From Bacteroidales bacterium Barb4 (GTDB taxonomy: Bacteria > Bacteroidota > Bacteroidia > Bacteroidales > Tannerellaceae): a stretch of DNA of 38,589 bases. How positions within the stretch are numbered: position 1 is the stretch's first letter; the number at the start of each line of letters is the position of its first letter. The notes below the pieces were generated by a model. It saw nothing but the letters and a program-made list of their open reading frames with translations, made no database searches and was not told the origin of the DNA. Location of the stretch: positions 1 through 38,589 of the forward strand of contig LBCX01000005.1 in the NCBI GenBank assembly GCA_001657575.1, written 5' to 3'. This document shows positions 1 through 38,589 of the stretch, in pieces. The position numbers and the translations under genes are program-made.

Positions 1-450
1 CTGTGCATTGATTTTGCCTTTACTCACACGGACAGGTGACAAAGACCGGTCTTCCGCGGTTGAGTTCAAGCGTTGTCCTGAGGGTGTTTTATGAAGGATT
101 TGGAGAATTGGACGAAAGGCAATCCTACGGATAATCTTGCAGTTAAGAGTATGAATACACTTGCCGGATGAAACAGAGGATTTGATATTTTGGACACCCT
201 ACCCAAAGGGGCGACCACACAAGGGAAGAAGAGAACATGTTAATTTGCCAAGGTAGGCCGTTTGGTAAAATTTGCAGACCGTCTTTGTTTTTATGAAATG
301 TTTACTATGTTTGTCCTGTTAAACTGCGAAGGGGAAAGGTAGAATAACAGGACAGAATAACAGCTGTTTACGGTACGCGAATACGACATTCGGGCGGTTC
401 TGTTGTTTATATGAATGTTGACTTAAATTATTAATCTAAAATTAATTTGT
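1..450. other. Non-coding leader upstream of the SusC gene
   Basis: No reading frame that I can support lies here. I looked for riboswitch-like conserved blocks and recognised none. The only interpretable signals are the Bacteroidota-type promoter listed separately and an AT-rich stretch immediately before the SusC start codon. The left part may be the tail of an unseen upstream transcription unit. Confidence 0.5.
284..313 (+). promoter_or_regulatory. Putative Bacteroidota housekeeping promoter for the susCD pair
   Basis: TTTG at 284-287 is followed after 18 bases by TATGTTTG at 306-313. This matches the TTTG / TAnnTTTG pattern known for the Bacteroidota primary sigma factor, with a spacer one base shorter than usual. 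It would give a 5' leader of about 130 bases before the SusC start at 451. Confidence 0.45.
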
Positions 451-3390
451 ATGAAACGAAAAAACAGGGTTTGTTTACTTGCCGTGTTGATGTTTTTTTG
501 CTTGACAGCTGCTTTTGCCCAGTCCACGGTCAGGGGAAAGGTGATTGATGAACTTGGCGACCCTATTCCCGGAGCCAACATCCTTGAAAGAGGGACGACC
601 AACGGTGTCGTGACCGACATCAACGGCGAATACACGCTGGTAATAAGCAATTCTCGACGTTCCGTTCTCCGCATCTCCTTTGTCGGTTATAATACCAAAG
701 ACGAGGTTGCCAACGGACGCCGCTCGATAGACGTAAAACTTGAACCTTCTGTTATCAATCTGGGGGAAGTGGTAGCCATCGGTTACGGCTCGCAGCTTCG
801 CCGTTCAATTACGGGTTCGGTAGCCAATGTGTCGGCTAAGGACTTCAACAAAGGGGCGACCCGTGATGTCTCCGACTTGTTGCAAGGCAAGGTTGCCGGT
901 TTGGTGGTAGCCTCCGGCCCGGGCGATGTAACGCGCGGCGGTCAGGTGCATTTGCGCGGGGTGTCCACGTTGCAGAACGACCAGGGTCCGATGGTTGTTG
1001 TTGACGGTATTCCGGGCGGCGATATGTCCACCGTGCCTCCCGGCGATATTGAAAGCGTTTCCATATTGAAGGATGCTTCTTCCGCCGCTATCTACGGTTC
1101 GCGTGCTGCCGGCGGTGTTATTCTGGTTACTACCAAAAGAGGTGCCGGAGCAAAGACGCAAATAGATTACAGCGGCTATGTAACAGCCGACCATGTAGCC
1201 AACAAGCCCGACATGATGAATGCCACCGAATGGCGTCAAGCCAACACAGATTTGGGAAATGACATCACAGCCTACAAAATGTACAATGCCGACACCGACT
1301 GGTTCGGTGAAATGTTTCGCACAAGTATCTCCCAAAACCACTCCCTTTCCCTGTCGGGAGGAACTCCGAAGAGCAACTACCGCGCTTCTTATTCTTACAT
1401 GGATCGCGAGGGTATCGCCCGCGACAACAAGCTGAAACGCCACAACTTCCGTTTCCAATTCCAGCAACGCGCCATCAACGACCGCCTGCGTATCGGTTTA
1501 ACCGCTGCGGGTACAATCATTGACATGCAATTCCCTTTTTGGGATGACTATATTCATGCCTATAACCTTCCCCCCGTATATCCGGTATATGAAAAAGACG
1601 GTAGTACTTATTTCACGGGTATGAGCGGTTTCGACATGGGCAATCCGGTACAAAATCAGATTGAAAACTACAACGGAAGTGCCAACAACAACTTCTACGG
1701 CATCGGTGACGTTCAGTTTGACTTCACGGAGAGTTTCAATGTAAAGGGTCTGTTCTACAAGGGCAGAAACACCAGCGACCAAAGCCGCTGGGAAAGTCCG
1801 AGCAACGCGCGCGGAGGCGGCAGCAACGGTCTGGCTATCCGTCAAGCCGGCACATCAAGCCGCGACCTGATGGAATTGACGGCAAACTATAACAATACTT
1901 TCGGCAAACACAAATTAGACGCTGTCGCCGGTTATTCATGGGAAATCAACCGGTATCAGGGTCAGCGGTCGCAGGCTACGGACTTTGCCGTAGGCGGTGC
2001 CATGGGAGCCAACAGCATACAGTCGGGACTTTCGCCGGAGGTTTCTTCGTCAAAGAACGAGTACAAGCTGATTTCTTTCTACGCCCGTGCCCAATACAAC
2101 TATGCCGAAAAGTATATGCTCGCCGCAACGGTACGCCGCGACGGTTCTTCCAAGTTCGGCGCAAACCACAAATGGGGTACTTTCCCGTCGGTATCCGCCG
2201 CCTGGTCTCTTTCGCATGAAGACTTCATGGATGACGTAAAATGGGTGAGAGACGTGAAACTGCGTGCCGGATACGGTGTAACGGGTAATCAGGACGGTTT
2301 GCAACCTTATAAATCATTGAAACTGTACGAAGCCGCAGGGCTGTATTACGACAACGGCGGTCTGCCGATGGCATTCAAACTTTCACATAACGCCAATCCC
2401 AATTTGAAGTGGGAATCCACCTCCATGTTAAACGTAGGTTTGGACTTCTCCCTGTTTGACGGTCGCTTGGGCGGAAGCATTGAATGGTATGACAAGGAAA
2501 CCTCCGACATGCTTTACTCCTATAAAGTGCCGACTCCGACGTATATCTATGACCGTCTTCAGGCAAACGTGGGAGACATGAGCAACAAGGGGATTGAAAT
2601 GATGCTGAGCTTTGACATCCTTCGCGGCAAGTCGTTCAACTGGAACACTACCCTCAATCTGGCTCATAACCAGAACAAAGTCACCCGTCTGTCCAATGAA
2701 TTTCATACCGTAGAACGCATTTATACGGGTGATTCATATACTATTCGCGGATCAGCCGGCGTAACCTCGCACGTTGTGGAAGTAGGCTATCCCATCGGAC
2801 AGTTCTTCATGCTCAAATGCAACGGTTTGGATGAGAATGGTAATTTCGATATGGTAGATATGAATGGTGACGGGCAAATCACGGACGATGACCGCACCTA
2901 TGTGGGCGATGCACAACCCGACCTGACTTTCGGCTGGGACAACTCTTTCAGCTGGAAGAAATGGGATGCCGGTTTCTCCGTTCGCGGATCAATAGGCAAC
3001 AAGGTGTTGAACAATCCCTTGGCCGCTTACGGCAACAATACCTACATCAGCGGGACAAACGCCATAAAGAACGACCACCTGATGGATTTCAAGGAATCCT
3101 CCCGCCTCAGCTCTTTCTATATTGAAGACGCTTCTTTTGCCCGCCTGGATAATCTGTCGGTCGGATATACGTTCGATACGAAAAAGGTCGGCTGGTTAAG
3201 TGCCCTTCGCCTGTATGCAGCCGCTCAAAACGTGTTTGTTCTTACCGGTTATTCGGGATTAGACCCCGAAGTGGAGCTTTTCCGCGGCGGCGGCGGCGAT
3301 CCTGATGCAGGCTTGTCTCCCGGTATCGAAGCGCGCAACTACTTCCCCAAAGCCCGTTCTTTCACCTTCGGGGCTAATTTAACATTCTAA
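451..3390 (+). CDS. SusC/RagA-family TonB-linked outer membrane protein
   Basis: This is an outer-membrane TonB-dependent transporter of the SusC family, which forms a lidded complex with its SusD partner to import oligomeric or peptide nutrients. Visible parts in order are a signal peptide ending about residue 23 (AFA before QSTVRGKV), a carboxypeptidase-regulatory-like beta-sandwich (about 25-110), a plug domain with a VVVDGIPGG motif and the SAAIYGSRAAGGVILVTTK stretch typical of SusC, then a long 22-strand barrel ending FTFGANLTF. The length of 979 residues is usual. The SusD gene follows after 19 bases, so the two are co-transcribed. No glycoside hydrolase, sulfatase or anti-sigma gene is beside it, so the substrate cannot be read from context. 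There is no evident link to the nitrogenase genes. Confidence 0.95.
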   Translation: MKRKNRVCLLAVLMFFCLTAAFAQSTVRGKVIDELGDPIPGANILERGTTNGVVTDINGEYTLVISNSRRSVLRISFVGYNTKDEVANGRRSIDVKLEPSVINLGEVVAIGYGSQLRRSITGSVANVSAKDFNKGATRDVSDLLQGKVAGLVVASGPGDVTRGGQVHLRGVSTLQNDQGPMVVVDGIPGGDMSTVPPGDIESVSILKDASSAAIYGSRAAGGVILVTTKRGAGAKTQIDYSGYVTADHVANKPDMMNATEWRQANTDLGNDITAYKMYNADTDWFGEMFRTSISQNHSLSLSGGTPKSNYRASYSYMDREGIARDNKLKRHNFRFQFQQRAINDRLRIGLTAAGTIIDMQFPFWDDYIHAYNLPPVYPVYEKDGSTYFTGMSGFDMGNPVQNQIENYNGSANNNFYGIGDVQFDFTESFNVKGLFYKGRNTSDQSRWESPSNARGGGSNGLAIRQAGTSSRDLMELTANYNNTFGKHKLDAVAGYSWEINRYQGQRSQATDFAVGGAMGANSIQSGLSPEVSSSKNEYKLISFYARAQYNYAEKYMLAATVRRDGSSKFGANHKWGTFPSVSAAWSLSHEDFMDDVKWVRDVKLRAGYGVTGNQDGLQPYKSLKLYEAAGLYYDNGGLPMAFKLSHNANPNLKWESTSMLNVGLDFSLFDGRLGGSIEWYDKETSDMLYSYKVPTPTYIYDRLQANVGDMSNKGIEMMLSFDILRGKSFNWNTTLNLAHNQNKVTRLSNEFHTVERIYTGDSYTIRGSAGVTSHVVEVGYPIGQFFMLKCNGLDENGNFDMVDMNGDGQITDDDRTYVGDAQPDLTFGWDNSFSWKKWDAGFSVRGSIGNKVLNNPLAAYGNNTYISGTNAIKNDHLMDFKESSRLSSFYIEDASFARLDNLSVGYTFDTKKVGWLSALRLYAAAQNVFVLTGYSGLDPEVELFRGGGGDPDAGLSPGIEARNYFPKARSFTFGANLTF

Positions 3391-3409
3391 TTAAAAAACA
3401 GATAACAGT

Positions 3410-5059
3410 ATGAAAAAGAAAATAATATTCTTGCTTGCTGGCATTGTATCGGTTTTGTCAATGCCGTCATGTACCGATTTGGACGAGAAAGTATATGACA
3501 AAATGCAACCCGGCGACCAGTACGGCAGTACGGAAGCTGAAGTAAAAGCCATGATGGGAAACACCTACAACACCTTGAAGTCTTATTTGAACGAAAGGTT
3601 CCTGTATCTTTCCGAAAACGCAGGCTCCATGGCAGTGACACCTACACGCTACGGCGGTGACTGGTACGACGGCGGGCAGTTCCGCGAATTTTACATGCAC
3701 ACTTGGACGGCGCAGACCAGACAGATACACACGGCATGGGTATCCGCCTCCTCAGCCATCGCCACCTGCAACGCAACGATTGACATGCTCGAAAAGTCAA
3801 GTTTCTTCAAGGCTGCCAATGCTGCCCAACAGAAAGAATACATCGCCTCCATGCGCGGAGTGCGGGCATTCTGGTATTACGTCATGCTGGATAACTGGGG
3901 CAACATACCTCTTGTCACCGAGTATGAAGACCATGAAGACCTTGAACACCATGAGCATGGAGAAGGCGAACTACCCGAAATCACACCACGGCAGGAAGCA
4001 TTCGACTGGCTCGTAAAGGAAGTGAATGAAATAATCAGTGACTGTCCCGATGCCTCCGATGCCAACTACGGCAAGTTCACCCAAAAAGCCGCTTATATGC
4101 TGCTCGCCAAACTCTATCTCAATGCCGAAGCTTGGAAGGTAAACGTTGAGGGCAATGCCTATCAGGAATGTATAAAGGCTTGTAATAATATCATGGAATT
4201 GGGTGGTTATGAACTTGCTCCTAATTGGAGCGACAACTTCGCCTACACAAATCCGCGTCCGAAAGAAGCTATCCTTACAGCCTGTTACAGCGATAAGGAC
4301 GCTAATGCCGATTTCTGCTTCCGCATGATGAACCTTACCCTGCACTACTCCGACGGCGCCTCCGAAGGAGGCAGATATTCCGCTCAGAACGGTATAATCG
4401 CCCAACCCGACTATGTCCAACTGTTTGTTGACAACAATGATCCGCGCCTCAACGCCACTTTCCGTATCGGACAACGTTTCAACCAGTCCACAGGTGCTCA
4501 ATTGACGACAGGGCAGAACAACGATCCCTTAAACTACACTATCAATACGGACTTCGTTGATAACATTGGATACGATGATACCAATTGGCGCGATGTGAAG
4601 CAGGAATCCGGTGCACGTTGTCAGAAATGGCCGTATGTAAACGGTCTTGGCGGTGCCATGAATAATCACTTTCACATCTTCCGCCTCGCCGATGTCTATC
4701 TGATGAAAGCGGAAGCCATGTTCCGCGAAGGAGATGTCAGTGGTGCTACACAAATGGTAAACTATGTTCGCGAACGCGCCTACGACAGCTTCAAAAGAGA
4801 CGATGACTATGTGCCCCTTACCAATGTAAACCTTGAAAGAATAGCTTTGGAACGCAAATTAGAACTTGCATGGGAAGGCTGGTCTCGTCAGGATGACATT
4901 CGCTTCGGGACATTCGAGAAAGGATCATGGTCAGCCTCCAAGTGCGATAGAAAAGAAGGTGAGGATTTTAAGTTATTGTATCCCATACCTCTGGATGCTT
5001 GGCAGACAAATCAGAAGCTGAAACAGAATCCGGGCTATCCTAAATTCCCCAATCAATAA
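3410..5059 (+). CDS. SusD/RagB-family nutrient-binding outer membrane lipoprotein
   Basis: This is the surface lipoprotein partner of the preceding SusC protein and captures substrate above the barrel. A lipoprotein signal peptide ends at SMPSC with Cys21 as the lipidated residue. The SusD-like tetratricopeptide body follows, including RGVRAFWYYVMLDNWGNIPL (about 145-165), LADVYLMKAEAMFREG and the C-terminal ERKLELAWEGWSRQDDIRFG segment that typifies the family. At 549 residues it is full length. A strong terminator begins 12 bases after the stop codon, so the operon is just the pair. The ligand is unknown. Confidence 0.95.
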   Translation: MKKKIIFLLAGIVSVLSMPSCTDLDEKVYDKMQPGDQYGSTEAEVKAMMGNTYNTLKSYLNERFLYLSENAGSMAVTPTRYGGDWYDGGQFREFYMHTWTAQTRQIHTAWVSASSAIATCNATIDMLEKSSFFKAANAAQQKEYIASMRGVRAFWYYVMLDNWGNIPLVTEYEDHEDLEHHEHGEGELPEITPRQEAFDWLVKEVNEIISDCPDASDANYGKFTQKAAYMLLAKLYLNAEAWKVNVEGNAYQECIKACNNIMELGGYELAPNWSDNFAYTNPRPKEAILTACYSDKDANADFCFRMMNLTLHYSDGASEGGRYSAQNGIIAQPDYVQLFVDNNDPRLNATFRIGQRFNQSTGAQLTTGQNNDPLNYTINTDFVDNIGYDDTNWRDVKQESGARCQKWPYVNGLGGAMNNHFHIFRLADVYLMKAEAMFREGDVSGATQMVNYVRERAYDSFKRDDDYVPLTNVNLERIALERKLELAWEGWSRQDDIRFGTFEKGSWSASKCDRKEGEDFKLLYPIPLDAWQTNQKLKQNPGYPKFPNQ

Positions 5060-5071
5060 CATGTAAAGGCA

Positions 5072-5118
5072 AAACCGCCGCAGAGACCCGTAAGGGTTCT
5101 GCGGCGGTTTTTTTTTCT
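5072..5118 (+). terminator. Strong intrinsic terminator after susD
   Basis: AAACCGCCGCAGA pairs with TCTGCGGCGGTTT around a short GACCCGTAAGGGT segment that can itself fold, and the right arm runs into nine or more T residues. It lies between two convergent genes. The A-rich left flank would let it also serve the opposing gene. Confidence 0.9.
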
Positions 5119-5146
5119 CCGTGTTCTCCGCGCCTCTGTGGTGAAA

Positions 5147-5830
5147 TCACATTTCCGGTTGCGGCGTAAAGCGGTAAGCCGTGCTCCAGGGTCCGAATTC
5201 CCCCTTGCTGTTGAACCAGCGGAAGCGGGCGGTGTGCGGTACGTCATACGCTTCGCTGTCGAACACCTTGGTAAAGATGCTTTTGGTCACAATCTCGTGA
5301 TAGGGACATTCCTCCGGACGAAGATTTTCGCCGACTCCGTAGCAAAACTCGCAACCGCTCGTTCCGGCAGGTTTGCCCACTCTTTTGCTCTGCGGGGTAT
5401 GAAAGATACGAAATTCCACCTGACCGCTCGTCTTCAATGAGATTTCCGCATAAACTTTCTGTTCGGGTATGGGAACCGGCACGGGTTTCTTGCGCATTTC
5501 GGCAGGCAGCCCCATTCCCACCCGTGCAGCCGGCGACACAAACGGGTTGGTCATTACGTAGCGAATGAGCCAGTCCACAACCACCTGATCGGTCGCTTTC
5601 TCGTAATCCTTCAGCTCCTGACAAACCTCCGGCGTACAGGTATGCGGGTTTTCCCAACGTTCCACAATGTTCAGATAGCCGGTAATAACGTTGCCAAGTT
5701 CGGTGCTGGCAGCCTGCGGAATGTTATAAGCCGCCAGATTCTCCTTTGTGTCCAGGTAAACATTGTCCAATACTTCCAGTTTGCCGCGCGGATTCGCCTT
5801 TTTGTAATCTGATAATCTGCTTAATTTCAT
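5147..5830 (-). CDS. Uncharacterised 227-aa protein
   Basis: I do not recognise this family. The protein has no signal peptide or membrane segment. The N-terminal 110 residues look helical. A beta-rich C-terminal part ends in ARFRWFNSKGEFGPWSTAYRF, which resembles a fibronectin type III-like strand pattern. A cluster CEFCYGVGENLRPEECPYH (about residues 163-180) carries three Cys and a His and could bind metal. It stands alone, convergent with susD, and codon use looks native. A TATATTTG -7 element (complement of 5871-5878) lies about 40 bases upstream of the start. Proteins of this general shape in Bacteroidales are usually annotated hypothetical. Confidence 0.75.
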   Translation of the reverse strand: MKLSRLSDYKKANPRGKLEVLDNVYLDTKENLAAYNIPQAASTELGNVITGYLNIVERWENPHTCTPEVCQELKDYEKATDQVVVDWLIRYVMTNPFVSPAARVGMGLPAEMRKKPVPVPIPEQKVYAEISLKTSGQVEFRIFHTPQSKRVGKPAGTSGCEFCYGVGENLRPEECPYHEIVTKSIFTKVFDSEAYDVPHTARFRWFNSKGEFGPWSTAYRFTPQPEM

Positions 5831-5870
5831 TGTATTAAATATTAAGGGTTAGTAATACGAATATCGGGGG

Positions 5871-5878
5871 CAAATATA
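5871..5878 (-). promoter_or_regulatory. Putative -7 element for the 227-aa gene
   Basis: The complement reads TATATTTG, a perfect TAnnTTTG. A TTTG lies only 12 bases further upstream, too close for a canonical -33 box, so only the -7 part is well supported. Confidence 0.35.
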
Positions 5879-5970
5879 ATAACCCTGTTTCAAAAAGAAA
5901 AAAAGTTTCTGCTTTTTTTGCAGTATATTACGAAAAAAATACAGTTCACCCCCTCTCCTGTTAAAAAAAA

Positions 5971-6320
5971 GCTATCCTTCTTTTTTAGCGGCTATTCTTC
6001 TTGAATTTCCGCTATTCTTCTTGTTTAGCCGCTATTCTTCTTGTTTAGCTGCTATTCTTCTTGTTTAGCCGCTATTCTTTTTAGCGGCTATCTTTCTTTT
6101 TTAGCTGCTATTCTTCTTGTTTAGCCGTATTCTTCTTGAATTTCCGCTATTCTTCTTTTTTAGCTGCTATCTTTCTTTTTTAGCCGCTATCTTTCTTGTT
6201 TAGCTGCTATCTTTCTTGTTTAGCTGCTATCCTTCTTGTTTAGCTGCCATCCTTCTTGTTTAGCCGCTATCCCTTTTGAATAGCAGAAATTCAGGAAGAA
6301 TAGCTGCCATCCTTTGTGAA
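5971..6320. repeat. Array of about 17 degenerate 20-bp tandem repeats
   Basis: The unit is close to GCTATTCTTCTTGTTTAGCC, with variants carrying TGAATTTCC or TTTTTTAGC. GC-rich tips (GGCTA, AGCC) alternate with pyrimidine-rich bodies on one strand. The array fills most of the gap between the 227-aa gene and the defence island. Relatives occur downstream of nifV at 15409-15560, so it is a dispersed repeat family and not a single local expansion. No coding function is apparent. Confidence 0.85.
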
Positions 6321-6362
6321 GCATCACCCGCCTTTAAAGTGTTTGCAAATAAATACGTGATA

Positions 6363-6656
6363 AGAATTAGTTTATATTTAATGTTTCACAGCAGTCCCGA
6401 AGGGACAGAAGATTTCAGCCCCACATGAAGCGCAGCGGAATGTGGGGTTTTAAGGGACGATACCGCCAAGAAAGTTCTGAAAGAACAATACAAAATCAAA
6501 ATACAGCCTGTATTATCCGGTCGTTCTTTCAGAACTTATTGGTAACAGCTTTTTTAACCCCACATTCCCCCACATTCCGCTGCGCTTCATGTGGGGCTGA
6601 AATCTTCTGTCCCTTCGGGACTACCGCGCAGCATTTAGATATAATTAAACCAATTC
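6363..6656. mobile_element. Foldback (MITE-like) element with long inverted arms
   Basis: The left arm (6393-6450) and right arm (6556-6622) are near-perfect inverted copies. They begin AGTCCCGAAGGGACAG and contain CCCCACATGAAGCGCAGCGG. The right arm carries a short internal duplication of CCCCACATTCC. Outer flanks continue the inversion less exactly (GAATTAGTTTATATTTAATG against its complement). A nested pair, CTGAAAGAAC with GTTCTTTCAG, sits in the loop. There is no transposase. Sequences with the same arms occur at 11555-11894 and 30940-31050. Confidence 0.75.
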
Positions 6657-6711
6657 GTATTACGTACTTAAAAGAATTAATTTGAAAGAAATTTATCCGC
6701 AATCGATACCC

Positions 6712-7011
6712 ATGCTTAAAAATGCTTTCTTTGTGAATCTCTTGGGTTTACCTCAAAAACATGCTGAAAAGAAGTTGCAGTGGGGTATTTTGGAAAAACA
6801 TGAAAGAGTTTGTTCTTGAAATGAGTAAAGATTTTCTTTTTGTGGGAAGCGAATATCCCCTGCAAGTGGGCAACGAGGCTGACCGTAGCATGACAGAATA
6901 TGCCATGAGCCACAGCCGCAGTCCTGCATAATTACCGAATATCAACGACTACTTATTCTGAAAGAAGCGTTGCAACATTTTTTGGAGGAGTTTATACAGT
7001 TTTTAAATTAG
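6712..7011 (+). pseudogene. Remnant of a YhcG/DUF1016-family PDDEXK nuclease
   Basis: Three short frames joined by frameshifts read like the C-terminal half of DUF1016 proteins. They are LGLPQKHAEKKLQWGILEKH (frame of 6712), then MKEFVLEMSKDFLFVGSEY and LQVGNEADRSMTEYAMSHSR (stop after SRSPA), then ITEYQRLLILKEALQHFLEE ending at TAG 7009-7011. The stretch between VGNE and EYAM that should carry the catalytic core is missing. DUF1016 proteins are common within type I restriction loci, which fits the neighbours. The KAP start codon follows after 8 bases, so the pair once formed one operon. The family call rests on remembered motifs only. Confidence 0.55.
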
Positions 7012-7019
7012 AAAAAGAT

Positions 7020-10000
7020 ATGGAACACAAATTTATTATAGATAAAGAAATCAATCTGAATGATAGTGATTTTCTTAAAACGAAGATTTATTCCAAAAAT
7101 ATGACCGATATTATAAACAATTCAGTATCCAATAAAGTTTTTACTATTGGATTGTTTGGCAATTGGGGTACTGGAAAATCGTCTCTTATTAAAACTTCTG
7201 AAAATGATTTTGAAACAGAAAACAAAAAGAAAGTAAATAAAGAAAAGCAAGTAAAATTCATTACTTATGATGCTTGGCAATATGTCAATGATTCATTTAG
7301 AAGAATGTTTTTGCGCAAATTACGTGAAGGTTTGAAATATGAAGAAACCGATTTGATGAAAAAGTTTTATGAGAACGAATCAACTATTGTCGGAAGCAAA
7401 TATCAATTATCCTCAACTCGACTTACATTTATAATATGCGGGTTAATTATTTTGTTAATCATTTTAATTTTTCTTCCTTTTAATATTGAATTTAAAATAC
7501 CAGTATATGCAATATTTACTTTGTTAGGCTTGCTAATAACTATTATTTCGGGTGCTTTTCACCAACTCAAAATCTCTGTTACAAAACCATATTTATTTGC
7601 ACCTGAACAATTTGAAGAATGTTTTAAAGAAATTGCATCGAATTCCTTGTCAAAGACAAATAAAGTTCTGAAATGGATTAAAGATAACAACTCCATTCAA
7701 AATTTATATAAACTCGTTATTGTAATTGATAATATTGACCGTTGTAGTAATGATGTCGCCTATAATTTACTTACGGATATTAAAACTTTCTTGAGTTCGG
7801 AACCGTATAGCATAGTGTTTGTAATTCCAGTTGATGATGAAGCGCTGAAAAATCACATTATTAAAAACAGCAAAGGTGATACTGATTGCAATAAAGAAAA
7901 AGAAGAGTTTTTACGCAAATTTTTCAATGTTACCATTCGTATTAAGCCTTATGGCGAAACGGATATGTATGCTTTTGCAAAGCAGATTTGTGAAAAGTCG
8001 AAACTAAATTTTAAACCTGATACTATCAATGTAGCTTCAAAAGAGTTTGCAACTAATCCGCGTAGAATAATTCAGTTGCTCAATAATCTGTTGGCAGAAA
8101 TGAATTATTACGATGTTGATTTTGCCAAAAAAAATGAAACACTGATTTGTTGTATTTTAATAATCAGAGAAGAATATCCCGAATATTACAAAGCAATTAT
8201 CAATGCCCCTAAAATATTTAACGATGAATATCAAGGCGATGAGGAATATATAAAACGATTTATTCGCATTGCTCAAACTGCACTCGGAAAAATTGAAATA
8301 GCTAATTTAAGTAGAGTTTTGACTAATTCGTACCACCAATTCGATGATATTGCGACAGATATTAAGGATGCAATTGAAACTTTTAATGCTGAAAAAGTTT
8401 TAAGCGTGTGGAATCAAGAAAAAGAACGAATAAGTGATTATATATTTGATAGATTAGACAATGCAATCAAAAATAATTTAATAGATACAGATTTGGTTGC
8501 ATATTTTGATTTGATAGCGCAAATCAATGCAGCATATCCAATAGAAACACATTTTACAAAAAAAATCGATGAAAAGATAGTTCCCTATCTTTCAACCGTA
8601 ATATCAAAAACTAAAAACCACGATAATCTTTGTAAATATGCTCTATCAAGAGAAGAACAGGGCTATTGTAAATTAAAAGAAGAAATTATTAGACCAATAA
8701 CTATTGACAATGGTTTTGAAAGCAGAAAATATATGCAGTCACTATTTACGGCCGTGCTGATACATTTTAACGATAAAGAAAGTTTGATGAAATTAAGCCC
8801 TATTTATAATATACATCATAGTTTTATTAATAAAGCGATAGATTTTTCCGAAGAACAATTTGAATATTTGATTTCAGACAAATACATACAAGACCGACTT
8901 GATGAGCTTCCACGGCAAGAAGACAATGAAATATTATTAGACACAGAAACCGAAGAATATCAAAAAATAAAATGGTTGTTTGAAAATAAAAAAAATATTT
9001 CGACCATTACTTATGATTGCTTCTTTGCAAAAATTATTGGAACAACCAATTATAATTTAAAAATGATAGGAAAATCGGTTGATGATATTGCTGAAATATT
9101 AGATTTTTCAAATCCAATATTAAAATTAATTCCAGATAAAAGATTAAAGGAACAACCTCAATCTTTATATAACTTGATTGTGAATGATAGGTGGATAATA
9201 AGTCCAAGATATGTTAATAGTATAGATCCTCCACTTCAAGAACCCTATTACCGACAAAATAATTTTATTGATGAATGTATTGCAACAGATAGCCATATTC
9301 AAAATATAATAGATTTTGTGATAAATATTTATCGGATTTCCAATAACAATACTAAAGTAAAAAATGAAATAGATAAGTTATTGAAAAAATATTCTCTTAA
9401 TAAGGAATTTGTACAACTTATAGAAAAAAAATTTACTTTACAGCCTATTCTCGATTCAATCTTTGACACTAATGACAATTTTAGTGATAAAGATAGACTG
9501 GCAGTATTATTGCATTGCTTTAATCAAGAAGATAACAAAGGAATATACATAATAGCAGATGCTAAATCAAAAGAAAAACTTGACAAATTACTAACTTATG
9601 CCCAAAAAGAAAATTCAACCGAAGTTTTTTCTTTGCTTGAAACACTAATTGCACAAGAACATTATAAAAGTATACTTACAACGTTAATAGTGGCGAAAGA
9701 TAGTTTTTTTGCTAATAGTTTACCACAGCAAATATTAAAATTAGCGATCACTTCTTTTAAGAAAGAAAATTGTAATGATTATGCTGATAATTTTGAGTTT
9801 TTGTCAGTTATAATGCAGAATGGTACTATTGTCCAAAAAGGATATGTAGTAAAAATCCTCAGTGAAAAATTAGACGATAATCAAGATTTAGAGCAAACTT
9901 TAAATTTGATTGATACGATGGAAAATATCTCGGATTTCGATTCTTCTGGATTGTTACACAGTCATTTAGATAGATATCAAAAAGACAATAAAGATAGCAT

Positions 10001-10061
10001 TATGCCTGATATTTCAGACAAAATAAAAGGACTAAAAGAAAAGACTAAAATCAATAAATAG
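7020..10061 (+). CDS. KAP-family P-loop NTPase (membrane-anchored), probable defence gene
   Basis: KAP NTPases are STAND-like ATPases with transmembrane segments inserted in the P-loop domain, and several act in phage defence. The Walker A motif GNWGTGKSS is at 47-55, two hydrophobic helices lie at about 136-153 and 162-179, and Walker B LVIVIDNIDR is at 232-241. A conserved NPRRIIQLLNNL stretch follows. The remaining 650 residues are helical, without a recognisable effector domain. At 1013 residues it is uninterrupted, unlike its broken neighbours. It is strongly AT-rich and uses AAA, AAT and TTA codons far more than the flanking genes, which points to horizontal acquisition. It sits between nuclease and hsdM remnants, as an accessory gene inside a type I restriction locus. 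Confidence 0.85.
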   Translation: MEHKFIIDKEINLNDSDFLKTKIYSKNMTDIINNSVSNKVFTIGLFGNWGTGKSSLIKTSENDFETENKKKVNKEKQVKFITYDAWQYVNDSFRRMFLRKLREGLKYEETDLMKKFYENESTIVGSKYQLSSTRLTFIICGLIILLIILIFLPFNIEFKIPVYAIFTLLGLLITIISGAFHQLKISVTKPYLFAPEQFEECFKEIASNSLSKTNKVLKWIKDNNSIQNLYKLVIVIDNIDRCSNDVAYNLLTDIKTFLSSEPYSIVFVIPVDDEALKNHIIKNSKGDTDCNKEKEEFLRKFFNVTIRIKPYGETDMYAFAKQICEKSKLNFKPDTINVASKEFATNPRRIIQLLNNLLAEMNYYDVDFAKKNETLICCILIIREEYPEYYKAIINAPKIFNDEYQGDEEYIKRFIRIAQTALGKIEIANLSRVLTNSYHQFDDIATDIKDAIETFNAEKVLSVWNQEKERISDYIFDRLDNAIKNNLIDTDLVAYFDLIAQINAAYPIETHFTKKIDEKIVPYLSTVISKTKNHDNLCKYALSREEQGYCKLKEEIIRPITIDNGFESRKYMQSLFTAVLIHFNDKESLMKLSPIYNIHHSFINKAIDFSEEQFEYLISDKYIQDRLDELPRQEDNEILLDTETEEYQKIKWLFENKKNISTITYDCFFAKIIGTTNYNLKMIGKSVDDIAEILDFSNPILKLIPDKRLKEQPQSLYNLIVNDRWIISPRYVNSIDPPLQEPYYRQNNFIDECIATDSHIQNIIDFVINIYRISNNNTKVKNEIDKLLKKYSLNKEFVQLIEKKFTLQPILDSIFDTNDNFSDKDRLAVLLHCFNQEDNKGIYIIADAKSKEKLDKLLTYAQKENSTEVFSLLETLIAQEHYKSILTTLIVAKDSFFANSLPQQILKLAITSFKKENCNDYADNFEFLSVIMQNGTIVQKGYVVKILSEKLDDNQDLEQTLNLIDTMENISDFDSSGLLHSHLDRYQKDNKDSIMPDISDKIKGLKEKTKINK

Positions 10062-10082
10062 AAAAAAACAATTAATAGAATA

Positions 10083-10457
10083 ATGGACAATCAATCTCAC
10101 AATCAAATAGTAAGTTTTATCTGGAGTATCGCCGATGACTGTCTGCGCGATGTGTATGTGCTGGGAACTATTTTTGAAGAATTGATACGGCGTTTCAACG
10201 AAGAAAACGACGAAGAAGCAGGTGAACATTTTACGCCCCGCGATGTGGTGGAACTTATGGCTGACCTTATATTTAAGCCTGTTGCCGATAAGATAAAAGA
10301 CACTACCTACTCGGTTTACGAATTGAGTTTTACCAAATATTTTTACAAACCGGTGCAACTGCGCCCGCTTGCCGAAATCGTTGCCGACTTGAAAGCATCG
10401 GAGCAGAAAACCAAAGGTATCTTGGATGAAATATTGATGGAAGGAGGCGGGCAATGA
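10083..10457 (+). pseudogene. hsdM: hsdM remnant: type I methyltransferase collapsed to 124 codons
   Basis: The open frame joins three separated pieces of an HsdM protein. [20 protein letters not shown] is the N-terminal helical domain start. [20 protein letters not shown] with [15 protein letters not shown] is the segment just before the SAM-binding core. The tail [20 protein letters not shown] ends in [12 protein letters not shown]. The catalytic SAM and NPPF motifs are absent, so it cannot methylate. Normal HsdM proteins are about 500-800 residues. The frame stays open across both junctions, so a short protein may still be made. Its end, ATGA, overlaps the start of the Fic gene. Confidence 0.75.
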
Positions 10458-11386
10458 TAAATCAAACCACTAAAGACAAAATAGAAAATCTCCGTAAGAT
10501 ATATGCTGCACTTACAAAAGGACATGAGTATATTTTGCATGATATTGCAGTGGCGGAAATTCCCGAAATGGTGTATAACTCGAATGCTATCGAAAACTCT
10601 ACACTCACACTCGAAGACACCGAAAAAATTTTAACAGAAGGCATTGTGCCGAAGGAGTTAAATACGCGAGAGGTCTATGAAGCCAAAAACTTGGCAACAA
10701 TAACTGAACAACTATTACAAAATCCAAACCGACAGCTCACTATTGAGTTAATTCTTGATTGGCATAAATTATTGCTTACCAACATAGATGATAACATTGC
10801 CGGCAGGTTTCGCTCCGGCAAAGAATGGGTGCGGGTAGGCAATCATTTGGGTGCTAATCCGATGTTTACTGTCAGCTTGATTCGTGAGACAGTAAACAAG
10901 TATAATAGCGATGATAAACTATATTTCTTGGATAATATCGCATGGTTTCATGCCGAATTTGAAACCATTCATCCATTTTGCGACGGAAACGGACGGATGG
11001 GCAGAATGCTGATAAATCAGCAACTTATGTTGCAAAACCTCCCGCCCGTTATCGTTCAAAACAAAAGCAAAAACAGTGACTATTACCCGCTTTTCAACGC
11101 TTATCCCGTTACGATGAAATACGATGGTTTTACTTCGCTCTTTGCCTTGCTGCTCATTGAGTCATTGCACAAAAGAATTACCTATCTGACGGCAAAACGA
11201 ATAATTCCGCTTTCGCTCTGGGCTGAGCAAAATGGAGTGAAAGGAAATGCGGCTGCCAATAAAGCCAAACGCCAAACCATTCCTGCGTTCCGCTTACGCG
11301 AAAAATGGATGATTTCCGAAAACTATCGTGAAAACATTGATATTTCTGACTTTTTTCACGATAAAAAGGAGGCGAGCAATGAATAA
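10454..11386 (+). CDS. fic: Fic-family AMP-transferase-like protein with N-terminal inhibitory motif
   Basis: Fic proteins transfer AMP or related groups to target proteins. The catalytic motif HPFCDGNGR is intact at 173-181, followed by [17 protein letters not shown] at 43-48 fits the class II auto-inhibitory (S/T)xxxE(G/N) motif, which suggests a regulated enzyme. A winged-helix-like C-terminal segment is likely. It starts inside the hsdM stop (ATGA overlap) with a strong GGAGG ribosome site. The hsdS start likewise overlaps its own end and also has GGAGG, so it was a resident of the type I operon. Strong Shine-Dalgarno sites are unusual in Bacteroidota and support foreign origin. The target is unknown. 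Confidence 0.9.
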
Positions 11387-11588
11387 ATATCCAATATATA
11401 AATCATCTAATATCCCGTGGATAGGCGGTGTGCCGGAACATTGGGAAATGCGCTATTTGTCTCAAATATGCAAAGAGCAACTTATGAGAAACACAGGTAA
11501 CATTGAAACGAATGTATTGTCACTAAGTCATGGGAAAATAATACAAAAGAAAAAGGTGACTATATCCAACTTTACAGTTGAAAAATAG
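11379..11588 (+). pseudogene. hsdS: hsdS 5' fragment truncated by a foldback element
   Basis: From ATG at 11379, preceded by AAAAAGGAGGCGAGC, the frame reads [20 protein letters not shown] then HWEMRYLSQI. This is the classic start of a type I restriction specificity subunit (SxIPWIGxxPxHW). About 59 codons remain before the inverted repeat at 11555. The frame then runs into the element and stops at 11588. Both target recognition domains are gone. Confidence 0.85.
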
Positions 11589-11894
11589 TAGTTACTGATG
11601 TTACGCAGATGCCCCGAAGGGGCTAAAGGTTTCAGCCCCACATATGCAGCGTAGTGGAATGTGGGGTTTAAAGATGAAGTCGGCAAGTAAGTCCTGAAAG
11701 AACGACCGAATTATATCGCATTGTAAACCATCGTTTATAATTTGTATCGTTCTTTCAGCACTTTATTGATATACATTTGTCTTAACCCCACATTCCGCTG
11801 CGCTGCATGTGGGGCTGAAATCTTTAGCCCCTTCGGGGCATCTGCGTAACATCAGTAACTACTATTTTTCAACTGTAAAGTTGATATAGTCACC
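11555..11894. mobile_element. 340-bp foldback insertion element inside the restriction locus
   Basis: Both ends begin GGTGACTATATC followed by (C)AACTTTACAGTTG, and the inverted identity continues inward for over 100 bases through TTACTGATGTTACGCAG, GCCCCGAAGGGGC and the CCCCACAT...ATGTGGGG hairpin. The left end has one extra C relative to the right. A nested pair CTGAAAGAACGA / TCGTTCTTTCAG is inside. It has no coding capacity, so it is non-autonomous. It separates the hsdS fragment from hsdR pieces. No clear target-site duplication is visible because flanks are A-rich on one side only. The same terminal sequence recurs at 19586-19611. Confidence 0.85.
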
Positions 11895-12379
11895 AAATAT
11901 TATACGCCCATAAAAAGCTACTACAAATTGGCGAAAACGATTACCGATGACCCTCGATTCGACAAAAAAAAGGCACAAAAGAAACTCCGTGCGTTTGTTG
12001 AAAGTGACTCTTTTGCCATATCAGCAAAAGCCAATATCATGGTGGAGCATTTTCACGGACAAGTCAAAAGCAAAATCGGCAACAAGGATTCGTGCGAACC
12101 TATGGTTTTCTCGGTGCCATATTGCCGTATGGCAATGCAGAATGGGAGAAACTGTCCATTTTTTTTAATCTCTTGCTGCCCAAACTTCCTTCGCCGGTAG
12201 AAGAAGATTTTTCAAAAGGTATTTTGGAAACGATAGACCTTGACAGCTATCGGGCAGAAGCCAAGGCTATGTTATCCATTCAACTCGAAGATGCTGATGC
12301 CGAAATAGAGCCGATGCCTGTTGGAAGGGAAAAGAGCAGCGTAAATGACTGCGAGCGAACAAGTAAAGCAAAGGGATAA
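11895..12379 (+). pseudogene. hsdR: Scrambled hsdR remnants
   Basis: Two HsdR pieces lie in different frames. The first (from about 11904) contains DDPRFDKKKAQKKLRAFVES and IMVEHFHGQVKSKI, a conserved HsdR helicase-side segment. The second (from about 12105) reads GFLGAILPYGNAEWEKLSIF then LPKLPSPVEEDFSKGILETI, an HsdR C-terminal region, ending in DAEIEPMPVG. The normal sequence between them and all of the nuclease and motor domains upstream are missing, so both deletion and frame change are needed. It ends 8 bases before the convergent nifA-like stop codon. Confidence 0.75.
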
Positions 12380-12387
12380 TCTGTATT

Positions 12388-13950
12388 TCAATTGCTTTCA
12401 TTGGATTGTATCTTATAGGATTGCGGCTTAAGACCGTAATGCTTAATTCTTAATCCGATAATACGTTCGGTAATGCCTAATTGTACAGCCGATTTGGCAC
12501 TGTTGCCGTTGTTGGCAATCAAAGCATCAATAATCATCTGCTTTTCTACCTGTGCCAAGGCAGATTCGAGCGTGCCCGAACTTCGTGTATTGGAAGAAAC
12601 TGCCGTTTGCAGGCTTGGGGGCAAATGGTAGGAGTGGATTACATCATCGGTGGAGAGGATGGCTGCCCGTTCAATCGCATTTTCCAATTCGCGTATATTG
12701 CCGGGCCAGTGATACACCATCAACATATCCAAAGCAGTACTTGTAATCCGCAGAATGTTCATGCAATTGTATTTGTTTAACTTCGCAATAAAGTGATCGG
12801 TCAGAACAGATATGTCCGCCTTGCGTTCGCGTAAAGCCGGCACATAGATGGAGAAAACATTGATGCGATAGTAGAAATCTTCCCGAAAGGTATTTTCCTT
12901 GATCATTTCCTCCAAATTACGGTTGGTCGCGGTGATGATACGCACATCCATGTCGATGGTTTTAGTGCCGCCGATACGATCAATCTGTCTTTCCTGCAAT
13001 ACGCGCAACAGCTTTACCTGAATAGACAGAGGAACATCTCCTATTTCATCCAGAAAGATAGTGCCGCCGTTAGCCATCTCAAAACGACCGATATGGGAAG
13101 TATTCGCACCGGTGAATGAGCCTTTCTCGTGTCCGAACAATTCACTTTCAATCAGATTTTCGGGCAAAGCCGAGCAGTTTACCTTGATAAAAGGTTTGGA
13201 TGCCCGCGAACTTGCTTTATGTATGGCTTCGGCTATCAATTCTTTTCCCACGCCGCTTTCGCCTCGAATAATAACCGTACTGTTGGTCGGCGAAACACGC
13301 TCAATCTGCTGATAAAGGTCGTGCATCAAGGATGAATTGCCGATAATATTGTCGGGCTTTTTAGGCTTGTCGGACTTCAAACGGGTGTTCTCCTTTCGCA
13401 GTTCTTCCAGTGCTTCAATATGTTTGCGATGGATAGACAGATTCTTTCCAATCAAGAGGCTGACAACATGAAGCAGCTTCATCTTGTGGGCAAAGTCAAT
13501 ATCATAGTGATGGACAATATGAACACTTAGTGTACCGAGTATTTCGGCTTTCAGGATGATTGGGACACAAAGAAAAGCAACAGTATCTCCCTTTGAATAC
13601 TTTATTTCCGTTCGGTTGAGGAAGTTGCTTTCTTCGGTAATGTCTGAGATGCAGACAGGCTTTCCCGTTTCCACCACCTTTCCAATGACACCTTCGCCCA
13701 CCTTGTAGGTTCCTCTTTTTTGCTCTTCTTTCGTTAATCCGTAAGCGGTGCTAATCATTATCTTGTCCTGATTAGGATCTACAATGGCAATCACGCTGTA
13801 TTGAGCCGGCATAAACTGGCAGAGTTCCTTCAACAGGACTTTTAGATTCTTGTAGAGGTCTTCGCTCAGGCTGATTATGTTACTTATATTCACCAAAAAC
13901 TCTAAATCGGACTCGGCATAGCACATTTTACCTTTCTCTTCACAAAACAT
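12388..13950 (-). CDS. nifA: NifA/AnfA-like sigma-54-dependent transcriptional activator
   Basis: This is a bacterial enhancer-binding protein with the NifA domain order: GAF sensor (about 15-170), sigma-54 AAA+ domain (about 200-430) and C-terminal Fis-type helix-turn-helix (about 470-510, [20 protein letters not shown]). Walker A GESGVGKE is at 230-237, the sigma-54 contact loop reads GSFTGA at 277-282 (Ser in place of the usual Ala), Walker B GGTIFLDE is at 295-302, and [10 protein letters not shown] is present. It is divergent from nifV, which has a perfect sigma-54 promoter, so nifV is the obvious target, with anfH a likely second. The Cys-rich interdomain linker of oxygen-sensitive rhizobial NifA is not seen. 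Met9 is an alternative start. Whether NifA or AnfA is the better name needs a phylogeny. Confidence 0.88.
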
Positions 13951-14223
13951 AGACTCTTTAGTTTATAGTGTTATTCACTGATGTTACGCAGCATCAGTTA
14001 CTAATTTTTGTGAATACAAATTGCTTGTATTCATTCCGATTTCATTGCACAAAGATAGATAATTCCACGTGTAAAATATGTTTTGTAACATAAAGTTTAT
14101 CTTGATCGTCATAGTGATATTTTACAACGCTTGCTGTTTGCTTCCTGCAATAATGTAGGACATGCTCCTCCATTTGTATGTAATTCATTTGTATTTATTT
14201 GATTATTACGGATATAAATTCAA
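13951..14223. other. Divergent regulatory region between nifA-like gene and nifV
   Basis: No gene lies here. Next to nifA there is a small hairpin, ACTGATGTTACGCAGCATCAGT-like (13978-13999), related to the foldback elements. Further right come CAAAGATA (14050-14057, complement TATCTTTG, a possible -7 element for nifA) and several TGTAA half-sites, among them the exact inverted pair described separately. Confidence 0.55.
14070..14126. promoter_or_regulatory. Spaced inverted sites TGTAAAATAT ... ATATTTTACA
   Basis: TGTAAAATAT at 14070-14079 and its exact reverse complement ATATTTTACA at 14117-14126 are separated by 37 bases in the shared nifA/nifV upstream region. The centres are 47 bases apart. 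The TGTAA half-site also appears three times as TACA-N4-TGTA ahead of anfH. It may be a dimeric regulator site. The factor is unknown and AT-rich chance similarity is possible. Confidence 0.35.
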
Positions 14224-14239
14224 TGGCACAGATATTGCA
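14224..14239 (+). promoter_or_regulatory. Sigma-54 promoter of nifV
   Basis: TGGCACAGATATTGCA matches the -24/-12 consensus TGGCAC-N5-TTGCA at every position. It would start transcription near 14250, about 20 bases before the ATG at 14271. This rules out translation from 14199 on that transcript and fixes the start of NifV. Confidence 0.9.
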
Positions 14240-14270
14240 AGCAGTAAAATACATCAAAGACTGTCTGTTT

Positions 14271-15386
14271 ATGAAGCCTGTATTTTTAGATACTACATTG
14301 CGCGACGGCGAACAAACGCCGGGCGTGTATTTTACCCATGAAGAGAAGGTTTATATAGCCAAGACCTTGGATGACTTGGGCGTGGACATTATCGAAGCCG
14401 GTATCCCCGCCATGGGAAAGGAAGAGAAAAGGAGTTTACGGCAGTTGACTCAATTGCCGCTTAAAGCCAAGATACTGTCGTGGAATCGCTTGCTGATAAG
14501 CGATGTAATCGCATCGCTGGATGCAGGAGTCACTCATATTCATGTATCCGTTCCCACAAGCGACCTGATGCTTGAGCAGAAAATGAATAAAACCAACGGA
14601 TGGATTATTCCACAAATGGAAAAAGTCTTTGCTTTTGCACTCAACCACGGCGCAAAGCTCTCTTTTGGTGCGGAAGATGCTTCCCGCACAAACCTCTCTT
14701 TTCTCAAAGAAGTATTTTTGGCGGCTCAGAATCTTGGTGCGCAACGTGTCCGGTTAGCCGATACGCTCGGCATTATGACTCCGTCGTCCGTAGCCCAAGC
14801 AATCCGTTATCTGAAAGAAAACCTTACTGTCCCGATTGATTTTCACGGGCACAACGATTTTGGATTAGCCACAGCCAATGCACTGAGTGCATGGGAAAAC
14901 GGCGCACAAGTCATTTCCTGTTCTGTCTTGGGTTTGGGAGAAAGAGCGGGCAATACCTCTTTGGAAGAAATTGCCGGTATCTTGCAATACATTCATAAAG
15001 ATATTCAAGGGTTTAATTTCGTTGCGCTAAAAAAACTGTGTCAGACCGTTGCTTCCCTGATTAACAGCCCTATTCCGGAAAGAAAACCCATTATCGGCGA
15101 AAAGATATTCAATCACGAATCGGGCATCCATGTGGACGGTTTGTTAAAAGAATCTTCAACATACGAGTTGCTTCCGCCGGAATTGTTCGGGGGGAAACGG
15201 AAGTTAGTCTTGGGTAAACATTCCGGCAATAAAGCCGTTCGTTATTTCGCCGGACACTTAGGCTGCGAACTCACAGACGAATTAACCGATGCTTTTCTGA
15301 CAGACTTGCGCCACCGCATGGCTTATACGCGAGGCGTCAATAGTATGGAGGTATTCAAACATTTTCTCCTGACTCATGTACAGTAA
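14271..15386 (+). CDS. nifV: Homocitrate synthase
   Basis: NifV condenses acetyl-CoA with 2-oxoglutarate to R-homocitrate, the organic ligand of nitrogenase active-site cofactors including FeFe-co. The start is placed at 14271 ([19 protein letters not shown]) because the sigma-54 promoter lies within the upstream extension of the open frame and because family members begin this way. The protein is 371 residues. The metal and acid motif LRDGEQ is near the N-terminus, [12 protein letters not shown] is in the middle, [14 protein letters not shown] follows, and [12 protein letters not shown] and GKHSGNKAV are typical of NifV/isopropylmalate synthase enzymes. It lacks the regulatory domain of LeuA, which favours homocitrate synthase. 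No nif partner follows it on this strand. Confidence 0.93.
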
Positions 15387-15408
15387 TTCCGCAGAAATAA
15401 GAGATTTC

Positions 15409-15560
15409 AGCTATTCAAAAAGTCTGGCGGCTATTCTTATTGAATAGCCGCTATTCTTTTTGAATTTCCACTAAACAAGAAAAATAGCGACAATTCAAAA
15501 AGAATAGCTCCATTCAAGAAGAATAGCGACAATTCAAGAAGTTTAGCGACAGTTCAATCA
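15409..15560. repeat. Dispersed 20-bp repeat units in opposing orientations
   Basis: Units such as GGCTATTCTTATTGAATAGC and GCTATTCTTTTTGAATTTCC match the array at 5971-6320. From about 15480 the units switch to the reverse orientation (AATAGCGACAATTCAAAAAG and variants), so the block can fold back on itself. It lies just after nifV and could protect or end the transcript. Confidence 0.7.
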
Positions 15561-15719
15561 GTTTCTGTTGTCGTAGCTATGCCCAAAGCGAAAATAGTAG
15601 AATTTTGCCGGATAATCGAGGAAAAGTAGATTATCTATGCAGATTTCACTATTCTTGCGCCTGAATTTATTGATGAGAACATGATTGATTTGGGAAAGTT
15701 CGGGAATATACCCTTTAAT

Positions 15720-15790
15720 CATGCGGCATGTTGCGCAGTCATCCTTTCGGGACGACTGGCACAACATGAGATATAATATAAACTAAAAGG
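15720..15790. repeat. Small hairpin repeat (CATGTTGCGCAGTC type)
   Basis: CATGTTGCGCAGTC is inverted as GACTGGCACAACATG around CCTTTCGGGACG, followed by ATATAATATAAACTAA. The same outer sequence borders the repeat remnant at about 31020-31047, and the element at 6363-6656 has a similar edge. It looks like a mini version of the foldback family. Confidence 0.6.
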
Positions 15791-15967
15791 AAAGTCGCCG
15801 AAGGAAAGAATAAAATGTCTGTCTTGTATGCTGTCAGGGCAAAGCTCGTGCACCGCATGTTTGCCGTAATCAGAAATAATCAGGATTATCAAAAAGATTA
15901 TGTCAATGCACTTGCGTGAATCATAAGAATAGGGGTTCTCTGCGTCTATCTTTACCATATTATTTGT

Positions 15968-17041
15968 TCAGGGTTGCGGATTTAGCAACTCTATAGCTTC
16001 CTCGTCCGTCATCTCATAATGGTCAAACTTCCAGAAGAACTCCTGCGTGATAGCCGTTAAGTCCTTTTCTCCATATATTTCGGGATACAGGAGATTGGAC
16101 AGCCAGACAATACCCATCAACCGGTTAATGCCCGGCGGTCGATCTATCCATCCGAAAGGTCGCCAAGGGACTTGATATACCTTGTTGTTCTTCACGGCAT
16201 TTAATTGCTGCCATGCGGAATTAGCTTTTATCTCCTTATAAGAATCCAAACCGTCGTGATTGCCTGACCATACCAAAATCAGTTCAGGTTGCCACACATA
16301 CAACTGCTCTAACGACACTGCCGACATTCCTTTTCCGGGCAATACATCGGTTTGAGCAACATTAATTCCTCCCAAGAGGTCAATCAACAGGCTGTGAACG
16401 GAGCCGGAAGGGTCTGTTTGCAAGCCTTTCATTCCTTCGGCGTAATAGATGGTTTTCTTTTGTTCGGCAGGGATAGTCTTTGCTTTTTCCAAGACAGGGT
16501 CGATATGGGTTTGAATAAAACCAATCAATTCGTTGGTTTTTTCCTCTTTGCCCAACACATCGCCCAAAAAAGCAAGTATCTCTTTGTATTTCGTAATATC
16601 CATGTCCATCAGAATAACCGGCAGCTGTGTCTTTTCCTGCAAGTCATTGACCGCTTCGATATTCTCCGGTGTAATAAATTGGGAATAGATGATAATATCG
16701 GGCTTGAGCTTGATAATTTCTTCTGCGACACCTTCAATAACGTAGGGCTTGCCTTCGTAAAACGAAGGTTTGAGATACTTCTTTTCGGCTTCGGTATATT
16801 CAAATACCCGATTGACCATTAAAGCCGTATCAACGGCATACACCATCATGACCGAATGACGGTCGATAAAAGCCCGCTCGATGTGCGCGGGTATCTCTAC
16901 CTGTCGTCCCGCCATATCGGTAATGATACGGGTGTCGGCAAGCGGCGTTTTCTGTTTGGGTTGGCAGGCAGCCAAAGCAAACAGGGCAAGCATGACGAAT
17001 GACCGTATGCTTGCCTGTCTGACGTTTGTTTTAGAAATCAT
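15968..17041 (-). CDS. Periplasmic binding lipoprotein of an iron-complex/metal ABC importer (SBP1)
   Basis: This is a class III (FecB/BtuF/TroA-like) solute-binding protein. A lipobox LAAC places the lipidated Cys at 26. The domain starts at ITDMAGRQVEIPAHIERAFI. KLKPDIIIYSQF and WQPELILVWSG mark the two lobes, and PFGWIDRPP at 295-303 precedes INRLMGIVWLSNLLYP. The same PFGWIDRPP motif is in SBP2 of this window but not in SBP3. Its start overlaps the end of the TonB receptor gene by 11 bases, so receptor and binding protein are one unit. Ligands of this fold include ferric siderophores, haem, cobalamin and, for MolA, molybdate. The sequence alone does not choose between them. Confidence 0.88.
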   Translation of the reverse strand: MISKTNVRQASIRSFVMLALFALAACQPKQKTPLADTRIITDMAGRQVEIPAHIERAFIDRHSVMMVYAVDTALMVNRVFEYTEAEKKYLKPSFYEGKPYVIEGVAEEIIKLKPDIIIYSQFITPENIEAVNDLQEKTQLPVILMDMDITKYKEILAFLGDVLGKEEKTNELIGFIQTHIDPVLEKAKTIPAEQKKTIYYAEGMKGLQTDPSGSVHSLLIDLLGGINVAQTDVLPGKGMSAVSLEQLYVWQPELILVWSGNHDGLDSYKEIKANSAWQQLNAVKNNKVYQVPWRPFGWIDRPPGINRLMGIVWLSNLLYPEIYGEKDLTAITQEFFWKFDHYEMTDEEAIELLNPQP

Positions 17042-19103
17042 ATACCACAGAGGTTAAAAAGGTTCTGCCTTCACGCGGATAATTCAAATGATAGGAGTAT
17101 TCCTTGTCGAAAAGATTTTTTACCCCGGCTTCCAAGCCAAAGCCGCTCCATACCTTCGTGGAGAGTTTGGCATTGACCAAACCAAAGCCGGGTAGAGTTT
17201 CACCTGCACTCGTATTGTAACGCTTGCTGTTCAACTCCCAGTCAATATGCAAATAGGTTTTAGGATGATTCGGCAAACTGAATTTGCCAAAGAATACCGC
17301 TTTATGTGCCGGCACATCGGTAAACTTCAAATCAGGGTTTTCTTTGTTCTCCCGATAGATGTAGCTGTAATTGGCTCCAAGAGTAAGTTCGTTAACAGGT
17401 CGGTAGCCCAAAGCTATTTCATAACCCGCAGCATAAGACTTGCCCACATTTTGGTTGGTAACCATTAAATTAATGCTATCCGGTCGATATTTCCCCGGAA
17501 TAGTGAGGGCATAGATGGCATTGTCTATTGCATTGTAAAATACCGATACCTCATATTGGAAGTTGGATTGAATGCTTCCTTTGTAGCTAAGGTCGAATAT
17601 CCAGCTAAACTCCGAAGCTAAGTCAGGATTGGGAACGGTAGTGCCAAAGCGACTGGAATAGCGTTCTTTCTGCGTGGCAAAACGTGACTTGCGGGAAGCT
17701 GACAGGCTGATTTCATGATTCTCTACGGGTGTATATACAGCAGCCAACTGATAATTAAACGCATCATCCGAGCCGGTCGGGAAATTCCATGCTACGTTTT
17801 TCTCGCCTGTCAGGTAATGCGTTCCGTATTCCTGTGCCTGATTATTTCCCCGATAACTGTAATTGATACCGGCAATAAGGTCGATGGATTCGTTGAGGCT
17901 GTAAACATCTTCCAAACCAACCGATACGGTATTGTCCAAATACTCCTGAATAGGCTCGCCTGTTTTTGCCAACTGACCGGTCGCCGTGTTCTCCGCTATG
18001 TCTGCATTGTGTTCTTTGTGTGAATCGTATTTCTCATACAAGGACAATTTCAGCAGATTGTTATTGAAATAAGACGAGCTAAAGTTGGCAGAACCGCCCG
18101 CAGAATAATCGTCATAGACACTTTGAAAAGCATTGTTTTTGTTTTGAAGGATATATCCGGCATCATCGTATTGCCCCATGATATTGTAGAACTTATCATA
18201 GAAAGCGGTAATAGACATCGAAGTCGTTTTTCCTAAAACTGTTTTGGAACGATAATAGACGCTGTTCTTATTATATTCGGGATAGCGGCGGTATAGTGCG
18301 TTGCCGTTGACGCCAATCGGTATTCCCTTTTCGGCATTCTGTACAATGACATTGAGAGAATACTCATCTGTGGCATTGGGGGTATAGCCGGCTTTGGCAC
18401 TAAACTTAAAATCTTCCGTATCGGAGTTTTCTCTTCGCCCACCGTCTTCATTTGTTCCCGCCGTAAACTTCTTGGGAAGCGAAAGGAAGGCATTGTCTAA
18501 ATAAGAAAGGCTTCCCAGCAGATAAAATTTCTCTTGCCTGGTGCCGATATTCGCCGATAAATTGTGACCGTTCAAACCTTCCCCACTTAACTTTAATCCC
18601 GATATGCCGGTTACTTCAAACGCCTTGACCGGTTTCCTCGAAACAAGATTGATAGCTCCGCCCATTGTGTTAGGCCCGTACAGGATTGAGGTTAAGCCTT
18701 TGGATACTGTTATCTGCGACAAGTCGAAAGTGGTAAATCGGTTAATATCCACATTGCCGTCATAGGGCACATAGATAGGAATACCATCGTAGAAAATGGG
18801 CGTTTGCAACGAACCAAAGCCTCGCAAGAAGATTTGCCCTTCGTTGCGTTCGCCGCCGCCGCCGGTAATTGTCAATCCGGGAAGCAGATTGGCAGCTTCA
18901 GTCAGATTTACCTTGTTAAACTCCAAGAACTGCGTTTCATTGACTTTGTTGGTCAATAGTTTGCCGGACTTGGTGCCAAAGACACTGATTTCACCTAATG
19001 TATAAACATTAGAGATAGAATCGCTTTGTGCATAAACGCTTGTAGCGATGCCAAATAAAAAGACTAACGACAGTGATAATGATAAAAATAGTTTCATACG
19101 CAT
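17031..19103 (-). CDS. TonB-dependent outer membrane receptor (TonB1)
   Basis: This is a 690-residue outer-membrane receptor for an iron complex, vitamin or similar metal ligand. A signal peptide ends about residue 25 (VYA before QSDSIS). The plug domain runs about 40-150 with LPGLTITGGGGERNEGQIFL and SILYGPNTMGGAINLVSRKP, and a 22-strand barrel ends LTSVVYDF, with a terminal aromatic as expected. It lacks the SusC N-terminal extension. It is followed directly by SBP1. Upstream lies the first of the two long repeat copies. Substrate unknown. Confidence 0.93.
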   Translation of the reverse strand: MRMKLFLSLSLSLVFLFGIATSVYAQSDSISNVYTLGEISVFGTKSGKLLTNKVNETQFLEFNKVNLTEAANLLPGLTITGGGGERNEGQIFLRGFGSLQTPIFYDGIPIYVPYDGNVDINRFTTFDLSQITVSKGLTSILYGPNTMGGAINLVSRKPVKAFEVTGISGLKLSGEGLNGHNLSANIGTRQEKFYLLGSLSYLDNAFLSLPKKFTAGTNEDGGRRENSDTEDFKFSAKAGYTPNATDEYSLNVIVQNAEKGIPIGVNGNALYRRYPEYNKNSVYYRSKTVLGKTTSMSITAFYDKFYNIMGQYDDAGYILQNKNNAFQSVYDDYSAGGSANFSSSYFNNNLLKLSLYEKYDSHKEHNADIAENTATGQLAKTGEPIQEYLDNTVSVGLEDVYSLNESIDLIAGINYSYRGNNQAQEYGTHYLTGEKNVAWNFPTGSDDAFNYQLAAVYTPVENHEISLSASRKSRFATQKERYSSRFGTTVPNPDLASEFSWIFDLSYKGSIQSNFQYEVSVFYNAIDNAIYALTIPGKYRPDSINLMVTNQNVGKSYAAGYEIALGYRPVNELTLGANYSYIYRENKENPDLKFTDVPAHKAVFFGKFSLPNHPKTYLHIDWELNSKRYNTSAGETLPGFGLVNAKLSTKVWSGFGLEAGVKNLFDKEYSYHLNYPREGRTFLTSVVYDF

Positions 19104-19133
19104 GTAATTATTTTATTGATAAATATATATCAG

Positions 19134-19611
19134 TTTACAGAACCCCTAATAGGGTTTGAAACCCTGTTAGGGGTGACTGTTTTTTATGTTTTATCTCCTA
19201 AACGCTTAGGAGATTCTCCCAAGCCTCCAGGAGAAGAGACGAAACGCTTGGGAGATTCTCCTAAGCCCTTAGGAGAATCTCCTAAGCTCTTAGGCTCTTC
19301 CCAACGGTCAAAAGGCACCTCTCCGCCCCCCCTGTCGGTACCTCCACCCCCCCCTTTTAAGAGCCTAAACGCTTAGGAGATTCTCCTAAGCGTTTAGGAG
19401 ATAATCCTGGGTGCTTAGGAGAATCTCCCAAGCATTTAGGAGAATCTCCTAAGCGTTTAGGCACTTCATCCGGGCACTTCGTGCCTCATCCTGATGCCTT
19501 CGCCTCTCTTCCCGATGCCCTCGTATTTCATCCTGATGCCCTCGTATCCCCACCCCTAACAGGGTTTCAAACCCTGTTAGGGGTACTGTAAAGTTAGATA
19601 TAGTCACCATT
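19134..19611. repeat. Long intergenic repeat, copy 1 (CTTAGGAGA palindromes, hairpin-bounded)
   Basis: The core 19177-19584 consists of repeated CTTAGGAGA / TCTCCTAAG blocks forming many small palindromes such as GCTTAGGAGAATCTCCTAAG. These surround a shared spacer with AACGGTCAAAAGGCACCTCT and a pyrimidine-rich run. A second zone repeats CATCCTGATGCCCTCGTAT. Hairpins of CCCCTAACAGGGTTT and its complement bound it (19144-19174 and 19554-19584). The right edge (19586-19611) carries ACTGTAAAGTT-A-GATATAGTCACC, the terminus of the 11555-11894 element. A homologous copy lies at 30516-30917 in the same orientation. No coding potential. Confidence 0.85.
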
Positions 19612-20355
19612 TTATTTATAAATATCTATATGTTCTCCAATAAAGAATACGAAAGGCGAAAGCATCTCCCGTTGGTCTATTACTTCAAAGACCGTATTCA
19701 TGGTAGCCTTGGCTACATCCTGATTTTTCAACGAAACCATTGCGGCAATCACTACCGGAATGTCTTCCCTTATGCCTTCTTCCTTAAATACTTCAAAAAT
19801 CCTTTTCAAATTATCGAACGCCATGTATAAGGCAACCGTCGTGCCGTGTTTGAACAGCTTGGCGATGTCGCGAATATGTGCATAGTCATCATTGATTTCA
19901 TAAGCAATCACATTCACTATCGCATTGCTTTTATGAATCTCCGTAGTAGGAATGGCAAAGAGGTTGGCAGCAGCGGCGGCAGCAGTCACTCCGGGCACTA
20001 ATTCAAAAGGGATACCCCATTCTTTCAGGATACGGGCTTCTACATCGCCGCCGTTAAACATCAAGGCATCACCGGCTTTCAGGCGAACTACCTTTTTCCC
20101 GTCCAAGTGATATTTTTTCACATATTCCAGAATATCTTCTTTCTTCTCTCCTTCTTCGGGATGCTTATTGATGTAAATAACTTCTGCCGAAGGGGCTGCT
20201 TTCAGCACATGCTCAGCCGGAAGGCAATCATAGAAGAGCACATCGGCTTCTTCAAGCAGTCGTTTGGCTTTGACAGTCAGTAAATCCGGATCGCCCGGGC
20301 CTGCGCCTACTATATGCACGGGGTAGCGGGTCATTTCTTTTGTCTCCATATTCAA
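19612..20355 (-). CDS. Tetrapyrrole methylase-family SAM methyltransferase (SUMT-like, divergent)
   Basis: The fold is that of uroporphyrinogen-III C-methyltransferase and cobalamin-pathway methylases (class III SAM methyltransferases). The N-terminal motif GAGPGDPDLLT (17-27) is canonical. The second motif reads RLKAGDALMF (91-100), where SUMT enzymes have RLKGGDPFVF, and the usual GRGGEE is replaced by NGGDVEA. PGVTAAAAAA follows. At 247 residues it is a stand-alone domain without a uroporphyrinogen synthase or CysG fusion. It is the last gene of the TonB2/SBP2 operon (28-base gap), an odd place for a housekeeping SUMT. It may act on an imported or secreted metal ligand, or serve siroheme/cobamide synthesis. 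The function is inferred at fold level only. Confidence 0.8.
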   Translation of the reverse strand: MNMETKEMTRYPVHIVGAGPGDPDLLTVKAKRLLEEADVLFYDCLPAEHVLKAAPSAEVIYINKHPEEGEKKEDILEYVKKYHLDGKKVVRLKAGDALMFNGGDVEARILKEWGIPFELVPGVTAAAAAANLFAIPTTEIHKSNAIVNVIAYEINDDYAHIRDIAKLFKHGTTVALYMAFDNLKRIFEVFKEEGIREDIPVVIAAMVSLKNQDVAKATMNTVFEVIDQREMLSPFVFFIGEHIDIYK

Positions 20356-20383
20356 TTGTTTATAATTAGGAACATTTGCTATT

Positions 20384-22438
20384 TCAAAAACTGCATCTCA
20401 CCCCTGCTTTTATTTCTCTGCCGAAATCGGGATAAACGGGTGAAACGGTTGAATAACGGGCATCAAACAGATTGCTAATCAGAGAATACAATTCGGTATG
20501 CAATGTATGAATGTGATAAATAAACTGCACGTCTGCATTGCAATAATTCCCCATATCGACTTCCTTTTTCAAAAACCGATCGGAACGGTAGCGCGAAACA
20601 TATTTTGCCATCCAGTGGATTTCCACGTTCTTTTTTTCAAATGAGAGGCAGGCGTTGGCTATTACCGGCGGTTGCTTGTCGTAGTGCGTTCTGCTCGACT
20701 GTTCGGAGCGGGAAACGTATTTGCAGGATATGTTTCCGAAGCCGCTGAACATATTAAGCCACGTGCTGCTGCGGTAAGAAAGTTCGATGCCGACAGTGCG
20801 CAAATCAATATTCCGCATATAATAGCGCAAAACGTCATTGTTGTCAAAATAGGGCGTGCGGGTATATTCGGAGGTATTTTTCTGATTCAGCAAAAAAAGT
20901 GTCCACGTGAGCTGTCCGGCTGCGGGAAGACGCTGTTGCAAACCGAGTTCAACGCCGGTGCGTATTTCGCCTTTCATATAGGAAACAAGTGTTTTGCCGG
21001 TGTTTTCATCTTTCAAGGGATTGCCGACGGCGTCGGTTTGTTGTTGCAGTGCGGTACGGTCGAGCGGAAGTGCGCCGCTGTTAATCACGCCATTCAGGAT
21101 ATAACCGCCATTCAGTTGATGTGAAACGCCTGCGCTAATGTTGAACAACACAGGTTGCCATTCTTTGGCAATGGCGTTTATTTCGCTGCCGAAACCCTGA
21201 TACGGAACGTAATAATCATAATATTCGCGAATGAATTTGGCACCAAGATGCACATCTGTCCGCCCGAATGTATGCTGGTCGAGAAGGCTTGCCGACAGCA
21301 TTTTCTTTTTCGATTTGCCGTGTGCATAATTGGCAGACGAGGCAAACATGGCACCTGCACGCACTACATTGTGTTCGACGGGCGAAAATGCCTGAAAAAC
21401 GGCTGCCGTAAAAATGGAATCAGGCTCGTTGAGCATTCGCTTTCGCACGATGGAGTCGGATAGTTCGATGACTTTGCCGGTGGAAGTAAAATGATAATGG
21501 TCGGGATACAAATCCATCCGGTTGAGGATGTAACTGAATTGCAATTCGGTGGCGGCTGATTTTGTTTCGTTGTATTTCACACGGGCGGTGGAAATGCTGT
21601 AGCGCATTGGGTCGTATTCCCATAAATCGGCAAGTTGGCTCTGCGGTGCGGCAAGACTGTCGAACACAGCCTGCGTGACAAAGCGCGTACCGTAGATGTA
21701 AGAACTTTCCAAATCGATTTCCAATTTATCTTTGTATTGATAGCCGATTTTCCCATAGAAATTCCATAGATTTTCATCGCTGTGCCTCCTTTTTGCGCCG
21801 TCTGTGCGGTCGTTGAAAAGGGAAAAAGCATAATGCAGATTTTTCATTTTTCCGCCATGTAATGCGCCCGCGTGCAGGGTGTTGAACGTGCCGTAACTTA
21901 CTTCCGCTTGTGTGGTGGGCTTGTTGAACGTTTTTGTTTTTACGTTGATAACGCCGTTCAGCCCACTAAATCCGAGCAAGAGCGAATTGCCAGAGCGCAC
22001 TATTTCGACCGACTCTATCATGCTTTCGGGCAAAAGTGCGGGAGCTTCCACCCATTCCGCCATAGGCCCCGCACCGTTGGTAGAGAGCGAAACACCGTTG
22101 ACGGCATAGTCGGATGCCACATTTTGCCCGCGCAGGAGATAATAGTGTTTCTTGCGCCGCCCCTGCGTGGAAGCCACGCCATTGACCGAATATTTCAGTG
22201 CATCAAACAAATGATGCGCTGCCGTTTTGCGATTGTCGTCAGCCGTGATGCAGGTGATAGATGTTTCCCAAGCCAAAGGCTCTACCGTAAGTTCTTTGAG
22301 CGGCGAAACACGGTGGCGACCTGTTACCGTTACTTCCGGCAACGCATGAACTTGCAACGTATCGCCATGCTCTTTTTGAGCAAATGCCGTTGTTGAAAGC
22401 AAAAGGATGAATGCCGTATATATCAGTTTTATTTCCAA
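20384..22438 (-). CDS. TonB-dependent outer membrane receptor (TonB2)
   Basis: This is a 684-residue receptor. A signal peptide ends near residue 20 (AFA before QKEHGD). The TonB-box region is followed by VTVTGRHRVSPLKELTVEPL. The plug contains LLRGQNVASDYAVNGVSLST and LLLGFSGLNGVINVKTKTF, and the barrel ends EIKAGVRCSF. The gene lies between SBP2 (15 bases upstream) and the SUMT-like gene (28 bases downstream). It is unlike TonB1 and TonB3 in plug sequence, so the three receptors probably recognise different ligands or different forms of one ligand. Confidence 0.92.
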   Translation of the reverse strand: MEIKLIYTAFILLLSTTAFAQKEHGDTLQVHALPEVTVTGRHRVSPLKELTVEPLAWETSITCITADDNRKTAAHHLFDALKYSVNGVASTQGRRKKHYYLLRGQNVASDYAVNGVSLSTNGAGPMAEWVEAPALLPESMIESVEIVRSGNSLLLGFSGLNGVINVKTKTFNKPTTQAEVSYGTFNTLHAGALHGGKMKNLHYAFSLFNDRTDGAKRRHSDENLWNFYGKIGYQYKDKLEIDLESSYIYGTRFVTQAVFDSLAAPQSQLADLWEYDPMRYSISTARVKYNETKSAATELQFSYILNRMDLYPDHYHFTSTGKVIELSDSIVRKRMLNEPDSIFTAAVFQAFSPVEHNVVRAGAMFASSANYAHGKSKKKMLSASLLDQHTFGRTDVHLGAKFIREYYDYYVPYQGFGSEINAIAKEWQPVLFNISAGVSHQLNGGYILNGVINSGALPLDRTALQQQTDAVGNPLKDENTGKTLVSYMKGEIRTGVELGLQQRLPAAGQLTWTLFLLNQKNTSEYTRTPYFDNNDVLRYYMRNIDLRTVGIELSYRSSTWLNMFSGFGNISCKYVSRSEQSSRTHYDKQPPVIANACLSFEKKNVEIHWMAKYVSRYRSDRFLKKEVDMGNYCNADVQFIYHIHTLHTELYSLISNLFDARYSTVSPVYPDFGREIKAGVRCSF

Positions 22439-22453
22439 TTCAAGTATAATAGT

Positions 22454-23485
22454 TTAATTATTTATTAGATAAGCAATGTCTTTATCTGTTATTTCCACGT
22501 GATAAAACAAGCGGAAATACTCTTTCAATGCCGCATTCAAATCAAAGCTGACATTTTCAGGATAAAGTTGCTTTGCCAGCCACAGAACACCGGACAGGCA
22601 ATTGCTGCTTGGCGGGCGGTCAATCCACCCGAAAGGCAAGGCGGGAACTTGGTGCACCTTTTTATTTCGGGCAGCGGCGACTTGTTGCCATACTGCATCG
22701 GTGAGGATATATTCCCGTGTGGTGAGTTCTTTTTTCGCTGTTTTGGGCAAGTCCATTCCGGCAGGAAAACCTGACCACGCAACGATTACATCGGGTTGCC
22801 ATTGTAAAATCTGCTCTATGCTTACAGCCGCCATTCCGTGAATACTGCCCGTTTTCACTTGCGCCACATTGCGGGCATTGAGATAATCAATCACCTGACT
22901 GTGCAATGACTCCGCCGCTTCGGTGTTCAAGCCGCGATTGCCTTCGGCATAATAGACTGTCGGACGTTTGGCTATTTTCTTCGTCTGCCCGTTGAGCGGA
23001 ATAATGTATTTATCCAAAAAGTCAATAATTTGATTTGCCGAAGCCGGGCGATTCAATGCCTGTCCGAGGAAAGTGTATGCTTCGCGATATTTCGGCAGCT
23101 CAAACTTCACGAGCAGTACGGGAATATGCAGTTTTGCCTGCATACCTTCGGCAGTTTCGCGGTCGTCATCGTCCAAAAAAGAGAGCAGAATTACGTCCGG
23201 GCGCAGTTTCAATATTTCTTCGGCATTTGTTTCTGCCAAAGGTTTATCGCAATAGGCTTTTGAAATATATTTTTGTCCTGCATCGGGAACGCTGAATGTG
23301 GAGTTGCACAGCATTTCCTCGTCCAATGCAAACGCCATAAGCGATATAAATCTGTCGGTAAACACCTTGTTTACGGTAGTCGGCAGGCTTACTTTTCGCC
23401 CCGCCATGTCCGTTACGGTGCGCGTTTGAGCGGTTATAGCCATACAGACAAAAAACAGCAGGCTAAATAAGGTTGTTCGTTTCAT
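22454..23485 (-). CDS. Periplasmic binding protein of an iron-complex/metal ABC importer (SBP2)
   Basis: This is a class III solute-binding protein of 343 residues with a cleavable, non-lipid signal peptide (AITA before QTRTV). It resembles SBP1 throughout: VTDMAGRKVSLPTTVNKVF at the start, LKLRPDVILLSF, VYYAEGNRGLNTEAAESLHS and PFGWIDRPP at 284-292 followed by WLAKQLYP. Gene order relative to its receptor is reversed compared with SBP1/TonB1 (here the binding protein precedes the receptor), which argues against a simple tandem duplication. Ligand unknown. Confidence 0.88.
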   Translation of the reverse strand: MKRTTLFSLLFFVCMAITAQTRTVTDMAGRKVSLPTTVNKVFTDRFISLMAFALDEEMLCNSTFSVPDAGQKYISKAYCDKPLAETNAEEILKLRPDVILLSFLDDDDRETAEGMQAKLHIPVLLVKFELPKYREAYTFLGQALNRPASANQIIDFLDKYIIPLNGQTKKIAKRPTVYYAEGNRGLNTEAAESLHSQVIDYLNARNVAQVKTGSIHGMAAVSIEQILQWQPDVIVAWSGFPAGMDLPKTAKKELTTREYILTDAVWQQVAAARNKKVHQVPALPFGWIDRPPSSNCLSGVLWLAKQLYPENVSFDLNAALKEYFRLFYHVEITDKDIAYLINN

Positions 23486-23497
23486 ACATGTTGATTT

Positions 23498-24274
23498 TTA
23501 ATTTTTCATCGAATAAACCCACAAATCGTGTATCCTCACTGCGCGGTTGATACCGTCATTCACGGGTGTTTCCCTGCCGGTGAGAGCGGGTGTGAATTTC
23601 AGTTGCACGTTCTTCTCATTCATTTCTACTGTAAAAACTTCGCCTGCATCAGGGTCTGACGGCAGATAGTCGCCCACTTTTGTGAAATTGCCTGCCCCTT
23701 CCGTCTTTTTCCAAAGCGAAACGCCCGATACATCTTCAATTTTCCCGCCAAGCGAAACGGAAAACCGCACTTGCGACACCGAAGGCAACACCGAAAGCAG
23801 CATTTGTGCGTCAGAGTCATGTTGCCCACATTCGTAAAAAATGGTCTGTTGCAAGGCTACAAAGCCGGTGCTCACTTCCGAGTCCACACTGCCGGTGGGT
23901 GTTCCGCACACGGGATTAACGGCAAAGTCTTTAAGCGTATATGCCACCGAAAAACCATTGTACTCCGCCATGCGAGGTTTTGAAGGCACATACATCACCA
24001 TTGCGGTAGTCATTTGGTCGGCTTCGCAGTCGCCGGTCGGAGGATTGTCATAGCCTTCGCGTTTCCACGATTGAAAGTTCTCGTGAAAAACCAGCGAGCC
24101 GTCGGCAGCGTATTCGCCCTCATTAACCGGCGGCGTTATTGCCACATCATCTTCCTCCGACAGCCCTGCAAAACGGTAGCCCGAATCTTTCTCGCAAGAA
24201 GAAAAGAAAAAGCAGAGCAGAAGAATGACTGTCTGCTTTTTCCAATTAGTTATTTCAAAATTTCCAATCATCAT
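23498..24274 (-). CDS. Surface lipoprotein of unknown family in the uptake operon
   Basis: A lipoprotein signal peptide, ILLLCFFFSSC, gives a mature start at Cys27. The acidic stretch SEEDDVAITP soon after would favour surface export in Bacteroidota. The body is beta-rich (VFHENFQSWKREGYDNPPTG, FSVSLGGKIEDVSGVSLWKK) and ends IHDLWVYSMKN. It looks like a jelly-roll or adhesin-type sandwich and not like an enzyme. Three or four conserved-looking Cys (C81 region, VCGTP, ECGQH) may form disulfides. Its place between the TsaA-like gene and SBP2, with gaps of 3 and 12 bases, suggests a ligand-capturing accessory comparable in role to surface proteins of cobalamin or haem uptake systems. I do not recognise the family. 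Confidence 0.75.
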   Translation of the reverse strand: MMIGNFEITNWKKQTVILLLCFFFSSCEKDSGYRFAGLSEEDDVAITPPVNEGEYAADGSLVFHENFQSWKREGYDNPPTGDCEADQMTTAMVMYVPSKPRMAEYNGFSVAYTLKDFAVNPVCGTPTGSVDSEVSTGFVALQQTIFYECGQHDSDAQMLLSVLPSVSQVRFSVSLGGKIEDVSGVSLWKKTEGAGNFTKVGDYLPSDPDAGEVFTVEMNEKNVQLKFTPALTGRETPVNDGINRAVRIHDLWVYSMKN

Positions 24275-24277
24275 TTT

Positions 24278-24769
24278 TTATTTAAACCGATTATCGGAAC
24301 GGACGTTGCTACACTGTGCGTGCGCCGCCTTATCAAGCCAGCCGGATTTTGTGTCGGCGGGGCTGTCGTATTTCGGAAAATAGGGCTTGATGTCTATCAG
24401 CGGCGTTTCGTTGAGCATATCCGCCCCTTCGAAAACAATGGTATTGCCTTCTATCGAAAGAATGCGCACGGTGGAAATGCCGATGTGGTTCGGACGTTTC
24501 GGAGCACGGGTGGCAAATATGCCGTGCGGTTTCGTATCCATAAACGGAATGGGCATCAGCACATAACCTTCCGCTTTGTGAAAATGATAGATAAGCGTTG
24601 CGTGCGAAAAACCATCCAAGTCGGTCAATCCTTCAACGTATTCATTTCTTAACACGGCTTTGCCTGTAACGCCTGCCGCACCTGCCGGTTGCACCGGCAT
24701 TCCGTCTATTTGTTCGTGCGGCGTGTAAATCGTGCCTATCGGCTCAAGAATTATTTGTTGCATACTCAT
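24278..24769 (-). CDS. TsaA/TrmO-domain protein (class VIII SAM-dependent methyltransferase-like)
   Basis: TrmO methylates t6A37 of threonine tRNA in Escherichia coli, and related TsaA-like domains exist with unknown substrates. Family motifs are clear: PIGTIYTPH (10-18), TRAPKRPNHIGIS (87-99) and DIKPYFPKYD (126-135). The start is placed at ATG 24769 (MSMQQIILEP). The longer frame to 24805 overlaps the preceding gene and adds an unlikely basic extension. At 163 residues it lacks the C-terminal extension of E. coli TrmO. It is tightly packed in an uptake operon (gaps of 3-4 bases). With the SUMT-like protein this makes two SAM-type methyltransferase folds in one transport locus. Confidence 0.85.
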   Translation of the reverse strand: MSMQQIILEPIGTIYTPHEQIDGMPVQPAGAAGVTGKAVLRNEYVEGLTDLDGFSHATLIYHFHKAEGYVLMPIPFMDTKPHGIFATRAPKRPNHIGISTVRILSIEGNTIVFEGADMLNETPLIDIKPYFPKYDSPADTKSGWLDKAAHAQCSNVRSDNRFK

Positions 24770-24773
24770 TATT

Positions 24774-25976
24774 TTATTTAACCTGTATTTTCTTTGCCTT
24801 ATCATTCACTCTTACGATATAAATACCTGTTGCAGGCACAGCAATCGTTTCCGTATCCGATTTTGCCAAAACGGTTGCGGCAATGTGTCCGTTGATTTGA
24901 TAAACCGTAACAATGCTTCCGGGCGTTACATTTTGTAGAATAACGGACTTGTTTCCGCTGAAAGCAACCCAAGCCGGCACTGTTTCAGGCAAGTTAATAC
25001 CGTTAGTGCCCGTATTTAATGCGATTATTGCTGCCGCAATCTCTTCCGCCGTAACCTCTGTGTTATACAGTACCGCCTTTGCGGCATCCAGAGCCGGCTG
25101 TCCGGCTTGCGAACCTTCTATTGCTTCGGCTAATTCAAACTTCCTGTCTGCCGCCGAGCGGTAGGGGTAATGATAGACAACCCACGACAATTTCTCGCTT
25201 TTCACCGGCGTAAGGGCTGTGAGTTTGATATAGGGATTGTCGGAATTGTCTCCGTCTGTCAATTCAAGCGTATAGCCGACTTTTTGCAAAGTGTCTGCAT
25301 TTGCTGCGGCGGTAAGCGTGGTAAAATGCGTCAGAGCCGTCATAGTGTTGTAACTATGGCTGTGAATCGTAAAATATTCCCTTGCCAGATAGCCGTCAGG
25401 GTTTGTGCTGACAGAACTTTGCGCCTGCAAGAAGTTCATGCTGCGCACAAGCGGAACAGACGACATTCGACAGGTTACGCTTGCCGGCGTAGTGGTAGTG
25501 CCGATAGTGGAACTTACCGTTTCCAACGCCAAACCGGTAGGCTGAATGCTGCTTATTGGGATAAGTTTTACCGCATGACCTTCCAAATCTTTTATCCCCT
25601 GTATTAGGCTGTCCGCATCTGCTGCTGTGATAGTCAGCACGGAAGATGCCTGAGCCGTTCCATCGCCGGTAAGCGTGATGTCCAGAATACTTGCATCAAG
25701 CGCATTAACACCAAACTCCACCGCGTGGTTAGATGCCATATTGATAACAAATTGGCTTGCCAAGGTTTCGGCATCTGCATGGATGGAAATACTGCTGTCA
25801 AACTTGATTTGAATGTGATTAATCTGCACATCTCCAAGGTCGCTCGGAACGATTGTCGCCGTTAAACCGTTGTTTGAATCCCAAAGTTTATAGCCTACGG
25901 ATTGGGTGGCTTTTGCGGTGAAAGAACTTACTGTTGCTAACACACTCAATACTACCAATAAAGTAAATCTTCTCAT
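24774..25976 (-). CDS. Secreted protein with type IX secretion-like C-terminal sorting tail
   Basis: A signal peptide (MRRFTLLVVLSVLATVSSFT, AKA before TQS) is followed by a Thr/Ser-rich beta-type body of about 260 residues, then a short helical module with ALDAAKAVLYNTEVTAEEIA resembling FIVAR repeats (about 285-330). The last 70 residues have the look of a type A sorting domain (VTVYQINGHIAATVLAK then VPATGIYIVRVNDKAKKIQV). If a type IX system is present it would be displayed on the cell surface. It belongs to the uptake operon (23 bases after the Cys-rich gene, 4 before the TsaA-like gene). Function unknown. A surface binder of the imported compound is a reasonable guess. Confidence 0.8.
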   Translation of the reverse strand: MRRFTLLVVLSVLATVSSFTAKATQSVGYKLWDSNNGLTATIVPSDLGDVQINHIQIKFDSSISIHADAETLASQFVINMASNHAVEFGVNALDASILDITLTGDGTAQASSVLTITAADADSLIQGIKDLEGHAVKLIPISSIQPTGLALETVSSTIGTTTTPASVTCRMSSVPLVRSMNFLQAQSSVSTNPDGYLAREYFTIHSHSYNTMTALTHFTTLTAAANADTLQKVGYTLELTDGDNSDNPYIKLTALTPVKSEKLSWVVYHYPYRSAADRKFELAEAIEGSQAGQPALDAAKAVLYNTEVTAEEIAAAIIALNTGTNGINLPETVPAWVAFSGNKSVILQNVTPGSIVTVYQINGHIAATVLAKSDTETIAVPATGIYIVRVNDKAKKIQVK

Positions 25977-25999
25977 TACATTTTTTGTTTTTATGTTTT

Positions 26000-26371
26000 T
26001 TAGAAATTTGCATCCATTGCTCGTTGCCGGGCTTCTTTCTTATCTTCTTCTGTCAGCATTCCATTACGAAAATCGGCAAACCATGGACCAATAAAGCGAT
26101 TGAGGAATTTGAATGTCGCCGATTTCTCTTCCAATCCTGTTTTCATAAACCGAATGCACCCTTTGCAATACGTTTTCCGCACGACTTGTTTTTTAGCATC
26201 GATGTCGTTACACCAAGCCAAGAACTGCATTCCCCAAACCAGCGGGTCTCTCACTAAATGAAAATACCAATGCTTTTGATAGCACTTTTGTGCTAACAAC
26301 TCAGCGCAACCCCGACACAAAACCGGAACATCGGCAGTTATGGGCGTATCCTTTATTTGTTCTTTACTCAT
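26000..26371 (-). CDS. Small Cys-rich protein of unknown family
   Basis: This is a 123-residue soluble protein with no signal peptide. Two CxxC pairs (C19/C22 and C69/C72) plus C30 and C54 suggest a bound Zn or Fe-S cluster. Trp/Phe-rich patches (WYFHLVRDPLVWGMQFLAW) and a charged C-terminus follow. Its start overlaps the end of SBP3 by 8 bases, so translation is probably coupled to the periplasmic binding protein. I do not recognise the family. The CxxC spacing does not fit NifQ (CX4CX2CX5C) or typical ferredoxins. A cytoplasmic metal-handling or ligand-release role is inference from context. Confidence 0.75.
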   Translation of the reverse strand: MSKEQIKDTPITADVPVLCRGCAELLAQKCYQKHWYFHLVRDPLVWGMQFLAWCNDIDAKKQVVRKTYCKGCIRFMKTGLEEKSATFKFLNRFIGPWFADFRNGMLTEEDKKEARQRAMDANF

Positions 26372-27401
26372 TATTCATTGTTTTAGGTGCTTGCCCTTTA
26401 ATAATCATTTCAGCCTCCTCCTTAGTCAATGGATAATTAAAGAAAGAATGATAGAAGAATACAGTCTCTTTTACCGCATCAAAACTTTTAAACTTGTCGG
26501 GATAAAACTTCTGTGCAGCCCATTGTATTTGCAGGGCTTCTTCTGCGCTGTATCTGTCCCACGAAAAAAGCCCTTTCGGATTGATGTAAATCCGCTTGTT
26601 TTTCCCTGCTTTGGTATTTTTTAGAGCCGGATTAGACAAGACATCCTGCTCTTTTATTTCCACATAAGAGCCGGCATAAATGATGATATCGGGATTCCAC
26701 AGCAGGATTTGTTCCGAAGATACCTGTTTGCTGTTTTCTACATTCACGGCAGCATTGACGCCTCCGCACAACTTTATCCATGCGCCAATTATCATGTTGT
26801 TTCCGCTGACAGTAATGGGAGACAGCGAGGTGATATGTAATACTTTGGGCTTTTTGCTTTCGGGAATTTTATTAGTTACCAGCTGTATATTCCTTATATT
26901 ACTGTCTAAATAAGCAACGTATTTTTCCGCTTTGGGTTTAGCATTTCCACCGAGTACATCGGCGGTGGTCAATACGCACTCACGCAATCCGGGGAAATCG
27001 GAGAACGATAATTCTACAACTGTATATCCCATGCGACTGATTGCGTTCGAATTGGCGTGCATCTTCGTTAAGAATACCAAATCGGGTTTAGCCTTGATTA
27101 ATTCTTCCATCGAATTATCGCCATTAGAAGCAAAAGTAGTCACTGCCTTTTCCATCGGCGGATTGATTTTGTAAAACCACGGACACATACGCTTGCTGAC
27201 ACTCGTTGCTACAATCTTATCACCTTGCCCCAACATATAGACTATCATGTTATGGGCAGGCCAGACGTCTGCTATCCGATTGATTTTAGTTGGCACGGCT
27301 ACTTGTACTCCGTCCACATTGACGGGACGAGTCTGTGCCTGTCCATCAGGGATAAAGAGGGACAGAAAAAGCAGGCTCAGTATTATTTTCATTGCTTTCA
27401 T
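26364..27401 (-). CDS. Periplasmic binding protein of an iron-complex ABC importer (SBP3)
   Basis: This is a class III solute-binding protein of 345 residues with a cleavable signal peptide (GQA before QTRPV). Features include KRMCPWFYKINPPMEKAV with a Cys near residue 73, IKAKPDLVFLTKM, ITVSGNNMIIGAWIKLCGG, WNPDIIIYAGSY and GLFSWDRYSAEEALQIQWAA near the C-terminus. It belongs to a different subgroup from SBP1 and SBP2, which carry PFGWIDRPP. It follows its receptor TonB3 by 9 bases. An iron complex is the default ligand guess, but molybdate, haem or cobamide are not excluded. Confidence 0.88.
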   Translation of the reverse strand: MKAMKIILSLLFLSLFIPDGQAQTRPVNVDGVQVAVPTKINRIADVWPAHNMIVYMLGQGDKIVATSVSKRMCPWFYKINPPMEKAVTTFASNGDNSMEELIKAKPDLVFLTKMHANSNAISRMGYTVVELSFSDFPGLRECVLTTADVLGGNAKPKAEKYVAYLDSNIRNIQLVTNKIPESKKPKVLHITSLSPITVSGNNMIIGAWIKLCGGVNAAVNVENSKQVSSEQILLWNPDIIIYAGSYVEIKEQDVLSNPALKNTKAGKNKRIYINPKGLFSWDRYSAEEALQIQWAAQKFYPDKFKSFDAVKETVFFYHSFFNYPLTKEEAEMIIKGQAPKTMNNE

Positions 27402-27410
27402 ATTGTCCTG

Positions 27411-29561
27411 TTAGAAAAGGACTCTTACAGAAACTTTTATTTCACGGGGAGAGCCAAGAAAGGCACTGTAACTGTTGCCGTTTCCATTGATGCTACCCGG
27501 AAAGATGGATGCCCAATACTTTTGATTTGTCAGGTTAGTAGTTTGCAAATTCCATATAACACGTGTTTTAAGAAACGAAGTGGTATAACGCAAGCCCAAG
27601 TCGAAGGTTGTGTATCCGTCAATTTCGGTCGTATTAATATCATTAGCCGCCTTTGCTCCGGCATGATGCACATTTCCGTTTATCGACAAATTACCTTGAA
27701 CAGGAAGTTGATATTCTACAAACAAGTTACCTTGCAGTTTAGGAACGCCGACTACATCTTTGTTGGAAGTTGCCTCAATGCCTGTATCTTTTAATTTCGG
27801 GTTGAGGTAAGTCAGTCCGCCGATAAAATGCAAACGTTTGTACGCAACATCGCCATAGATTTCTACACCTGTATTTTCTTGTGTGCCTTGCAATTTATAC
27901 GTATTATCTGCCGGGTCAACAAAAGGATACGGACGACTCAAATCGAATAGTGCTATGCCCGCACCAATGCCCGGGAAAGCCACTTTATATCCCAATTCGT
28001 ATTGTTTACAGCGATAGGGGTCTAAAAGTTGGTCTTCATTGGCAGTGCCTTTTGGAGCGAGTGAACCTTGTTGCACCACGTCGCTATAAGTCCCGTAAAC
28101 AGTCATATTGTCCAACGGTTTATACAGTAAACTTGCGGAGTAACAAAAAGCATTGTCATCATAACCACCGGTCTTGTCTCCTATGCGAGAATAACTTTCG
28201 TTCTTAATTTGATTGTAGCTCAATGACAGCATTGTAGAGAAATGATTATTAAACGTGACATCATCACCCAAGTTGAAAGACTGTTGGGTATTTTGTGATC
28301 CATGATAATGCCCGTCCACCGGTGGGAGTTGCGGTTGAGGATAAGTGACAGGCGTATAAATACCGGCTTTCCCCAGGGGAATATTTTTAGAAGCATTGGC
28401 GTTGTATATATCCCAAACGAAACCCGTTGTACCAATCACTACATTGTGCAATACTTTTCCTGTATAAATCAAACCATTGACAACTATGCGGTTGCTCAAT
28501 ATTTTGAATCGTCCGGCACCGGAAGAAGCATTTAAGGCAGAAGAAATGCTGTCGTCGGGCGTGAAGGTATTACCCGGATTAAGCATCCCTCTATCTACTG
28601 TTTGACTCAATATGCCGGCTACTATTTTCCATTGGTCATTAATAGCGTATTTAACATTGGCATTGGCGGTTACTGTTCGCAAATCCATACCAGCCCACTC
28701 CAGACCGTAGCCGATTTTATTTGGGTCAATATCCTTGGGTATTTGGATAGCCGTTCCGTAGGAAAAACCGCCCGGATAACCGTATTGTTTGTAGTTGTAA
28801 CGACTGAGGTTTGTTTCGATAGTCAGATTGTTGTACTTGGCATCAAATGCCGCTCCAATGAATGTGCGGTTAAGATTGCTGTAGTCGGCAAACCCTTCGC
28901 CATCGGCATACAAGCCGTTAATGCGAAAGCCATACGATTTATTCTTATCGTCATTTATAAAATAGCGGTGACTCAAGTCGGCATGATAGGTGCCAATACC
29001 TTGCGTTTGGTAAGCGATACTCACATCGCCAACCGGTTTATCCAATACTCGCTTTGAAGAATAATTGAACGATCCCGCCGGACTTGCGGGACCATACAAC
29101 GAGCCTGCAATACCGTTCAGTACTTCAAAACGGTCGAATTGTTCCATCGGATAGGCGGTTGTGCTGACAATATTCAAACCGTCTAAACGGCTACACTCCA
29201 CTACCGATCCTTGAAAACCGCGTGTTTGCGGACGACCCACCTCTAATCCTCCGCGTGCTTCTATTTGCATGGAAGGCATATATTTGGAAACTTCGTTCAG
29301 GCTGTTTACCTGAAGATTTTTCATCATGTCAGAAGTAAGTGTGGAAATAGAATACGGAACATCCAGCAAACGCAAATTACTCCAAGGTCCGACACCAATG
29401 ATGCTGTCGGTGTAGGAAATGTTTTTTAAGCGATAGGCTACTACTTCTACCGTTTGCAAATTCACCTCTTTGTCGTAAGTCTCCGCTTTTTCTGTGTTTT
29501 GTGCAGACATATAGCCAACGCTTACAGCTAATAACATTAATGCAATCCGAATTTTCTTCAT
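27411..29561 (-). CDS. TonB-dependent siderophore-type receptor (TonB3)
   Basis: This is a 716-residue outer-membrane receptor whose plug carries siderophore-receptor marks: VPYSISTLTSDMMKNLQVNS, TRGFQGS, FDRFEVLNGIAGSLYGPASP and AGSFNYSSKR. The signal peptide ends about residue 20 (MSA before QNTEK). The barrel ends PREIKVSVRVLF with terminal Phe. Of the three receptors in the window it is the most like FhuA/FpvA-type siderophore transporters. It lies between the ATPase gene (100 bases upstream) and SBP3 (9 bases downstream). Confidence 0.93.
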   Translation of the reverse strand: MKKIRIALMLLAVSVGYMSAQNTEKAETYDKEVNLQTVEVVAYRLKNISYTDSIIGVGPWSNLRLLDVPYSISTLTSDMMKNLQVNSLNEVSKYMPSMQIEARGGLEVGRPQTRGFQGSVVECSRLDGLNIVSTTAYPMEQFDRFEVLNGIAGSLYGPASPAGSFNYSSKRVLDKPVGDVSIAYQTQGIGTYHADLSHRYFINDDKNKSYGFRINGLYADGEGFADYSNLNRTFIGAAFDAKYNNLTIETNLSRYNYKQYGYPGGFSYGTAIQIPKDIDPNKIGYGLEWAGMDLRTVTANANVKYAINDQWKIVAGILSQTVDRGMLNPGNTFTPDDSISSALNASSGAGRFKILSNRIVVNGLIYTGKVLHNVVIGTTGFVWDIYNANASKNIPLGKAGIYTPVTYPQPQLPPVDGHYHGSQNTQQSFNLGDDVTFNNHFSTMLSLSYNQIKNESYSRIGDKTGGYDDNAFCYSASLLYKPLDNMTVYGTYSDVVQQGSLAPKGTANEDQLLDPYRCKQYELGYKVAFPGIGAGIALFDLSRPYPFVDPADNTYKLQGTQENTGVEIYGDVAYKRLHFIGGLTYLNPKLKDTGIEATSNKDVVGVPKLQGNLFVEYQLPVQGNLSINGNVHHAGAKAANDINTTEIDGYTTFDLGLRYTTSFLKTRVIWNLQTTNLTNQKYWASIFPGSINGNGNSYSAFLGSPREIKVSVRVLF

Positions 29562-29661
29562 CTCTTTATAATTTAGTGAATTAATATTATGCTTTCAATA
29601 GGTTATGTGAAATCTCAAATTTCGCTATAACGAAATGAATAACGCATGTCAAAAAAATTTA

Positions 29662-30438
29662 CTAATCCAAAACAGGCAGGCAAATCTTTCGGGAAGACTC
29701 TGCGCTTGCGGTACATATTTTCACATTCACGTCGTAGATGTCTTTCAACACCTCTTCGGTGATTACTTCCTTACTGTCTCCTTGTTTCCAAATCATTCCG
29801 TTGTGAATGACAGCGACATCCGCTTCGCACATAAAAGCATGGTCGGGCGAATGAGTAGCCATCAGGATGCCCAAAGAATCGTTCTTCAGCTTATTTACCT
29901 GATTGATTATTTTCAGTTGATTGCCGAAGTCCAAACTCGAAGTCGGCTCGTCCATAATGAGAAAAGACGGTTGCTGTGCCAAGGCGCGTGCCACAATCAC
30001 CATCTGTTGTTCGCCACCGCTTAATTGCGTAAAGACGCGGTCTTTCAAGTAAGTGATTTGCAGTTTCTCCAAACATTCTTCTGCTATCATCCGGTCTTTT
30101 TTCCCCGGAGATGAGAAAACAGACAGGTGGGCGGTTCTTCCGAACAATACCACATCAAACACCGTAAACGGAAAAGGTAAAGAGCGGGCTTGCGGCACAT
30201 AAGCCACGGCATGGGCAAACTGACGGCGATTCCATTCGCCGATGTTCTTCCCGTCAAGCGATATAGTCCCTTTCAACAGCGGAAGTATGCCTAAGACAGA
30301 TTTGAAGAGCGTCGTTTTTCCTGCTCCGTTCTTACCTAATATACAGGTCGTCTTGTCGGTATGCAGTTCCAAACTGACATTCTTCAGAACCTCTTTCTGC
30401 GGATAACCCAAAGTCGCATTGTGTATCTTTAATAACAT
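29662..30438 (-). CDS. ABC transporter ATPase of the FepC/BtuD type
   Basis: This is a cytoplasmic ATPase subunit for iron-complex or cobalamin-type import. Walker A GKNGAGKT is at 35-42, Q-loop YVPQ at 80-83, signature LSGGEQQ at 139-145, Walker B LIMDEP at 160-165 and H-loop His196. At 258 residues it is usual size. It heads the minus-strand uptake block. Strikingly, no FecCD/BtuC-type permease gene occurs anywhere in the window, although three binding proteins do, so the membrane subunit must be encoded elsewhere. Upstream is about 1.07 kb of non-coding sequence, divergent from anfH. Confidence 0.93.
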   Translation of the reverse strand: MLLKIHNATLGYPQKEVLKNVSLELHTDKTTCILGKNGAGKTTLFKSVLGILPLLKGTISLDGKNIGEWNRRQFAHAVAYVPQARSLPFPFTVFDVVLFGRTAHLSVFSSPGKKDRMIAEECLEKLQITYLKDRVFTQLSGGEQQMVIVARALAQQPSFLIMDEPTSSLDFGNQLKIINQVNKLKNDSLGILMATHSPDHAFMCEADVAVIHNGMIWKQGDSKEVITEEVLKDIYDVNVKICTASAESSRKICLPVLD

Positions 30439-30515
30439 CTCTACCTGAATTATTCATGTTACGCAGAAGCCCTGAAAGGGATGCCCCTACCGTGCATCTG
30501 CGTAATCTCTTCCGG

Positions 30516-30917
30516 CTGTTTTCTATGTTTTAGAGACGAAAGGCTTAGGCTTTTCTCCCAAGCCTCCAGGATAAAAGACGAAACGCTTAGGAGAAGAGAC
30601 GAAGCTCTTAGGAGATAAGCCTAAGCTCTTAGGCTCTTCAGAACGGTCAAAAGGCACCTCTCCAACCCCCCTGTCCTTACCTCCAAACACCCCTTTTAAG
30701 AGCCTAAACGCTTAGGCTTATCTCCTAAGCGTTTAGGAGATAAGGATACGCACTTGGGAGAAAAGGCTAAGCCCTTAGGAGATAAGCCTAAGCGCTTAGG
30801 CTCTTCAGGCGTGCCCTTCGTATCAAAGACTGATGCCTTCGTACCTCATCCTTGACCCTTCGTCTCTCATCCTGACGGCAGCGTACCCCTAACAGGGTTT
30901 CAAACCCTGTTAGGGGT
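30516..30917. repeat. Long intergenic repeat, copy 2
   Basis: Homologous and co-oriented with 19177-19584: the same opening (CTGTTTTCTATGTTTTA), the same CCCAAGCCTCCAGGA block, the same spacer AACGGTCAAAAGGCACCTCT, the same CTTAGGAGA palindromes and the same closing hairpin of CCCCTAACAGGGTTT with its complement (30887-30917). Differences are scattered substitutions and palindrome swaps such as GGAGATAAGCCTAAG. Confidence 0.85.
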
Positions 30918-30939
30918 TTCCCGCGTCTCTCATCCGTAT

Positions 30940-31050
30940 CCTGAAAGGACGATACCAATACAAATGATACGGTTTACAATGCATGTGGGACTGAAATCTC
31001 CTGTCCCTGTGGGACTTCCACGCAACATGAGGCATAATATAAACTAATTT
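30940..31050. repeat. Partial copy of the foldback element family
   Basis: Contains CATGTGGGACTGAAATCTCC, TGTCCCTGTGGGACTTCC and ACGCAACATGAGGCATAATA followed by TAAACTAATTTG. This matches the right arm and outer edge of the element at 6363-6656. Only one arm is present, so it is a decayed or deleted copy. Confidence 0.6.
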
Positions 31051-31235
31051 GCATCATATACTATTTATTAATGTTTACTCAATATGTATGCCAAAGTCAA
31101 AAAAAGCGTATCACTAAAAAGATAATATGGATATAATTGATTGAAATGTAACTATTTGAAAGCAACCTATTTTATCGGGAAGAAATCAAAAACAGGATTA
31201 TCTGTTTCAATAATGCAAGGAAATCGGGTGAATTA

Positions 31236-31322
31236 TACAGGAATGTAAGGATATTTGATAAGTCATACAAAAATGTAATAAAATATGAATGGTATTACTT
31301 GGAAAAATCCTACAATCGTGTA
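31236..31322. promoter_or_regulatory. Three TACA-N4-TGTA dyads upstream of anfH
   Basis: TACAGGAATGTA (31236-31247), TACAAAAATGTA (31266-31277) and TACAATCGTGTA (31311-31322) are dyads of identical form with start-to-start distances of 30 and 45 bases. Each is followed by A or AA/AT. They lie 190-275 bases ahead of the anfH start, a suitable place for enhancer-type sites of a sigma-54 activator. They do not fit the classical NifA site TGT-N10-ACA. The binding protein is unknown. Confidence 0.5.
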
Positions 31323-31435
31323 ATTACAACTCAATATACCCCTACATTGCCTGATAAAATTTACTTACTCTTATTTTCATTCTTCTGTTTTTCGTAATTA
31401 TTTTAATACTGATTATCAGCAGAATAATGCCGTTT

Positions 31436-31449
31436 ATAAACCGGTTTAT
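31436..31449. promoter_or_regulatory. 14-bp perfect palindrome ATAAACCGGTTTAT before anfH
   Basis: The palindrome sits 6 bases upstream of the candidate -24 element. It has the size and position of an operator for a dimeric repressor that would block polymerase. No regulator is known for it. Confidence 0.35.
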
Positions 31450-31455
31450 TTTTTA

Positions 31456-31471
31456 TGGCATGGCATTTGAA
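31456..31471 (+). promoter_or_regulatory. Candidate sigma-54 promoter of the anf operon
   Basis: TGGCATGGCATTTGAA fits TGGCAY-N5-TTGC at correct spacing, except that the invariant -12 GC reads GA. It would start transcription about 28 bases before the anfH ATG. A weak or degenerate match, but I see no better candidate and no TAnnTTTG element close by. Confidence 0.4.
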
Positions 31472-31485
31472 TTATGCCTTTGTGA

Positions 31486-32334
<849 letters not shown>

Positions 32335-32355
32335 TCATCAAAAAAGAGATAAATT

Positions 32356-32673
32356 ATGAAAATGATCAGGGCTATCGTCCGCCCCGAAATGGCGGACAAT
32401 GTAACCGAAGGTTTGGCGGAAGCCGGTTTTAATTCCATGACCAAATCGCCGGTCTTCGGACGGGGGAAGCAAAAGGGACTCACGGTAGGATCAGCGCATT
32501 ATGACGAAATTCCCAAAATGCTGATTATTATAGTTGTGGAAGATGATGTGGTTGATGATGCGCTGAAGCTCATCCAATACAAGGCATATACGGGAAATGA
32601 AGGCGACGGTAAAATATTTGTTTCTCCGGTAGAAAAAGTACTCACGGTACGGACAGGTTCAAAAGAACTCTAA
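32356..32673 (+). CDS. nifI1: PII-family nitrogenase regulator NifI1
   Basis: This is a GlnB-like trimeric sensor of 105 residues beginning MKMIRAIVRPEMADNVTEGL and ending GDGKIFVSPVEKVLTVRTGS, the conserved PII beta-alpha-beta ends. NifI1 and NifI2 together bind nitrogenase and block its activity when ammonium is available, relieved by 2-oxoglutarate, as shown in methanogens. The T-loop segment FGRGKQKGLTVGSAHYDEIP lacks the uridylylated Tyr context of GlnB. Placement between H and D genes is the signature of NifI and not of housekeeping PII. Confidence 0.93.
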   Translation: MKMIRAIVRPEMADNVTEGLAEAGFNSMTKSPVFGRGKQKGLTVGSAHYDEIPKMLIIIVVEDDVVDDALKLIQYKAYTGNEGDGKIFVSPVEKVLTVRTGSKEL

Positions 32674-32685
32674 AATCAACCGGAA

Positions 32686-33057
32686 ATGAAAGAAATCATA
32701 GCATTTATCCGCCCCAGTAAAATGAGTGCCACCAAAAAGGCACTTGATGCACTTGATATTCCTTCCGTTACCGCTATTCCGGTATTGGGACGCGGAAATC
32801 AGCGGGGACTCAACACCACTTTGAGCGGCATTGACATCCCCCAGAAATTACTGGCACAAAAACGGACAATGGGTATGAAATTCATACCCAAGCGAATGTT
32901 GGTAATTGTTGCCAAAGACAAAGACGTGGACGCAATTATAGGAGCTCTTGTGAAAGCAAACTGGACAGGCTACATCGGCGACGGCAAGATATTCGTTTGC
33001 CCGACCGATGACGCCCTCCGCGTGAGAACCAATGAAACCGGATACGCCGCATTGTAA
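32686..33057 (+). CDS. nifI2: PII-family nitrogenase regulator NifI2
   Basis: This second PII-like subunit has 123 residues, starting MKEIIAFIRPSKMSATKKAL, with a longer T-loop (LGRGNQRGLNTTLSGIDIPQ then KLLAQKRTMGMKFIPKRML) as expected for NifI2, and a C-terminal GYIGDGKIFVCPTDDALRVR. It acts with NifI1 in post-translational switch-off. It lies 12 bases after nifI1 and 24 before anfD, and is co-transcribed. Confidence 0.93.
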   Translation: MKEIIAFIRPSKMSATKKALDALDIPSVTAIPVLGRGNQRGLNTTLSGIDIPQKLLAQKRTMGMKFIPKRMLVIVAKDKDVDAIIGALVKANWTGYIGDGKIFVCPTDDALRVRTNETGYAAL

Positions 33058-33060
33058 TAG

Positions 33061-34689
<1,629 letters not shown>

Positions 34690-34695
34690 ACCAAA

Positions 34696-34715
34696 CAAGG
34701 GAGCATGCTCCCTTG
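34696..34715. promoter_or_regulatory. 20-bp perfect palindrome between anfD and anfG
   Basis: CAAGGGAGCATGCTCCCTTG sits 6 bases after the anfD stop and 16 before the anfG start. It would form a very stable RNA hairpin inside the operon. No T-run follows, so it is more likely a processing, stability or attenuation element than a full terminator. Confidence 0.7.
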
Positions 34716-34731
34716 ATAATACAATAAAGAT

Positions 34732-35088
34732 ATGAACGAAAAGACAGCTCAGGAAAGAATGGAGCAATTGGAATGGTACATCACCAAACATTGTCTGTGG
34801 CAATACAATTCGCGCGGTTGGGACAGGGAAATGCAAAACGAACACATCCTCGGAAAGACCAAACAGTTGTTGTGCGGAGAAAATGCAAGGAAAGAAGACA
34901 CGTATGCTGACCGCTACTATTGGTGCGAAGCCAAAACATTGGTCGAGGCATTCAAAAAATATTTCCCATGGCTGAATGAAATGGACAAAAAAGACATCGC
35001 CACAGTCATACACCTGCTGAAAGAGAAAATGGATTACACCATGATTAAAGGTTCCCTGAATCAGGAACTGACAAAAGAAAAATATTAA
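34732..35088 (+). CDS. anfG: Iron-only nitrogenase delta chain
   Basis: AnfG is the small subunit found only in V- and Fe-nitrogenases, binding AnfD on the outside of the complex. The protein has 118 residues with the family features QLEWYITKHCLWQYNSRGWD, ENI-like QNEHILGKTKQLLCGE, DRYYWCEAKTLVEAFKKYFP and a C-terminal helix. Size and position between D and K are exactly as expected. It is the strongest single marker here that this is not a molybdenum enzyme. Confidence 0.95.
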   Translation: MNEKTAQERMEQLEWYITKHCLWQYNSRGWDREMQNEHILGKTKQLLCGENARKEDTYADRYYWCEAKTLVEAFKKYFPWLNEMDKKDIATVIHLLKEKMDYTMIKGSLNQELTKEKY

Positions 35089-35100
35089 AATCGAAAGAAT

Positions 35101-36489
35101 ATGAGCTGCGAATTAAAAATAAAAGAGCGTACAGGCGTTATCAATCCTATCTTCACCTGCCAGCCGGCGGGCGCACAATATGCAAGCATCGGTATCAAAG
35201 ACTGTATCGGGCTTGTGCATGGCGGGCAGGGTTGCGTGATGTTTGTCCGCCTCTTGTTCTCCCAACATTTCAAGGAGAGTTTTGAGCTTGCTTCCACTTC
35301 ACTGCACGAAGACGCTGCCGTATTCGGTGCGCTCCATCGCGTAGAGCAGGGCGTGGACGTGTTGCTGATGCGTTATCCGCATGTCAAGGTAATTCCGATT
35401 ATCACCACCTGCGCAACGGAAGTCATCGGTGACGACGTCGATGGTCTGGTGCTGAAATTGAATGCCGGACTGCTGAAAGAAAAGTATGCCGACCGCGAAG
35501 TACACCTCATTCCTATCCATACGCCCAGTTTTGTGGGAAGCATGATTTCCGGTTACGACGTTGCCGTGAAGGATTTTGTCAGCTATTTTGCCAAAAAAGA
35601 AGACAAGGCAAACGGAAAAATCAATCTGATTACCGGTTGGGTGAATCCGGGCGATGTAACGGAACTGAAATCATTGCTGAGCGAAATGCAGGTGGATGCA
35701 ACCGTCCTCTTTGAAATCGAAACTTTCGATTCTCCCCTGATGCCCGACGGCAATCACGTGTCGCACGGCGAGACCACCATCGAAGATCTGCAAAGCACGG
35801 CAAACGCCATCGGCACCATCGCCCTCAACCGCTACGAAGGCGGCAAGGCGGCAGAGTTTCTGCATAATGAGTTTGACGTTCCGGCAATCATCGGGCCTAC
35901 GCCGATAGGCATCCGCAATACGGACATCTTTTTGCAGAACGTAAAGAAATTAACGGGCAAAGCCATTCCCGAATCGCTGGTGCGCAAACGGGGTATTGCC
36001 ATCGACGCCATCGCCGACTTGTCCCACATGTTTCTTGCCGGCAAAAAGGTAGCCATCTACGGAAACCCCGATTTGGTCATCGGACTTGCTCAATACTGCA
36101 TTGATTTGGAAATGCAACCCGTACTGGTTCTTTTGGGCGATGATAATGCAAATTATAAGAACGACCCCCGCATAGCGGAGTTGAAAGCGAATGTGGATTT
36201 TGACATGGAAATTGTAACCAATGCCGACCTCTGGGACTTGGAACGCCGCATCAAGGAAGGTCTCCAGCTTGACCTTATCCTTGGAAATTCCAAAGGGCGT
36301 TTTGTCTCAATAGACAACAACGTTCCGATGCTGCGTGTCAGCTTCCCGGTGTACGACCGCGCAGGACATTACCGCTACCCGGTAGTGGGTTACGCCGGTG
36401 CGATATGGCTCGCCGAGGAAATGGCAAACACCATTTTCTCCGACATGGAATACAAGCACCACAAAGAATGGGTGTTGGGTGTATGGTAA
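35101..36489 (+). CDS. anfK: Iron-only nitrogenase beta chain
   Basis: AnfK pairs with AnfD to form the catalytic heterodimer and holds the other half of the P-cluster. Ligands are Cys20 (IFTCQPAGAQYA), Cys45 (GGQGCVMFVR) and Cys104 (ITTCATEVIGDD). The 462-residue length matches AnfK/VnfK, which lack the longer N-terminus of NifK. The C-terminal PVVGYAGAIWLAEEMANTIF is typical. Its stop codon region overlaps the start of the next gene by 7 bases, so translation is probably coupled. Confidence 0.95.
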   Translation: MSCELKIKERTGVINPIFTCQPAGAQYASIGIKDCIGLVHGGQGCVMFVRLLFSQHFKESFELASTSLHEDAAVFGALHRVEQGVDVLLMRYPHVKVIPIITTCATEVIGDDVDGLVLKLNAGLLKEKYADREVHLIPIHTPSFVGSMISGYDVAVKDFVSYFAKKEDKANGKINLITGWVNPGDVTELKSLLSEMQVDATVLFEIETFDSPLMPDGNHVSHGETTIEDLQSTANAIGTIALNRYEGGKAAEFLHNEFDVPAIIGPTPIGIRNTDIFLQNVKKLTGKAIPESLVRKRGIAIDAIADLSHMFLAGKKVAIYGNPDLVIGLAQYCIDLEMQPVLVLLGDDNANYKNDPRIAELKANVDFDMEIVTNADLWDLERRIKEGLQLDLILGNSKGRFVSIDNNVPMLRVSFPVYDRAGHYRYPVVGYAGAIWLAEEMANTIFSDMEYKHHKEWVLGVW

Positions 36490-36866
36490 GACCGGTACAA
36501 TCATTTAAGGAAGATTATCATGACGCCAAAGCCTACCACCGGCGGGCTTTGCAATATCGGGACGCACAACAGCCCGCAAGCCTCGTGTTCAACGTCGCCT
36601 CCGTATCGCTTGAGCGTTACTTGGTGGCGTTGTGCGAATTACATGGCGTGGAACCGATGAGTCATAATTTCATCAATCTGGCACAGGAAGTGTGCCGGTT
36701 GGTTGAAATTCCGCACGAACTGAGCCGCGACATACGCTCGCTCGACCATATTTTCGGTATCTGTTTTCTTGATGAATACCACCACGGCACGCCCGAAGTT
36801 GCCGACATGGAAAAAGTGGTGCGGCTGTGCGATGAAGTTCAGGGACTTTTTGACAATCAACCTTGA
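36483..36866 (+). CDS. Small helical protein in the anf operon (AnfR-position, HEPN-like)
   Basis: The start is placed at ATG 36483, which overlaps the anfK end. The longer frame back to 36405 would run through anfK. The 127-residue product is all-helical in appearance (YHDAKAYHRRALQYRDAQQP, SVSLERYLVALCELHGVEPM, SHNFINLAQEVCRLVEIP) and resembles HEPN four-helix bundles. The gene occupies a place downstream of anfK comparable to anfO/anfR in Azotobacter, so an AnfR-type maturation or assembly role is possible. I could not confirm AnfR homology from memory, hence no symbol. Its stop codon lies inside the first unit of the 41-bp repeat array. Confidence 0.8.
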   Translation: MVRPVQSFKEDYHDAKAYHRRALQYRDAQQPASLVFNVASVSLERYLVALCELHGVEPMSHNFINLAQEVCRLVEIPHELSRDIRSLDHIFGICFLDEYHHGTPEVADMEKVVRLCDEVQGLFDNQP

Positions 36867-37106
36867 ATTTGGTAAATTCAGACTTGATTGCACGCAATCG
36901 ACCTTGAAAACGACAAATTCAGACTTGATTGTATACAATCGACCACGAATTCGACAAATTCAGACTTGATTGTATACAATTGACCACGAATTCGGCAAAT
37001 TCAGACTTGATTGCACGCAATCGACCTTGAAAACGACGAATTCAGACTTGATTATACGCAATCAACCTTGAAAACGGCAAATTCAGACTTGTTTGCAAAA
37101 TTTGCG
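36861..37106. repeat. Six 41-bp tandem repeats inside the anf operon
   Basis: Units start at 36861, 36902, 36943, 36984, 37025 and 37066 with no spacing. Each has CCWYGAAWWCGRCAAATTCA, then GACTTGATTG, four variable bases and CAATCGA. The dyad GATTG-N4-CAATC is a full palindrome (GATTGTATACAATC) in units 2 and 3 (with a one-base change at the end of unit 3), and the last unit is degenerate. The first unit overlaps the final two codons (CCT TGA) of the preceding gene. Confidence 0.92.
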
Positions 37107-37141
37107 TAGCATCAGAATAATAATCAGTTAATTTTTAGCAA

Positions 37142-37666
37142 ATGACAGAAATACAACACCAACCGACACATCCGCACGGCAGCGGCGAAGGACATCCGCA
37201 CGGCATCATGCGCCGCAAGGAACGGGAAATTACCGACCGTGCAGAAATTGATGCCATTGTTTATGGCGAAAAAGTAATGCACTTGGCACTTTCGGACAAC
37301 AACACGCCCTTTCTCGTGCCGCTGTTTTACGCCTACGACGGCAATTCGCTTTATTTCCATGCCGCCAAAGCGGGGACAAAGATTGAAATCCTGAAACGCA
37401 ACAATAACGTCTGCTTTGAAATCTATACCGGTTTCAGTATCATCGAAGACGACAAAGCCTGCGATTTTGAAGCACGACACCACACGGTAATCGGCTTCGG
37501 AAAAGCCTTTTTTGTGGAGGACGAAAACGAGAAAATCGCCGCCCTCAACAAAATTGTCGGACTGTTTACCGACAAAAAGTTTGAATTTCCCAAAGGCAAT
37601 CTCAATGCCACAAACGTCATCCGCATTGATATTGATTTGATAAAAGGAAAGAAACACGGATATTAA
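37142..37666 (+). CDS. PPOX split-barrel flavin/haem-binding-type protein in the anf operon
   Basis: This is a 174-residue member of the pyridoxamine-phosphate-oxidase-like split-barrel superfamily. The core begins MRRKEREITDRAEIDAIVYG and continues LALSDNNTPFLVPLFYAYDG and SLYFHAAKAGTKIEILKRNN, the pattern of NimA-type flavin-binding proteins. In front is an unusual His/Pro/Gly stretch (HQPTHPHGSGEGHPHG) with five His that could bind metal or haem. Between anfK and anfO its likely role is redox or oxygen protection. Azotobacter Anf3, an oxidase with haem and flavin encoded with the Fe-nitrogenase genes, is a possible functional parallel, but orthology is not shown. The ATG at 37142 follows the repeat array by 35 bases. 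Confidence 0.85.
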   Translation: MTEIQHQPTHPHGSGEGHPHGIMRRKEREITDRAEIDAIVYGEKVMHLALSDNNTPFLVPLFYAYDGNSLYFHAAKAGTKIEILKRNNNVCFEIYTGFSIIEDDKACDFEARHHTVIGFGKAFFVEDENEKIAALNKIVGLFTDKKFEFPKGNLNATNVIRIDIDLIKGKKHGY

Positions 37667-37671
37667 AAAAC

Positions 37672-38346
37672 ATGAAGATAGCAGCATTAGTTGATGAAAA
37701 AGGAAATGCGTTGCCGTTCAGCGAATCGGGAACCATAAAACTGTACGATTTCGATGACTGCGGCAGCCGCTGTCTGCGCGAAATAGCGTATGACCCCGCC
37801 GGAAAACTGACTTTATCCGCCATCCGACCTTATCTGTCCGGCATCGTGGCGCAGTTGGACGGTTGCAAAACCTTTGCGATGCAAAAAAAAGCGGGTTTGT
37901 TCAATGTCATTTTCGAAGAGGAATTAGGCGTCAGGATATGGGGCGTAAGCGGTTCGCCGGTGGCTGTTTTCCCGCAAATAAAAGAGCAGGCGGAGGCATT
38001 GGGTGCCGAACTTGATGCGTGTGCCGGCGGATGTTTTTCGTGCCACGGAGGCGGGCAAACGGGCGGTGCGGAAATGATTATCCCCACACCCTCGCCTGTC
38101 GGCGATATTGACAGCGGCATGTTTCAAATCAACCTGATAGAAGTGCAGCAAAAAAACAGTTCTCTCAACTCTCAGGAAATACTGTTGCCGTTTCTGGAAG
38201 GGAAAAAAGACTTTATCGAATTGGAAATCATCTGTATGCACGTCCCCAAATGGCTTGACAGGGAATTGGGCGCACTAAATCTGCAACTTGCGGTTGAAGA
38301 GCAGAAAGACGGGTTTTGCCATGCTTTTGTGAGTCTGAAATCCTGA
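37672..38346 (+). CDS. anfO: Fe-only nitrogenase accessory protein AnfO
   Basis: AnfO-family proteins occur only with Fe-only nitrogenase operons and support its activity. The exact role is not settled. The 224-residue protein starts MKIAALVDEKGNALPFSESG, as AnfO proteins do, with IVAQLDGCKTFAMQKKAGL (about 58-76) and VRIWGVSG. A Cys cluster, Cys117, Cys121 and Cys124 (CAGGCFSCHGGG), may bind metal and is followed by a Gly-rich linker. It lies 5 bases after the split-barrel gene and is the last gene of the operon. Family assignment is from the N-terminal pattern and context. Confidence 0.85.
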   Translation: MKIAALVDEKGNALPFSESGTIKLYDFDDCGSRCLREIAYDPAGKLTLSAIRPYLSGIVAQLDGCKTFAMQKKAGLFNVIFEEELGVRIWGVSGSPVAVFPQIKEQAEALGAELDACAGGCFSCHGGGQTGGAEMIIPTPSPVGDIDSGMFQINLIEVQQKNSSLNSQEILLPFLEGKKDFIELEIICMHVPKWLDRELGALNLQLAVEEQKDGFCHAFVSLKS

Positions 38347-38367
38347 AACAATCAATTTAGGTTTTAC

Positions 38368-38399
38368 AGAACCCCTAACAGGGTTTGAAACCCTGTTAC
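38368..38399. repeat. CCCCTAACAGGGTTT hairpin downstream of anfO
   Basis: A further copy of the hairpin that bounds the long repeats, again preceded by TTTACAGA, with the right arm cut short (AAACCCTGTTACC). It can form a 12-13 bp stem directly after the operon and may act as its 3' end structure. Confidence 0.7.
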
Positions 38400-38472
38400 C
38401 TTAGATTTGCCCCGTGTAAAAAAGAGATAATATTGCAGGATTAAAAAACACTAAATTCAAAAAGAAAGGAAA

Positions 38473-38533
38473 CCGCATAATAAACCATAACCCTGTATAA
38501 GCAAAACTTACACCCCTGTTTGGTATTATGCGG
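38473..38533. repeat. Inverted repeat CCGCATAAT / ATTATGCGG at the window end
   Basis: Nine-base exact arms are separated by 43 bases, with CTTTTCT following the right arm. Too long a loop for a simple terminator. The last 240 bases of the window otherwise show no gene. Confidence 0.5.
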
Positions 38534-38589
38534 CTTTTCTTGAAATAAAGACCCGTATAAGAAATTAACCGTAAGTTATTAAGGTTCTT

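Follow-up and report, generated by a model that had tools for sequence, protein, structure and literature searches.

A modular TonB-dependent uptake locus beside the Fe-only nitrogenase of Bacteroidales bacterium Barb4, with a probable link to molybdenum or tungsten

Results

The uptake gene set and its surroundings

The window analysed here is the whole stretch of 38,589 nucleotides of contig LBCX01000005.1 from Bacteroidales bacterium Barb4. The uptake genes that an earlier note on this DNA had named were all found at 19612-30438, on the minus strand and in the same direction, with Pfam and NCBIfam families that include two Peripla_BP_2 proteins, two TonB receptors, a FecE-type ATPase and a T9SS sorting tail. 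The uptake set extends past 19612, down to FecB3 at 15968, and the features are as follows.

14145-14158, no strand assigned: putative operator CTACATNNATGTAG with 2 mismatches, lying upstream of nifV
15968-17041, minus: FecB3, MolA/4pag-like binding protein, module A; best solved profile matches 4pag, 4ovk and MolA HI1472
17031-19103, minus: TonB3 receptor, module A; PF00593 91 bits and Plug 69 bits
19612-20355, minus: SUMT-like methyltransferase-fold protein, module A; PF00590 (TP_methylase) 146 bits
20384-22438, minus: TonB2 receptor, module B; Plug domain 39 bits
22454-23485, minus: FecB2, MolA/4pag-like binding protein, module B; nearest solved proteins 4pag, 4ovk and HI1472 MolA
23498-24274, minus: lipoprotein, module B; no Pfam or NCBIfam family match
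24278-24769, minus: single-domain TsaA/TrmO_N protein, module B; PF01980 125 bits, TIGR00104 103.7 (cut-off 93.25)
24774-25976, minus: T9SS-tailed secreted protein, module B; TIGR04183 23.1 bits (cut-off 23)
26000-26371, minus: Cys-rich protein of 123 aa, module C; no Pfam or NCBIfam match
26364-27401, minus: FecB1, class III substrate-binding protein, module C; Peripla_BP_2 95 bits
27411-29561, minus: TonB1, siderophore-type TonB receptor, module C; TIGR01783 229.7 bits (cut-off 223.5)
29662-30438, minus: FecE/MolC-type ABC ATPase, module A; ABC_tran 111 bits, no permease alongside
31510-36489, plus: Fe-only nitrogenase genes anfH, two P-II-like genes, anfD, probable anfG (34732-35088) and anfK

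From TonB1 to the SUMT-like gene the gaps are -8 to 28 bp, and the ATPase and TonB1 are 100 bp apart. TonB3 and FecB3 (15968-19103) start 508 bp downstream of the SUMT-like gene and are its partners in relatives. There is no permease gene within the window, and an Rfam scan of the window gave nothing reaching the gathering score. The neighbouring nitrogenase is Fe-only, as had been stated, with scores above the equivalog cut-offs for AnfD (TIGR01861, 1021 against 873.8) and AnfK (TIGR02931, 894.6 against 853.85), and the anfH-type gene beside the uptake set passes TIGR01287 (451.9 bits). The same genome encodes a Mo-nitrogenase gene set and ModABC elsewhere.

The set in the window is a merger of three modules that occur apart elsewhere: module A (SUMT-like protein, TonB3, FecB3 and ATPase), module B (sorting protein, TsaA, lipoprotein, FecB2 and TonB2) and module C (TonB1, FecB1 and Cys-rich protein). 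In loci L048-L050 the T9SS-tailed protein is kept together with TsaA and the lipoprotein has orthologues of 64-76% identity, while TonB2 orthologues of 73-82% identity are present in L048-L051. AlphaFold modelling reached pLDDT 58 for the sorting protein (5 sequences) and 47 for the lipoprotein (4 sequences), a quality too low for fold searches. Module C, which is siderophore-like in look, is conserved as a TonB1-FecB1-Cys block in genome G100; its Cys-rich protein has 6 Cys residues and a homologue in one of 125 family genomes, there too behind FecB1.

The two AdoMet-dependent proteins

The SUMT-like protein falls below both SUMT cut-offs (TIGR01469, 178.4 against 185; NF004790, 179.1 against 198), and the genome's own HemC-CobA-HemD-type fusion passes the same models (221.2 and 228.8). 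Because this true SUMT is encoded elsewhere in the genome, the copy in the window is a non-housekeeping one, in agreement with the earlier note. On alignment to NirE, with reference residues taken from PMC4731766, the window protein shares with SUMT, CobA and NirE the fold, the AdoMet motif and the equivalents of K102 and D105, but has G, V and I at the positions equivalent to Arg111, Glu114 and Arg149. The equivalents of these three residues are lost in 9/9 transporter-linked SUMT-like proteins, in contrast to the true SUMT of the genome, which has His at 111 and keeps E114 and R149, and to the class-level SUMT matches inspected, 18/18 of which keep Arg in an FGRG-type motif. The transporter-linked proteins form one clade (support 100/99), located in transporter operons rather than in operons for siroheme, B12 or haem; in a class-wide search of 395 genomes the clade was present only in the window and G288, and the other inspected matches were ordinary SUMTs. 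Automatic annotation would label its members SUMT despite the loss of the substrate residues. A sumT gene inside Moco operons has been reported for Flavobacterium, where it is for siroheme supply (PMC12758843). This role was considered for the SUMT-like gene and dropped because its motif and clade are unlike those of the siroheme-type SUMTs examined.

TsaA, whose start is by alignment more likely at 24769 than at 24805, conserves the AdoMet-site residues and passes the TrmO model cut-off. Its nearest solved relative is the archaeal-type single-domain AF0241 (2nv4), and it has the beta-barrel AdoMet domain and conserved residues of TrmO/YaeB. Unlike TrmO/YaeB, it has no C-terminal domain with DPRxxY, a domain tied to tRNA binding (Kimura et al. 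2014, PMC4132733); the protein ends approximately 28 residues past TrmO_N, and a Pfam scan found no second domain. No second TrmO_N copy was found in the genome, and 112/125 genomes of the same family have no TrmO_N match.

Recurrence of the modules with molybdenum genes

Module A recurs as FecCD-FecE-SUMT-TonB3-FecB3, adjoining ModE or nif genes. It adjoins ModE-like genes in L100, L101, L103 and L104, the last of which also has nifH, and is complete in L102 and L215-L217. In Capnocytophaga (L148) the order is TsaA-FecCD-FecE-SUMT-TonB-FecB-MoaD, with moaCB-moaE-moeB alongside. Linkage in other genomes, proposed earlier as a check, was seen for the modules. TsaA was found directly linked to the SUMT-like gene only in the window and at this one other locus, from one named genome, and in relatives the two genes belong to separate modules with a common putative operator. 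Single-domain TsaA is encoded near mod, mop, nif or moa genes in 26/120 loci, compared with 0/20 for two-domain TrmO controls (p=0.012). Among Bacteroidales genomes tested, all of them carriers of module A or B, nitrogenase genes were present in 12/12. In Desulforapulum (L151), TsaA has a cobalt/tetrapyrrole context, beside a cobaltochelatase-like gene and TonB and FecB genes.

The palindrome CTACATNNATGTAG is present upstream of modules A and B, nifH and modA. Among Mo-linked promoters, 11/17 have a copy at most 350 bp upstream, compared with 3/366 in the background; once discovery and preselected promoters are removed, the counts are 9/15 and 1/364 (p=1e-13). It may serve as a shared operator. 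No copy was found at the window operon itself, where the best sequences, upstream of the ATPase, TonB1 and TonB3, have 4-5 mismatches. A scan for NifA upstream activating sequences gave matches at chance level, as did a sigma-54 scan overall, with one exact site before nifV.

Transporter components

A matching FecCD permease is encoded in the same genome on contig C446 (L202), behind nifENB and with a ModE-like regulator. Its best PDB match is MolB HI1471 (250 bits; next best 182), and profile comparison also favoured MolB (304 against 223 for the next); the genome's other permease (L203), included as a control, is nearest BtuC, not MolB. The ModE-like protein (116 aa) has TIGR00637 as best model, with a score of 81.1 that is under the curated cut-off of 98.5, and no molybdate-binding domain was found in it. 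The window ATPase is 48-69% identical to ATPases adjoining FecCD and SUMT-like genes (L148, L100, L102, L103 and L215-L217). FecB3 and FecB2, which are 41% identical, have MolA among their nearest solved proteins, and it scores better than proteins that bind B12, haem or siderophores; FecB1 is nearest 4ovk, 4hn9 and MolA. The similarity to MolA is distant, and for all three binding proteins MolA ranks third, behind 4pag, 4ovk or 4hn9; no ligand is named for 4pag and 4ovk. FecB3 is 51% identical to a Capnocytophaga FecB, and TonB3 42% identical to a Capnocytophaga receptor.

Discussion

Our comparative data suggest that the uptake system serves molybdenum or tungsten and not haem-like molecules. 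The genes in the window probably encode a TonB-dependent, type II (MolBCA-like) import system for one of these metals, put together from Mo/nif regulon modules and accompanied by two accessory proteins that depend on AdoMet. The imported species would be an oxyanion or chelate of molybdenum or tungsten, carried through the outer membrane by TonB3 (and TonB2), bound in the periplasm by FecB3 and FecB2, and imported by the FecCD permease from behind nifENB paired with the window ATPase. The SUMT-like protein and TsaA would be cytoplasmic AdoMet-binding enzymes, and their substrate is most likely the ligand that is imported or one produced alongside. Molybdenum is often limiting for nitrogen fixation. 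The earlier note's proposal of metal supply for the nitrogenase is supported as a link, with molybdenum or tungsten, not iron or a tetrapyrrole, as the metal indicated. Counting against molybdenum are the genome's existing ModABC, the distant likeness of the binding proteins to MolA, the short ModE-like protein with its score under the cut-off, the lack of a palindrome at the window operon, the appearance of module C and the context of TsaA in L151.

A more specific and rather speculative suggestion is that the SUMT-like protein and single-domain TsaA are dedicated to building or unloading a TonB-imported, molybdenum- or tungsten-binding molybdophore. If true, this would be a new TonB-dependent molybdenum acquisition pathway, co-controlled with nif and mod genes; TonB-dependent molybdenum import with a dedicated receptor was not found in the open-licence papers searched.

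Ferric siderophore uptake serving the nitrogenase, with the molybdenum genes as incidental neighbours, is an unlikely alternative to molybdenum or tungsten import. FecB-type proteins mainly bind iron-siderophores, TonB1 passes a siderophore-receptor model and an Fe-only nitrogenase adjoins the set, but ModE-like genes, Moco genes and a palindrome common to modA and nifH go with modules A and B, and the permease is nearest MolB. Module C alone may function in iron uptake.

We consider it improbable that a tetrapyrrole or corrinoid is imported and then modified in the cell by the SUMT-like enzyme, even with its TP_methylase fold, the cobaltochelatase-like neighbour of TsaA in L151, and B12 and haem uptake systems of the same transporter class. 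The neighbours are molybdenum genes, the permease favours MolB over BtuC and haem permeases, and the residues for uroporphyrinogen are gone throughout the transporter-linked proteins, which counts against the earlier suggestion of tetrapyrrole processing by this protein. A housekeeping view, in which TsaA methylates tRNA to m6t6A as usual, the SUMT-like gene is a surplus copy for siroheme and their clustering is incidental, is likewise improbable. In its favour, TsaA is the sole TrmO_N protein of the genome and passes the TrmO model, but most family genomes have none, its tRNA-binding domain is missing, two-domain TrmO does not have the molybdenum-gene association, and a full SUMT is present.

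Among known systems, MolBC-A (HI1470-HI1472) of Haemophilus influenzae shares the type II FecCD-family permease, FecE-type ATPase and class III binding protein, and among solved structures its permease stands closest to the one on C446. It is clustered with molybdenum genes and described as low affinity, and the papers cited mention neither a TonB receptor nor an AdoMet enzyme with it (PMC3928620, PMC4031551); the system described here differs also in being split over two loci. In Rhodobacter capsulatus, which has an Fe-only nitrogenase and a ModABC/MopA/MopB molybdenum regulon, transporters for molybdenum limitation and anf genes are under one Mo-responsive control, a combination resembling that proposed here, but the transporters are of another class (ModABC, MorABC) and no TonB receptor is described there (PMC6925177).

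With this locus, single-domain TsaA proteins, a type whose target has been in question since 2014 or earlier (PMC4132733), gain a setting in which their role can be tested. The case as a whole supplies a defined group of genes, a putative operator and two enzymes predicted to use AdoMet. Carriers include both a cultivated genus, Capnocytophaga, and nitrogen-fixing Bacteroidales.

Gene organisation of the uptake operon

All of the genes named in the earlier note are present on the minus strand, in a co-directional set that begins with an ATPase gene:

30438-29662, minus strand: FecE-type ABC ATPase, first gene of the set
After the ATPase and ending at 19612, minus strand: TonB1 (receptor), FecB1 (substrate-binding protein), Cys-rich protein, sorting-tail protein, TsaA (single-domain TrmO_N protein), lipoprotein, FecB2, TonB2, SUMT-like (TP_methylase-fold) protein
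19103-15968, minus strand: TonB3 and FecB3, 508 bp past the SUMT-like gene

From the ATPase to the SUMT-like gene the intergenic gaps are, in order, 100, 9, -8, 23, 4, 3, 12, 15 and 28 bp; in relatives, TonB3 and FecB3 accompany the SUMT-like gene. The adjoining nitrogenase is Fe-only (AnfD, 1021 bits; AnfK, 894.6; each above cut-off), confirming the proximity noted earlier. Palindromic repeats of 21 bp (CTAAGCGCTTAG-type) occur in runs within 19104-19611, upstream of TonB3 and inside the 508-bp gap, and again in the intergenic region upstream of the ATPase (30439-30850). An exact sigma-54-type promoter, TGGCACAGATATTGCA, lies at 14224-14239, and the start codon of nifV is probably the ATG near 14274 rather than TTG 14199. 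An AT-rich island at 6000-11000 (28-34% GC), where one ORF, of 1013 aa, resembles a P-loop NTPase and another is Fic-like, is possibly foreign DNA.

In relatives the same genes occur as separate modules, A, B and C, which are merged in the window. Module A (SUMT-like-TonB3-FecB3 with the FecE ATPase and the FecCD permease) has all five genes in loci L102 and L215-L217, and most or all of them in L100, L101, L103 and L104, some of which are interrupted by contig ends; in L104, FecB3 is followed by FecB2. Module B (sorting protein-TsaA-lipoprotein-FecB2-TonB2) is kept in L048, L049 and L050, and its sorting protein and TonB2 were also called in L051, while module C (TonB1-FecB1-Cys-rich) forms a stand-alone block in genome G100. 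The linkage of TsaA with the SUMT-like gene, whose recurrence the earlier note had proposed as a check, held only in part: the two are joined in Capnocytophaga leadbetteri (L148; TsaA-FecCD-FecE-SUMT-TonB-FecB-MoaD, then divergent moaCB-moaE-moeB), the sole locus found besides the window to do so, but belong to separate modules in other relatives. Within the family, five other genomes carry the SUMT-like gene and four others a TsaA orthologue, without overlap; at order level, G288, G202 and G305 have both, at different sites.

Probably dedicated rather than housekeeping enzymes

The Barb4 genome (94.9% complete) encodes three TP_methylases: the window copy, an RsmI-like protein and a HemC-CobA-HemD-type fusion. 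Since this fusion passes both SUMT cut-offs and the window protein fails both, the window copy is not the sole SUMT of the cell, in agreement with the non-housekeeping role proposed for it. TrmO_N occurs once in this genome, with no second copy, but is absent from 112 of 125 genomes of the family, and close relatives across the order are single-domain proteins of ~160 aa, distinct from two-domain TrmO. Order-level Bacteroidales genomes also hold a third TrmO_N class, in open frames of ~370 aa.

In NirE, the reference uroporphyrinogen-III methyltransferase, mutation of R149 abolishes activity, and R111K and E114Q reduce it by 94% and 84% (PMC4731766). Alignments to NirE and relatives place Gly, Val and Ile at R111, E114 and R149 of the window protein, which has kept, as in NirE, the AdoMet motif together with residues equivalent to K102 and D105; the residue argument is tempered by the true SUMT of Barb4, which has His at 111 yet retains E114 and R149. 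Loss of the three equivalents with the AdoMet motif kept suggests a protein that would bind AdoMet and is unlikely to methylate uroporphyrinogen III. All nine transporter-linked SUMT-like proteins carry GDA-x-MFNGG and form one clade (support 100/99). Class-level SUMT matches retain the Arg of the FGRG-type motif, many adjoining siroheme- or sulphite-reductase-type genes, and L218 and L219 hold intermediates between the two forms.

The closest solved relative of the window TsaA is single-domain AF0241, whose crystal contained AdoMet. Kimura et al. 2014 (PMC4132733) pointed out that archaeal proteins of this single-domain type are missing the C-terminal DPRxxY domain and could act on a different target; the molybdenum association described here is a lead to the target of TsaA.

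A MolB-like permease and its context

The window has no FecCD gene, and Barb4 has only two full ones, on contigs C446 and C95. The C95 gene is followed by its own ATPase; the C446 gene, which has no ATPase gene beside it, ends the series nifK (partial)-nifE-nifN-nifB-p193-ModE-like-FecCD, and its product shares 55-66% identity with the permeases encoded in complete module A loci. We infer that the orphan window ATPase and orphan C446 permease act as a pair. Among solved permeases, the C446 protein is closest to MolB (HI1471; 250 bits, next 182), whereas the control C95 permease is closer to BtuC (142 vs 131 for MolB). MolBC-A imports molybdate, and MolA binds molybdate and tungstate (PMC4031551). 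The p193 product (L202:5936-6517), between nifB and the ModE-like gene, is a 193-aa protein of no known family.

ModE-like genes stand at the head of module A or beside it in L100, L101, L103 and L104, the last also with nifH. In bacteria and archaea, modA/B, mop, modE, nif or moa genes occur in 26/120 single-domain TsaA loci vs 0/20 two-domain TrmO loci (p=0.012), the former rate being approximate because the HMMs derive partly from the same loci and the panel contains a small number of duplicates and truncated loci as well as two weak matches of nifV type. All 12 Bacteroidales carriers examined have nitrogenase genes, a figure for carriers only. TsaA also recurs in NifX-like/DUF134/ParA-type clusters. 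Against the molybdenum reading, a CbiK-like cobaltochelatase gene lies immediately 5' of single-domain TsaA in Desulforapulum (L151:8922-10501), followed by TonB and FecB genes. Barb4 has two more nitrogenase-like D/K pairs (L205 on C413, L200 on C444), with ~20-27% identity to nif and anf.

The most likely mechanism is one that operates under shortage of Mo (or W). A Mo/W species would cross the outer membrane via TonB3/TonB2, be captured by FecB3/FecB2 and be imported by FecCD-FecE, in coordination with nif and modABC through ModE-type control. The two AdoMet proteins would probably alter the carrier ligand or aid metal release, though a sensing or tRNA role is conceivable, and module C may supply iron. 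A search of open-licence papers turned up no MolBCA-type transporter combined with a TonB receptor and two accessories of methyltransferase fold; the transport core of the system is itself of a recognisable, known kind.

A palindrome common to several promoters

A search for dyads in the upstream regions of L101 and L102 yielded CTACATNNATGTAG, which is exact upstream of nifH in both Barb4 and Paludibacter (L117) and is present upstream of L103 ModE, L104 SUMT, L104 nifH, L215 FecCD and module B in L048 and L050; two one-mismatch copies, 31 bp apart, precede Barb4 modA. With up to two mismatches, it occurs in 11/17 such promoters vs 3/366 control upstream regions, two of these three having been fetched for carrying it. 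Without the discovery pair and preselected controls the counts are 9/15 vs 1/364 (p=1e-13, which overstates certainty because we chose the promoters and they are not independent by descent). Barb4 has ten places with at most one mismatch (four exact) vs four for the reversed control. The site is a putative operator for the ModE-like protein, which fits with its position ahead of the ModE-like gene in both L101 and L103. The sole window copy, with two mismatches, lies before nifV, and thus the merged operon may be under other control. Exact copies also occur at L283 (C465:5016) and L284 (C551:7118 and 7149), the latter pair 31 bp apart, as at modA, and upstream of a 437-aa ATP-grasp-like ORF; both loci may be further, so far unrecognised parts of this regulon.

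Follow-up and report, generated by a model that had tools for sequence, protein, structure and literature searches.

A perfect palindrome between anfD and anfG of a Bacteroidales Fe-only nitrogenase operon: most likely a local, lineage-private mRNA hairpin

What does a perfect palindrome do between two structural genes of a nitrogenase operon? The question is raised by the window analysed here, a stretch of 38,589 nt from Bacteroidales bacterium Barb4 (contig LBCX01000005.1), the plus strand of which carries an Fe-only nitrogenase operon in the order anfH-nifI1-nifI2-anfD-anfG-anfK. It comprises anfH (31510-32334; nitrogenase iron protein, TIGR01287), two P-II genes that we here call nifI1 and nifI2 (32356-33057, with the single genes at 32356-32673 and 32686-33057; NCBIfam/Pfam models), anfD (33082-34689; alpha chain of the Fe-only nitrogenase, TIGR01861, 1021 bits), anfG (34732-35088; delta chain, TIGR02929, 177 bits) and anfK (35101-36489; beta chain, TIGR02931, 895 bits), where the names anfD, anfG and anfK stand for NCBIfam matches above the curated cut-offs. 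From anfH to anfK, the successive gaps measure 21, 12, 24, 42 and 12 nt. With anfH, two glnB-like genes, anfD, anfG and anfK in this order, the operon has the layout of an anfHDGK cluster with two P-II genes, and PMC4356463 reports the same arrangement for Paludibacter propionicigenes, whose anfHDGK likewise has two glnB-like genes inserted after anfH and ahead of anfD. A sigma-54-like promoter element, TGGCATGGCATTTGAA, lies on the plus strand at 31456-31471, 38 nt ahead of the anfH ATG; the pattern used for this and all further sigma-54-like elements (TGGCAYG, four bases, T/A-TG) follows the sigma-54 consensus. Beyond the structural genes, a small ORF after anfK (36405-36866) is without NCBIfam or Pfam match, and an ORF ahead of anfO (37142-37666) gives sub-cutoff matches to Nim nitroimidazole-reductase models. 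Both occur in the same six of six relatives whose loci extend past anfK, and both would seem to be regular components of the cluster.

The palindrome, CAAGGGAGCATGCTCCCTTG, occupies positions 34696-34715 on the plus strand. Exact matching and an inverted-repeat scan both return it as a perfect 20-bp palindrome with zero spacer, which reproduces the sequence, coordinates and flawless symmetry described in the earlier note. The same note placed it in one of the longest gaps of the structural genes, and the anfD-anfG gap (34690-34731, plus strand) is, with its 42 nt, indeed the longest of the five between anfH and anfK. In the mRNA, the palindrome can form an 8-bp stem (CAAGGGAG/CTCCCTTG) capped by a CAUG loop; the stem begins 6 nt past the anfD stop codon and ends 16 nt ahead of the anfG ATG, and no U-tract follows it on the plus strand. 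So is such a structure to be expected by chance? When the 42-nt gap was shuffled 20,000 times with its dinucleotide composition kept, a perfect stem of at least 8 bp arose 18 times, and the minimum free energy (MFE) of the gap, -12.8 kcal/mol compared to a shuffle mean of -3.8 kcal/mol, was equally low in 1 of 1000 shuffles. For the wider 101-nt stretch the fold signal is weaker (z of -2.03), with 9 of 200 shuffles folding equally well. By length alone, at 4^-10 per position, some 3 perfect 20-bp palindromes are expected per 3.33-Mb genome and 0.04 per window, and therefore it is placement, more than length, that makes this palindrome unusual. Stronger inverted repeats exist in the window: 15 have longer arms than CAAGGGAGCATGCTCCCTTG, several of them being parts of dispersed or tandem repeats, and one with equal 10-nt arms is found at 32870-32890, inside nifI2. 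In our view, the palindrome at 34696-34715 is real, and is most likely an ordinary, lineage-private local mRNA hairpin rather than a conserved regulator of nitrogenase.

The comparison with related operons is central to this view. Within the family, 4 of 123 genomes encode relatives of AnfG, namely that of the window and 3 others; further relatives come from six named records, comprising one Ca. Symbiothrix, four Dysgonomonadaceae MAGs and Parabacteroides sp. Marseille-P3160, the last of which has the same locus as G028 and was counted once, giving eight genomes of relatives in total. Wider searches yielded no further close anf operons, either in the order (1 of 393 genomes, its own) or among relatives (4 of 394, all already counted). 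Six relatives have a contiguous anfD-anfG junction (L005, L006, L007, L008, L009 and L012, after merging the duplicates L004 and L061 with L009, L062 with L005 and L063 with L006); L010 and L011, in which anfD is not adjacent, were left out of this count. An equivalent hairpin is present at none of these six junctions, as five have no stem of such size and the gap of L008 is unrelated. In the order given, their gaps measure 24, 24, 50, 161, 18 and 39 nt, and the longest perfect stem within the first 80 nt past the anfD stop is 5, 5, 4, 3, 3 and 6 bp, compared to 8 bp in the window. The 161-nt gap of L008 folds strongly as a whole (-42 kcal/mol), with the large fold outside the 80-nt range, and pieces of it recur in its own genome at 18 other matches (6 to the hairpin part, 11 to the AT-rich tail and 1 elsewhere). 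The 50-nt gap of L007 has the hexamer GCATGC in common with the window palindrome, which we take as chance. Among 395 genomes of the phylum we found 11 distant anf operons, and in the ten that are readable (anfD of L040 is not) the anfD stop is followed by the first ATG after 1-17 nt, which is too short for such a hairpin. Covariation in related anf operons, proposed in the earlier note as a check, thus offers nothing to count: with no homologous hairpin at any of the six contiguous junctions, five of which were aligned, there is neither covariation nor any sign of a conserved device. A conserved structured RNA finds no support at the relatives' junctions examined, and Rfam covariance models gave no match at the gathering threshold in the whole window.

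The palindrome is equally solitary within its own genome. Its 14-bp core occurs a single time in the 3.33 Mb when up to 1 mismatch is allowed, and the full 20-mer at up to 3 mismatches is found in one other place, on contig C452, in what is apparently coding sequence. Furthermore, the core is absent from all 8 genomes of anf-bearing relatives, and the exact 20-mer has no match in viral_contigs. With a core that is single-copy at up to 1 mismatch, assignment to REP or other dispersed palindromic repeats gains no support. A different perfect palindrome, CCCTAACAGGGTTTnAAACCCTGTTAGGG, has 173 copies in the same genome when as many as 3 mismatches are allowed; in the window its copies lie at 19552-19584, 30885-30917 and 38376-38398, and several of the listed copies are situated near contig ends. 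As a separate observation, tandem arrays of unlike sequence have a common period of 20-23 bp in 60 of the 91 arrays of a 598-kb sample of the genome, with exactly 21 bp in 35. The arrays of the window (5971-6272, 15476-15557, 19193-19548, 30568-30800 and 36874-37097, the last with a period of 41) all lie between listed ORFs, and the anf loci of relatives show tandem periods of 21, 42 and 23 among others; in one of these relatives, G904, the nifI1-nifI2 gap of the anf operon is occupied by nine 42-bp repeat units (L134, 4442-4813). A literature search on arrays of 20-23-bp period gave nothing relevant.

What, then, might the hairpin do? Tentatively, we favour a single-copy, lineage-private and non-terminating hairpin that acts as a 3' barrier for the anfH-D part of the transcript. 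Because there is no U-tract, RNA polymerase would most likely read through the hairpin, leaving anfHI1I2DGK as one mRNA. Once the mRNA is cut beyond the hairpin, or is degraded from its 3' end through the GK part, exonucleases would meet the 8-bp stem, which would slow them and might so prolong the life of the anfH-I1-I2-D part; an effect on the ratio of the encoded proteins is conceivable as well. The sense-strand tail, ATAATACAAT, contains 3 U in 10 positions and no U-run. According to PMC8219983, operon stem-loops count as 'stabilisers' when they are poor in U and lack a poly-U tail, and the window hairpin agrees with this as a stable intra-operonic stem-loop (-12.8 kcal/mol, the threshold being -5 kcal/mol) with low U and no poly-U, an assignment made by MFE and U content. 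Of the earlier note's suggestion that a hairpin here may protect the upstream mRNA, the hairpin in the intercistronic gap is borne out by fold and shuffles, and protection is possible in that the tail fits the 'stabiliser' rule; the conservation among relatives that would have accompanied it did not appear.

Known systems provide partial parallels. In PMC8219983, the intra-operonic stabiliser stem-loops of Clostridium operons with selective RNA processing and stabilisation (SRPS) likewise follow just past a gene stop inside an operon, without a U-tail; the window stem, at -12.8 kcal/mol, is slightly weaker than any of the four examined in that work, which range from -13.5 to -24.0 kcal/mol. 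Clostridium belongs to a different phylum, however, and the window hairpin is private. For Anabaena variabilis, PMC4284476 reports stem-loops near the processing sites of nifH1, vnfH1 and vnfDG, and half-lives that fall downstream of nifH1. These stem-loops are similar in that they lie within a nitrogenase gene cluster and are suggested to set transcript stability, but they sit where the transcript is processed and are called conserved in that study, whereas the window hairpin stands after anfD and is private. Among open-licence PMC papers, none was found that mentions a stem-loop together with anfG and nitrogenase, and the single one with anfHDGK, transcripts and a hairpin compares Kosakonia genomes; by title, none of the papers listed deals with a hairpin or terminator at anfG.

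In a sample of the genome, stems of this kind occur in 7 of 116 short codirectional gaps, compared to a shuffle mean of 0.8 and a maximum of 4 (200 shuffles), an excess that is inflated by the way in which part of the sample was picked. At gaps of up to 100 nt, 4 of 99 have such a stem (shuffle mean 0.69, maximum 3), and at up to 60 nt the excess shrinks to 2 of 75 (shuffle mean 0.28), a count that shuffles reached as well. The sample consists of the 598 kb mentioned above, 18% of the genome, in 81 stretches. The inflation arises since 20 of these were picked for a palindrome hit on their contig (in 19 cases of the 173-copy repeat and in 1 from the 20-mer search), some of them ending at a copy; another 60 were chosen by contig number, two of which (C290 and C350) are on the 173-copy list as well. 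Two of the seven stems are themselves the 173-copy repeat, and the genes flanking the four other non-repeat stems (8 proteins) are not evidently operons for subunits of a complex. Two further points count against the barrier, namely that relatives do not conserve it and that its stem is weaker than all four tested in PMC8219983. Given the missing conservation and the inflated excess in the genome sample, we place the 3' barrier somewhat below an even chance, and a hairpin without function nearly as high.

This latter explanation holds that the palindrome is neutral or nearly so, of recent origin (through template switching, for instance, or a small insertion), and tolerated because it touches neither coding region and keeps clear of the anfG start; we consider it possible, if doubtful. 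It agrees with a core that is found in its own genome only, and with a gap which, minus the palindrome, would be 22 nt long and thus like those of L005, L006 and L009 (24, 24 and 18 nt). The anf gaps of relatives also carry idiosyncratic inserts, with 161 nt between anfD and anfG and 351 nt between anfG and anfK in L008, 142 nt between anfG and anfK in L009, 144 nt between anfH and nifI1 in L012, and the nifI1-nifI2 array of L134. Moreover, chance alone should give a genome of such size around three perfect 20-bp palindromes, and the hairpin barely alters the predicted accessibility of the anfG start (mean unpaired 0.80 with and 0.86 without it), a result by which control of anfG translation was rejected. 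What neutrality explains less well is that only 18 of 20,000 gap shuffles match, and the perfect arms point to either youth or selection. Membership in a REP- or MITE-like family of mobile or dispersed palindromic repeats could draw on a genome rich in such repeats, one of them with 173 copies, and on the dispersed-repeat pieces at the same junction in L008. The single-copy core, its absence from the eight relatives and the lack of exact 20-mer matches in viral_contigs make this very improbable, and this assembly gives no support for a multicopy family at the present day.

Would a signal for transcription explain the palindrome better? That a terminator or attenuator, weak or conditional, follows anfD and lowers transcription of anfGK seems to us quite unlikely. 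G904 does have a terminator-like hairpin at the same place, and a sigma-70-like site at 34634-34661, within the last part of anfD, might in principle allow transcription to start anew, though as a 9/12 match only, from a scan that returned 22 sites where 12.9 are expected. Yet there is no U-tract on the plus strand, the gap contains no sigma-54-like element (the nearest upstream hit, at 34081-34096, is inside anfD), and AnfG should equal AnfD and AnfK in amount, a point made in the earlier note that is in line with the AnfDGK composition of the enzyme. An intrinsic, rho-independent terminator was rejected, as the tail ATAATACAAT with its 3 U has no run and the terminator scan does not list the plus strand; it lists the site on the minus strand only, from which no gene is read at the D-G junction. 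The perfect dyad symmetry with zero spacer could also suit a DNA-level site for a regulator inside the operon, but such a site would be expected at a promoter, and no second place in the genome has the core with 1 mismatch or fewer (one has the 20-mer with 3 mismatches, apparently in coding sequence), so that we see very little likelihood in it.

The same junction looks different in two relatives, where anfG and anfK are found away from anfD. In G904, they are located behind hisG and hisD (L011, 1499-5768) and include the only AnfG match of that genome; the anfK ORF starts at 4371 (entered as 4377 in the gap comparison). The sole close AnfD of G904 (90% identity, the next best having at most 35%) is encoded on a separate contig, after anfH and two P-II genes (L134, 3222-6913). 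There, 13 nt past the anfD stop, follows a hairpin (6872-6913) with a 19-bp AU-rich stem containing 3 G-C pairs, which folds at -19.4 kcal/mol, runs into a U-run and passes the terminator scan; the remaining 4.8 kb of the contig after anfD contain no AnfG or AnfK. This hairpin shares with that of the window its position shortly past the anfD stop, but its stem is AU-rich, leads into a U-run and is followed by no anfG, whereas the window hairpin is GC-rich, lacks a U-run and stands in an unsplit operon. In G903, the anfG contig (L010) has just 75 nt ahead of anfG and lacks anfD there, and AnfD (89%) is encoded on another contig (L135), where no AnfG or AnfK was found in the 3.4 kb after anfD and a match to the transposase model DDE_Tnp_ISAZ013 lies about 0.8 kb after it.

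Upstream of both split anfG genes (L010 and L011) we find TTTGGTACGGATTTTG, which fits the sigma-54 consensus. Sigma-54-like elements also precede anfH in the window, in L007 (110-125, starting 79 nt ahead of the ATG and thus farther than the others), L009 (695-710), L012 (604-619) and L135. Together with the split anfG of L010 and L011, these make seven of eight upstream regions with a score of at least 16.5, the one below being that of anfH in L134; the threshold is loose, with 377 hits in 446,522 strand-bases, and both anfG elements score exactly 16.5. The sigma-54-like promoters of the split anfG genes are accordingly to be taken as putative, and MAG assembly or binning could mislead here. 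Since anfGK stands apart from anfD in two relatives, one mRNA for D and G is not obligatory. Together with the missing conservation, this weakens the argument of the earlier note that a hairpin at this position may tune subunit stoichiometry. Could the anfD/anfG junction in these Bacteroidales (the named relatives being Dysgonomonadaceae MAGs, Ca. Symbiothrix MAGs and a Parabacteroides) then be a labile border of transcription units? One relative would have a terminator-like hairpin and a relocated anfGK, another unrelated sequence and a transposase match, and both a sigma-54-like element before anfG, with the window hairpin as a third way to uncouple the HD and GK mRNAs. We regard this as unlikely.

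By itself, the hairpin is of little import, and at most adds one further case to the known intercistronic stem-loops. Of more interest is a by-product, namely that two relatives have the D-G junction split. If the border is indeed labile, levels of the delta and beta subunits would be set apart from that of the alpha subunit. The relatives with split operons provide natural experiments on whether the subunits of the Fe-only nitrogenase must come from one transcript.
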